Positions 1 to 64,000 of a DNA stretch of 64,000 nucleotides are shown here, one piece after another. Both the position numbers and the translations under genes were made by a program. Numbering within the stretch: the first letter of the stretch is position 1; each line of letters begins with the position of its first letter. The DNA comes from Salminus brasiliensis (taxonomy: Eukaryota; Chordata; Actinopteri; Characiformes; Bryconidae): NCBI RefSeq assembly GCF_030463535.1, contig NC_132894.1, positions 13,165,433 to 13,229,432 on the forward strand, in the 5' to 3' direction. The notes beneath the pieces were generated by a model, which ran no database searches, had not been told where the DNA came from, and saw nothing but the letters and a program-made list of their open reading frames with translations.

Positions 1-165
1 CTCAACACAGTTGAGCAGTTGTTCACTTACTGCAAATAAATCTGAAGACAGAAAGACCCACAAACAAGCAACAACTGAATGTGGCTGCAGTAAAGGCCTG
101 GCAAAGCATCTTAAGGGGGGAAACAATATTTGATGATGTCCAGTGACCATGGGGTTATGTTCCAG
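1..165 (+). mobile_element. Tc1/mariner transposase C-terminal relic
   Basis: Conceptual translation starts with LNTVEQLFTYCK, which resembles the conserved 'LNPIE' block around the last catalytic acidic residue of Tc1 transposases. After a frameshift it continues with LKTERPTNK and then VAAVKAWQSI, the usual C-terminal helix region of fish Tc1 elements. A stop codon and frame changes show it is dead. Only the 3' end lies in the window, so the full element cannot be judged. The family call rests on remembered family motifs. Confidence 0.6.
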
Positions 166-3100
166 TTCACTAATTCATTGAATTCAAGGATTTGTATCTA
201 TATTTTAAAAATCCTATATTTAACATTTTACAATTGCTTGTGAAAAAATATGAACTTTGTAAGAAATGGCTGTAATTTCTACACAGTTAGAAACAGTTTA
301 GTTCAAATCCATTGAGGTTTCACTGTGTCACTATCCAAGTATTTGTGGACTTGGCAGTATGCGAAAAAAGTAATTGTGCAAAAGGCAATAAAGTGATTAA
401 CAAGACACACCTTGTTGATGTGAACCTCGGGAGAAGCAGTGGAAGGGTGGGAATGAGCATTCAATCAAAATAGTTCATTGGCCTTGTTTTACACACGTGA
501 GTAATTTATCCTTTGCCCTTAAAAATATTCATATGCTATGTGGAAAAAAACCTGTTTAAATGGATCATGTTGTTTAAAAAACTAATTTTCCTAGCTTTAA
601 AATTTTTTTAAATAAAGATACATTTAAATAAAATAAAACTTTATTTTTATTTCCATTTAATATATCTACTTGTTGCTTAAAGGTGCAGCAACAAAACAGC
701 CTGTTCAATTGTAAAGGATAAAAAGTCCTTTGGTACATAAACCCAAATAAGAATTATGCATCTAACAAATTACTCTCTCATGGTAAGTATATGGTTACAA
801 GAACACCATAGTAAAATACAAAATATTCTTTACAGTTTATACTTTTTGACATAATTTGAAACCAACAGCTTCATAATAAACAGACCAATAGAAATGCTTC
901 GAAATGACCTGGAATAAAATCTTATTTTCAATACAAAGTTCCACAGAAAGTTAAGAAGGTTTTCCTTCTCCCGTTAAATAGCTTTTAAAAAGAATACAGT
1001 AATCCTTTGTTAAAGAAAATCTTTGAACAGAATTTGAGAGATAATATTTTAAAACAGGGGAATTTGTTAGAGACATAGTCTGCCTATGACAAGAATCAGC
1101 ACGAAGATTGGCTGGGATACCAAAGTGAAAAGAGAGCTAGTCATGAGTCACATTCACAACACCACTGCAGGTCTAAACAGGGTGGAAATGAAAGGTCCTG
1201 ACAACTTCAAGCACAATATAATTAATCTGCTGTGTGATTCAGATGCAGCTTCAGGGAGAGGAGGGTTCTCACAGACCACGGATGACACACATTCAACTAC
1301 CTGTCTGTGTAAAAATGAATTAGTCTTACACTAAAACTCCATTAGTATTCTGAATTTCCATCTAGCTGTTTACTTAGTTATAAGTCCCATATACTAGAAC
1401 ATTCCCTTGCATTTTGGAAATAGAAGAGTTTGGCATAGAATATAAACATAGCATTCCCTCTCCCGTCCGTGTAGTCCACATACAGAAATTTTAAACTCAA
1501 CTGTTTTGTCACTAAAACCAGTACATTTACATGAGGGTCTGGATTATAGTAAAGCAGGGCAACAGTGAAAATCAATCATTAAAATATTTAAAAACTGTAA
1601 AGCCTTTAAAATAACTCCAATTTGACCAATTTTAGAAATCCACACAGGTTTTTGAGGGAATCAAAAGTTTCATATATTATCTGATTTGAGGTAATTTAGC
1701 CTCTACTCCAGATGCAGGCCAAACTGCCTTTTTAATGCCCTGGATTGCACGGCAGTGTGCATTCAGTTCTAGCCTGTGTATTTCAAGGGTTGGGTAGTAA
1801 CAGAATACATGTAACATGTGATCAAGATATATAAAAAGATAACTGTATTCGTTACAGTTACAGTGAAAAGTAAATAATTATAATGTAAACAAGTATTACA
1901 TTACACCAGGAATGCCAAACATAGATCTGTAGGCCAGAAATAGCCTGATAAAAGTTCTAAACCTTTTCCCATTAATCCATGTTCTCAACAGAGACTATTT
2001 CATTAAATTCAACCAATTATTACAAGAAATACACTCTCCCTAAACTTAACTGACTTATAGACATGATCAGGGAGATTTAAACTCAGTAGCAGAACCAATC
2101 AGAATCTTTATTTCAGCTGGAGGTGAGAAAACAAACAGTCAAACGTACAGTAACAGTACAACCAATTAGTTTTATTTAGGTTCAAGACAACAGAGAGTCA
2201 AACTCAGAAACAAAACCAATAAGGATGTGGTGGAGGGGCGGGGCTTCTCTCAAACAGTGAATCGCAGTTGTGATTCAGTGGGAAAACTGATCCAACTCAT
2301 TAATCTTGAACGTTTTTACTGTAAGTTGTAAGCTAAAATTAATATGCTTGTTCACAGTTCATGTCCCACAGTCTGGTAAAAATGACTAAATGCACCATCA
2401 CACTGTTCATTGGTTTCATAAAGAACCAATATTTGAGTGAGAGAATGTGTGGAACCTTGAAATTGGTACAGAACCTTGACATTGACTTATTTAAAAATTA
2501 AAATTAAAATTAAAAATAGTTATCAGCACAAACCATTGCTTGGTCATTCTGGAATTTAACCTTAGTTTACGGCTGAAAGTGGGCTTTAATAACAGGTGGG
2601 CTTCATGTACACAGTCTATAACCACACCCTCTTACACATGCGCTGGTCCTCATGGCACAGCCGAGCTGTTGGAATGGGCATGTGTTCAATGCCACTGGCC
2701 TGAAACTGCTGCAGTGCGGCTCTGCAGCTCAGCTCTGTATCACATAACATGTAGGTGTTATGTGATCCTAAATTGAATGAGCAAAGAAAGCTGTAAAGAA
2801 GTCTGAGACAGCTGTTTTCAAGAGGTTTGTGTTAGTCATCCCCCATCATACAACCTGCTGTCAGAGGTTAAATTAATAAATAACATGGAGGTAAAGGTTG
2901 ACAGTAAGTTAACACTATGCAAAAACAAGTAGAAAACTTACATTTTTATGGGTGGAACAATTTGATTGGCAAGACTGTGGCGAGAAAAAATGGATACCTA
3001 GAAGGGCTGTTTGAATATTATACTCAAGACTGAACAGGTAGTTGACTTATGTTACAGCATTCTTTGAATCATTTGAAGCTGGGTAATTGTACTTGTTGCA

Positions 3101-6100
3101 TAGCACATTGTATTGTGCCAAAATAACTTCTATGCTTTCTGTACATTGTAATATGTGAAAAAAATTGTCTTTACAAAACAAACAAAAAAAAGTGTATTGC
3201 TGGCCAGCTTTACTTTATAAACTGGATATAGATACTGGATAGTCATGAAAGATTCTAGATGGTTGAATGAGTGCCAGTTAACCGAGGATGGGTTTCAACA
3301 AAGTTCACACCATGGCAAAGACTTAATGAACCTGAAAACAGTGCTCACGTCTCAACAGGAATGGAACACACTCAGATTATACCACATGGATGAGTCACAT
3401 GCTGCTATATTGCTTGAGTCGGATCTGAAGTGTTTGATTGCAGTAAGTAACCAAAAAACTCACCAAAAAATCTGATGCTTGGTGTCTGAAGTTTGCTTCT
3501 TTAGTTGTGAGCTGGTGCTATAGGGGAACACAATATATAATCTAGAGCACAGTTAGGGTTAGGTTTTAGGTTAGATATAACACAATCTTACATTTGTCAC
3601 ATTTTACATTTATCACATTTATTATGAACATTTGTCTTAATGTTCATTTCCATTTAGTTGAAAACAAGCCAAGCTATTTGGACTGGCTATTCTGACTTTT
3701 AACCATGACTGTGGCTATTACCACTGCTGACTACACCCTGAACACGTGCACACACACAGAACTTTTCACTGAGCACAATCACTTCTTATTATAATAATTA
3801 TTACCTCCTGCCCAGTTGCACAACATTACGTTGCACATCCAATTTGCACTTGTTGCACTTTACACCCTCATCACAACTCATCCCTGCAGTACATTTGTTT
3901 CCTATTTTTGGAAAATTAATGTATATATTCTTATTGTTATTCATATATATTTGTTTTAGCTCTGTATCTATATGCTATACTTATTTACGTATTAACTTTA
4001 CTTATTTAGGTTATTTTATTTGACAAAGCTGTATATTCTTTGCTTCTTGTATTTTATATCGCTGCTGTCCAATGAAAACCATGTATCTCAATTTTCAGTC
4101 CGTTTTTAGTTTTAGTTTTGCTTCTGTACACTGTGTAATTAATTCTGTTCAATAGAAATGTTCTAAATGTTACATGCCATCATGTTGCTTCATGTGAGTC
4201 AACCAAAGCATTTTACTGCTAGCTGTAGAGTGTTAACTATATATGTGACAAATACAACGTTGAACTTAGCTTCTCTTTAAAACTAAGAAAAATCAAGCTT
4301 TAGACACCATGTCTCGAAGCATATCTTGCTGCTTGCTATGGCCCCTGGCAGGCCAAAAGTAGTGTGTAATAAGCCTTTCTGTATTAAGTGATTAATTGCA
4401 TTTGTTTTATTGGGGAACCATCATTTTAAGGGCTGAGAAATGGTTTAAGATGCCTGCAGATAAATTTTCCTCTGTAAGGCAAGTGCTAATATTCTACTTG
4501 CCTAAAGAAAAAGAGCACAGGATAAGGGCACAAGGAAGCATTCTTGGTGTGCATCCTACAAATAAAAGGCAGGCTACAGCATGTCTGTAAATGCAGAATG
4601 TACTTTGAGGACATTGCCATGCAGTTGAAGTTGCTCTGAGAAGACTCAAAGCAGTGTAATTCATACTTTCTCTGCTCAATCTATATAATACCCCCTAAAA
4701 ACATATATGATAAAGCATATACCACATTAATATCCCCTTTCTATAAATACAGATAAAGTGTTCATTGATATAGACCTATACCTTTATTACTATCAGGGTG
4801 TTTTAAAATGGTATTTCAGATGCATGATGACATAATGCATCAGTAGATGGTGAATGTCTGGTAACGATTTAGCCTGATGATAACTTACATTTGCTACTGG
4901 ATGGGCAATACTGAGTCATTGCTTTAGCCTTTTAGAAAGAGCATTTATAGACCATGCCCTCTGTAAACCAATGAAACCAAGTCCAAACCTCTGAAGCAAT
5001 ATGTTTGTCAAGAACACTGCAGAAGTTCATACTGGAAAGTGAACAGAGCTCGAGACAAAAGAGAGTCTGTTCTCGAAATGTTGGCTTGGCTCTGGGGCAA
5101 AAAAAAAAGCCAATTAAGCAGTGCAGTACACTATTTATGAGTGTTGATCAGATCCTGCTCTCAGTTGTCTTGGAAACACAACTGGTGGGCATGACATGGT
5201 CCCTTAGCATTTCATCAACATGCTGTGTCACTACACATACATTACCAAGCAATATCAAAAGTTGTGTGACATGTTACATTCATTTTCTGAGTCGTATTTG
5301 ATGTTCAGTATACTTTTCAGATAGAAAAAGAAAACCTAAAACCAAAACATTTGTTTGTTGTTAAAATACTTTGGATTGTTTCAACACTCTTTACTTAACA
5401 CTCTACATCAAGTAAAGTATCTTCCTTGGTATGAAGAGCAGATTTTGCCATTCAAAAATGCACATCACCACCAGACTCTCACTAGACAAACCGAGTCTCC
5501 TTATTGTAGCTTTTCCTATGCCAGCATCAGTGAAAGGGTCACTTAAATTCAGTGAACGAGGAAAAAAGCTGGAAGAGCAGGCAGGTATCTGTGCTAGGCT
5601 TAATTCTGCTCTCACCTGAAAACAAACAAGCTCTAAACCACACATTAGATGAGGGACTCAAAATGCTGCATGAGGAAGCCAAACACAGTAATGTGAACAG
5701 AAGCTAGGTCAAAAGCTATCCCAGCCAACTAGCTACAATTTCTTTAGAGAAGAGGACACGACAAGAGGACAGCAACGCTGCCAGTAATATTTTGTAATAA
5801 TTACAAATGATCTTCACACGATTCTTGTAACAGTGCTAAAAAATATATGCTAAAATGTAATATGCTATGCCACATGAGCTACCAGGGCAATAAAAGCAAA
5901 ACCTATTTTTTCCACAAGTCCACCATAAAGAAGTATAAGCGTCTTTCGTTTGGACACAAAATAACAGAATTTTTCATGGGCTTATAAAATCTGTGCATTT
6001 TACACCTCAGTGAAAGTCATATACTTACTAACCTGAAATTGAAATGTATCTTTTTTTGGCTTGTTAGTTCATGTCTGTGGTCACATTAGCACAAATTATT

Positions 6101-7400
6101 GTATTCACATAATGTTCCATCAAAATGTAAAATTGACTGACTATAATTTTACCTCTATACTCAATCTCTCCATCTCCACTTGCGGTTCTATTTCTACATG
6201 AAGCTGCATTCAAAAGAGATACAACAGAATAACCTTTACAGTACATATGTACATTTAATGGCATTAATGCTATTTCTTTAACATTATTTTTTATTATATA
6301 TTTTAATGTAAAAATCACATTAACTACTACAATTAAATCAGGCAACAGACATTTAAATGTCATACTTAGATTTGTGATTGTCATTATGCACCAGTAGGTG
6401 GGTAAAATAATCTTAACTGATAAAATCATATATCTCCCTCCCACCACCCTGACTGTACAATAAGTTAAAATATGTCACCTTACAGAAGTAAAATGTGTTA
6501 TGATTTGCAATTCACTGTAACTTTAAAGATATTTTGAGCGCTGTTGAGATGAATGAGACAAAGGGATGGAATATGTTTGAAACGGCATAATTTACAAAGT
6601 AGTTCTATCACAAGAAATTACACAAATAAATATTTCCAGCTTAGTTTATTTCACAAGTCACAAGCTCACCAAAACATAATTTGCATTTAAAACACAGCTA
6701 CAAGCTTGGGGTCTTTAAAGTTTTGACAGATAGAGCATCATATAGTGCTCTTTGTGAGGAGATTTGTTCTCATTTACCATCATGCCTTGAGGGGGGAGGT
6801 GTAAGAGTTATGATTGCAGGAATGTTTACACATAATTACATCTCCTGTTAGTGCTGGACTTTGCAATCATCTATGAATGAGGGTTATATAACCCCAAATG
6901 GGTGGAAATGTGTGTTGTTTGGCTGTTAACCCCTTAACCTGCAAAGGCCTCCATGTGGGCGTCCACTTTAAACCCTGTTTAACCCTGTGTCCAACTCTTC
7001 ACCTGATATTATAAGGTTAGCAGTATATATATAGTGCTCTCCATAATGTGTGGTGCACATTTTTCCTCTGCTTCACTGTCAAAATGTTCAATTTCTAATC
7101 AATCTTGCTTAAAGTACACATTACAGGTAATAATTGCCATACAGTTCCACTATGTTGGAGTTAATACCCTATTTTTAAACAGTATCCCTCCATTCAGGGC
7201 ATTACCAAATCAACTGTGCAAAATATCATGACAAAGAAATGAATGTACTGGTGATCTTATTTTATTTGAGATTAATCGCAAAGGTACCAAGGGAGACCTT
7301 GGTTTGCCCCCTTGGTTTGCCCATATGACTAAGGGGCAAATCCTCACTAATCTTCAGAAAAATCCTGAAGATTCAGGAGACAAGTATGCATTTTTTAGAG
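166..7400. other. AT-rich intergenic DNA, no gene recognised
   Basis: I find no convincing exon, conserved protein motif or RNA gene here. The longest open frames (for example 127 codons on the - strand at 6,064-6,447) have low-complexity, unrecognisable translations and no splice or promoter context. A dispersed MITE fragment is listed separately at 4,061-4,178. A stretch near 880-975 resembles the interior of the same MITE family. Confidence 0.6.
4061..4178 (+). repeat. Partial MITE, same family as 43,367-43,598
   Basis: The segment starts with gctgctgtccaatgaaaa and matches the left terminal part of the more complete element at 43,367-43,598. It then shares the interior block containing aatagaaatgttctaaatg. 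The right inverted end is missing. It is a non-coding dispersed repeat. Confidence 0.5.
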
Positions 7401-7416
7401 CCTATCCACAGCAGGC

Positions 7417-7740
7417 TTAATGAACAGAAATACAAAGGTTGCAATGCAAGACACAAAAATGAAATGGCCAAGTCACAGTGTACAAAAAAGAGCCTACAGA
7501 ATTCTGGAAAAGGGTCTTGTAAGACAAGAAGAGACCAGGATTAAACTGTATCAGAGTGTTGGCAAGAGCAAAGTATGAAAACAAGAAGATCCACAACAAG
7601 CAAGAGCTGAAGATGGCTGCATTAGACGTTAGGCAAAGCATCCCCAGAGGAGATATTCAGAACCTGGTGATGTCTGTAAATTGCATTGATATTTAAACAG
7701 TCATTCAGTGCAAGAGATGTGCAATAAAATCCTAAACATG
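7417..7740 (+). mobile_element. Tc1/mariner transposase relic
   Basis: Broken translation includes EMAKSQC (compare the family's EWPSQSP) and, further on, KQELKMAALDVRQSIPRG followed by LVMSVNC. This is the same C-terminal region as the relic at the left edge of the window. Frameshifts and missing segments show it is non-functional. Same-strand placement and sequence similarity suggest the two are copies of one family. Confidence 0.5.
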
Positions 7741-7799
7741 ATTGCTTTTATGTACCTATTATTGCTATGCCTAAATATTATGGTGCCCTGAAATGAGGG

Positions 7800-8206
7800 G
7801 GACTGCGTTAAAAAGTGGTGAAACCAAAACATATGCGAATACACTTTAAGTCACTTTGACAAGGGTCAAATTGTGATAGACGACTTGGTCGGAACATCTC
7901 CATAACATAATGCAGGTCTTTTTTTCGGTATGCAGTAGTACCTACCAAAAGAAAAAACAACCGGTGAACTTGCAACAGGGTAATGGGCACATTAAGCTTA
8001 TTAGTGCAATCAATAGAAGTCCCACAACTTACAGCACTTAAAGGATCTGCTGCAAAAATCTTGGTGCCAGCCCCAGAGGAGGCCTTCTGCGGCCTTGTGG
8101 AGTTCATGCCTCATATGGTCAGATCTGTTGTGGTGGCTCAAAGGGGCCTTACTCAATATTTGGAAGGTGGTATTAATGGTATGCCTGATCTGTGTGTGTG
8201 TATGTA
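7800..8206 (+). mobile_element. Internally deleted Tc1-like element
   Basis: The left part translates to FDKGQIVIDDLV (N-terminal helix-turn-helix region of a fish Tc1 transposase). The right part translates to VPQLTALKGSAAKILVP and then VRSVVVAQRGLTQY (the extreme C-terminus of the same family). The intervening catalytic domain is absent, so this is a deletion derivative. It ends about 230 bp before the TATA box of the first keratin gene. Family identity is from recalled motifs, not a search. Confidence 0.6.
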
Positions 8207-8249
8207 AAATAAGTAATAAGTAGGATTACTTAAAATCAATTACTGATTT

Positions 8250-8527
8250 GTGACTCTGCAGTTTAAGGGGTTAACTGCACTATGCTAAGCACATTCTCCT
8301 TCATTCCTGTGCATGCAGCATCACCTTGCCTGGTCTTGTGCCCGCTGGCCATGTACTGGGTGGAGAACAATGTTAAATATTTTTTTGTACGTCTCCCACC
8401 ATACCCCTCCTCCCTTCCTTAGCAAGGCAACATATAAAATCCTGTCCTCCCTCTACAGCACTACAGCACTACAGTCTCTCCCTCTCTCTTAGGACAGAGT
8501 GTGCTCTCCTCACTTCCTGGCCTAACC
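8250..8527 (+). promoter_or_regulatory. Promoter and 5' UTR of first keratin gene
   Basis: TATAAAA lies at 8,433-8,439, about 90 bp before the ATG, which predicts a transcription start near 8,463 and a short 5' UTR. The 8,260-8,400 block is closely matched upstream of the second keratin gene (14,085-14,225). Shared words include caccttgcctggtcttgtgc and gtactgggtggagaacaatg. The shared block therefore looks like a duplicated proximal control region. Confidence 0.75.
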
Positions 8528-10949
8528 ATGTCCAGTAGCTTCAGTTATGTCAGCTCAGGGGGCTCCTATAGGGGCCCTAGTCTGGGTGGGGGCTCCCGCC
8601 TCTCTGTTGTGAGTGGCGGTGGTGGAAGCCGCAGCAGGGTGGTCGCCCGTGCTCCCAGCATGCATGGAGGCTCAGGAGGACAAGGAGTGCGCATCTCCAC
8701 CGTCTCAATTGGAGGTGGTGGTGGTGGTGGTGCAGGTTATGGCTTTGGAGTTGGAGCAGGCTATGGTTTTGGAGCCGGAGGTGGAGGTGGAGGTGGAGGG
8801 GGAGGGGGAGCGGGTTTTGGCTTTGGTGGAGGCTTTGGAGGAGGTGACCTGGACGTGGGAGCCAACGAGAAGGCCACCATGCAGAACCTGAATGATCGTC
8901 TGGCCTCGTATCTGCAGAAGGTACGCTCTCTAGAGAAAGCCAATGCTGAACTCGAGCTGAAGATCAAAGAGTTCCTGGGGAATAAGACATCCCCCTCTGC
9001 CCGAGACTACTCTGCTTTCGAGGCCACTATCAAGGATCTACAAGACAAGGTACTATTACCCAAATGTACTTCTTCCCAATGTAAATTTCAGTGACTTTCA
9101 GAAAGTCCACATTTTTGCTCTGTTCCTGTGAATTCTAGCTTCAGCTGAAAGCTGCAAGAGTAAATTTATGTACCTCCTGTGGTGTCCCTGAAAACTGGAT
9201 GGGAAACCAGTGCAATATTGTGATTTAGTAGATTGGTGATAGTTTAATTTTATATTCTATAGGCTACAACTGACCTGGTGCTTAAGGCATGGCATCGTTT
9301 GCTGCATAACAAATCAGTTTGAGACCTCACATTTAGAGATCCCACTCTGTAACTGAAACCTTCTTAATATGAACATTTCCACAGATCCAGGATGCAACCA
9401 GAGTTAATGGAGGAATCTACCTGAGCATTGACAATGCTAAACTGGCAGCAGATGACTTCAGAACCAAGTAAGCAACCGGTGGCACATTCTGACTGCTTAC
9501 AGAACCATGATGCATGTATATGACAACCCTGTCACAACTGGGATTATGGGAGATTTTGTGTTTCTTATCAGGTACGAGAATGAGCTGGCCATGCGCCAGT
9601 CAGTGGAGGTTGACATTGCTGGACTGAAGAAACTCCTGGATGAACTGACACTGGCCAGGTCCGACTTAGAGATGCAGATTGAGAACCGGAGGGAGGAGCT
9701 GATCTTCCTCAAGAAAAACCATGAAGAGGTGTGTGTCATGAAAGCACAAAAACTGCAATGCCAATAGCAAATCACTGCTTAAATGTAGTGTAGGTTTAAA
9801 CCTAATCTAGGTCTGGAAAGACAGAACTATGCTTACTGCAGGTAATATATGGATATTATTTCCTAGTTTCCTGAGTTTTCCTTAGATACATACTCTAGCT
9901 TTTCAGGTTAACATATACTATTAATACTGCTGATTCACCTACATAAAAAGAAATAACACACTCTCTGAATGTAGGAAATGGCGGCAATGCGCACTCAGAT
10001 GACTGGCAATGTGAACGTTGAGGTGGCAGCAGCACCTGCAGAAGATCTGAACCGTGTCCTGTCTGAGATTCGTGAACAGTATGAAGCTGTGGCTGCCAAA
10101 AACCAACGTGAACTGGAGGCCTGGTTCCAAACCAAGGTAAAGAAATGATCCATTATATTTATATTATGATTATATAGAGCCCCGATTCCTGCAACATAAT
10201 CATGAAACCCAAGGAATAAATAGTTAAGCCTCTCTGCTACTTCTCTGCAGACAGAGACTCTGAACAAGGAGGTGGCATCCAGCTCAGCGAACCTTGAAAC
10301 GTCCAAGTCAGAAATCACAGAGATCAGACGAACTTTACAAGGCCTGGAGATTGAGCTACAATCCCAACTCAGCATGGTATGTAATATTTGATAGGAGCAT
10401 GGTTTTTGGGATTGGCACAGTTTTCATATTAATTTCTGTTCTTACTTCAGTCTCCATCTCTTTGCATTCCCCAACAATGTTCATTGCTCTAATCTCAATC
10501 CAACCCCCAGAAAGCGGCTCTAGAGGGTACTCTAGCAGACACAGAAGCACGGTACTCCATGAAACTATCTGGGCTCCAAGCTCAGGTCACAGGGCTGGAG
10601 CAGCAGTTGATGGAGCTCAGAGCTGATATTGAGAGGAAATCCCAAGAGTACCAAATCCTGCTGGACATTAAGACCCGTCTGGAGATGGAGATCGCTGAGT
10701 ACAGGAGGCTGCTGGATGGAGAAACTAGCGGGTAAGGGCTATCTCTGTAACTGTTCTGATATGTCCAGAATGCAATAAGCCCGGTACAGTGGTTACACTG
10801 TCAAGCCCTGTTAACATTGTTGTGTGTCTTGCAGTGGTGGAAGTATCAGCATCAGCAATGTCAGCAGTGGCCCCACTCGCGCTGTGAAGGTGAAGACCAT
10901 TGTGGAAGAGGTGGTTGATGGGAAGGTGGTGTCCTCCACCACTGAGTAA
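8528..10949 (+). CDS. Type I keratin, copy 1 (7 exons, 461 aa)
   Basis: Acidic intermediate-filament subunit that would form obligate heteropolymers with a type II keratin in the epithelial cytoskeleton. Coding exons are 8528-9049, 9385-9467, 9572-9728, 9975-10136, 10251-10376, 10511-10731 and 10835-10949. Sizes after exon 1 (83, 157, 162, 126, 221, 115) match the conserved type I keratin plan, and all junctions are GT-AG. The head (about 115 aa) is Ser-rich, then very Gly-rich with Gly-Tyr/Phe-Gly loops. The rod starts at the helix-initiation motif [12 protein letters not shown] and ends at [15 protein letters not shown]. The short tail carries [18 protein letters not shown]. The ATG at 8,528 sits just after the 5' UTR and gives the usual MSSS start. 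It is nearly identical in its 3' half to the gene at 14,343. The fish orthology group is not assigned. Confidence 0.95.
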
Positions 10950-11032
10950 ACCCATGCTGAGAGCATTCAAGACCATCACCAAGACCATCACCATAACATC
11001 TACACCTGTTATTTCAGAAAACTGAAAGAGAA

Positions 11033-11038
11033 AATAAA
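11033..11038 (+). terminator. Polyadenylation signal, keratin copy 1
   Basis: AATAAA lies 84 bp after the TAA stop codon. The corresponding hexamer in the second keratin gene is at 16,832 within a closely matching 3' UTR. Confidence 0.85.
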
Positions 11039-11381
11039 ATGGTTCTTGCAAAATGATTTGTGCTTCTTTTTTGTCATGTCTCCATTCAGTATCTCACATT
11101 GACTGATGGGATTTGTCACAACCTGTCACATTTGGGGCTTCCTGACACAGAACACTGTAGTTACAACGTACAGTGACAAAATAACAATTATAGCAAATTA
11201 TCTGATTTACTATGAAAAGAAATGATCATTTACAGCACATGTCATTTTTGTAGTATGAGATATAGTGTAAAAATGAAAGCACATGTATGGACACGTGTCT
11301 AGTGAGCTGATGAGATGAATGGCATGACAGTCAGGGGATAGATAGAGCATTATTTCCAAAAAAGTAATTTTTTGTCTCATA

Positions 11382-12573
11382 CAGTTGAAACCAGAAGTTT
11401 ACATACACTATATAAAAAGACACATATGCATTTTTTCTTATTGTCTGACATGAAATCAGAACAGCATTTCCCAATTAGGATTACTAAAATTATTTCTATT
11501 TGCTAAATGCCAGAATAGCGAGAGAGGGAATTTTTAAGGCAACTTTTTATTACTTTCTTCAAAGTCAAAAGTTTAAATGCACTAAGATTACTATCCTTTT
11601 AAACAATTTGGGACAGCCCATATGATGATGTCATGTATTTGGTAAGAGTGTCATTATCCACAGTGAAAAGAGTACTGTATCAACATGGGCTAAAAGGCCA
11701 CTCTGCCAGGAAGAAGGCATTACTCCAAAGGAAACATAAAAAACCCAGATTAATGTTTGCAAATGCACTCCGGGACAAAGACCTTCATTTTGTGAGACAT
11801 GTCCTGTGGTCTGACGAAAATAAAATTAAACTGTTTGGCCAGAATGACCATCGTTATGTTTGGAAGAAAAAGGGGGAAGCTTGCAAGCCTGAGAGAACAT
11901 CCCAGCTGTGAAACATGGGGGTGGCAGCATCATGTTGTAGGGTTGTTTGCTGCAGACTGGTGCACTTCACAAAATAGATGGCATCATGAGGATAGAACAT
12001 TATGTGGAAATACTGAAACAACATCTCAAGACATCAGCCAGGAAGTTAAAGCAAATGGGTCTTCCAAACGGACAAGGACCCTAAGCATACTGCCAAACTG
12101 GTTACAAAGTGGCTTAAGGATAACAAAGTCAATGTTTTGGAGTAGCCATCACATAGCCTTGTTCTCAATCCTATTGAAAATGTATGGGCAAAGCGGCATG
12201 TGCGAGCAAGGCGGCCTACAAACATGGCTCAGTTGCACCGGTTCTGTCAGGAGGAATGGGCCAAAATTCCTGCCCACTATTGTGAAAAGCTTGTGGAAGA
12301 ATATCCAAAACATTTGACCCAAGTCATACAGTTTAAGGGCAATGGTACCAAATACTAATGAAATGTATTTAAACTTTTGACCTGAAAGAAAGTAATAAAA
12401 ATTGCCTTAAAAAATCTCGCTCTCATTATTCTGGCATTTAGCAAACAGAAACAAATTTGGTAATCCTAATTGATCTAATACGGGAAAAGTTTATTCCGAT
12501 TTCATGTCAGACAGTGAGAAAAAATGCATATGTGTCTTTTTATATAGTGTATGTAAACTTCTGGTTTCAAATG
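11382..12573 (+). mobile_element. Degenerate Tc1-like transposon with TIRs
   Basis: The element is flanked by TA on both sides. The left end begins cagttgaaaccagaagttta and the right end is its reverse complement with few changes, so the terminal inverted repeats extend over 50 bp. The end sequence resembles the salmonid Tc1 group that includes the Sleeping Beauty ancestor. A relic transposase frame at 11,633-11,911 contains VKRVLYQHGLKG and the catalytic-region motif LWSDENKIKLFG. It then frameshifts and the N-terminus is missing, so the copy is inactive. It sits between the two duplicated keratin genes, about 430 bp after the first stop codon. Confidence 0.85.
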
Positions 12574-12679
12574 TATATTCTGGAAATGTAGAAGAAATAC
12601 ACAAATAATATTATTTTCGGTACACCAAAAATGACCATACCAATTTTTATTTATTTATTTATTGGTATGATTGAATCAC

Positions 12680-12720
<41 letters not shown>
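12680..12720. repeat. Compound (AT)n(AC)n microsatellite
   Basis: About ten AT dinucleotides pass directly into ten AC dinucleotides. No coding role. Confidence 0.95.
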
Positions 12721-12722
<2 letters not shown>

Positions 12723-13260
12723 AGCTTTTCTAGTGGTTTCAACGCAGGCAATTCATTTTCCTCTTGCAAGTTTCCTACAGAAGGCATGATGTTTTCTCCT
12801 AGGATTTCCTGATACTACGTGATGCCAGAGGGATCAAAGCAACCCCATAGCATCAACAAGCCACTGTTATGCTTCACTGTAGGCAGGATATTCTTTTCAG
12901 CGTATGGTTAATTCATTCTCCTCCAGCCATAACGCTGATCCATAGGCCCAAAAAGTTCTAGGTTTTGTTTTATCGCTCCACAGAACAATACCAAAACCTC
13001 TTGGCTTATTTATATGGTTTTGAGCAGATTGGAGCCGACTTTTGTAGTGCAATCAGTAAAGGTGTGTGGGCATGAAAACCTTTTGTGCTTACTATGTGCC
13101 TTACTGTGCAAAATCAAAATCCTAGTACCTGCTGATAAATAGCTGTACTTTCTAGATGGTTAATGCAATGTTTTTTGCCAAAGTCTGGGACTTACACTTC
13201 AGTCCCATTTTCATCCCTTCATTTAAAATCCACTGAAGTGTCCAAAGCAGAAATTACAAA
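12721..13260 (-). mobile_element. Tc1-like transposase relic, - strand
   Basis: On the - strand the translation contains WSDKTKPRTFWAYGSALWL, a decayed form of the Tc1 block 'WSDEtkf.lfG..' around the second catalytic Asp. Several stops and frameshifts follow. The same family appears in another relic at 36,215-36,660: both contain ggatttcctgatac in a similar context. No intact inverted repeats were seen. Confidence 0.6.
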
Positions 13261-13505
13261 GAAATTGGCCAAAAACCTGGACCCGACTGTTTCAGTGCTA
13301 TACAGTATAAAAATGATTACCACCTAGGAGTGGAAAAAGTAGAGTGAAACATAAATATAAGTATGGGCTTATACTTGAGGAAGTCTTCGTTCTTAGATGG
13401 GTGATACAGTGTTGTGTGCTACAGTGACTTGTAGTATTGACTTATCGTTAATTTGGGCAGTAGAGGCAATAAGTTGGGCATGAGCCTGTGCATGAGCATG
13501 AACAA

Positions 13506-13522
13506 CCCCCCCCGGGGGGGGG
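13506..13522. repeat. C8G9 homopolymer palindrome
   Basis: Eight C residues are followed directly by nine G residues, then aggggggc. This is a near-perfect palindrome in otherwise AT-rich intergenic DNA. It may be a hard-to-sequence site. Confidence 0.8.
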
Positions 13523-13529
13523 AGGGGGG

Positions 13530-14080
13530 CTAATTGGCTGGAATAGTGTTGTATTAGTTGACCCGAATCACTTTCTTTTTTATTTACTGAGCCAGGTCTG
13601 AGTACAAACACCAGACTTTTCCCCAGCACAGTAGCAGACTGGAGAGCAAATAAACCTTTATATGTAAGTTAGTGTTTTAAAGAAATGTAATGTAAACACA
13701 CAAGTACTAAATTACAGTACTTTACTAAAGTATGAATCTTCCAAAATAATACTTAGCCATTGTGTATAATACTGAGCCATTCTGTGAGAGCCAATATCTT
13801 CTGATGACGACACTCTGACTTTTATTAAGAAGCCTTATTTACCTGTAACCAGCAACGATCACCAGTCAGCACAGTATACATTCCTTGAACACTCTGGATT
13901 CTTTTAAATGTTTAATTCTAATATCTATTTTCCAGTAACTAGTATTATTCAGTAATTGCTGTCATTACTAATATTATTAAATGATATAATCCTTTAGAGG
14001 GAAGGAACTGATTCTTGGGGGCACATACAGTCCTCTAGTATTAGGAATTTTCTGATTGAGTAGGTTCCCAGATTTATGAC
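13530..14080. other. Intergenic DNA, nothing recognised
   Basis: AT-rich sequence between the Tc1 relics and the promoter of the second keratin gene. I see no exon, RNA or repeat that I can name. Confidence 0.5.
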
Positions 14081-14084
14081 TGTA

Positions 14085-14342
14085 GTTTAGGGCGTTAACT
14101 GCACCACCCTAAGTACATTCTTCTATTTTTCTGTGCATGCAGCTTCACCTTGCCTGGTCTTGTGCCTGCTGGCTATGTACTGGGTGGAGAACAATGTGAA
14201 ATATTTTTTTTGTAGTTCTCCAACAATACTCCTCCTCCTTTCCTTAGAATGGCAACATATAAAACCCTGTCATCCATCTCAGCACTACAGTCTCTTCCTC
14301 TCTCTTAGGACAGAGTCTGCTCTCCTTACTCCCTGCCTGACC
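14085..14342 (+). promoter_or_regulatory. Promoter and 5' UTR of second keratin gene
   Basis: TATAAAA is at 14,258-14,264, 85 bp before the ATG. The block from 14,085 to the TATA box aligns with 8,260-8,440 upstream of the first copy, including ttaactgcac, caccttgcctggtcttgtgc and gagaacaatgtgaaatattt. Conservation of this block next to unlike flanks suggests shared epithelial regulation, which is inference. Confidence 0.75.
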
Positions 14343-16755
14343 ATGTCCAGTAGCCTCAGTTATGTTACCTCAGGGAGCTCCTACAGAGGGCCTAGTCTGG
14401 GTGGGGCCTCCCGCCTCTCTGTTGTGAGTGGTGGTGGTGGCAGCCGCAGCAGGCTGGTCGCCCGTGCTCCCAGCATGTATGGAGGCTCAGGAGGACAAGG
14501 AGTGCGCATCTCCACCGTCTCTATGCGAAGTGTTGGTGGTGGTGGTGGTGGTGCAGGCTATGGCTTTGGAGCAGGCTATGGTTTTGGAGCCGGAGGTGGA
14601 GGTGGAGGTGGAGGTGGAGGTGGAGGGGGAGCAGGCTTTGGCTTTGGTGGAGGCTTTGGAGGAGGTGACCTGGACGTGGGAGCCAATGAGAAGGCCACCA
14701 TGCAGAACCTGAATGATCGTCTGGCCTCGTATCTGCAGAAGGTGCACTCTCTAGAGAAAGCCAATGCTGAACTTGAGCTGAAGATCAAAGAGTTCCTGGG
14801 GAATAAGACATCCCCCTCTGCCCGAGACTACTCTGCTTTCGAGGCCACCATCAAGGATCTGCAAGACAAGGTACCATTACCCAAATGTACTTCTTCCCAA
14901 TCTAAATTTCATTGACCACATTTAATTCAAAGTCCACATCTTTGCTATGTTCCTAAAAATAGCTGTGTTGTAAGCTGAGAGAGAACAAATATATAGACCT
15001 CTTGTGGTGTCCCTGATAACTGGATTAATAACCAGTGCAACATAATGTAATTTAGTAGATTGGTGATAGTTTAATTTCATATTCTATAGTGTGCAACTGA
15101 TCTGACACAATAAGGCGTGGCATCGCTTTTTGCATTACAAATCAGTTTGTGACCTCACATTTAGAGATCCCACTCTGTAACTAAGACCTTTTTAATAATA
15201 ACATTTCCACAGATCCAGAATGCAACCAGAGTTAATGGAGGAATCTACCTGAGCATTGACAATGCTAAACTGGCAGCAGATGACTTCAGAACCAAGTAAG
15301 CAACCGGTGGCACATTCTGACTGCTTGCAGAACCATGATGCAGGTATATGACAACCCTGTCACAACTGGGATTATGAGAGATTTTGTGTTTTTTGTCAGG
15401 TACGAGAATGAGCTGGCCATGCGCCAGTCAGTGGAGGCTGACATTGCTGGACTAAGGAAACTCCTGGATGAACTGACACTGGCCAGGTCCGATTTAGAGA
15501 TGCAGATTGAGGGCCTGAGGGATGAGCTGATCTACCTCAAGAAAAACCATGAGGAGGTGAATGTCACAAAAGACCAATGTTTTCTAAAGTTGGGTTAAGC
15601 CTAGTCTTTGACTAAACTGCAATGCCAATAGTAAATCACTGCTGAAATCCTATTTAATGCAGGCTTAATCTAGGGCTGGAAAGACAGCCCTATGCTTACA
15701 GTGGGCATTTTGTGGATAATTTTCCTTGGAAAAATACTCGATTTTAACAGAAATGTGATTACCACACTCTCTGAATGTAGGAAATGGCGGCAATGCGCAC
15801 TCAGATGACTGGCAATGTGAACGTTGAGGTGGCAGCAGCACCTGCAGAAGATCTGAACCGTGTCCTGTCTGAGATTCGTGAACAGTATGAAGCTGTGGCT
15901 GCCAAAAACCAACGTGAACTGGAGGCCTGGTTCCAAACCAAGGTAAAGAAATGATCCATTATATTTATATTATGATTATGTAGAGCCCCGATTCCTGCAA
16001 CATAATCATGAAACCCAAGGAACAAATAGTTAAGCCTCTCTGCTGCTTCTCTGCAGACAGAGACTCTGAACAAGGAGGTGGCATCCAGCACAGTGAACCT
16101 CGAAACATCCAAGTCAGAAATCACAGAGATCAGACGAACTTTACAAGGCCTGGAGATTGAGCTACAATCCCAACTCAGCATGGTATGTAATATTTGATAG
16201 GAGCATGGTTTTTGGGATTGGCACAGTTTTCATATTAATTTCTGTTCTTACTTCAGTCTCCGTCTCTTTGCATTCCCCAACAATGTTCATTGCTCTAATC
16301 TCAATCCAACCCCCAGAAAGCGGCTCTAGAGGGTACTCTAGCAGACACAGAAGCACGATACTCCATGAAACTATCTGGGCTCCAAGCTCAGGTCACAGGG
16401 CTGGAGCAGCAGTTGATGGAGCTCAGAGCTGATATTGAGAGGAAATCCCAAGAGTACCAAATCCTGCTGGACATTAAGACCCGTCTGGAGATGGAGATCG
16501 CTGAGTACAGGAGGCTGCTGGATGGAGAAACTAGCGGGTAAGGGCTATCTCTGTAACTGTTCTAATATGTCCAGAATGCAATAAGCCCGGTACAGTGGTT
16601 AAACTACCAAGCCCTGTTAACATTGTTGTGTGTCTTGCAGTGGTGGAAGTATCAGCATTAGCAAGGTCAGCAGTGGCCCCACTCGCGCTGTGAAGGTGAA
16701 GACCATTGTGGAAGAGGTGGTTGATGGGAAGGTGGTGTCCTCCACCACTGAGTAA
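14343..16755 (+). CDS. Type I keratin, copy 2 (7 exons, 463 aa)
   Basis: Tandem duplicate of the keratin gene at 8,528, with the same structure. Coding exons are 14343-14870, 15213-15295, 15400-15556, 15781-15942, 16057-16182, 16317-16537 and 16641-16755. The head reads [16 protein letters not shown] and has its own Gly-rich length variant, with MRSVGGGG and a longer GGT/GGA run. The rod is bounded by [19 protein letters not shown] and [15 protein letters not shown], and the tail ends [12 protein letters not shown]. Exon 3 encodes [17 protein letters not shown] where copy 1 has [17 protein letters not shown]. Exon 4 looks identical to copy 1, and exons 5-7 and introns 4-6 are nearly so, whereas intron 3 differs strongly. 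This suggests gene conversion of the 3' half. Likely co-expressed with copy 1. Confidence 0.95.
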
Positions 16756-16831
16756 ACCCATGCTGAGAGCATTCAAGACCATGACATCACCATAACATCT
16801 ACACCTGTCATTTCAGAAAACTGAAAGAGCA

Positions 16832-16837
16832 AATAAA
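16832..16837 (+). terminator. Polyadenylation signal, keratin copy 2
   Basis: AATAAA lies 77 bp after the TAA stop, in a 3' UTR closely matching that of copy 1. Confidence 0.85.
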
Positions 16838-16849
16838 ATGGTTCTTGCA

Positions 16850-17870
16850 AAATGATTTGTGCTTCTTTTTTTTGTCATGTCTCCATTCAGTATCTGACGT
16901 TGACTGATGGGATTTATTACTGCTTTGTCACAACTTGTCACATTTGGGGCTTCCTAACACATAAGACTATAGTTTAAAACAGAAAAACAATTATAGCAAA
17001 TGATCTGATTTATTATGGAAATAAATGATAATTTAATGCACATGTTAATTTTGTAGAATGGATCCACATTTTTCCATATTGTCCATTCAAACTGTTCTTT
17101 CTTAAAAAGTGTTGTTCCTGTTTAATGCAGTGACTGACTCATGTACATGTTATCCATGAACAGTAAGGTATTTAGGACAACATACTCACTTCTTCAATAC
17201 TTTACACACTTTTTAAAAATTTCAGCTGCAGAATTTTGTGCAACATCCAATACTGATGATTGTCCAAATGCGTCCATACAAAAATTCTGCAATTAGTGAA
17301 AGATTCACAGTGCTTAGTTTAGTGCAGATGTCTTCATAGTGCAGATGTTTCTAGTCCTGAACTTTGTAATACTTGGTAGATGTGATACTTTGTGGCCAAT
17401 CAGTTACAAAAACTCTACCTTTAACTTCCAGTGAGCAATGTAGACTTGACCTATATAGACATGATGATTGTAGTAGGAGTGAGGGTTTGTGTATTTTAAA
17501 TTGTAAAGATAAAATGTGTCATGGGTTTGAAGATGTTTAGGGTCATTTTTGAGTATTTCTGCTGTTTTATATCCACAGTATATAACGAAGTTGGTACACA
17601 AAACATGAACTGATGGAGCCTTTTTATCTACAATCTGTGTCTCTTGCCTGCCTAAAAAAATAAGAACACAACTAAAAAACATTGTGTATCAAAACTGTAT
17701 GTGACATTGCAATTTACACACCTGCATGAATTTAGAGAGATCTGGAAACTGTCAAAATACTTGCACAGTTGGCAAAATGTACATACAGAATAAAATCAGT
17801 GGTCAATGATTAGCATTTACTCAGCTTTTAATTGAACATCCACAACAAAGCTGCATTCAGGTGATATTTG
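16850..17870. other. Convergent intergenic region
   Basis: AT-rich DNA between the 3' ends of the second (+) and third (-) keratin genes. No exon or repeat was recognised. Confidence 0.5.
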
Positions 17871-17876
17871 AATAGT

Positions 17877-17882
17877 TTTATT
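17877..17882 (-). terminator. Polyadenylation signal, third keratin gene
   Basis: TTTATT on the + strand reads AATAAA on the - strand, 65 bp after the stop codon of the - strand keratin gene. Confidence 0.65.
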
Positions 17883-17946
17883 TGAATTACTTCTTTAATT
17901 GAGATTTGAGAAATGCTATCTTTAATAACACGTGTTAGCAAATTGA

Positions 17947-20900
17947 TCATTTGTCAGTAGATACTGTCTCTCTGGTGTCCACCACTTTGCCATCCAAAAG
18001 TGTCTCTTCCACTTTGATCATCTTGTAAATTACTGCAAAACAGCAAACAACGAAGTTATTATTACCTCAATCACTTACTAGGTCCATCTAGCCACTGTAT
18101 TGTATATAAACGTTTCACTGGGCCTCATGGGATGTCCTCAAGCATAGTAGAGTTACTACAAAACTTTCTATCATAGTAGAACACTTTCAGGATGTTTCTT
18201 CTTCTTTAATTCTTAGGGGCATAACTAAGGAAACAAAGCCTTTCAAAAAGTGAGTTATTTAACCATGTGCTCCTCCTGATCATGGAGGCATTACCATTCA
18301 AATCGTTTTCGCAATATTTAGCAAAATAAGTAAATAAATTAATAAATAAAATAATTAAATTAAACAAATACTTATTTATATAGTGTATTGTATAACTAGA
18401 TGTTATGTAATGTTATGAAATCCATGACTCATTTTTTTCCCTGTATAAGTAAAAAACTGATTGTGTTGGTAATGACACCATTTCATGGTAATGACATAAT
18501 TTGATTTCCACCATTAGTATCTTTTTTTAACTGTTTTGAAATTAAAGTTGCAAATAAAAGTTATCCATTAATGTGGTCATAAGACATACAGTAAAGAGCT
18601 TAGGAGGACATTCTGGATTTCTGCATTATGCCACTTTTATATAAGCTCAGTCTTTTTCTTAAATGTTGTTTTGACATAATCCAAAAATTATATAAATCAT
18701 TTTGTTTTTCAAAAGGGAAGATGGTAAAAAAAAACAATTGTTCAAAAAACCCCAAATGATTACCTACATACAAGTATTGAGCACTAGTACTAGGTTGTTA
18801 AAATATTCCTAAATTATTATTACTGGAGATGAGGTAAAGCATGTCTAAAAACATAGCTAAGCACAAAGCTAAAATTTGAAAACTGAAGCCTACTGCAGCA
18901 GATGCTTCTGAACAATGAAGGAACTTGACAATCACAATTTACTGAAGATTGAAAGGAAGTCACTCACTTTGGGCCTCACTGTAAAATGGAGAGAAAAAAA
19001 CAAGAAAGAGGCAAACATTATCAAAGCAAGAAACAACAAACATAACACATTTATGCTACAAATATGGGCAAATACTATATTCTTTCTGTTGTTAAATGAC
19101 ACACATACACAATAATAAACACCGAAAGTTTGGACTTAACTTTCTTGGAAGCTAAACATAAAAAAAACCTTTGAATCATATTTATCATATCATAGTCATG
19201 CAGTGTTCTCCTCACCTGCCTTCTGACTCCAGCAGCAGCCTGTACTCTGTGATCTCAGTCTCCAGATGGCTTTTGACGTCAAGCAGAGAGTCATACTCCA
19301 GTTTGCTGTTGGCCATTTCAGTGTTAATATGGTTGAGATTAAGCTCCAGGCTATCAATGGTCCTTTGCAGCTTTGACAGCTGTTCAGTATACCGAATCTC
19401 AGTCTCTTCTAGAGTTTTCTCATTGGATGTCCTCTGTGGAGAAACAGTGGAGTAGCACAGCAGAGCATCACATTTTATTATAAGTAACACCGCCAAAACA
19501 TCTCTAAAATGACAACTTCACATGAGCAGGAAACTATTTGCCAATGCAAAAAGATTTTTAGAATGACTGTTCATTATTTTCACTCAAGTAACAGTTAGCT
19601 ACATCAGAATCAGCTACATATGCTCAGTAAGAGGGTGTCACAATAATAAAAAAATTGAAGGATTTCATGTGAACAAAAGTGTTATGAACACAACACAAAA
19701 AGATCAGAGTGCTGTGAGGCATCTAAAGACGCATATTCACTGCTTTCCAAAGAAGAAGACCCACGTCAATAGTTGAAGGTGCTTGTGTAGGTGCTTGATG
19801 CTATTAGTTAGCCCTATATGAGAGGTTAATGTTTAGGCTAATGTCTTACTTAATAGCCTCACCTGCACTCAACCTTTCCAACTCACCAGAGCTTCATATC
19901 TGAGTAATTTCTCTGGGTAAGGATTTTCTGTTGTTGGTTTCCCCTCCACAAAATGGTAAGAGCAGACATATGGACATGTTTAAAATTGTGGCTGTTTAAA
20001 ATGTATTGCCTTCAACCATAGAAACAGGTCATCTTCTTTTTTGGAAATGGTACTTCAATGGTACTTCAATGGTAGTTTTCTCTTTTCTAAATAGCTCTAC
20101 ATAACGTTAAATATCCTGTTGGCATGTTGGGTTAGCACAGCGAGCCACTTTATGATCAGGGTTCACAGCAGCAGCCAACTTTAGACTGCTTTCACTTTGA
20201 ATATGATACAACCATGTAATATGAAATGAGCGCAAATTTACACAAAAGCTGAAGAAACAAACTCTTGAAAGTGGGTGTGGCCAAAAATGTAGACAAACAC
20301 AGTATGGGCATCACCCAACATTATGGTCATCAAAGCAGCATAGTATCCGACAGTTGGTATTTTTTGCTACTGGGCTCCCCCTACAGTTGTGGAGTGTAAT
20401 TCTCTTTTACATCATTGCCAAGAATTCAAATCACACTTATGTTACGGCAACTGCTTTAATGTGCCCATCATTGCTGTCTGTCTTCACCAACTTATACCTT
20501 GGCCAGCATAATCAGTCAGGGAGTGTTCATTTGTGCTTTGGATACATTGGATGCCTGTTACTGGTCATAAAATCACTGATGTGTCACTGAGTCCATGTGA
20601 GTCCCACCCTTTTAAGGTATAAAGAGAACTGACAGACTCATGTGCCCTGCCCTGCTCCCCTCAAACCATAGTGCAAAAGGTTTGCTACAATGGAGGCAGC
20701 ACAGCAGGAGCATTAATACAGAGTAGCAAAACTTATAAACAAGGGCACACAGGTGGCCATGCACAAAGCAGATAGGAGTCACATAGAAGATTATGGTGGA
20801 AGGGAAACTACTCTAAGAATTTGCAAATCTTGGAATGCCAATCAGATTCAGTGTGATTCAGCAGTGGCAGTATGATGTTTCACAGTGAGAATCATTGTTA

Positions 20901-23900
20901 GTCTGCTTGGCCTCTATTTATATCTCTTAATCCCAAACATATGGTTTATTTCAACTTAACAATCAAGCACTGTTACTCTGAGGCAGCAGAAGGGAAAAAA
21001 GACTTCGGAAGCATGTGACATTGTTACAGTCTCTGGATCCAATATGTGGATAACTCATTTAAAAAATTTCAAACAAAGCACACTTTTATGTTGTGCATGT
21101 AAAAACGTAGAACAACGCCACATTTCCTCTGACCTTTCCAAGTCTCAGAGAGATAAATGGTGCAAACCGGATTGGATCTGGTATGTGAGAAAATGCCACT
21201 TAATAAGGCTTCTGAGTAGTACTTTTGAGGGGAAGAAAAAAAACTACAACGCTACAGTTTCTCTGCCTTGACATGTTCCTGCAGAGGCTTGTAAACCTCT
21301 ACTCTCATACATTGGCATTTCTTTGAAGGGTAGATGAGGTGAAGCTAAATGTTGCATGTCTTCTGCCAGCAATGGAAAGTGAATAGCTTCTTAATAGAAA
21401 TAAAAGAAGGCACAACTTTCCAAAGACTTTGCACTAGTAGTTGACTAGACTTTTCTGTAAACAGAGATTACAAGCTTAGTGTGACTTCACTTAAATAATT
21501 AAATGTAATATATGTTATTCTGTGTAGCTGGTTATGTAATGGGACTACAGGCATGTGGTTGTATGTGTCTGTGGGTGTGTGCTTACCATATTTTGATGGG
21601 TCTGCAGTTCAATCTGTAGCCTCTGGAAGGTGCTCTCTAGCTCTTTGAGCTCTTGTCTGCTGTACTGCAGTTCCTCATCATGTGTGACCTCCTTCTCCTT
21701 CATTGTGGAAATCTACAAAACACAGTCAGTCTGCTTGAACATCTTTCTGCATTTGTAATCTATCAACATCCTCCCAATTGTTTGTGTATAGATAATCTAT
21801 GGTCTAGTACAGCACAAGAGGGCAAAGAGAATGTAGAGTATGGAGATCAGCCTACATATTTTCAGCTTGACACAATTTTTTTAAAGGGAGATGGTAAACT
21901 TAGCCCACTATTTGAAACAGCAAAAGCAAGCTACTGCTGACACATTGGTTAAATGAATAGTTAAATAATTATTCCCCTGATTTTCTACTTTTCTGTATTA
22001 TTCAACTGTTTAGATGAACAAAGTCATTCAGAGAGATTTGTACAGTGCTGCCTACTTGAATTTCTTTACAGTGGTGGTAATTGGAACCAAGGGTCACATT
22101 GAATATATCACAACGACATAGACTTTACCAGTCAAAATGATTAGTAAACCCAAACATGTCTGCTGAGTATTGCATATGCAGTATTGATAATGGCAAAATC
22201 TGAACTAACTGGGTAATATTTTGCCGCACAATGACAGCCATTTACTTTTAAGTTAAGAATAGCTTTAGGATAGCTTTAGGATTCCAGGATAGAAGAGAAA
22301 CAGGTCATGACGCTTAGGTTTAGACACTTTTCAGGAAAAGAATACTTAATCACACTACTTATAGCCATGTACCTTGCGTTGGTACCAAGTCTCCAAGTCT
22401 CTGCGGTTTTTGGCAGCAATGGACTCATAGTATTGTCTGACATCTGTCAAAGCCTCATTCAGATCCATAGAGGGCGCTGCATCCACAGACACGTTCACCT
22501 GTGCAGACTGCTGGCGCACCTGGGCCATCTCCTAAAACAACACAATTTTAACAAAGAGATTTACATGCAAATTTTAGTTACATAGAGATCTGTACAGACT
22601 GTAATAAGATGGAAGAATCCAAAGCGCAAAGACAAGACATGACATGTTTTGTGGTTGAAGTGAGGTGTTTAATGCAAGTTTTTTGTGATTTAGGTTCGGT
22701 GGTCATAAGTAGAGACAGCATATTATTATCAATGGATATCAGTATTTAAATCTGTAGAAAATGCTGTGCCTGATATTGGAGGAATCTCTGTCATTGCCAA
22801 TCTGGCCTGGAATGCTGACATGTAACTTTTTGTGGAGCTGTACAAGACCCCTTGCGGGAACTGCGTAACGCTGCATAACCTGAGTAATTTTTATGTAAAA
22901 TCTTGTAATATTCCTTCACTGCATCAACCCACATTCTTCCACTTTCAATTCTGGTTCTATATATCTCAACTTGCCAACAAATGCATGTGTAGAGCATGTT
23001 CATGAGGTGGGGCTTAAAGCAGTATTACGCTGTATTATTTCTAGACCCAGCTGGGAGACAGAACCACCACGGAAAGTAAAAGAAGCATTTGGACTGACAC
23101 AGTAAAGTCATATTAAAGGAATTTACACAAACAGGACTTTACTCAGCATTACGCAGTTCTCATGAGTGCTGCCCCTTTTGGGAGAGCGGCTCATTATCAG
23201 CGATTGCTTTCACACTGAAGAATTCCATTTAAATTGTGGATCAGTTTCAATCATAAGTTTGTGCATTTTTGCAAGACCTAGGTTCATCAATTTATTGCTT
23301 TTCCTTATTTTCTGTGCAGAATTAAAGTATCAAAGAACAGTGCATTTCTGGAGTCATGGCCCAATGAAATAATCCTGCAACTCTAATGTGGCGCTGGGAG
23401 CAATTAGCTTTCACGCCTTCAGTGGACTGCACCAGAGTTTGCAATCCAAACTCACGGAGCAGGGTCCGGAAAAAAACATTAATGTGAAAATGCTTCTAAA
23501 TAGTGCAAAGTATCATGTCTAGTCTGGAGTACCAATGGTAGAGTTTCTATTACATGTAAGTGGAACATCACAATGATTTTGAAACTTTTATTTCAAAAGG
23601 TAAAAATACTCCATAATGTTGCTTTACTGCACTGGAGTAAAAGTAAATTATTCTCCCCACCTGCAGAGGGTGCCTATAGGATAACTATTTTTTGCAAAAC
23701 ACTGCTTTAACATAAATCTTTTTAAATCTCAAAAAGAGAGATATTAAAAGAGAACATTGGATTGGTCTTATGTGGGTTTATATTCAGTTTTACTGTTGGT
23801 ATCAGCGTCATGTCATCTCTGTTCTTAATCTTTATTGTTAGATATATTAGTCTTAAAACACCAGTGCAAAATTAAAATAGCCTCAGACCTAAACAAGTAG

Positions 23901-26900
23901 CTGACTCCAGCAGATGTGTGGTGAGGAAATATTAGTTGTTTTTTTATCTAATTTTCACTTTAATGTTAAAACAGCAAGATCTGAGTATACCACATCACTA
24001 ACTATTTGTGTGAAAGTGGCATTTGAGTCTTGGGGATCTACAAGTTTGAGTGTGTGCATGTGTGTGAAAGAGGCCGAGTTACATAACTTTCAGTTGCTCA
24101 AAATGAGCTAATGGAAGGGAAAACTGCAAGCAGAACATGAGAGGGTTAGAGGGAAATGGGGGGAGAGGGGGAGGAAGGAACACCGCATTAGTCATACACT
24201 CTCTGCTTCTCTGCTGTGGAAACCTCACTGTAGTATCAAAGACACAGTGCTTTGGTCAACTTTGTTTAACAATTGTGTTTAGATTTGACTGTTCTCTTCT
24301 TTCAAATCTAAGAATAAAACAAATCTAAACACATCATGGCCATTCTCAATTCATACTAAATGTTTGTGCTGAAAAAATAAGACAGTTACATAATTACAAT
24401 TATTTGCAACTATATTTTACCAGGTGAATGCATTTACACTATATGGACAAATGGTCATATACCTGCTTCCAAAATGAAGTATTAAAAATTGTTTATTCTG
24501 TTTTTGGAGCAATTGTCTCTACTGTCCAGGGAAGGCTTTCTGCTTGGAGCATTGCTTTGGGGATTTGATTGCATCCAGCACAAATAGCCTTAGTGGATTT
24601 TTGGATTTTGGATGATCAGGATTTTGGATGATCACCCCAACTCATCCCAAAAGTATGGGATGGGGCACCATCGTTCCAGAGATCACAGTTCCACTGCTCC
24701 ACAGCTCAATGGTTTTATATTTTTCTAGCCCAGTGTTTCTTAACTCTGGTCCAGGAGGCACCCTCCCCTGCACATATTAATGTTTTTCCTGCTCCTAACA
24801 GACCTTATTCAACTAATCAGCCCTTTCAGAGTTGCAGCCGGGTGTTAACGCAGGAAGTCCACAAAAAAACTGCAGGACAGGGTGCATCCAGGACCATGGT
24901 TGAGAAATACTGCTCTAGCTCCCGACTAGCATTAGGCATGGGTTCAGTAGGTTCATATGTAGCTGCTCCAGAGAGTCCTTTTCTATTTGTAATACTTCTC
25001 TACAGGACTAGACAAGCTGTGTGTACATTGTGTCAGCAATGGGTACAACATAAAGCAGCTGAATGCATTCATTAGAAAGGGTGTCCGCAAACATTTGGAC
25101 GTATATTGTATATACGTACATTTTTCTATTTACAGTATAATATTTTATTATTCAGCAAAATAATAGCAAAATCCTGTTTAGTAACAATTTGGATGGACAC
25201 ATGAATACTTTTGATTAGTTTTGCATTGCTGAGCATATCTGTACTTAACTTAATGTTCAACTTAATGTTCTCAGTTCAGAATTCCTAGTAATGCATAAAT
25301 GCAGGACACTGCATTCCAGGGTGTATCCGCTTGGCTAAAAGAGACAATGCTGGAATGCTAAGGCAGATATACAGATGGATCCACCTTTCTTTTCTCTGGG
25401 ATTAAACAGGCTTTTTGGAGGAGAAAGTCACGGTAGAATCTGACACAGCCTGCCCAAAAGTAATGAATGCCAGCTTTGTCATGGAGACTTTCACCAATTG
25501 CCACACTACTAGCTGGTTTCAGAAACAGTGCAAAACATTCTACCTTGTAAAGAAACAGAGCTGCCTGACATGGAAATAGTGACCAAACAAGCATTCAAAG
25601 ACTATTGTACAAATTCCTAACTTAAGGACCTGTTTTTTTTTTCATCCAGGTTGGAAAATGCTTAGCTTGATATACAAAAAACTCACACTGCTGTTAAAAG
25701 CCTTTTTGGCTGTTCCTTGCTAGACTGTTCTTTGACAATGAAAAGGAAATCAAGAGGAAGCTGAAAGTATACAAATCCTTGTATGCAGTAGAAACCTATC
25801 CATCACTATTTACCCAGCCTATATACAAAAATAACTTATTTATCAATCTAGTTTAGTCTATCATCACCAGTTGTTTTTTAAAGTACTTGAAACCTTTTTT
25901 CTTCTGTGCAGAAAATTTGCTTATTATGTGTATCCTGCATTTTGTGAACGTATATGGCTTGTGTGCATAGAATTCTGTATCATAGCCCATAAAATTCACA
26001 AACAGTAATGTTCCATCTCAGACAGCAAACTATTTATGGTCCAGTCAGAATAAATGCTTGTTACTTCCATCAAGACCACATTTTACTAAGGAATGAGATG
26101 GGTCAGGTTTGGCCCAACAATATTAATGCTTTGCAAGCATTTCACATAGTAGGTTGCATGTTCAAGTGCCAAGGCAAACATTGGTGGCCAAGCCATTTCT
26201 TGGACCACAGTACACTTGCCAGTGCCATAACTGACCTATGCATACCATAACTGGGCTGTATTTGGGCAACATCTTATGTGTTTGTGGACATATTCTTACT
26301 AATACTAACACAGAGTCTAATTATATCAGGCCCACAACGAAAAGTAACAGAATTAACAGAATAGTTTTGTTGGGACCAGTATAAGAATGGTATGTTGGAG
26401 CTGGAACACAAGAACGAAAACATTAAAATAATGTTTCTGCTCAAAGCAAGCAGCTAAATATTTTGTATTTGATTTCTGAATCCTGGTTTATAATGGTTAT
26501 GGATCTTGTATGAATATTTCATTATGAGGATGAATGAGCTAAGAATTGGTACAACTAAAACCACCTGATCACAGACAACTCAACATACCAAATGTTACTT
26601 AAGCAAATGGAAACAAAAGCTAGTAGATGGAAGAATGTGTGTTATGTTGTACCTCCTCATGGTTCTTCTCAAGCATGACATGTTCCACCTTTAGGCTCTC
26701 GTAGTGCAGCTCCAAATCTGAGCGGATCAAACTCATTTCATCTAGAACCTTCCTGATGCAGGTGGTGTCTGCCTCCAGCGCCACACTCAAGTTTCGCTCC
26801 ATTTCATACCTAAAGTCATAGTTTATAAGGGAAAGGGTTCATAATGGTATGCTACCTAGAAAAAGAGTTACCCAAACACAGGACACAATTAATGTAAATC

Positions 26901-27840
26901 CACATTACATTACATTACATGATTCTAAAATCCTCAGCAGCCAGTTTGGCGTTGTCAGTATCAAGCATGGTCTTGGCATTGCTCTTAGAGATGTACTCAA
27001 CCTGGAAGACAGAAGGAGCATACTTATTCCTGAGGCCAATTGCTTTTTATACTATACTAAGGGACATTTAATACTAAGGAACTTATAAACTTAGTGGTAT
27101 TTCTATTAGAGTTAATTTTATATTATGTCATTGTCATTCTGCAATCAAGTATTTGTAGTTTAAAATAACCAAGAGGCTTTACTGTCTTACTCTCCTTATC
27201 GGGGGATGGAAAAAATTGGCAGTTCCCTTTAAGCCTGTAGTTTGACTAGGAAACAGACGTCAAGGAAAAGTGCTAATAGCATAAATAACTTATTGAGACC
27301 TAATATGACAGTTTTAACAGTGGCATTACTCGGGTCATTTAGAACATTTGCATTGAAAACATTTTCACAAAGTGGAGGCTTATACTGGTAAATACTTGGA
27401 TCCTTGGATAATTTTGTAATAATGTCATTACATTACGTATTTTACTATATTTTACATTAAAGTGCCATTCCACAATTGTCCCTTTGTTTTATTCTCACCT
27501 GGTCGCTTAAGTCTTTGACTCTTTCCAAGAAGTCAGTGTGGTCATGGAAGACCATCGAATGGTTTTCATACCAGTTCCTGATCTTCTTCTCCAGCTCAGC
27601 ATTTTTCTTCTCCAGGGATAACACATTCTGCATATAGGATGCCAGTCGGTCGTTCAGGTTCTGCATGGTGGCCTTTTCATTAGTTGGGGTGTGAAGATCA
27701 AGGCCATCGGCAAGATCGAAGCCCTGAATAAACCCATAAAATGACCCACGCTGGGAGGTTGAGATGCGGGTTCCTTGACCCCCAGCTCCCCCATACATGC
27801 TGAGAGTCCTGCTTCCATAGGATCTGCTCGAGAGGGACAT
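17947..27840 (-). CDS. Divergent type I keratin, - strand (8 exons, 393 aa)
   Basis: Predicted acidic keratin in opposite orientation to its neighbours. In transcript order, coding exons are 27840-27499, 27001-26919, 26809-26653, 22531-22373, 21712-21587, 19433-19216, 18978-18968 and 18032-17947. All have GT-AG boundaries and the total is 394 codons including the stop. The head is short and not Gly-rich ([18 protein letters not shown]). The rod runs from [19 protein letters not shown] to [16 protein letters not shown], and the tail ends [12 protein letters not shown] and then TVSTDK. The 83-, 157- and 126-nt exons are standard; the 162- and 221-nt exons each lack one codon (159 and 218). An 11-nt microexon is required to join exon 6 to the tail in frame. 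Introns are unusually large (intron 3 about 4.1 kb, intron 5 about 2.2 kb). An in-frame ATG 60 bp upstream (27,900) is possible but gives an atypical extension. It could be a simple-epithelium-type keratin; the symbol is uncertain. Confidence 0.85.
24437..25108. mobile_element. Non-autonomous DNA transposon in keratin intron 3
   Basis: The left end cactatatggacaaatggtc and the right end (reverse complement caatatacgtccaaatg) are inverted repeats flanked by TA, which suggests a Tc1/mariner-type MITE. No transposase is visible. It is split by a separate hAT-like MITE at 24,731-24,912. Related partial copies occur at 29,329 and 29,805. Confidence 0.6.
24731..24912. mobile_element. Nested hAT-like MITE
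   Basis: It starts cagtgtttcttaactctggt and ends with the inverse ggaccatggttgagaaatactg-type terminus. The two sides are flanked by similar 8-bp direct repeats, ttctagcc and ctctagct. Short TIRs of the CAGTGTTTC type and an 8-bp duplication are typical of hAT elements. It interrupts the older MITE, so it is the younger insertion. Confidence 0.65.
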
Positions 27841-29328
27841 GTTGCTGTTCTGAGAAGGGCTGTAGTTAACAAGAAATGAAAATAAGGACTGGATGCTCAA
27901 GCATCTATTCGCTTGTGGTTTTACTTTGTGGAAAACATTCTTTAAGTACCTGTCCAGGACTAGGGATAGGGGAGGGTGTCTTTAGTATATGAGCAGAGGT
28001 GACCCCTCCTCGTTCTTTGTGAAAATGCTTCCACATGTCCGGCTGAACCCGTAGACCTGCATTTTCATGCCATTGAAAGCTTGAGATAAGTCAGATGGCT
28101 CTATCGATAAATCTACCATCGTCAGGAGTTCTCTTCATAAGTCACATTTTTGTATTCAAATAAGGTTCATTTTGCTTGTCTCTGTGGACAACAGGATGAC
28201 TCCCAGTCAAACATACAAACTTTTCTTACATACCATGAGGGACAAGATGTGCATCAGACGTTGGCGTGCAAGTCATTGATTGAATGTAGATTTTTACAAC
28301 TTTCAACAGAAAATTACTCATCTAACCTGTTTAAGAGAAAACATTCAACATGTCCCTTACAGAACACGATGCAGGTAGCGACAAACAGTCATTTTCCCCA
28401 GGCTGAACTCTATCAAATCTAGACTCAGTGTTTTAATTGAAACAATTAATGGCCAAACGTGCAGTGTTTTCCAAAAATGGACATCTCATATAGTGCTGTT
28501 TATTTACAGTACTGATACTGCTATTCATAGTTAGAGCACAGTGCTATAATACAAATGTACAGGATGTTACTGTTATTTTTTTTTTACTGTACTGTTTCAC
28601 AGTATTTATTATATACAGCTCTGTTGCACTGTGCTGTAATTCACATTATAGAATAATAAACAAATAAAGAATAAGTTCTAAAACTATAATTACATCATTC
28701 AGTAGTAGTGTAGATACCTTACTGCTGACAGAGGTTTCAAGGAAATACTGGATTCTTGAATTTAAAGTTAAACAGTATACCGATGGAAAACTTTATAGCT
28801 TGAGATTATTAATATTTTCAAGAGCTTTTCAATCTCAATATAACATTATTGGTTCTCTAAGGCAAGAACTTGCAAACAGTTTAAACCACAAATGAACAAA
28901 GCAATGCAGCATAGGGCGGTCCGTCTGAAAGCCACCATACATGTGACTGTTTTAAGCCCATTATCTAAGATAATCAGATTGGAAAATCTTGAGAATCTTC
29001 AGACATGGTAATGGAATGTCCAGAGATACTGGCATAGTACTTTTGTCTGAGGAAAAAAACACTACACCAAATAAAAAAGGATTTCTAGTGCTGAATAAGT
29101 GTGTTCATTAAAGGGTCAAAGGATGAAAATGCACCATGTACCATGTAAAAAAAAATGTAACAATTTTACCAAAACCCAATAAAAAAATAACTTCTTTAGT
29201 TGTGATTCTATTGTAGAACAAATGCATTTACTAAAGAACCATATAGGAACCTCCATTAAAGGATGCAGATATCTAGAGTTTACCTAGTTTGTACAATGAA
29301 CTTAATTCATAGTGTCAAAGAGGACATA

Positions 29329-29470
29329 CACTATATGTCCAAATGTTTGTAGACACCCCTTATAATGAATGCATTCAGCTACTTTAAGTTGCAACCATTG
29401 TCGATACAGATGTGCAAGAGTACACACAGTTTGTAGAGAGGCTGTAGAGAAGTATTGCCAATAGAATAGG
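29329..29470. mobile_element. MITE end fragment (family of 24,437)
   Basis: Preceded by TA, it begins cactatatgtccaaatgttt and continues with gacaccccttataatgaatg. This is the inverted right end of the element at 24,437-25,108. The rest is missing or replaced by other repeat DNA. Confidence 0.5.
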
Positions 29471-29804
29471 ACTTTCTATTCTTTCCTAGTAGTTTCACCA
29501 CTCTTCCTAGCTCCTGCTATTTTTATATAAATTTTCTCTAGAACAGGGGTTGGCAATGGGGGCCTAAGTCAAAATGGGATGATTTCCCTGCTCTAACAGA
29601 CCTTCTTAACCTTGCAATAAACGGTTAAATCAAGTGTGTGTGAAGAGGAAAAGCACAAAACTGGGCAGAAATCTGACATTCAGGGCTGAAATTGCCCACC
29701 TCATTCTCTTGAAACTTTGAAATGTTTTTAACCCTTTCCAGACAAATATAATTAAAATAAATTTCTGGAACTCTGTGGAATTATTAGTTGATTGTAGTGT
29801 AGTG

Positions 29805-30175
29805 CACACTACATGGACAAATGTTTTGGGACAAAAATCAAGAGGATTCAAAAAAGGGTTTATTCTATTTTGTTGGAATAACTTTCTCATCATTCTACTA
29901 GATTTTGGAGAATTGCTGTGAAGATTTGATTGTATTCAGCAACAAAACCGTTAGTGGGGTCAGAATGCTGGATGGTCTCCAACCCACCTCTTCCCCCAAT
30001 CCCCAACTAATCCCAAAAGTATTTTGGAGGTTGCACTCATTCCAGAGAACATCGTTCCACTGCTCCAGAGCTCAATGTTGGGGGGCTTTATACTCCCTAG
30101 CATTAGGCGTGGTACCAATAGGTTTATGTGTATCTTGTCCACTGAGTGCTATTCTATTCACAGTTCTTCTCCATA
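29805..30175. mobile_element. MITE fragment (family of 24,437)
   Basis: It shares the left end (cacactacatggacaaatg) and internal blocks such as aatcccaaaagtatt and tccactgctccagagctcaa with the MITE at 24,437. The right end is absent. The 143-codon open frame over it (29,905-30,336) is a chance frame through the repeat. Confidence 0.55.
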
Positions 30176-33100
30176 AATATAAAATAATAATTTTAGAAAA
30201 GCACTTGTTAAGGTTCTCTTCATGGGGCATCCCCAATCGGGTCAATCAAGTCAAATTTACGGTAGGTGTAAAACTGTGTACAAATAATTTTTGGCCATTC
30301 ATATCCATGTCACAGAATTCTTTGTTGTTACTTTGACTGAACTGAAGCTTTCCTCTCTAGTTGTCAAACCTAGATGATGAAAATGCATGTAGCAAATAAA
30401 GCATAGCATGTTGTATTGTGTTGCCTACAGTAATGACTATCAAAGGTGCATTAGAACAATTTACAACTATTACTTCTATAACATATTCTGCCTCCTGGGT
30501 AACTGTGGTCACAATAATTTGTGTGACAAAAAATTCCACAAGATTGTGAAATGAATAGCCTTAGGCTTCACTGGTCCACTCCCAGCATGATTGGCCTATA
30601 ATTTCTGCCAGTTGCACAGAGTGTGTATATAATAATGAAAGATGTGCTTAAGTAATCCAGTGGGTGTGTTGCAGTAAATAGTAGGTGGTATGGGTGGGTC
30701 TGTTTATTTTTGCCACTAGGTGATGCTAACAGCCCTCTTTGTATCTTAATCCTAATTAAAACTAGTATGCATTCCCTCTTTACTGAGGTAATTCAAGAAA
30801 GAACCAAAGTTTTATCTGAGCTTTATTTTAAGCTTTATTAGCAAACCATTACCTGTTCACAACTAACCACAGACAGGAGCAGAGCATAGTCATTTATCTA
30901 TGCAGGAATATGAAAGTTGTCTTGACATGATTTAAGCTGTCAACTGACATAAATCTGTGGTTTGGTAACCGGATTTCGGTTGATCTAAAATATGTCCTAA
31001 AGCTGTCTGTTATGATATATCAAACTGAAAGCAAGGCAAGCTATTAGAGAAGCTTGTGAATGCTGTTAGAACTAATATTTACTGGAAGAGTGTATGCGCA
31101 GAGTAAATAGTAAGTCAAATGATATTCGATCTATTCATCAGCCAGTGGTGGACTTAAGAGCTCCATAAAATTTTCACTTCAATTTCTCAATCAAGTTTGC
31201 TTAATTGAAAAAAAAAAAAGTTTTTGTTTCTCCTTTTAAAAAACCTTTTTATAACCACTTATAAAATAGAAAAAAAACACTTATTAAATCACCCGCATAT
31301 CTTATTCACCCTTCTTTGCAATGAAAAAAGAAAATCTGAAAGAGGAGAATGATGGGTGTAGCTTCATACAAAGATATTCTTGTGGGTATTAACTGCCAAA
31401 GATTATGAGGTAAAAACAACACAACACCCAGAGCAAGTATTAAAGAATGCAAACTGTTCACAAGCCCCACTGGCACCACTGGTGATAAAGCTATATTTTT
31501 TCAATGCAATACAGTGAAAAAGTGTTGTAACCCTGTCTAAATGTGTGTACATTTCAAATACTGAATGAGATTACATTGAAAACTAAAGTCTAATTACACA
31601 TGCAATTAAAACCTAATTACACAAATGAGGTAGACTTGCTTGTGTGCTTTGGATCACTGTATTGTTGCATGACCCAACTACGCTTCAGCTTCGGCTCATG
31701 GAAAAAAATATCATACAGTCTCATGAAAAAATCAGAGATACAGACCAAAGTTCATAGTTCCTTCAATAATAGCCAGGTCTTACAGCTCACATTACAACTC
31801 CTATAATTGAAAAATAATTGAGAAAACCCTGTTGCTGCAGTGACATTCATGCTGCTTTTCCCCACTGTGGAGTTTCTAAAATAGGAATTAATGGACAATG
31901 TGCAATTTTGTTCCTTGGTTATAATTCACACTGCATGTTTGAATTGTTTGGCATGTATGAACAAAGCCTGTGATTTCTGTGCTCATACTGTACAAAAGTA
32001 GTCGTCTAACTGACATGCTGAGACATGGGTGTTTACACTGCACGTGAAACATGGAACCTAGACAGAGTTCTGTGTACATACAAGCACTCAATTCAGCAGA
32101 AAATGGCACACTGTATATATCTAAAATGTTGAGAAAGTGCATAGCTTACTTACTTATACGGTTTGTCCATTTTCCAGAGAGAACTGGAAGTAACCTAGTT
32201 TTGACACGTGTGTATGAGTGTCCAAAAGCATTTTAACTAGCTCTGTGTATTCTGTGACTCAGCCGTCAGCTGGCAAATGAAAATTTCAATATAAGTATAA
32301 TTTCCAATGCAATCTACAACATGCAAAACAACAACAACTAAAAGACAAGTGACTAAAATGTCAGAAATCCATCCTGCTTACTCTGAGCCTGTTTGGGCAG
32401 TTAATAAGGCTTTACTAATACTCTCACACTGCACATCAAACATCAACCTGAATTTCAGTCAGCTATGACCAAATTAGACTTGAAATGGACTTTAAAGGTA
32501 TTTAGGGTAGAGTGAGATGAGAATTAGTATTCTTCTTGGTTAGCAATGGTTTTCGTTGTACATTACACTAGATTTTAATGGCAGGCAGGGTTTAATGATA
32601 AGGGTAAGTGTTAGGTTAAGTTTTGGTTTAGTTACACTTAAACCAACGTTTAACTGTGAGCTCTAGATTTAGCTGTTTAGATTAGGTGTAGGTTCTTTTT
32701 ATGTTATGTTAATGTTTAATATTATGTAATAATATTTATCTGGTTAATTTGTAACATTTTCTGTTCAAATCATTTGATTTTTGCTTGTTTTGCTTCCATC
32801 AGTAATTCATCTATATGCACAAAGTACAATCTACAATTAGATTTTAGACCTATATTTCGTGCAAACCCTGAAATGGTGTTTTAGTCTTATATGTATAAGT
32901 TCCTCTTAAGACCAGGCTGCTCCAGGCCCAGATGCAGCAAAACACACTCCCACCACAATGATTCACTGTTGGTATGAGGTTCTTTGAGAACTTGAGATGA
33001 GAATTTATATTCTTCTTCGTAAGCAATGGTTTTGGTTATACATTTAGAGCATAAGGTTGGGTTACAGAAAACACAGGCCCACAGGCCTACCAAATGAACT

Positions 33101-33949
33101 GGCAACTTTTTCTGTACAGAAAAAATGCTTCCATGTGTAGCATTTCCACACACTTGCTGCAGCAGTAACAGGTCTTAAACCACCAGGCTGAATAGGAAAG
33201 TGTGACACCCTGCAGAGAGGTTGCTGTGCCAACTACAGAACAATGACGTCCTTCATCGTCCTGTGGCTGCACACTCATACCTGAGTGTACCTTTCACAAA
33301 GATGACAAGATAACAAGATGACAGCAGTGGGGGAGGGCATGATTGAAGAGACTATGGGAACTAAGTGATATTTGGCTGTGCGCCAACCTTCCATGTTTCA
33401 ATACAGGGTATGACACTTGTTTAAAGGCTGGAATCTTACACATCCTGCTGTGAACAATGGTATCAGTTAAAGAAAATAAGCACTAGGGGGAGGGGACCAA
33501 GGTCATTTGTTTTGTATGTTTTTCAGTTGCTATGACACTATGAGCACAGTTATCCAGGTTTTCAGCCAAGGCATATGAATACACAATATGAGTCAGACAA
33601 TACAGGTGAAGGTAATGAGAAAACACTAAGAGCAGTCATGGGATTTTACAGATGTTGACAAGAACAAACACCACATCCCCTTAACAGACAGGGTTACCAG
33701 TTTATTACAAACACCTATTTTGTACATGCACCTCTCTGACAAACTGTGCACAACAATAGATGCAATAGAAAAACTCCTTTAGATTCTGCAAAATGTTAAC
33801 TCACTCAAAGACAATTTGGTGCCTATTTTAGCCCATATCCTACTTAATGATCATCATATTTCTGATAACCCTGCCATTTCTCTCCTTGCATAGTAGCCCT
33901 CAAGACCATCAGCACTTAAAAAGGACACAAGAGGCTAGGTTGGACCTCA

Positions 33950-34110
33950 ATTTACTGATGTTTGTAAATTTTAGAACACATCATATATGTTACATCTGGA
34001 TTTAGAGAGAAGCATAGCAACAACATTGTCATTTTATTGATCTCTCTAAAACATTTGGTACAATTAATAGTTCCCTGCTTACAAAACATTGGTTTTGACT
34101 AAGGTGCTAA
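33950..34110 (+). mobile_element. Decayed LINE reverse-transcriptase fragment
   Basis: One frame reads FIDLSKTFGTINSSLLTKHW, a good match to reverse-transcriptase motif A of non-LTR elements (F-x-D-L-S-K-A-F-D-T). The second motif Asp is changed to Gly. Just upstream, SGFREKHSNNIV resembles the usual preceding block. Stops and the very short length show it is a relic. The clade cannot be told. Confidence 0.5.
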
Positions 34111-36214
34111 AGTGCTATAAACTGAATGTTGAAATTTGAAAGATTGTTTCAACGACATGCTTAGTTTTCTTTTCCATGTGAATATGTCATTGTGTGAAAT
34201 ATTTATAAATAGGTTGTTTTTCTGCAGGTTTTAGAGCACAACTTATATTGATTTGCTGAATTGAACATATTTTATAAGATCAAAAAAGTGGAATCAGATG
34301 TACTCCTTTAAAAAAGAAACACATGGCAGATAAGATTTGACAACCCTGTTTTAGGAAAATACTGTACATCCATAAAATTACTTCAAGAGAATCCTACTGA
34401 CCATGTGCACAACAAAGGGCCTGTACTGAAGTTCACGATTGTGGTTTATGGTTTTGCTAAAGTGCACACTACTGTGACGTATTTCCAAACACACTGTGTA
34501 CAAGCACTCATTAAAACCATGTGTGTGTGGATTTGTTTTGTATCTTTATGAGGTAGTTGCCAACAATCTTGCAATTTTAACATTCTTCCCTGATATATGA
34601 ATTCCACATGTTGAACTAACTCCAATACTGCATTTAAAAAAAAAAGAAGCACATTTTAATGTGTGTTTAGTGTGGTCTTATGCACTGTACTGTGGTCTTA
34701 CGCATTTTTGCACATTTGAGAAGTGAAATGTACTCCATGCCACCCTCCAGAAAAGCACATGAGCATGCATATCAGTACACAAAACACTTGGATAGGCAGT
34801 GAGTGTCATTGTGCCACTGTGGAGGAACAGAGTTTTACAATTCCTCCATGACACAATTGCCCTTGGTCTTATCTACTTTTTGCATGGCCTTTCCCACCAT
34901 CTTAAGAGTGAAGGGGAACAGTAAAGCAGTCAGGAAGCTCACAGCTGCCATTTGCTTTTGCCTTTGTTTCATCTGGAGAGAGACAGAAATAATTAATGTT
35001 ATGGTTCCGTTTGCATTTGCCTCACTCCTTCGTCCATCTGGGATTTTAGAGCAGCTTTGTTGTGGCAAAGTCATCTAAAATGATAAAAGACATAGCTACT
35101 AATGTCAACAAAACAGACTGTTTATAAAAATGTTAATTATAATTTTGCACGGGTTTACTAATCCCTTGGTGTTATGAACTGCACTTTATTATTAGGCAAG
35201 ATGTTCTTCAAATGTTGCAGAAAATATCTTGCTTGCAGATACCAGTCTTGTCTTAGAGACTTGGCTTTCATCTTAATGCATTTTTGTAAAAAAGTCATCT
35301 TTAATTGAGTACTTTCAGGCAAAGCCGGGATTTGGAAAAGTCAAGGGTGTGGACAGTACAGTTTGCCACTGCTATAGAAACGGCGTGTTTGCAGGCCTGC
35401 ACAGGCCTGTCCTCAAGAACTCTCCCATCGGTCAAAACTGGCAGTTTCAGACTGTGGTCCATGCCTGAAGAGCCCTTATCATCGCCTTTTCTAGCCACTG
35501 CAGAGCACACCTCTACATGGCTGAAAGTATAGAGGGGTGGAGTACTGTTTACACAGTGAGTCATGGCTGTGAGTCGCAGCTAGCCTAGCACACTAATGCA
35601 GTGCAGACAAAGGCAGACTTAAGAGCTAGAGCTCATGTTTTAGTGAAATACCTGTCTAATTCCAGTTTTTTTTCCCATGTGACTGTTACAGCTTGTGTGA
35701 ACATTAGCAGTGCAGGTGTAACCTAAACTCCTGTACAGGTCCATCACAGAAAGCTGTAGCAAACATATTTCGTTTTGTCACAATATCATCACAGCATTGT
35801 ATTTAAAAAATGTGAATCCTTTTTTAAAAACAGTGTTAATGGCTTCCTCTGTGTACAGCTGAACAAGTAAGCATGGTATCAGAATGTGACAGTATATTGG
35901 AAGCCAGTGAACCTAAAGCTACTCTGCAAATGTAAAAAATCTCTGGATAAAACTGCAACTTGTTTGATTAAAATGCAATGATAGTATTTCACAATTTTGG
36001 TGCATTTGGGGTAAAAAGGTTTTATTTGCTTATTTATTTACAATTGTAATTAAAATAATTCAACCCCGTTCCCAATATAACAAGTGGCTGCTACAAAAAA
36101 TAGAGTGTAGAGAGTGGTTTCTACACAAAATGCTCATTTTAATGACTACTGCAGTTTTAGACTTATCCAATACCCTTCATGACAAGGATCTTTAGTACTT
36201 AGAAGAGTACTCTT

Positions 36215-36660
36215 TTGTTGCAAACATTATGCATAACCAACCAGACACCAACCAGACACAGCGGTCCTAAGGAATCTAAGCCCATTGGCAATGACCTTAA
36301 GTTCACTAACATTCAAATCCCACCAAAGAGTTCTGTGGGGTTCAAGTCACCCGACTGCAATAGCCACTCCAGAATCTTCCAGGACTTCTTCTTAAACCAA
36401 GCTTTGGTGGGCCTTGCCATGTTGTCCTGTTAGACGATACAGTGATGACCAACTTCAACTTTCTTGCAGAAGGATTTCCTGATACTTGAACCCATCTTGC
36501 CCTGCACATGCTGCAGGTTTCCTTTGGCAAAGAAAGCAAGCAGCCATAGAGCATCATTGAGCCACCACAATTCTTTGTAGAAAGGGTGCTCTTTCAGAGT
36601 ATGCTTAATTCTTCTTGCTCCAAACATACTGCTCACTCCTTCAGAAGGCCACCATTGCAC
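36215..36660 (-). mobile_element. Tc1-like transposon relic, - strand
   Basis: The sequence resembles the 3' half of a fish Tc1 element on the - strand. It contains ggatttcctgatacttgaac, tgccctgcacatgctgcagg and ttcttcttgctccaaacata, with no intact frame. It shares wording with the relic at 12,721-13,260. No terminal inverted repeats were identified. Confidence 0.5.
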
Positions 36661-38642
36661 CAGCTATAAGACACTTACTCAGTAGTCAAATTCATCAATG
36701 TTGTTTTGGAGTGAAATAAGTGGTTCTTCACAACCAATGAGTGAGCGTTGGCAGCCAAACCAATATCATATTTGTTGAATATTGTGTTGCTACGTATTAC
36801 ATAACAAAAATGACAAAATGTTGTGGCATATTGTTTCTGTCATAAAAAAACCTTGTATCTTCAAAACAGAATCTTTACACATGAAAATGTTCCAACTTTC
36901 AATTAAAAGTAATATAAAAAGATTTTATTCCATGTCACTTTGAAGCATTTCTGTTGGCACGATTCATCATTAAATTCTGACAATGTAAGGAACAACTGAC
37001 AGATATCCTTGTACAACCTCTTGTGAACCAACTGAGCTACAACAAATACCAAACTGAAAGAATGCAGTCTGTAACACTGTAATAAAATAGGCACAGCCTT
37101 ACTGTTTAGATAAAACTTTGAAGCCTGTTCTATATCTTTTTCCTGTGTCTTTTTCCTGTAAATAATGTAGACATCTTATGCATGTGCACAAAGGCCGTCT
37201 TTAGTCTATTGTTTAGTAAGTGAGTGTGTTTCTCTGTTTCAGTCATGGGTGGTGGCCCGTGTGAGCAAGACTAATGTAGTGTGTCTCTCAACAGTCCTAT
37301 TGGTGGTTGTTTTTTTGGAGAAGCAGGGCTGGTTGTATGCCTCGAGGGGGGATGTGAGATCATCTCTGGCATCCAGCCAACCCTTTCTTCCCCCTCTCAC
37401 CGGGTCACATCTGGAACTCTGTATCAACTCAGATACCTCACTAGTGAACAATGAAAAGAGAAGGAGGAAAATAAGGCAAAGACAAGAATGGATAATGTAT
37501 CTTAAAAAACTTTAAGCAGGCTAATAAAAGCAATAGTGCAAAGAGTACCGAGAATGGAACATGGGCAAAAACCAAGGTGGTTTGTAGTGAACATTTTGGA
37601 TAAAGTGCTCTGTAAAAGAATTTATTTGTAATTTTCAGTACCCTTAGCCTTAGGTGACAAGGCTTGTTTTGACTTTCAGAAGGGTATCAGTAATGCAGGG
37701 TACATAATCTTCTATTTTTTACTGTGCTTTTAATATGTTCATACTGTGCATTAGTATGTTAAAAGCTGGTACTTTCAAGCTTATAAGCTGTTTCTCAGCG
37801 CATTAAATTTAAGAAATCCATTAGTCTCCAGTACACAACAGACTATATTTAACTTGGCATGGTACTAATGGATTTGAAACATCAGGCAGATGCTTACATA
37901 AACTTAAGCCCATTTGACCAAGGCAAAGAAGATTTGTGCATGATGTTTCTTTTCCCCCCTGCATCTATTTTAATGGACAGTTGAGTTTATGTGTTGCTAA
38001 CCTTGAAATAAACCGTCATTGACATGCAGCTCTAAATCTGATCCTGACTCTGCACTGATGATATGTTTGCTGTATACAAAGGTTATTTAGCAAGATTTTC
38101 AAAAAATATAGTACATGGAGTTCTATATAAATAAAATAATCAACTGCTGGTAAGGCCCACAGACTGGTGCTGCCTGAGTGCAGTTATGCCTGATAAGGCT
38201 GCTAGAGATAAGGTAATATGCATGGCCATGTAATAAATGGGGCAGGACTTTGCAATGGCATTGTTACAGTTAGATACTATTGTAACTCACTGATAATGTG
38301 TATCATTTGTAAACTGGGTGTCTTCACTTTAGATGAATAGCATCACTGATTTGCCTTTCAGTACTTTAAAAGAATCATGATTGATGCAATTGATGTTTTA
38401 GATGCTTTCACAGGTAAGTAAATGTGATACAGTTAATGTTGTTCCTTCCATATAGGGTTTCTTAAAGCCAAGCACATTTGAGCACACACTGTACTCTCCA
38501 CTTATTCCAAATCTTGCTGGTAGAATGCAAAGTTGGCAGCCATGTACAACTGTGCACACACACATACACACAAAACTTTTATTCCCCCAAAGTATGTTGT
38601 AAACCTGGTGGGGCACTCACATTGTATTCTCCCTTTTGTAAA

Positions 38643-38685
38643 CTCTGTGGACACTGCATGGAGACACACACACACACACACACAA
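38643..38685. repeat. (CA)n microsatellite
   Basis: A run of CA dinucleotides about 280 bp before the start codon of the fourth keratin gene. A shorter CA-rich patch is at 38,553-38,572. Confidence 0.85.
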
Positions 38686-38779
38686 AAATTCCAATGCACT
38701 TTCCTCACAGGGGCGGTTGGTGGTTTCAGCAGTGTCTGGCACACACATATGTCCTCCCTCCTCTTCACACTCACTGATT

Positions 38780-38924
38780 CAGCTTGACCCGCCCCAGAGC
38801 TAAGGCTATATAAAAAGGACTGGGTTGGACACAGCTGCACACTCCAGGAGACTCCAAGGCAACTCCCTGACGATTTTCTCCCAGTCCTCTTTGCCACTCC
38901 TTCTGCAGCCATCCATCTGTCAGC
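38780..38924 (+). promoter_or_regulatory. Promoter and 5' UTR of fourth keratin gene
   Basis: TATATAAAAA is at 38,807-38,816, about 110 bp before the ATG. A GC box-like gacccgccccag at 38,786-38,797 lies just upstream of it, suitable for Sp/KLF factors (inference). The 5' UTR is about 80 nt. Confidence 0.75.
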
Positions 38925-41915
38925 ATGTCTCTCAGAAGCCACCAGATACAGACCAGTGGCCCCTTTGGCTTCACTGGAAGCTCTGTGATCACTCAGCGGC
39001 GTGGAGTCTCTCTGTCCTCTGTACCCAAAGCCCACAGCGTCTATGGAGGTGGCTCCACAGGAGGCACCCGCATTTCCTCATCCATCTCGAGGGCCGTGTC
39101 TTCTGGCTATGGTGGTGGACTGGGTGCTGGATTCAGTGGTGGAATGAGTGGAGGAATCGGTGGAGGTGGCTTCAACCTGTCTTCTGCCCTGGACTCTGAT
39201 ACCATCCACCTGAATGAGAAGGCCACCATGCAGAACCTGAATGATCGTCTGGCCTCTTACCTGGAGAAGGTGCGCTCTCTGGAGGCTGCCAACGCTAAAC
39301 TGGAGCTGCAGATCCGTGAGTACTATGAGAAGAAGGGACCTGCTGCCCAGAGAGACTACAGCCACTACTGGGCCACTATCAATGACCTGAAGGATAAGGT
39401 ATAGTTGCCCTTAAGCTTTTGAATTGGAATTGTAGATCTATAATTAGTCCTTTGTAAGGCATGAATTTATTTTGGGGGGGCCTGACATGTAAAGATTTAA
39501 CCTAGATGTCTAATGGCCAGGGGGCACAGTACCTTTACTGTCATTTACACACTTTGTACTGTTTGCTCAGTCAATAATGTATAACAGCTATCCCTGCTTT
39601 TAGATCAAAAATGCCACCATCGGCAATGCCAACATCCTTCTACAAATTGACAACTCAAAGTTGGCTGCTGATGACTTCAGGACAAAGTAAGTGGTCACAA
39701 ATCATAAAAATAAATATATTATATATTCTATCAAGCCATTTGTTTAAAAAAAAAAAGACATACAAACCTCTCGCCCCTGACCAGGTATGAGCATGAATTG
39801 ATGATGCGGCAGTCTGTGGAGGCTGACATTGCCAACCTGCGACGCCTGCTAGACCAGACCACCTTGACAAAGGCTGACCTGGAGATGCAGATTGAAGGTC
39901 TACAGGATGAGTTGGCCTACCTGAAGAAGAACCATCAGGAGGTTGGTCATATAACTTTCTTTGTTATGATCCCCCAAAGCTCCCCCAAAGTAAGCAACCT
40001 CCTTAGGGCCAAACCATATGGGCAACAATCAGTGAAGTTAGAAAAGATTTATTGTCTACATGAACTTTGTAACTCAGCAAGTGCTTTGGTTGTGCTTGAG
40101 ACTAATTCTCTTGTAGACCAGGCCAGTAACAGTAACTTCTGCCAAGAATCTGGCCAGTGTGCAAATGCCAGTCTAAAAATTCTCCTTATTTGGTTGAGGA
40201 ATTACACAACCCAACGTTCACTTTTTTGAAAAAAAAAAAACCCATGAAGTAAACCAAGAATCCACAGCTTTTTTTCATTATTTTGCAATATCTGTTTTTG
40301 TAGGAACTGGCAGCTCTAAGATCTCAGCTGACCGGTACTGTGAACGTGGAGGTCGATGCTGCTCCTCAGCAGGACCTGAACAAGGTTCTGGAGGAAATTC
40401 GCTCTCAGTATGAAGCCATCACAGATAAGCACCGCAGAGACCAAGAGGCGTGGTTCAATGACAAGGTAAGATTGTTGGTTCTAAAGAATGCTTATTATGA
40501 TCATTAGAATTTGCATTTAAAATAATATATATATATATATTTCCCCTATTTCCCAGTCGGCAGGACTAAGCAAGGAGGTGGCCATCAGCACAGAGACCAT
40601 CCAAACATCCAAGACAGAGATCACAGACCTCAGACGAACACTGCAAGGCCTGGAGATCGAACTGCAGTCTCAGCTGAGCATGGTGAGCAATAAGAAGGGG
40701 AGAAAGATAAAGGAGAAGACAATGATAAAAGAGGTTTAGTGAGACAAAGGAAAGGAGAGAAAAAGGGATGATAATGAAATGCCTGGGAGGAGTTTGATCA
40801 GTACCAGGCACATGGGTGGGGGAGGGGAAGTAACACCAAGTTTAATTAATCTATGTTTTATGCAGTGTTCTACATCTTAGAGAAAAAAATGAGCCAGGGA
40901 GGAAGGGATGGGAAGAAGACTTTGTGAGGGAGGTAAACATAGCCAGAACTTCAAAAGGTCTTTGACACCTGGGTGTGGATTTGCACCACCTTGGTGGAAT
41001 ACAAAGCAGCTGTCTGTCAGCATGTCTTTTTTTTGGGAAATTTTGGAAATAGTCCACCACAGGAATGTTTGTTCTTGACTTGAAAGCTGACACATAGACT
41101 GAGAACAGCATCATTGAACTGACCCAATCTAAGTGGAACATGAGTTATGAGCAATCCCTTTGGTATGCGAGGTCAGAAGATTACGCTTGAGTAATGGGGA
41201 ATCTGAGACTGTGGGTGAATTCATGAGAAATGAGAATAGTGTCAAGCCCCAGAAGGTTATCTGCTTTTCAGTGAATAGCCTCCAAGAGTCCTGTTAAATG
41301 TCAAGGTAACCATAATAAACACCGGTAAACAGTGCACCCTAGCCAAACTGTTTCCATAACATCTCTGTCTTTTACAGAAAGCAGCACTGGAGAACACACT
41401 AGCAGAAACAGACGCTCGCTACAGTGCCATGTTGTCAGGTTACCAGAACCAGATTAACATGCAAGAGGCAGAGTTGTCCCAGGTGCGGGCCAGCATTGAG
41501 CAGCAGGGTCGTGACTATGCCTTGTTGCTGGACATCAAGAGTCGACTGGAGCAGGAGATTGCCACCTACAGGAGCCTCCTGGAAAAGGAGGAGTCCAGGT
41601 AAGGCTGGACATACATGCAGCTTGAATGCTTTGCTGATCAGAAAGTCCAGTGTTAAGTGTTAATGCTCATATCTGGGCCCTTGGGTTGTATGTTATGGCC
41701 ACAACTCATGTATCGTCTCCTCTTCCCTCCTTAGGACCCCAGGCACAGGTAATTATCACTTTTGCTCATTACAAATTTAAGAATACAATTTGTTGGTTAT
41801 TCAATAAATAATGTAGTTGTCAAGTATTAATGCCTTTCTTTTGTTTTCTTTTGTTCTTTCTTTTACAGGTGGATCTACTGTCACAACCACCACCACTGTG
41901 CACACAGTCAAATAA
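38925..41915 (+). CDS. Type I keratin (8 exons, 427 aa)
   Basis: Acidic intermediate-filament subunit. Coding exons are 38925-39398, 39604-39686, 39785-39941, 40304-40465, 40557-40682, 41378-41598, 41735-41748 and 41869-41915, with GT-AG junctions throughout. The head ([20 protein letters not shown]) is Ser/Gly-rich with Gly-Gly-Gly blocks but lacks the long homopolymeric Gly run of the first two genes. The rod starts [19 protein letters not shown] and ends [17 protein letters not shown]. The tail is very short and Thr-rich ([15 protein letters not shown]) and lacks the VVDGKVV motif of the other three genes. The 14-nt exon 7 is needed to keep frame. It resembles fish keratin 13/15-type proteins, but I do not assign a symbol. 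Confidence 0.93.
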
Positions 41916-42071
41916 GCAGAGCAGACTACTTTCTGAGACACACTCACCAACACTTAGTTCCCATGGCTCACTGCTGATAGTTTCACAGTAAATAACAGGT
42001 TACAAAACCTAGGAAACAACTGAAATAACTTGACCATGCTTCTTCATGTGTGAGAAAAACCTGTCTCTGAA

Positions 42072-42077
42072 AATAAA
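42072..42077 (+). terminator. Polyadenylation signal, fourth keratin gene
   Basis: AATAAA lies about 157 bp after the TAA stop codon, followed by gctgctggcaaac. Confidence 0.75.
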
Positions 42078-42089
42078 GCTGCTGGCAAA

Positions 42090-45000
42090 CATACAACCCT
42101 TCTGAACTGGCTCTCTCATTACTGTCCTACTCTACTGAACTGTTCTCATCATTTGGATCCTGACACAGGCAAACATGCACAAGTAATGACTGAAATATGA
42201 TACATGACTGAGATATGTAGAAAAACAACATATCATAGAATGAAGACACTACCAAATGAAACTGATCTAAAACTAAGAACATTTTAAATATATAATTAAT
42301 ATACCAATTAAGCACACTAAAGCTGTTTAGAACTGCAACAGAACTGTTTTTGATGTAGCAAAAAAGAAAAAAATACTGGCTGGGTTTCCCAAAAGCCACA
42401 TACAAAGGTCATTGTTAAATGGTAAAGTGAACATCATATAAAATATTCTCTCCAATAATTAAGATCTAATTATCTAAATACTTGGGAAATTGCACCCTGC
42501 TCCATTTGGGCCAAGTTGATCTTTGCCCCCGCCTGGTGCAAAAAAAAGAAAGAAGCCTGAATTGCAACATATTCAACTCCTTGCTCTCCTACGCCCGTTG
42601 CCAGGAGACTGGATCATCACAAAAATACATTGAGCTGAAAAGCAAAGTTTAGGCTGTAAAAAGAGTCAAGCGTTTGTTGATCATAAACTTATCAGTAATG
42701 CTCTTTGCCCTCCATAAAAAAATATGATTAAGCCAAATAAAAAAAAAGGAAGTGAAAGAAGTGTTTAGCAATGTTTGGGAGTTAAAAGACAGTGAATTGA
42801 CAAAACGTCATGGCATTCTTCTCCTTGATATACTCTTGAAGGTTCAACACAGGTTTTTCCAGGGCTGGGGTTCGTTGAAGCACCTTTCAGATGATTAGGT
42901 TTGTTTAAAGAACAGTTGTTGTGAGTGAGAACTCCTTTCCAATCATGTCAGTCCTTACCTACATTTCACACCTATGTGTGAAATTTGTATAAAAACACAT
43001 TCTCGAGTAAAAGTGTGACATTGTTTGAATTACAAGAATTATATACATTTTCATCTATACCTCCAGTAGCGATATATTTGCACATCATTTCCGCCCAGTG
43101 ACTCAGTCCTACCTCTGTAGCTCAAAGCAGAAGGCTAAAGTCATACATTCCTTTCCCATGCTATATGTTGCAAGCATGTATTTTTCCTTAGACATTAACT
43201 TAAATATAACCAACAAAGGTCATTTGATATGAACTTCAAATAATATACTTACAACATGTAACAGATTCTTGTTAACTTTCTAGAAACCTTTAAGAATAAG
43301 TTAGAAATTCAGTTTACAGTTATTTTAAATCAGCCCAGTTAACCTCTGTGGGTATTAACACCATTTTGCTGCTGTCCAATGAAAAATGTGTCTCTCCATT
43401 TTTGTTAGGGTTCATCATGATTTGAACCCTGCAGTTTCTCTGTACTTTGAGTAAATTATTCTAGATGAATGGACAAATAGAAATCCTCTAAATTACTTGG
43501 AATAAAATATATTACATTAACCACTCAAAGTTCAAAACATTTTGCCTTCTCCTGTAAACTCACCATTTTGGAGATACATGTTTTTAATTGGGCAGCAATG
43601 ACTTACAGTGATAGGACCTTTGCACAGACTGTTTTTAGTTGTATCCCTCCCATAGAAGCTTGTGAATTTGATTCATTCACTCAAGGATTTCTGACAAACT
43701 AGTGAAGTACATGCAGCTGTATTGCACTCTTCTTACAGCAAGAGGAAAAGCGGGACATACTGAATTAATTCTGAAATTCTTGTTACATTTTTACAGATTC
43801 CTCTTTCACATCTGTTTTGCTAATAATATCAGCTGTGCAGAAAAACATTTAAATGCAAAATAGAAGCACTTTCCCTATAGTCTCTGTCTTTTGCACCACA
43901 GTGTACATCCACATCCAGCACCATTAACAAACATTTATAGGCTTCTAAGGACATGGTGCTAAATTTCTTACATTAAGGATTAAAAAACGGAAATAATTAA
44001 ACTACTAACAGTCTTGTTTATTCTATAAAAAAGTACATACTGGACTTTTGCCAGCGCAGATGTTATTTCAGTAGTTTTAAGCACTTTCCAAAATTTCATT
44101 AACCTGAAACTTCCTTGGCCAAGCTTAGTCCTATTTTTAATAAACTTAGCTTTGTTAATGCTTCAGGTGGAGTTTTTTCCTTTCAAGCTAAGACTGGAGA
44201 ACCGTGACAGAGCTGCAATACTAAACCACCTTCGCTTCAACTTAATAATAACATGATACCGCTAATAATTAACGCAATAAGACTCTGCCTGTGCCTGTGG
44301 CATGGCTAGCCTAGGCGTGGCTGCACTGTTTACCCATTTGGCATTAGAAGTGTGTTTTGCAGTCAGAGCCCTTTCCTAGGGACTAAGTATTTGTTCAACC
44401 TGTATGGACTCAGGAAAAGCCATAAATCAGCAATCATTGTCAGTTGAGAGGGACATCAAACACAATTTCAAAAGAGGGACTATAGCAATGTTATTGCTGC
44501 AATCGAGCTTGCAGCAGTGCCTAGTAGGTGTGGGAGATATACTGACTCCATAGGGCACTTTTAATCTAAAGTCTTAGAAATATGTTTTGCGATTGTATTA
44601 ACTGGAAAGAATTTGCATCAGTGGTTAAGTAGACACTCAAACCTGGAACTGTTCTTAAAATCTGTAAAGCACTGTATGCTCTTATATACATAAGGGGTGT
44701 TCATTTTTGTTACTGCTGAATGTTTAAACAGTAAAACATTTTAAACACTTGCTAAATCAGCTGCCAGACTTTCAGGGGCATTTCTTTTTTACCAAATAAA
44801 GTTTTCAGTCTTTCCAAATTAAGTCACAGTTGAAGCAGTGATGTTAGTGGGTGGTTAAACTATGTTTAATGGTTTTTGGAAATATGTTAATATTGTGAAA
44901 TTTAAAAAATGGTTTAAAGGAGGCGAACGGTATGCAACTAATGCCAGACTTGCCCTCTGCCTACTATTACAACATACTGCAACAGACAGACTAAATTTAT

Positions 45001-45495
45001 AAATGTCATAAAATATTTCTTAAGAATAAGTACTGCATAAGATAATACAATGAATGTAACCAGAAGTTGAAATGACATTACTGTTTACCTGTAGTCCAAC
45101 TGTAAAATAAAGCCTTTAGACCAGAAAATGAGCTAAAGTTATCCTAACTTTTAGGCCCTAAACCTAAAACCTCTGGACCCACGGACAGCAGAGGAGCTGA
45201 AACGTGTTATTTTCACCTTGTGATTCTTTCAATCATAAATGAAGTGATAAACTGTGATAAAGGTCTTAGCAATAACAAAAGTCACAGGTGCTGTCACCAG
45301 TATAACAATGTAATGCAAAAAACACTAAAAGCAATTAAAATGTAAATGTTCATTAGAAGAAATGCAAAAATTATTATTTAGAAAATGCAGTTTTTGGCAC
45401 AACAAAATGAACACTAATTGTTAATTACTTTCTGTATGTTGGGGTAAAACTAGATTTCTATTTTTGGTTATGATGGCGAGGGTTTCATTTAGACT
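42090..45495. other. Intergenic spacer before the 7SL array
   Basis: AT-rich DNA from the end of the keratin cluster to the left edge of the tandem array. One MITE is recognisable (43,367-43,598). No gene was found. Confidence 0.55.
43367..43598. mobile_element. MITE with terminal inverted repeats
   Basis: The left end ctgctgtccaatgaaaaatg and the right end (ggagatacatg...ttaattgggcagc, read in reverse complement) form inverted repeats of roughly 30 bp. The interior has no coding capacity. Fragments of the same family are at 4,061-4,178 and near 880-975. The superfamily was not determined. Confidence 0.6.
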
Positions 45496-45499
45496 ACGT

Positions 45500-45739
45500 G
45501 CAGCGTACTGCCACATCTATACACAGGCACCGCCCCACTATTGATCGGCGCGGTGGCTTTGACCTGCTCCGTTTCCGACCTGGGCCGGTTCACCCATGCT
45601 TTTGCGACTTCGTAGCCCCGAGCTCCCTCAGAAGCACCAAATCAATACAGAACGGACACCCGATAGACGAAGTCCATGACAGCCCAAAATCCCAGCCTCC
45701 CGATAACTTGGATTACAGGCGCGCGCCACTTCGCCCGGC
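45500..45739 (-). pseudogene. Degenerate 7SL RNA copy at array edge
   Basis: The 5' end (45,739 reading left) is the normal GCCGGGCGAAGTGGCGCGCG, and the S-domain core around the helix 8 loop is recognisable. About 25 nt of the Alu-domain region (around gaactcaaacggtccgcc in other copies) is deleted. The CCTAAGGAGG region is altered, the 3' stem is scrambled, and no T-run terminator follows. The 5' flank nevertheless matches the intact copies. Probably not functional. Confidence 0.85.
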
Positions 45740-46940
45740 GGCAGTCGAGTTGATTTGGGGAGGTTTTAGCCTGCAGATACAAACTCACGCTGCCCACTGG
45801 TGGGCAAACGAGGAGTTACACAGACCTAAAGAGTCTCTTACAGACAGCGCCCTCTGGTCTTTTATCTTTTAGTTTACATTGCTTGTTACATTGAGTTCTG
45901 TGCTTCATCTTCACCAGTTATTCAGTTTTCAGGTAAGATGCCACGTTGTTTTAGGCGAACATGAAACCTGTTCACTGTAGTCTACTGACAGGGCGGTTAA
46001 AACCTCTGTAGACTAGTAGTACATTTCATCATTTTAGACTGAATGAATAACAGTCATGAACTCAACTGCTTTGAAATGTGTAAATCAGGAGTTACAAGAA
46101 TAAACTTCAGCATGTTTAGTGCTCTGTCAAAAATACAACCATTCTATCTCATTTCTATATTCTTCCATGCTCATTTTGTTATGTCCTTTCTCATCAGGCT
46201 TGTAACTCTCTTCTTCCTTTTTGATTTCTTTTCTTTTTGTGTTTTGGGATTTTTTTCATGATATTTTCAAGGCTGTTCTGGTTTAGATAACATTTTCCCA
46301 ACTGTGTTCAAATGTCAGACCATGGATGAGTCAGGTCTGTTAGCAATATTTTTTCACACACATGTTTATTACAGTATGACTCCTGTAATATAAAGACAAT
46401 GATCTTGTTCAGTATCAATACTTGCAGGCCTATTTGTGCTACACCACAAAGTAGCATTAATAAGTTTAGTTACAGTCTAAACTTGGTATTAGTATACCAG
46501 CTTTAAAGTAAAAAGAAAACAACAATGCACTGAAATTGACATTTTTAGTCTCTTTTTAAAAGTCTAAGATGTTCTCACGGAAAATACTAGCGTGTCAACT
46601 GGCTTAAACTTTTTTCCGCATAAAAAACGTTCTCTTTACTCCCATGGCACAGTTTGACTGACACAAAGGCAAACAACAAGCCCTGTGTATTGTGCATACA
46701 CTTTCCTTCTGATTCGCCATTTGTACATTTATTTTTATGCGGCCAAAAGTGTTTTTCTTCAGTCATTTTGTTTTTAAGATAGTCATTTCTTTTGCTCTAC
46801 TCTACCTCTGTAGAAAAAGTAGTGCTTCTGCCATGTGTACTTTTTCTTCAGACCATTAAAATCCTAAAGACTAATCGTTAAATTGTTTCTGTCCGAATAT
46901 TGCAAGGAAACAAGTGTTTATAGTATTGGTTGTGATGTTT

Positions 46941-46964
46941 AAGTAGTACATTTCATAATTTTAG
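46941..46964. other. Deletion junction within the array
   Basis: After gtgatgttt the sequence jumps to agtagtacatttcataattt, which normally lies just over 700 bp further on. The skipped part comprises the end of the spacer, the whole 7SL gene and its upstream flank. One unit has therefore lost its 7SL gene, directly beside the LINE at 46,965. Confidence 0.75.
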
Positions 46965-48902
46965 AATCAGAATCAGAATCTCTTTATTTCACCAAGTATG
47001 TTACTCATACAAGGAATTTGTCTTGGTGAGAGCAACACGTATGACAAGTAACAAAAAACACAGAACACAGTCTTAAACTAAAGGAAAATGACACTAAACA
47101 ATAAATAGGGTAGGAGATAAATTAAAAAAGTAAAAAGTACTAAAGGTAATAAAGAGCTGAAAATATATTTACAGAAAAGAAAAGAACATCTGTACAGGTG
47201 TGCAAATAGTCATAGTGCAAAATAGGCAGAGTGCAAAATAGCTGTTCAGTCCGGTTTGGTACAGTTCAGTTGTAAGTTTAGAGGTTTACAGTGGGAGGTG
47301 ACCACTGTGATTGAGGAGCGCTACAGCTCTGGGGAAGAAGCTGTTAGCATTACGTGTTGTGCTGGTTTTGATGGACCGCAGTCTTCTACCCGAGGGGAGT
47401 GTCTGGAAGAGGAGGTGTCCAGGATGTGAGGGGTCAGATGTAATCTTGCCAGCCCGCTTCCTCACCCTGCTGGTGTAGATCTGCTGAAGTGATGGCAGGT
47501 TACATCCGATGATCCTCTCTGCTGTCCTGATGATGCGCTGGAGTTTGGTTCTTTCTTGTGAGGTGGAGGAACCAAACCAGATAGTTATGGAGGCTGTGAT
47601 AATGGACTCGATGATCGCTGTGTAGAACTGGATCATCAGGGTCTGTGGCAGGTTGAATTTCTTGAGCTGTCTCAAGAAGAACATTCTTTGTTGAGCTTTC
47701 TTGATGATGGAGATGGTGTTTTTCTCCCATTTCAAGTCTCTGGAAATGGTGGTGCCCAGGAACTTGAGTGACTCCACCATTGATACTGCAGTGTTGTTGA
47801 TGTGGAGGGGGGGAAGGGTGGGTGGATTGCGTCGGAAGTCCACCACCATCTCTACAGTCTTTTCTGTGTTTAGCAGCAGGTGGTTGTTGCTGCACCAGGA
47901 CACCAGCTGCTCAATTTCCTTTCTGTAAGCAGACTCATCACCGTTGGCTATGAGGCCCACCAGAGTGGAGTCATCTGCAAATTTCAGGATCTTTACAGCT
48001 GGATCTTTGGAGACACAGTCATTAGTGTAGAGGCTGAAGAGAAGGGGTGAAAGAACACAACCCTGAGGGACTCCAGTACTGAGTGTCCGGAGGTCTGAAG
48101 TGTGCTTCCCCAGCCGCACCTGCTGTCTCCTGTCTGTCAGAAAATCCACGATCCACCGACACATGGAGTCTGGCACTGACAGCTGGGAGAGTTTGGCCTG
48201 AAGAAGCTGCGGCACAACAGTGTTAAAGGCCGAGCTAAAGTCCACAAACAAAACCCTAGCATAGTTTCCATGGCTGTCGAGATGTTGCAGGATAAAGTGC
48301 AGGGTCAGGTTGACCACATCATCGATAGACCTGTTTGCTCGGTACGCAAACTGCAAGGGGTCCAGCAGGGGATCTGTGATGGACTTCAGGTGGGCTAGGA
48401 TCAGGCGTTCAAAGACCTTCATGACTACAGAGGTCAGGGCGACAGGCCTGTAATCATTCAGTCTGGTGATGGTGGATTTCTTGGGAACTGGAATGATGGT
48501 GGAGGTTTTGAAGCAGGCTGGAACAGAGCAGAGTTCCAGTGATCTGTTAAAAATGTCTGTAAACACTGGAGCTAGTTGGTCACAGCAGTGTTTTAGGGTG
48601 GATGGAGAGACTGAGTCGGGCCCGGGGGCTTTCCTCACCTTCTGTCTGCTGAAGAGCCTGTGAACATCCTGCAGGTTGATGCAGAGATGAGCAGGAGGCA
48701 GAGGTGAGAGGGCCAGTGTGGGGGTGGAGGTGGAGGGGGGTGATGGGTGGTAGACGGTCTGATTGTCTTTTGTGAGTTCAAATCTGCAGTAGAACTCATT
48801 CAGGTCATTGGTGAGGTGTCGGTCGTTCAGAAGGTGGGGGGTCTTTCTCACCTTGTGACCAGTGAGAAGCTGAAGGCCTTTCCAGGCTGAAGATGGGTCG
48901 TA
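46965..48902 (-). mobile_element. 5'-truncated L2-like non-LTR retrotransposon
   Basis: The 3' end is on the left, with a short (AATCAG)n-type tail followed by tctttatttcaccaagtatg. The 5' end breaks off inside the ORF at about 48,902, where array spacer (aatgaataatagtcatgaac) resumes. The endonuclease domain is lacking because of 5' truncation, the usual result of incomplete target-primed reverse transcription. Only three or four bases of the target (actg) seem lost at the insertion point. Confidence 0.85.
47286..48851 (-). CDS. LINE reverse transcriptase, 5'-truncated (521 aa open)
   Basis: Reverse-transcriptase part of ORF2 of a non-LTR element. Visible motifs in order are APGPDSVSPSTLKHC, YRPVALTSVVMKVFERLI (motif 2), DPLQFAYRANRSIDD, VLFVDFSSAFNTV (motif A), GVPQGCVLSPLLFSLY (motif B), KFADDSTLVGLI (motif C, FADD intact) and a C-terminal region ending LLNHSGHLPL. 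The frame is open upstream of the first Met to the truncation point (DPSSAWKGLQLLTGHK), so the true protein began further 5' with an endonuclease that is absent here. The open frame suggests a fairly recent insertion. Placement in the L2/CR1 group is from overall motif wording, not a search. Confidence 0.85.
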   Translation of the reverse strand: MRKTPHLLNDRHLTNDLNEFYCRFELTKDNQTVYHPSPPSTSTPTLALSPLPPAHLCINLQDVHRLFSRQKVRKAPGPDSVSPSTLKHCCDQLAPVFTDIFNRSLELCSVPACFKTSTIIPVPKKSTITRLNDYRPVALTSVVMKVFERLILAHLKSITDPLLDPLQFAYRANRSIDDVVNLTLHFILQHLDSHGNYARVLFVDFSSAFNTVVPQLLQAKLSQLSVPDSMCRWIVDFLTDRRQQVRLGKHTSDLRTLSTGVPQGCVLSPLLFSLYTNDCVSKDPAVKILKFADDSTLVGLIANGDESAYRKEIEQLVSWCSNNHLLLNTEKTVEMVVDFRRNPPTLPPLHINNTAVSMVESLKFLGTTISRDLKWEKNTISIIKKAQQRMFFLRQLKKFNLPQTLMIQFYTAIIESIITASITIWFGSSTSQERTKLQRIIRTAERIIGCNLPSLQQIYTSRVRKRAGKITSDPSHPGHLLFQTLPSGRRLRSIKTSTTRNANSFFPRAVALLNHSGHLPL

Positions 48903-49884
48903 TAATGAATAATAGTCATGAACTCAACTGCTTTGAAATGTGTAAATCAGGAGTTACAAGAATAAACTTCAGCATGTTTAGTGCTCTGTCAAAAATACAA
49001 CCATTCTATCTCATTTCTATATTCTTCCATGCTCATTTTGTTATGTCCTTTCTCATCTGGCTTGTAACTCTCTTCTTCCTTTTTGATTTGTTTTGTGTTT
49101 TTTTTTTCCTGATATTTTCAAGGCGGTTCTGGTTTAGATAACATTTTCCCAAATGTGTTCAAATGTCAGACCATGGATGAGTCAGGTCTGTTAGCAATAT
49201 TTTTTCACACACATGTTTATTACAGTATGACTCCTGTAATATAAAGACAATGATCTTGTTCAGTATCAATACTTGCAGGCCTATTTGTGCTACACCACAA
49301 AGTAGCATTAATAAGTTTAGTTACAGTCTAAACTTGGTATTAGTATACCAGCTTTAAAGTAAAAAGAAAACAACAATGCACTGAAATTGACATTTTTAGT
49401 CTCTTTTTAAAAGTCTAAGATGTTCTCACGGAAAATACTAGCGTGTCAACTGGCTTAAACCTTTTTCTGCATAAAAAACGTTCTCTTTACTCCCATGGCA
49501 CAGTTTGACTGACACAAAGGCAAACAACAGGCCCTGTGTATTGTGCATACACTTTTCTTCTGATTCGCCATTTCAGTCATTTTGTTTTTAAGATAGTCAT
49601 TTCTTTTGCTCTACTCTGTAGAGAAAGTAGTGCTTCTGCCATGTGTACTTTTTCTTCAGACCATTAAAATCCTAAAGACTAATCGTTAAATTATTTCTGT
49701 CCGAATATTGCAAGGAAACAAGTGTTTGTAGTATTGGTTGTGATGTTTAAGCCTGTAACCCTTGCTTCCATTTATGTGCGGGTTTTGCAGTGGAATCTAA
49801 ACCTGTTAGTGAATGCTGAGGACAATTGTTTCATCAGTGTCAGTGAAAAGAATGTATTATTTGAGTTTAAACCACAGTGAATGA

Positions 49885-50183
49885 AAAAGACTGAGTCCCG
49901 CTGTCTTGCTCAGGCTGCACTGCAGGGTCTATTCACAGGCGCCATCCCACTACTGATCGGCACGGGGGCTTTGACCTGCTCCGTTTCCGACCTGGGCCGG
50001 TTCACCCCTCCTTAGACGACCTGGTGGACCCGAGCTCCCTCAGAAACACCATATCGACACCGACCTTAGCGCGGACACCCGATCAACATAGTCCACGACA
50101 GCCCAGAATCCCTGAACTCAAACGGTCCGCCAGTCTCAGCCTCCCAGTAACTTGGATTACAGGCGCGCGCCACTTCGCCCGGC
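49885..50183 (-). ncRNA. 7SL (SRP) RNA gene, copy 2
   Basis: RNA scaffold of the signal recognition particle, which targets secretory and membrane proteins to the ER. The - strand begins GCCGGGCGAAGTGGCGCGCG at 50,183, followed by CCTGTAATCC and GGGAGGCTGAG (Alu domain, internal A-box region) and GTTCTGGGCTGTAGTG (B-box-like). The S domain has helix 6 with a GGAG tetraloop (SRP19 site). Helix 8 reads TGAACCGGCCCAGGTCGGAA followed by ACGGAGCAGG, identical to the human core that binds SRP54. The 3' end CAGCGGGACTCAGTC leads into TTTTT (49,884-49,888), a Pol III terminator. Length is about 299 nt, as in human 7SL. The helix 6 3' strand reads CTCGGGTCCACC. Confidence 0.96.
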
Positions 50184-50330
50184 GGCAGTCGAGTTGATTT
50201 GGGGAGGTTTTAGCCTGCAGATACAAACTCACGCTGCCCACTGGTGGGCAAACGAGGAGTTACACAGACCTAAAGAGTCTCTTACAGACAGCGCCCTCTG
50301 GTCTTTTATCTTTTAGTTTACATTGCTTGT
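50184..50330 (-). promoter_or_regulatory. 7SL upstream promoter region (repeated in each unit)
   Basis: Reading upstream from the 7SL start, a TAAAA TATA-like element lies at about -29 to -25. GCGTGAGT lies at about -51 to -44, where human 7SL has its ATF/CRE site, but no canonical TGACGTCA is seen. A quasi-palindrome gcccaccagtgggc follows at about -66 to -53, and a GC-rich block, ccagagggcgctgtc, lies near -120. The same block precedes the other copies (for example 45,740-45,890, 51,820-51,965, 53,420-53,565, 58,405-58,550, 60,007-60,150, 61,606-61,750 and 63,244-63,390). Its role is inferred by position. Confidence 0.6.
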
Positions 50331-51520
50331 TACATTGAGTTCTGTGCTTCATCTTCACCAGTTATTCAGTTTTCAGGTAAGATGCCACGTTGTTTTAGGC
50401 GAACATGAAACCTGTTCACTGTAGTCTACTGACAGGGCGGTTAAAACCTCTGTAGACTAGTAGTACATTTCATCATTTTAGACTGGATGAATAATAGTCA
50501 TGAACTCAACTGCTTTGAAATGTGTAAATCAGGAGTTACAAGAATAAACTTCAGCATGTTTAGTGCTCTGTCAAAAATACAACCATTCTATCTCATTTCT
50601 ATATTCTTCCATGCTCATTTTGTTATGTCCTTTCTCTTCTGGCTTGTAACTCTCTTCTTCCTTTTTGATTTCTTTTCTTTTTGTGTTTTGGGATTTTTTT
50701 CCTGATATTTTCAAGGCTGTTCTGGTTTAGATAACATTTTCCCAACTGTGTTCAAATGTCAGACCATGGATGAGTCAGGTCTGTTAGCAATATTTTTTCA
50801 CACACATGTTTATTACAGTATGACTCCTGTAATATAAAGACAATGATCTTGTTCAGTATCAATACTTGCAGGCCTATTTGTGCTACACCACAAAGTAGCA
50901 TTAATAAGTTTAGTTACAGTCTAAACTTGGTATTAGTATACCAGCTTTAAAGTAAAAAGAAAACAACAATGCACTGAAATTGACATTTTTAGTCTCTTTT
51001 TAAAAGTCTAAGATGTTCTCACGGAAAATACTAGCGTGTCAACTGGCTTAAACTTTTTTCCGCATAAAAAACGTTCTCTTCACTCCCATGGCACAGTTTG
51101 ACTGACACAAAGGCAAACAACAGGCCCTGTGTATTGTGCATACACTTTCCTTCTGATTCGCCATTTGTACATTTATTTTTATGCGGCCAAAAGTGTTTTT
51201 CTTCAGTCATTTTATTTTTAAGATAGTCATTTATTTTGCTCTATTCTGCCTCTGTAGAAAAATTAGTGCTTCTGCCATGTGTACTTTTTCTTCAGACCAT
51301 TAAAATCCTAAAGACTAATCGTTCAATTGTTTCTGTCCGAATATTGCAAGGAAACAAGTGTTTGTAGTATTGGTTGTGATGTTTAAGCCTGTAACCCTTG
51401 CTTCCATTTATGTGCGGGTTTTGCAGTGGAATCTAAACCTGTTAGTGAATGCTGAGGACAATTGTTTCATCAGTGTCAGTGAAAAGAATGTATTATTTGA
51501 GTTTAAACCACAGTGAATGA

Positions 51521-51819
51521 AAAAGACTGAGTCCCGCTGTCTTGCTCAGGCTGCACTGCAGGGTCTATTCACAGGCGCCATCCCACTACTGATCGGCACG
51601 GGGGCTTTGACCTGCTCCGTTTCCGACCTGGGCCGGTTCACCCCTCCTTAGACGACCTGGTGGACCCGAGCACCCTCAGGAGCACCATATCAATACCGAA
51701 CTTAGCGCGGACACCCGATCAACATAGTCCACGACAGCCCAGAACCCCTGAACTGAAACGGTCCGCCAGCCTCAGCCTCCCAGTAACTTGGATTACAGGC
51801 GCGCGCCACTTCGCCCGGC
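51521..51819 (-). ncRNA. 7SL (SRP) RNA gene, copy 3 (variant helix 6 loop)
   Basis: Full-length 299-nt copy, with 5' end GCCGGGCG at 51,819 and a T5 terminator at 51,520-51,524. The helix 8 core is unchanged. It is the most divergent intact copy in the S domain. The helix 6 tetraloop is GGTG (51,671-51,674) instead of GGAG, and the 5' strand of helix 6 reads GGTGCTCCTGAG. Because the GNAR-type loop binds SRP19, this copy may be impaired or a non-functional allele (inference). Confidence 0.93.
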
Positions 51820-53120
51820 GGCAGTCGAGCTGATTTGGGGAGGTTTTAGCCTGCAGATACAAACTCACGCTGCCCACTGGTGGGCAAACGAGGAGTTACA
51901 CAGACCTAAAGAGTCTCTTACAGACAGCGCCCTCTGGTCTTTTATCTTTTAGTTTACATTGCTTGTTACATTGAGTTCTGTGCTTCATTTTCACCAGTTA
52001 TTCAGTTTTCAGGTAAGATGCCACGTTGTTTTAGGCGAACATGAAACCTGTTCACTGTAGTCTACTGACAGGGCGGTTAAAACCTCTGTAGACTAGTAGT
52101 ACATTTCATCATTTTAGACTGAATGAATAATAGTCATGAACTCAACTGCTTTGAAATGTGTAAATCAGGAGTTACAAGAATAAACTTCAGCATGTTTAGT
52201 GCTCTGTCAAAAATACAACCATTCTATCTTATTTCTATATTCTTCCATGCTCATTTTGTTATGTCCTTTCTCATCTGGCTTGTAACTCTCTTCTTCCTTT
52301 TTGATTTCTTTTCTTTTTGTGTTTTGGGATTTTTTTTCCTGATATTTTCAAGGCTGTTCTGGTTTAGATAACATTTTCCCAACTGTGTTCAAATGTCAGA
52401 CCATGGATGAGTCAGGTCTGTTAGCAATATTTTTTCACACACATGTTTATTACAGTATGACTCCTGTAATATAAAGACAATGATCTTGTTCAGTATCAAT
52501 ACTTGCAGGCCTATTTGTGCTACACCACAAAGTAGCATTAATAAGTTTAGTTACAGTCTAAACTTGGTATTAGTATACCAGCTTTAAAGTAAAAAGAAAA
52601 CAACAATGCACTGAAATTGACATTTTTTGTCTCTTTTTAAAAGTCTAAGATGTTCTCACGGAAAATACTAGCGTGTCAACTGGCTTAAACCTTTTTCTGC
52701 ATAAAAAACGTTCTCTTTACTCCCATGGCACAGTTTGACTGACACAAAGGCAAACAACAGGCCCTGTGTATTGTGCATACACTTTTCTTCTGATTCGCCA
52801 TTTCAGTCATTTTGTTTTTAAGATAGTCATTTCTTTTGCTCTACTCTGCCTCTGTAGAAAAAGTAGTGCTTCTGCCATGTGTACTTTTTCTACAGACCAT
52901 TAAAATCCTAAAGACTAATCGTTAAATTGTTTCTGTCCGAATATTGTAAGGAAACAAGTGTTTGTAGTATTGGTTATGATGTTTAAGCCTGTAACCCTTG
53001 CTTCCATTTATGTGCGGGTTTTGCAGTGGAATCTAAACCTGTTAGTGAATGCTGAGGACAATTGTTTCATCAGTGTCAGTGAAAAGAATGTATTATTTGA
53101 GTTTAAACCACAGTGAATGA

Positions 53121-53419
53121 AAAAGACTGAGTCCCGCTGTCTTGCTCAGGCTGCACTGCAGGGTCTATTCACAGGCGCCATCCCACTACTGATCGGCACG
53201 GGGGCTTTGACCTGCTCCGTTTTCGACCTGGGCCGGTTCACCCCTCCTTAGACGACCTGGTGTACCCGAGCTCCCTCAGAAACACCATATCCATACCGAA
53301 CTTAGCGCGGACACCCGATCGACATAGTCCACTACAGCCCAGAACCCCTGAACTCAAACGGTCCGCCAGCCTCAGCCTCCGGATAACTTGGATTACAGGC
53401 GCGCGCCACTTCGCCCGGC
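53121..53419 (-). ncRNA. 7SL (SRP) RNA gene, copy 4 (variant helix 8 loop)
   Basis: Full-length 299-nt copy, 5' end at 53,419 and T5 terminator at 53,120-53,124. The helix 8 tetraloop is GAAA rather than GGAA (+ strand ccgttttcgacc at about 53,217-53,228), still a GNRA-type loop. The helix 6 3' strand reads CTCGGGTACACC. An L2-like element is inserted about 295 bp upstream of its start. Confidence 0.95.
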
Positions 53420-53714
53420 GGCAGTCGAGTTGATTTGGGGAGGTTTTAGCCTGCAGATACAAATTCACGCTGCCCACTGGTGGGCAAACGAGGAGTTACA
53501 CAGACCTAAAGAGTCTCTTACAGACAGCGCCCTCTGGTCTTTTATCTTTTAGTTTACATTGCTTGTTACATTGAGTTCTGTGCTTCATCTTCACCAGTTA
53601 TTCAGTTTTCAGGTAAGATGCCACGTTGTTTTAGGCGAACATGAAACCTGTTCACTGTAGTCTACTGACAGGGCGGTTAAAACCTCTGTAGACTAGTAGT
53701 ACATTTCATCATTT

Positions 53715-56700
53715 AAGATAAGATAAGATAAGATAAGATAATCCTTTATTAGTCCCGCAGTGGGGAAATTTACAGTGTAGCAGCAGAAAGGGATAGCAGG
53801 ACACTCAGTTACAAAAAATTTGGATAAATAATTTACACTATATACACAATATATATACACAATATAAATAAGAATTAAAAAAAAAAAGCAATAAACAATA
53901 AACAATATTATTTACAGTAAAAGACTCTTAATTGCACATGGGGATGGGATATTGCACATAGTATTCCCTGAACATGAACATGTGTGTGTAGTTAAGTGTG
54001 TGTGTATGTGGTCCGTTGGGAGCAGTGTTTGTTGTGCAGTCTGACGGCAGCAGGAAGGAAGGACCTGCGATACCGCTCCTTCACACACTTGGGGTGAAGC
54101 AGTCTGTCGCTAAAGGAGCTGCCCAGTGCTGCCAGAGTCTCATGCATGGGGTGGGAGCTGTTCTTCCGCATGGATGCCAGCTTGGCTGTCATCCTCCTGT
54201 CTCCCACCACCTGCACTGGGTCTAAGAAGCACCCCAGGACAGAGCCGGCCCTCTTTATGAGTTTGTCCAGTCTCTTCTTATCTGCCGTCGAGATGCTACT
54301 ACCCCAGCAGACCACTCCATAAAAGATGGCAGATGCCACCACTGTGTCGAAGAACGTCCTCAGAAGTGCTCCCTGCACTCCAAAGGACCTCAATCTCCTC
54401 AGCAGGTAGAGTCTGCTCTGGCCTTTCTTATAGAGAGCAGCAGTGTTGACTGACCAGTCCAGTTTGTTGTTCAGATGAACACCCAGGTATTTATAAGAGT
54501 CCACACTCTCGATGTTCATACCCCGGATGTTCACTGATGGAGGGGGGTGTCTGCACCTGCGGAAATCCACTACCAGTTCTTTGGTTTTTCCAGCGTTTAT
54601 CTGCAGATGGTTCTGCAGACACCAGTCCACAAAGTCCTGAATAAGTTCTCTGTACTCGCTGTCCTCCTCATTGGATATGAGGCCGACGATTGCTGAGTCA
54701 TCAGAGAACTTCTGGAGGTGACAGGTTGGTGAGCTGTACATGAAGTCAGCAGTGTACAGGGTGAAGAGGAACGGTGCCAAGACCGTTCCTTGAGGGGCTC
54801 CTGTGCTGCTGACCACCAAGTCAGAGACACAGTCCCGTGCCCTCACATACTGTGGTCGGTTGGTGAGGTAGTCCAGTATCCAGTTTGACAGGTGACTGTC
54901 CACTCCACAATGTCCCAACTTGTCCTTTAGGAGGCCTGGCTGTATGGTGTTAAAAGCACTGGAGAAATCGAAGAAGGTGATCCTCACAGTGCTGCCGGGC
55001 TTCTCCAGGTGAGAAAGAGCTCTGTGTAGAAGATAGATGACAGCATCATCCACCCCGACACCAGGCTGGTAGGCGAACTGAAGAGGGTCCATGGATGGGC
55101 TCACCAGAGGGCGGATGTGGTTGAGGACCAGCCTCTCCAGTGACTTCATTAGATGGGAAGTCAGTGCCACCGGCCTGTAGCTGTTTAGGTCCTTTGGGTG
55201 CTGTGTTTTGGGCACAGGTACCACACAAGATGTTTTCCACAGCTGTGGTACTCTTCCCAGTTTCAGGCTCATGTTGAACAAATGCTCAACTACCCTGCAC
55301 AGCTGATCAGCGCAGGACTTGAGGAGCCTGGCGCTGATTCCATCAGGACCTGTAGCTTTCTTAGGCTTGATCTTCCTCAGCTCATTTCTCACCTGGGTTG
55401 TTGTGAAGGACAGGTTGGAGCAGGGGGGCTGGGTGCTGGAATGTGTGAATGGTTGGTTGATGCTGCCAGACGATGAGCCATTAGGGGATGATGGTGGTGA
55501 TGATTGTGAGCCAGAAGTTCTGAGAGAAGAAGAAGGGGGAGGGCAGCATGATGGTAGTGCTGCTGAGTGGGGATACAGCAGGGGTGTCTGTGTGGGGGCA
55601 GGGCTAGGTGATTGATCAAATCTGTTGAAAAATAGATTGAGATCATTCACCCACTTCTGGTCCCCCACCACCTGGGAGTTGGACTTTGTGTGGCCAGAGA
55701 TGGTTTGAAGGCCTTTCCACACTCCCCTGATGTTGTTCTGCTGCAGCTGTTCCTCCAGCTTCCTCTTGTAGCTGGCTTTCCCCTCCCTGATCTTCCTTCT
55801 CAGTTCCTTCTGCACAGCTTTCAGCTCATCCTTGTCACCAGATCTGAAGGCCCTCTTTTTCGCTTTTAGGAGAGCCTTTATATCTGGATTAATCCATGGC
55901 TTGTTGTTGGAAAAACACCGAACAGTCTTGGTGGGCACGGTGTTATCCACACAGAAGTTGACGTAGTCCGTAATGCAGTGAGTGAGATTGTCAATGTCCT
56001 CCCCATTAGGATCACACAGTTCTTCCCACACCGTTGTTTCGAAGCAGTCCTTCAGAGCCTCCTCAGACTCCTTAGACCATTTCTTCACTGTACGGGTGAC
56101 AGCTGGTTCCCTATGTACAATGGGTTTGTACACAGGCAGAAGATGAACCAGACAGTGATCAGATCTTCCAAGGGGAGGGAGAGGTGACGAGTGGTATGCC
56201 TCCTTTGTGTTGGCAAAAAGCAGGTCCAGTGTTTTCATGTCTCTGGTGTGGCAGGTTACATACTGGGTGAAGGTGGACAGAGTGGAGGATGGAGAAGCAT
56301 GGTTGAAGTCTCCGGAGATAAGGAGGAGGGCCTGCGGGTGCTGTGTCTGCAGCCTGCACACAGCTGAGTGCAGGGCATCACAGGCCGAGTCAGCGTTAGC
56401 AGAGGGGGGGATGTACGCAGCTATCATGATAACGTGCGAGAATTCCCTCGGCAGATAGTACGGCCTCATGCTAACGGCCAACAGTTCAATGTTCTTACAG
56501 CAGATCTGCTCCTTAATAGTGATGTGCCCAGGGTTACACCATCTATCATTCACAAATACTGCCAGTCCGCCTCCCTTCCTCTTACCGCTCTCCTCCGTCC
56601 TGTCCGCCCGACTGAGGTGAAATCCTTCCACAGATACGTGCGTGTCTGGGGTCAGCGTGGTTAGCCAGGTCTCTGTGAACACCATGATGCTGCACTCCCG

Positions 56701-57096
56701 GTATTCCCTCTGATGTCGCGTTAGCGCCGCCAGCTCGTCCATCTTATTGGGGAGCGACCTCACGTTCCCCATGACTACAGAAGGAAGAGCGGGCTTGTAG
56801 CGTCTCCTCCGGGCGCGACACAGAGCTCCAGCCCGGCTCCCCCGCCGCCTCCTCCTCAGCTCGCGGGGGATGTCGTGCCTCTCGCGCGGCAGCACAGCAG
56901 CGCTGCTGAGCGCTAACAGCTGGTCCCTGGTGTAAACAATAGGCGCGCGACTCCGCACGGGATCTCCAGACACGGTCGTAAACATGGAAAAAAGTAGCGT
57001 AGAAACCAGAAAAATCACCACGCTTTTGTTGTCCATTGTGCCTACAGTCATAAACAACACTAAACTACCAAAGAAACTTAGCTTAAAAACTTTTAA
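53715..57096 (-). mobile_element. Near-full-length L2-like non-LTR retrotransposon
   Basis: The 3' end on the left is a (GATAA)n tail (53,715-53,742) followed by tcctttattagtcccgcagt, a 3' UTR typical of many fish LINE copies. The right (5') end lies at about 57,096, just 36 bp beyond the ORF start, so the 5' UTR is short or slightly truncated. Array spacer flanks it on both sides (catcattt on the left, attttagactg on the right), with at most a 4-bp ATTT duplication. One uninterrupted ORF covers most of the element. Confidence 0.9.
53992..57060 (-). CDS. LINE ORF2: APE endonuclease and reverse transcriptase (1,022 aa)
   Basis: Single intact ORF of an L2/CR1-group non-LTR retrotransposon. It starts with a hydrophobic stretch and an Arg-rich stretch (RRRRRGSRAG). 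The apurinic-type endonuclease follows at about residues 90-310, with GNVRSLPNKMDEL, FTETWL, AAYIPPSAN, ISGDFNH, KTLDLLFAN and GRSDHCLVHLL. The reverse transcriptase lies at about 570-870: KPKKATGPDGIS, YRPVALTSHLMKSLERLV, FFDFSSAFNTIQP (motif A), GAPQGTVLAPFLFTLYTAD (motif B) and QKFSDDSAIVGLI (motif C, SDD with both Asp present). A C-terminal region ends with the usual LPAAVRLHNKH. No frameshift or stop is seen, so the copy could be young. No separate ORF1 is visible in the element. Confidence 0.93.
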   Translation of the reverse strand: MLFMTVGTMDNKSVVIFLVSTLLFSMFTTVSGDPVRSRAPIVYTRDQLLALSSAAVLPRERHDIPRELRRRRRGSRAGALCRARRRRYKPALPSVVMGNVRSLPNKMDELAALTRHQREYRECSIMVFTETWLTTLTPDTHVSVEGFHLSRADRTEESGKRKGGGLAVFVNDRWCNPGHITIKEQICCKNIELLAVSMRPYYLPREFSHVIMIAAYIPPSANADSACDALHSAVCRLQTQHPQALLLISGDFNHASPSSTLSTFTQYVTCHTRDMKTLDLLFANTKEAYHSSPLPPLGRSDHCLVHLLPVYKPIVHREPAVTRTVKKWSKESEEALKDCFETTVWEELCDPNGEDIDNLTHCITDYVNFCVDNTVPTKTVRCFSNNKPWINPDIKALLKAKKRAFRSGDKDELKAVQKELRRKIREGKASYKRKLEEQLQQNNIRGVWKGLQTISGHTKSNSQVVGDQKWVNDLNLFFNRFDQSPSPAPTQTPLLYPHSAALPSCCPPPSSSLRTSGSQSSPPSSPNGSSSGSINQPFTHSSTQPPCSNLSFTTTQVRNELRKIKPKKATGPDGISARLLKSCADQLCRVVEHLFNMSLKLGRVPQLWKTSCVVPVPKTQHPKDLNSYRPVALTSHLMKSLERLVLNHIRPLVSPSMDPLQFAYQPGVGVDDAVIYLLHRALSHLEKPGSTVRITFFDFSSAFNTIQPGLLKDKLGHCGVDSHLSNWILDYLTNRPQYVRARDCVSDLVVSSTGAPQGTVLAPFLFTLYTADFMYSSPTCHLQKFSDDSAIVGLISNEEDSEYRELIQDFVDWCLQNHLQINAGKTKELVVDFRRCRHPPPSVNIRGMNIESVDSYKYLGVHLNNKLDWSVNTAALYKKGQSRLYLLRRLRSFGVQGALLRTFFDTVVASAIFYGVVCWGSSISTADKKRLDKLIKRAGSVLGCFLDPVQVVGDRRMTAKLASMRKNSSHPMHETLAALGSSFSDRLLHPKCVKERYRRSFLPAAVRLHNKHCSQRTTYTHT

Positions 57097-58105
57097 ATTT
57101 TAGACTGAATGAATAACAGTCATGAACTCAACTGCTTTGAAATGTGTAAATCAGGAGTTACAAGAATAAACTTCAGCATGTTTAGTGCTCTGTCAAAAAT
57201 ACAACCATTCTATCTCATTTCTGTATTCTTCCATGCTTCTTTTGTTATGTCCTTTCTCATCTGGCTTGTAACTCTCTTCTTCCTTTTTGATCTCTTTTCT
57301 TTTTGTGTTTTGGCATTTTTTTCCTGATATTTTCAAGGCTGTTCTGGTATAGATAACATTTTCCCAACTGTGTTCAAATGTCAGACCATGGATGAGTCAG
57401 GTCTGTTAGCAATATTTTTTCACACACATGTTTATTACAGTATGACTCCTGTAATATAAAGACAATGATCTTGTTCAGTATCAATACTTGCAGGCCTATT
57501 TGTGCTACACCACAAAGTAGCATTAATAAGTTTAGTTACAGTCTAAACTTGGTATTAGTATACCAGCTTTAAAGTAAAAAGAAAACAACAATGCACTGAA
57601 ATTGACATTTTTAGTCTCTTTTTAAAAGTCTAAGATGTTCTCACGGAAAATACTAGCGTGTCAACTGGCTTAAACCTTTTTCTGCATAAAAAACGTTCTC
57701 TTTACTCCCATGGCACAGTTTGACTGACACAAAGGCAAACAACAGGCCCTGTGTATTGTGCATACACTTTCCTTCTGATTCGCCATTTCAGTCATTTTGT
57801 TTTTAAGATAGTCATTTCTTTTGCTCTACTCTGCCTCTGTAGAGAAAGTAGTGCTTCTGCCATGTGTACTTTTTCTTCAGACCATTAAAATCCTAAAGAC
57901 TAATCATTAAATTGTTTCTGTCCGAATATTGCAAGGAAACAAGTGTTTGTAGTATTGGTTGTGATGTTTAAGCCTGTAACCCTTGCTTCCATTTATGTGC
58001 GGGTTTTGCAGTGGAATCTAAACCTGTTAGTGAATGCTGAGGACAATTGTTTCATCAGTGTCAGTGAAAAGAATGTATTATTTGAGTTTAAACCACAGTG
58101 AATGA

Positions 58106-58404
58106 AAAAGACTGAGTCCCGCTGTCTTGCTCAGGCTGCACTGCAGGGTCTATTCACAGGCGCCATCCCACTACTGATCGGCACGGGGGCTTTGACCTGC
58201 TCCGTTTCCGACCTGGGCCGGTTCACCCCTCCTTAGACGACCTGGTGTACCCGAGCTCCCTCAGAAACACCATATCCATACCGAACTTAGCGCGGACACC
58301 CGATCAACATAGTCCACTACAGCCCAGAACCCCTGAACTCAAACGGTCCGCCAGCCTCAGCCTCCCGATAACTTGGATTACAGGCGCGCGCCACTTCGCC
58401 CGGC
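58106..58404 (-). ncRNA. 7SL (SRP) RNA gene, copy 5
   Basis: Intact 299-nt copy with 5' end at 58,404 and T5 terminator at 58,105-58,109. Helix 6 has loop GGAG with 3' strand CTCGGGTACACC, the same allele as copies 4 and 7. The helix 8 loop is GGAA. Alu-domain start GCCGGGCGAAGTGGCGCGCG. Confidence 0.96.
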
Positions 58405-59707
58405 GGCAGTCGAGTTGATTTGGGGAGGTTTTAGCCTGCAGATACAAACTCACGCTGCCCACTGGTGGGCAAACGAGGAGTTACACAGACCTAAAGAGTC
58501 TCTTACAGACAGCGCCCTCTGGTCTTTTATCTTTTAGTTTACATTGCTTGTTACATTGAGTTCTGTGCTTCATCTTCACCAGTTATTCAGTTTTCAGGTA
58601 AGATGCCACGTTGTTTTAGGCGAACATGAAACCTGTTCACTGTAGTCTACTGACAGGGCGGTTAAAACCTCTGTAGACTAGTAGTACATTTCATCATTTT
58701 AGACTGAATGAATAATAGTCATGAACTCAACTGCTTTGAAATGTGTAAATCAGGAGTTACAAGAATAAACTTCAGCATGTTTAGTGCTCTGTCAAAAATA
58801 CAACCATTCTATCTCATTTCTATATTCTTCCATGCTTCTTTTGTTATGTCCTTTCTCATCAGGCTTGTAACTCTCTTCTTCCTTTTTGATTTCTTTTCTT
58901 TTTGTGTTTTGGGATTTTTTTTTTCCTGATATTTTCAAGGCGGTTCTGGTTTAGATAACATTTTCCCAAATGTGTTCAAATGTCAGACCATGCATGAGTC
59001 AGGTCTATTAGCAATATTTTTTCATTCACATGTTTATTACAGTATGACTCCTGTAATATAAAGACAATGATCTTGTTCAGTATCAATACTTGCAGGCCTA
59101 TTTGTGCTACACCACAAAGTAGCATTAATAAGTTTAGTTACAGTCTAAACTTGGTATTAGTATACCAGCTTTAAAGTAAAAAGAAAACAACAATGCACTG
59201 AAATGGACATTTTTAGTCTCTTTTTAAAAGTCTAAGATGTTCTCACGGAAAATACTAGCGTGTCAACTGGCTTAAACTTTTTTCTGCATAAAAAACGTTC
59301 TCTTTACTCCCATGGCACAGTTTGACTGACACAAAGGCAAACAACAGGCCCTGTGTATTGTGCATACACTTTCCTTCTGATTCGCCATTTCAGTCATTTT
59401 GTTTTTAAGATAGTCATTTCTTTTGCTCTACTCTGCCTCTGTAGAAAAAGTAGTGCTTCTGCCATGTGTACTTTTTCTTCAGACCATTAAAATCCTAAAG
59501 ACTAATCGTTAAATTGTTTCTGTCCGAATATTGTAAGGAAACAAGTGTTTGTAGTATTGGTTGTGATGTTTAAGCCTGTAACCCTTGCTTCCATTTATGT
59601 GCGGGTTTTGCAGTGGAATCTAAACCTGTTAGTGAATGCTGAGGACAATTGTTTCATCAGTGTCAGTGAAAAGAATGTATTATTTGAGTTTAAACCACAG
59701 TGAATGA

Positions 59708-60006
59708 AAAAGACTGAGTCCCGCTGTCTTGCTCAGGCTGCACTGCAGGGTCTATTCACAGGCGCCATCCCACTACTGATCGGCACGGGGGCTTTGACCT
59801 GCTCCGTTTCCGACCTGGGCCGGTTCACCCCTCCTTAGACGACCTGGTGGTCCCGAGCTCCCTCAGAAACACCATATCGATACCGACCTTAACGCGGACA
59901 CCCGATCAACATAGTCCACGACAGCCCAGAACCCCTGAACTCAAACGGTCCGCCAGCCTCAGCCTCCCAGTAACTTGGATTACAGGCGCGCGCCACTTCG
60001 CCCAGC
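59708..60006 (-). ncRNA. 7SL (SRP) RNA gene, copy 6
   Basis: Intact-length copy (299 nt) with 5' end at 60,006 and T5 terminator at 59,707-59,711. It differs at RNA position 3 (GCTGGGCG instead of GCCGGGCG), which may weaken the closing stem. The helix 6 3' strand is CTCGGGACCACC, the human-like allele, with a GGAG loop. Helix 8 is standard. Confidence 0.95.
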
Positions 60007-61306
60007 GGCAGTCGAGTTGATTTAGGGAGGTTTTAGCCTGCAGATACAAACTCACGCTGCCCACTGGTGGGCAAACGAGGAGTTACACAGACCTAAAGAG
60101 TCTCTTACAGACAGCGCCCTCTGGTCTTTTATCTTTTAGTTTACATTGCTTGTTACATTGAGTTCTGTGCTTCATCTTCACCAGTTATTCAGTTTTCAGG
60201 TAAGATGCCACGTTGTTTTAGGCGAACATGAAACCTGTTCACTGTAGTCTACTGACAGGGCGGTTAAAACCTCTGTAGACTAGTAGTACATTTCATCATT
60301 TTAGACTGAATGAATAACAGTCATGAACTCAACTGCTTTGAAATGTGTAAATCAGGAGTTACAAGAATAAACTTCAGCATGTTTAGTGCTCTGTCAAAAA
60401 TACAACCATTCTATCTCATTTCTGTATTCTTCCATGCTTCTTTTGTTATGTCCTTTCTCATCTGGCTTGTAACTCTCTTCTTCCTTTTTGATCTCTTTTC
60501 TTTTTGTGTTTTGGCATTTTTTTCCTGATATTTTCAAGGCTGTTCTGGTATAGATAACATTTTCCCAACTGTGTTCAAATGTCAGACCATGGATGAGTCA
60601 GGTCTGTTAGCAATATTTTTTCACACACATGTTTATTACAGTATGACTCCTGTAATATAAAGACAATGATCTTGTTCAGTATCAATACTTGCAGGCCTAT
60701 TTGTGCTACACCACAAAGTAGCATTAATAAGTTTAGTTACAGTCTAAACTTGGTATTAGTATACCAGCTTTAAAGTAAAAAGAAAACAACAATGCACTGA
60801 AATTGACATTTTTAGTCTCTTTTTAAAAGTCTAAGATGTTCTCACGGAAAATACTAGCGTGTCAACTGGCTTAAACCTTTTTCTGCATAAAAAACGTTCT
60901 CTTTACTCCCATGGCACAGTTTGACTGACACAAAGGCAAACAACAGGCCCTGTGTATTGTGCATACACTTTCCTTCTGATTCGCCATTTCAGTCATTTTG
61001 TTTTTAAGATAGTCATTTCTTTTGCTCTACTCTGCCTCTGTAGAGAAAGTAGTGCTTCTGCCATGTGTACTTTTTCTTCAGACCATTAAAATCCTAAAGA
61101 CTAATCGTTAAATTATTTCTGTCCGAATATTGCAAGGAAACAAGTGTTTGTAGTATTGGTTGTGATGTTTAAGCCTGTAACCCTTGCTTCCATTTATGTG
61201 CGGGTTTTGCAGTGGAATCTAAACCTGTTAGTGAATGCTGAGGACAATTGTTTCATCAGTGTCAGTGAAAAGAATGTATTATTTGAGTTTAAACCACAGT
61301 GAATGA

Positions 61307-61605
61307 AAAAGACTGAGTCCCGCTGTCTTGCTCAGGCTGCACTGCAGGGTCTATTCACAGGCGCCATCCCACTACTGATCGGCACGGGGGCTTTGACCTG
61401 CTCCGTTTCCGACCTGGGCCGGTTCACCCCTCCTTAGACGACCTGGTGTACCCGAGCTCCCTCAGAAACACCATATCCATACCGAACTTAGCGCGGACAC
61501 CCGATCAACATAGTCCACTACAGCCCAGAACCCCTGAACTCAAACGGTCCGCCAGCCTCAGCCTCCCGATAACTTGGATTACAGGCGCGCGCCACTTCGC
61601 CCGGC
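61307..61605 (-). ncRNA. 7SL (SRP) RNA gene, copy 7
   Basis: Intact 299-nt copy, 5' end at 61,605 and T5 terminator at 61,306-61,310. It carries the same alleles as copy 5 (CTCGGGTACACC in helix 6, GGAG and GGAA loops) and sits in a unit nearly identical to that of copy 5. Confidence 0.96.
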
Positions 61606-62944
61606 GGCAGTCGAGTTGATTTGGGGAGGTTTTAGCCTGCAGATACAAACTCACGCTGCCCACTGGTGGGCAAACGAGGAGTTACACAGACCTAAAGAGT
61701 CTCTTACAGACAGCGCCCTCTGGTCTTTTATCTTTTAGTTTACATTGCTTGTTACATTGAGTTCTGTGCTTCATCTTCACCAGTTATTCAGTTTTCAGGT
61801 AAGATGCCACGTTGTTTTAGGCGAACATGAAACCTGTTCACTGTAGTCTACTGACAGGGCGGTTAAAACCTCTGTAGACTAGTAGTACATTTCATCATTT
61901 TAGACTGAATGAATAATAGTCATGAACTCAACTGCTTTGAAATGTGTAAATCAGGAGTTACAAGAATAAACTTCAGCATGTTTAGTGCTCTGTCAAAAAT
62001 ACAACCATTCTATCTCATTTCTATATTCTTCCATGCTTCTTTTGTTATGTCCTTTCTCATCAGGCTTGTAACTCTCTTCTTCCTTTTTGATTTCTTTTCT
62101 TTTTGTGTTTTGGGATTTTTTTTCCTGATATTTTCAAGGCGGTTCTGGTTTAGATAACATTTTCCCAAATGTGTTCAAATGTCAGACCATGGATGAGTCA
62201 GGTCTGTTAGCAATATTTTTTCACACACATGTTTATTACAGTATGACTCCTGTAATATAAAGACAATGATCTTGTTCAGTATCAAATACTTGCAGGCCTA
62301 TTTGTGCTACACCACAAAGTAGCATTAATAAGTTTAGTTACAGTCTAAACTTGGTATTAGTATACCAGCTTTAAAGTAAAAAGAAAACAACAATGCACTG
62401 AAATTGACATTTTTAGTCTCTTTTTAAAAGTCTAAGATGTTCTCACGGAAAATACTAGCGTGTCAACTGGCTTAAACTTTTTTCCGCATAAAAAACGTTC
62501 TCTTCACTCCCATGGCACAGTTTGACTGACACAAAGGCAAACAACAGGCCCTGTGTATTGTGCATACACTTTCCTTCTGATTCGCCATTTGTACACTTAT
62601 TTTTATGCGGCCAAAAGTGTTTTTCTTCAGTCATTTTATTTTTAAGATAGTCATTTCTTTTGCTCTACTCTGCCTCTGTAGAAAAATTAGTGCTTCTGCC
62701 ATGTGTACTTTTTCTTCAGACCATTAAAATCCTAAAGACTAATCGTTCAATTGTTTCTGTCCGAATATTGCAAGGAAACAAGTGTTTGTAGTATTGGTTG
62801 TGATGTTTAAGCCTGTAACCCTTGCTTCCATTTATGTGCGGGTTTTGCAGTGGAATCTAAACCTGTTAGTGAATGCTGAGGACAATTGTTTCATCAGTGT
62901 CAGTGAAAAGAATGTATTATTTGAGTTTAAACCACAGTGAATGA

Positions 62945-63243
62945 AAAAGACTGAGTCCCGCTGTCTTGCTCAGGCTGCACTGCAGGGTCTATTCACAGGC
63001 GCCATCCCACTACTGATCGGCACGGGGGCTTTGACCTGCTCCGTTTCCGACCTGGGCCGGTTCACCCCTCCTTAGACGACCTGGTGGTCCCGAGCTCCCT
63101 CAGAAACACCATATCGACACCGACCTTAGTGCGGACACCCGATCAACATAGTCCACTACAGCCCAGAACCCCTGAACTCAAACGGTCCGCCAGCCTCAGC
63201 CTCCCGATAACTTGGATTACAGGCGCGCGCCACTTCGCCCGGC
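62945..63243 (-). ncRNA. 7SL (SRP) RNA gene, copy 8
   Basis: Intact 299-nt copy, 5' end GCCGGGCG at 63,243 and T5 terminator at 62,944-62,948. The helix 6 3' strand is CTCGGGACCACC, as in copy 6, with a GGAG loop, and the helix 8 loop is GGAA. In its upstream flank the quasi-palindrome is followed by aaaacgagg (gggaaaacg at about 63,307-63,315) instead of gggcaaacg. Confidence 0.96.
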
Positions 63244-64000
63244 GGCAGTCGAGTTGATTTGGGGAGGTTTTAGCCTGCAGATACAAACTCACGCTGCCCA
63301 CTGGTGGGAAAACGAGGAGTTACACAGACCTAAAGAGTCTCTTACAGACAGCGCCCTCTGGTCTTTTATCTTTTAGTTTACATTGCTTGTTACATTGAGT
63401 TCTATGCTTCATCTTCACCAGTTATTCAGTTTTCAGGTAAGATGCCACGTTGTTTTAGGCGAACATTAAACCTGTTCACTGTAGTCTACTGACAGGGCGG
63501 TTAAAACCTCTGTAGACTAGTAGTACATTTCATCATTTTAGACTGAATGAATAATAGTCATGAACTCAACTGCTTTGAAATGTGTAAATCAGGAGTTACA
63601 AGAATAAACTTCAGCATGTTTAGAGCTCTGTCAAAAATACAACCATTCTATCTCATTTCTATATTCTTCCATGCTTCTTTTGTTATGTCCTTTCTCATCA
63701 GGCTTGTAACTCTCTTCTTCCTTTTTGATTTCTTTTCTTTTTGTGTTTTGGGATTTTTTTTTTCCTGATATTTTCAAGGCGGTTCTGGTTTAGATAACAT
63801 TTTCCCAACTGTGTTCAAATGTCAGACCATGCATGAGTCAGGTCTATTAGCAATATTTTTTCATTCACATGTTTATTACAGTATGACTCCTGTAATATAA
63901 AGACAATGATCTTGTTCAGTATCAATACTTGCAGGCCTATTTGTGCTACACCACAAAGTAGCATTAATAAGTTTAGTTACAGTCTAAACTTGGTATTAGT

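What the first reader, a model, noticed from the sequence alone, without database searches (positions are those of the whole stretch)
45500..64000. Tandem array of 7SL (signal recognition particle) RNA genes
The - strand of each ~1.6-kb unit contains a full 7SL RNA gene: Alu domain, helix 6 GGAG loop, helix 8 GGAA loop with the SRP54-binding core, and a T5 terminator. Seven copies look complete and the array continues past the window. 7SL is usually known as a low-copy dispersed gene in vertebrates, whereas 5S rRNA and some snRNAs occur as long tandem arrays. An rDNA-like 7SL array in a fish is, to my knowledge, not a standard description. The array may be a major source of SRP RNA, or an amplified satellite that captured a 7SL gene.
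Basis: partly seen in the sequence, partly recalled or inferred. Interest (0 to 1): 0.92.

Follow-up and report, generated by a model that had tools for sequence, protein, structure and literature searches.

The report
Fish 7SL RNA genes in arrays
In this fish-like genome the intact-looking genes found for 7SL RNA, the RNA core of the machine that sends proteins to the cell's secretion route, sit in two tandem clusters on one chromosome, much like ribosomal 5S genes, and the two clusters have drifted into distinguishable types.

Summary
Rfam Metazoa_SRP gives seven full-length hits (254.6-265.1 bits) on the - strand at about 1.6-kb steps, plus a decayed edge copy at 45496-45739. The window is C17:13165433-13229432 of a 1.07-Gb assembly. 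The array runs on to 21 full-length genes over about 43 kb. A second cluster of 17 full-length 7SL genes lies about 277 kb away on the opposite strand. A genome-wide search for the helix-8 core found 44 places; 40 are in the two clusters, and the 4 others are degraded or partial. 7SK gave one match. The clusters differ at five fixed gene positions, two of them in box A. In the window array, variation keeps base pairs more often than random changes would (p 0.007) and is concentrated in gene positions 37-157. An 871-bp piece of spacer has strong matches only in this array, so it is not a dispersed satellite. Best reading: a two-cluster 7SL multigene family supplying SRP RNA, turned over by unequal crossing-over. 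Expression was not testable; specialised types (maternal versus somatic) remain possible.

The parts
62945..63243 (-). 7SL RNA gene, full length
   Evidence: RF00017 265.1 bits, 1-299/299
61307..61605 (-). 7SL RNA gene, full length; identical to the gene at 58106
   Evidence: RF00017 260.6 bits; identity
59708..60006 (-). 7SL RNA gene, full length
   Evidence: RF00017 262.5 bits
58106..58404 (-). 7SL RNA gene, full length
   Evidence: RF00017 260.6 bits
53121..53419 (-). 7SL RNA gene, full length; helix-8 loop GAAA instead of GGAA; LINE B lies about 300 bp upstream
   Evidence: RF00017 256.8 bits; motif
51521..51819 (-). 7SL RNA gene, full length; helix-6 loop GGUG instead of GGAG
   Evidence: RF00017 254.6 bits; motif
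49885..50183 (-). 7SL RNA gene, full length
   Evidence: RF00017 261.9 bits
45496..45739 (-). Decayed 7SL copy at the left array edge: first 46 nt array-like, the rest about 19% diverged at comparable invariant sites, with deletions and no T-run terminator
   Evidence: 98.8 bits; alignment; 35 of 186 sites; flank
61606..62944 (.). Representative intergenic spacer of the unit; an 871-bp piece of it (61930-62800) has strong matches only in this array
61606..61735 (-). 5' flank / putative upstream promoter: TAAAA near -30 and a TGTGTAACTCCT block; 92 of 130 aligned bases (71%) shared with the flank of one second-cluster gene (12933013)
   Evidence: promoter role inferred
46965..48903 (-). LINE A: 5'-truncated non-LTR retrotransposon (reverse transcriptase) in the spacer
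   Evidence: RVT_1 E 3.2e-32; junctions
46943..46944 (.). Deletion junction: unit position 1206 joined to about 278, removing one 7SL gene; shared with a second copy of this block 19.1 kb away
53716..57096 (-). LINE B: non-LTR retrotransposon, open frame 1035 aa, (TAAGA)n tail, dispersed in the genome
   Evidence: RVT_1 E 1.2e-27
63244..64000 (-). Start of the next spacer; the array continues to about C17:13254270 with 14 more full-length genes

Best explanation
SHOWN: the genome carries 7SL as a multigene family in two clusters on one chromosome. Cluster 1 (window): 21 full-length genes in 1.6-kb head-to-tail units plus one decayed edge copy. Cluster 2: 17 full-length genes in irregular units, about 277 kb away on the other strand. 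The copies found elsewhere are few and degraded. INFERRED: each gene is transcribed by Pol III from internal boxes A/B and upstream elements, stops at the T5 run and folds into SRP RNA; many copies meet the demand for SRP RNA, as 5S arrays do for 5S rRNA. Cluster 1 arose from a cluster-2-like gene, was amplified and is kept alike by unequal crossing-over and gene conversion, with breakpoints often inside the gene. Its box A and helix 3 have changed, so its output or regulation may differ from that of cluster 2.
For: Seven full-length covariance hits in the window and 14 + 17 more in the fetched stretches (two of them lie across stretch ends and are seen whole). 40 of 44 core matches and 39 of 43 5'-domain matches fall in the two clusters. 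The outside core matches at C17:29.02 (two), C17:31.84 and C19:26.55 score 209.9, 187.4, 122.6 and 74.2 bits; in both 29.02 copies the first ~20 nt, which hold box A, are missing or broken. 7SK gave one match, 19 of 17993 candidates scored. Variation in cluster 1 breaks fewer pairs than random changes: 5 of 26 changes against 10.5 expected, p 0.007; slid-partner controls p 0.13-0.59; with the window copies alone 2 of 21 against 8.4, p 0.0006. T5 follows 21 of 21 array-1 genes and 17 of 17 array-2 genes; box B is GGTTCTGGGCT in 18 of 21 and 17 of 17. Units with no spacer substitutions between them carry different gene haplotypes, and the reverse. A 19.1-kb-spaced block duplication carries LINE A copies 99.95% identical. 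Cluster 1 is one clade, bootstrap 85, drawn inside the cluster-2 genes.
Against: No transcript, Pol III or SRP-binding data. Cluster 1 genes are not more conserved than their spacer: pi 0.025 against 0.012 over 18 units. In cluster 2 the pair-keeping test is not significant: 11 of 38 changes broken, 13.1 expected, p 0.24. Restricted to changes at paired positions, the window test weakens to p 0.01-0.17 depending on the reference. Cluster 1 has two fixed changes in box A that also unpair helix 3. Cluster 1 scores lower on the Rfam model (252.9-265.1) than cluster 2 (267.6-285.8) among copies seen whole. The covariance search scored only 26 of 12637 first-look candidates, so a strongly diverged functional 7SL elsewhere is not excluded.
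Confidence: 0.82

Rival explanations
1. Cluster 2 is the working SRP RNA locus, and the window array is a mostly silent or weakly used amplified side branch.
For: Cluster 2 has the box A sequence GGCGCGGTGG in 15 of 17 copies, the form given for human 7SL in PMC7245038, and higher Rfam scores; cluster 1 has GGCGAAGTGG in 21 of 21. Gene diversity in cluster 1 exceeds spacer diversity. Of 21 cluster-1 genes, 2 have a changed helix-6 loop and 2 a changed helix-8 loop.
Against: Array-1 changes keep base pairs. Flanks are strongly conserved: 1 variable site in 150 bp of 3' flank and 3 in 150 bp of 5' flank, against 49 in 1041 bp of mid spacer, over 18 units. T5 is kept in 21 of 21.
Confidence: 0.3
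2. An amplified satellite that happened to capture a 7SL gene.
For: Regular 1.6-kb units, block duplication and edge decay.
Against: For an 871-bp piece of spacer, 23 of 26 matches are in this array and the other 3 are short, 69-76% matches. A second 7SL cluster with different spacers exists. The upstream flank is 71% alike between one gene of each cluster, so gene and promoter probably moved together.
Confidence: 0.05
3. Assembly artefact (false tandem duplication).
For: Tandem repeats are error-prone in assemblies, and read depth could not be checked.
Against: 12 distinct genes among 21 and 17 distinct units among 18; different LINE insertions in different units; no N in the window or in the stretches L001-L019; a second, differently organised cluster.
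Confidence: 0.05

Closest known systems
Metazoan SRP (7SL) RNA, Rfam RF00017
   Same: Full-length covariance match, Alu-domain UGUAA, helix-6 and helix-8 loops, box B, T-run terminator
   Different: Organised as two tandem clusters with 38 full-length copies. Human 7SL is given as three named loci (PMC7073466, passage seen), and non-primate mammals as tens to a few hundred predicted copies, which may include pseudogenes (PMC13197249, passages seen)
5S rDNA arrays, including the maternal/somatic 5S types of zebrafish
   Same: Pol III gene in head-to-tail units, many copies, two loci with sequence types
   Different: Another RNA; stage-specific use is known for zebrafish 5S (PMC11075544, passages seen) and untested here. 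This genome's own 5S genes were not compared (no answer)
Maternal U1/U6 snRNA genes on zebrafish chromosome 4
   Same: Multicopy small-RNA genes concentrated on one chromosome, with types (PMC11075544, passages seen)
   Different: No SRP RNA is mentioned in that paper's main text (terms 'signal recognition' and 'SRP' 0 times)
7SL-derived SINEs (Alu, B1, hagfish SINE1)
   Same: 7SL sequence in many copies
   Different: Here complete genes in tandem, not dispersed retrocopies (hagfish SINE1: PMC7245038, passages seen; the rest recalled)

Membership tests
Metazoan SRP RNA (RF00017) | Full-length match to sequence-structure model above the curated score | tested here: met
   7 of 7 genes, 254.6-265.1 bits against 70; the edge copy reaches 98.8 but is decayed
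Metazoan SRP RNA (RF00017) | Alu-domain UGUAA, helix-6 GGAG, helix-8 GGAA | tested here: met
   Window: UGUAA 7 of 7, GGAG 6 of 7, GGAA 6 of 7; whole array 1: 21, 19 and 19 of 21
Metazoan SRP RNA (RF00017) | Pol III box A as in human 7SL | tested here: not met
   Array 1 has GGCGAAGTGG in 21 of 21 against the human GGCGCGGTGG quoted in PMC7245038. That paper gives the hagfish box as also departing from the human one, so this does not exclude membership of the RNA family
Metazoan SRP RNA (RF00017) | Box B and T-run terminator | tested here: met
   Box B GGTTCTGGGCT in 18 of 21; T5 in 21 of 21
Metazoan SRP RNA (RF00017) | Transcribed and bound by SRP proteins | not testable with these tools
   No RNA or protein data
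Tandem small-RNA gene array under concerted evolution | Head-to-tail units; copies group by array | tested here: met
   Unit spacing; array 1 is one clade, bootstrap 85; array 2 is not a clade
Tandem small-RNA gene array under concerted evolution | Gene more conserved than spacer | tested here: not met
   pi gene 0.025, spacer 0.012 over 18 units; driven by positions 37-157
Maternal/somatic dual-type system | Two loci with fixed sequence differences | tested here: met
   Five positions without a shared base: 9, 10, 59, 98, 241 (21 against 17 genes)
Maternal/somatic dual-type system | Stage-specific expression of the types | not testable with these tools
   No expression data held
Dispersed satellite with captured gene | Spacer repeat found apart from the gene | tested here: not met
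   871-bp spacer piece: 23 of 26 matches in this array, 3 weak short ones elsewhere

The most novel reading that the evidence does not exclude
The two 7SL clusters are functionally distinct SRP RNA types (for instance a maternal or tissue-specific type from the tandem array and a housekeeping type from the other cluster), marked by fixed differences in box A / Alu-domain helix 3 and helix 5: an SRP counterpart of the dual 5S rRNA system, which would mean heterogeneous signal recognition particles in one animal.
Probability: 0.25. Interest if true: 0.88.

Novelty: new variant of a known kind. Interest (0 to 1): 0.7.

Why it matters
7SL in vertebrates is usually discussed as a few genes plus many retrocopies. 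Here the intact-looking genes found are in two rDNA-like clusters on one chromosome, with array-specific diagnostic bases. That makes SRP RNA dosage, concerted evolution and possible SRP heterogeneity directly testable from ordinary small-RNA reads, and it would extend the list of arrayed Pol III genes in fishes.

Tried and rejected
Satellite capture: rejected, an 871-bp spacer piece is strong only in the array. Site-specific LINE (R2-like) targeting of the 7SL unit: two LINE insertions that differ in sequence lie within about 10 bp of each other in the unit, but LINE B is dispersed (40 of 2051 candidates scored), and the 3' junctions of all 30 loci returned show no target shared with the array (29 outside the array, some of them duplicates of one insertion). 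Treated as coincidence or a loose preference. LINE A was not searched in the genome. A second RNA gene in the spacer: in the one 2-kb stretch tested at a lax threshold only hits far below their cut-offs. Fish sequence in viral or prokaryote collections: one pattern, 0 matches in each. Import of array-2 alleles as the sole cause of the gene hot spot (37-157): rejected as sole cause, because high-frequency alleles 37T, 38C and 128G are absent from the 17 array-2 genes. A CpG-decay account of higher gene diversity: partly; in the five-unit test the excess is p 0.03 with and 0.18 without CpG sites. Not completed: the 5S rRNA comparison (RF00001) never got an answer; the genes between the clusters were not read.

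Literature: nine searches on 7SL copy number or arrays and one on the SRP19 loop. The titles and abstract openings listed show no description of a vertebrate 7SL tandem array; four lists were shorter than the number of papers found (20 of 1553; 15: 6 of 7; 24: 25 of 147; 29: 20 of 36), and two found nothing. Papers were seen only as passages: PMC4110674, PMC13197249, PMC9734144, PMC11075544, PMC2770079, PMC7245038, PMC8185352, PMC7073466. The library lacks most subscription journals.

Full report
OBSERVATION. The Rfam search of the window returned eight matches above threshold, all RF00017 Metazoa_SRP on the - strand: seven over the whole model (254.6-265.1 bits) and one of 98.8 bits at 45496-45739. 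Spacing of the seven is 1599-1638 bp except for one 4985-bp gap. Five complete spacers align to one another at 98.5-99.3% over ungapped columns, apart from a 37-bp indel. The gap at 53.4-58.1 kb is one unit interrupted by a near full-length LINE (53,716-57,096). A shorter LINE at 46,965-48,903 lies next to a deletion that removed a 7SL gene. The edge copy has an array-like first 46 nt and an array-like 5' flank, but the rest differs from invariant array positions at 35 of 186 comparable sites, has deletions and has no T run.

WIDER LOCUS. The window is C17:13165433-13229432 of a 1,066,335,885-bp assembly in 103 contigs. The array continues to the right for 14 more full-length genes and ends about C17:13254270, inside a spacer: 21 full-length genes plus the edge copy over about 43 kb. 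A block with LINE A and its deletion scar is present twice, 19.1 kb apart, the LINE copies 99.95% identical, and only the first has LINE B. A second cluster lies at C17:12899686-12934347 on the + strand: 17 full-length genes, irregular spacing (1.0-5.9 kb, with a repeated 1349+2233 bp pair), at least three kinds of 5' flank, and one further remnant near 12930634.

WHERE ELSE. A 34-nt helix-8 core with up to 3 mismatches has 44 places in the genome: 22 in array 1 (edge copy included), 18 in array 2, 4 elsewhere; the same pattern read backwards has 0. An 18-nt 5'-domain word with up to 2 mismatches has 43 places: 22, 17 and 4. The four outside core matches score 209.9, 187.4, 122.6 and 74.2 bits (a further 57.6-bit piece lies beside the first two). 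In the two at C17:29.02 the first ~20 nt, which hold box A, are missing or scrambled; the one at C17:31.84 has lost two internal stretches and the T run; the C19 one is partial. So no intact 7SL gene was found outside the two clusters, with the caveat that the covariance search scored only 26 of 12637 candidates (its 14 control genomes had no match over the cut-off). 7SK, another Pol III RNA, gave one match, 19 of 17993 candidates scored, so arraying is not general for Pol III RNAs here; 5S could not be compared.

TWO TYPES. Gene consensuses of the clusters differ at 14 of 299 positions; five have no shared allele (9, 10, 59, 98, 241). Array 1 reads GGCGAAGTGG where array 2 reads GGCGCGGTGG (15 of 17), the form quoted for the human box A in PMC7245038. 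The two changes also unpair two helix-3 pairs on the Rfam structure. The outside copies that can be aligned and the Rfam consensus support the array-2 state at positions 9, 10, 98 and 140; three outside copies support the array-1 state at 99 and 275, and the other differing sites are mixed. The tree puts array 1 as one clade (ultrafast bootstrap 85) inside array 2, which is not a clade; the outgroup itself is weak (32) and support for the nodes within array 2 was not examined. Array 1 is therefore probably the derived branch. In the one pair compared, the 130-bp 5' flanks are 71% alike; the gene consensuses are 95% alike.

SELECTION AND TURNOVER. Changes among the seven window genes break 2 pairs where 8.4 are expected (p 0.0006; 0.00-0.02 with each single copy as reference; slid partners 0.07-0.72). 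Counted only among changes at paired positions the result is weaker (p 0.01-0.17). For all 21 array-1 genes (12 distinct) it is 5 against 10.5 (p 0.007); for array 2, 11 against 13.1 (p 0.24). Against simple rDNA-like expectation, the array-1 gene is more variable than its spacer (pi 0.025 against 0.012, 18 units). The excess lies in gene positions 37-157 (pi 0.056; the highest 121-bp spacer window is 0.035), while positions 158-299 and the flanks are almost invariant. Variable sites in positions 1-36, 37-157 and 158-299 number 1, 22 and 2 in array 1 and 7, 18 and 13 in array 2 (counted). Units with no spacer substitutions between them carry genes that differ by 6-7 bases, and identical genes sit beside spacers that differ by up to 15. 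Four-gamete failures occur inside the gene. The simplest account is unequal crossing-over and conversion with breakpoints in the gene, maintaining a few old haplotypes; why only the 5' half is variable is not explained.

MECHANISM. Shown: gene structure, terminator (T5 after 21 of 21 array-1 genes), internal box B, two clusters, turnover. Inferred: Pol III transcription, use in SRP, dosage as the reason for many copies, and any difference in regulation from the changed box A. The GGAG loop is the SRP19 contact (PMC8185352, passage seen), so the two array-1 copies with GGUG may be impaired.

KNOWN OR NEW. Each part is known: 7SL RNA, tandem Pol III arrays (5S), dual maternal/somatic small-RNA loci in zebrafish (PMC11075544, passages seen). 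In nine full-text searches of the open library the rows listed showed no description of a vertebrate 7SL tandem array; some lists were capped and many journals are not held, and fish genome annotations may already list such copies without comment. I file it as a new variant of a known kind.

Noticed in passing
window 8267-41590: A cluster of intermediate-filament (keratin-like) genes next to the 7SL array: Pfam Filament exons, spanning about C17:13.159-13.207 Mb.
   Followed up: partly
window 49885-63243, gene positions 37-157: Within array 1, this part of the 7SL gene is four to five times more variable than the spacer while the 3' half and flanks are almost invariant; array 2 does not show the contrast. 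Unexplained.
   Followed up: partly
window 46965-48903 and 53716-57096: Two LINEs of one broad kind (about 41% aa identity in the longest stretch) inserted within about 10 bp of the same unit position; no shared target at the 30 LINE B loci read.
   Followed up: yes
L020 (C17:29019001-29029000) 4388-4678 and 6752-7043: Two convergent 7SL-like copies, 93% alike, with broken 5' domains but kept 3' ends and T4, with two tRNA-type hits and a smaller 7SL piece between them; possibly relics of an older 7SL lineage.
   Followed up: partly
window 11603-11911: Tc-type transposase fragment (HTH_Tnp_Tc3_2) inside the keratin cluster.
   Followed up: no
L010-L013 (second cluster): Array-2 genes carry at least three kinds of 5' flank, of which one lacks the TTAAAA near -30 shared by the others.
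   Followed up: no
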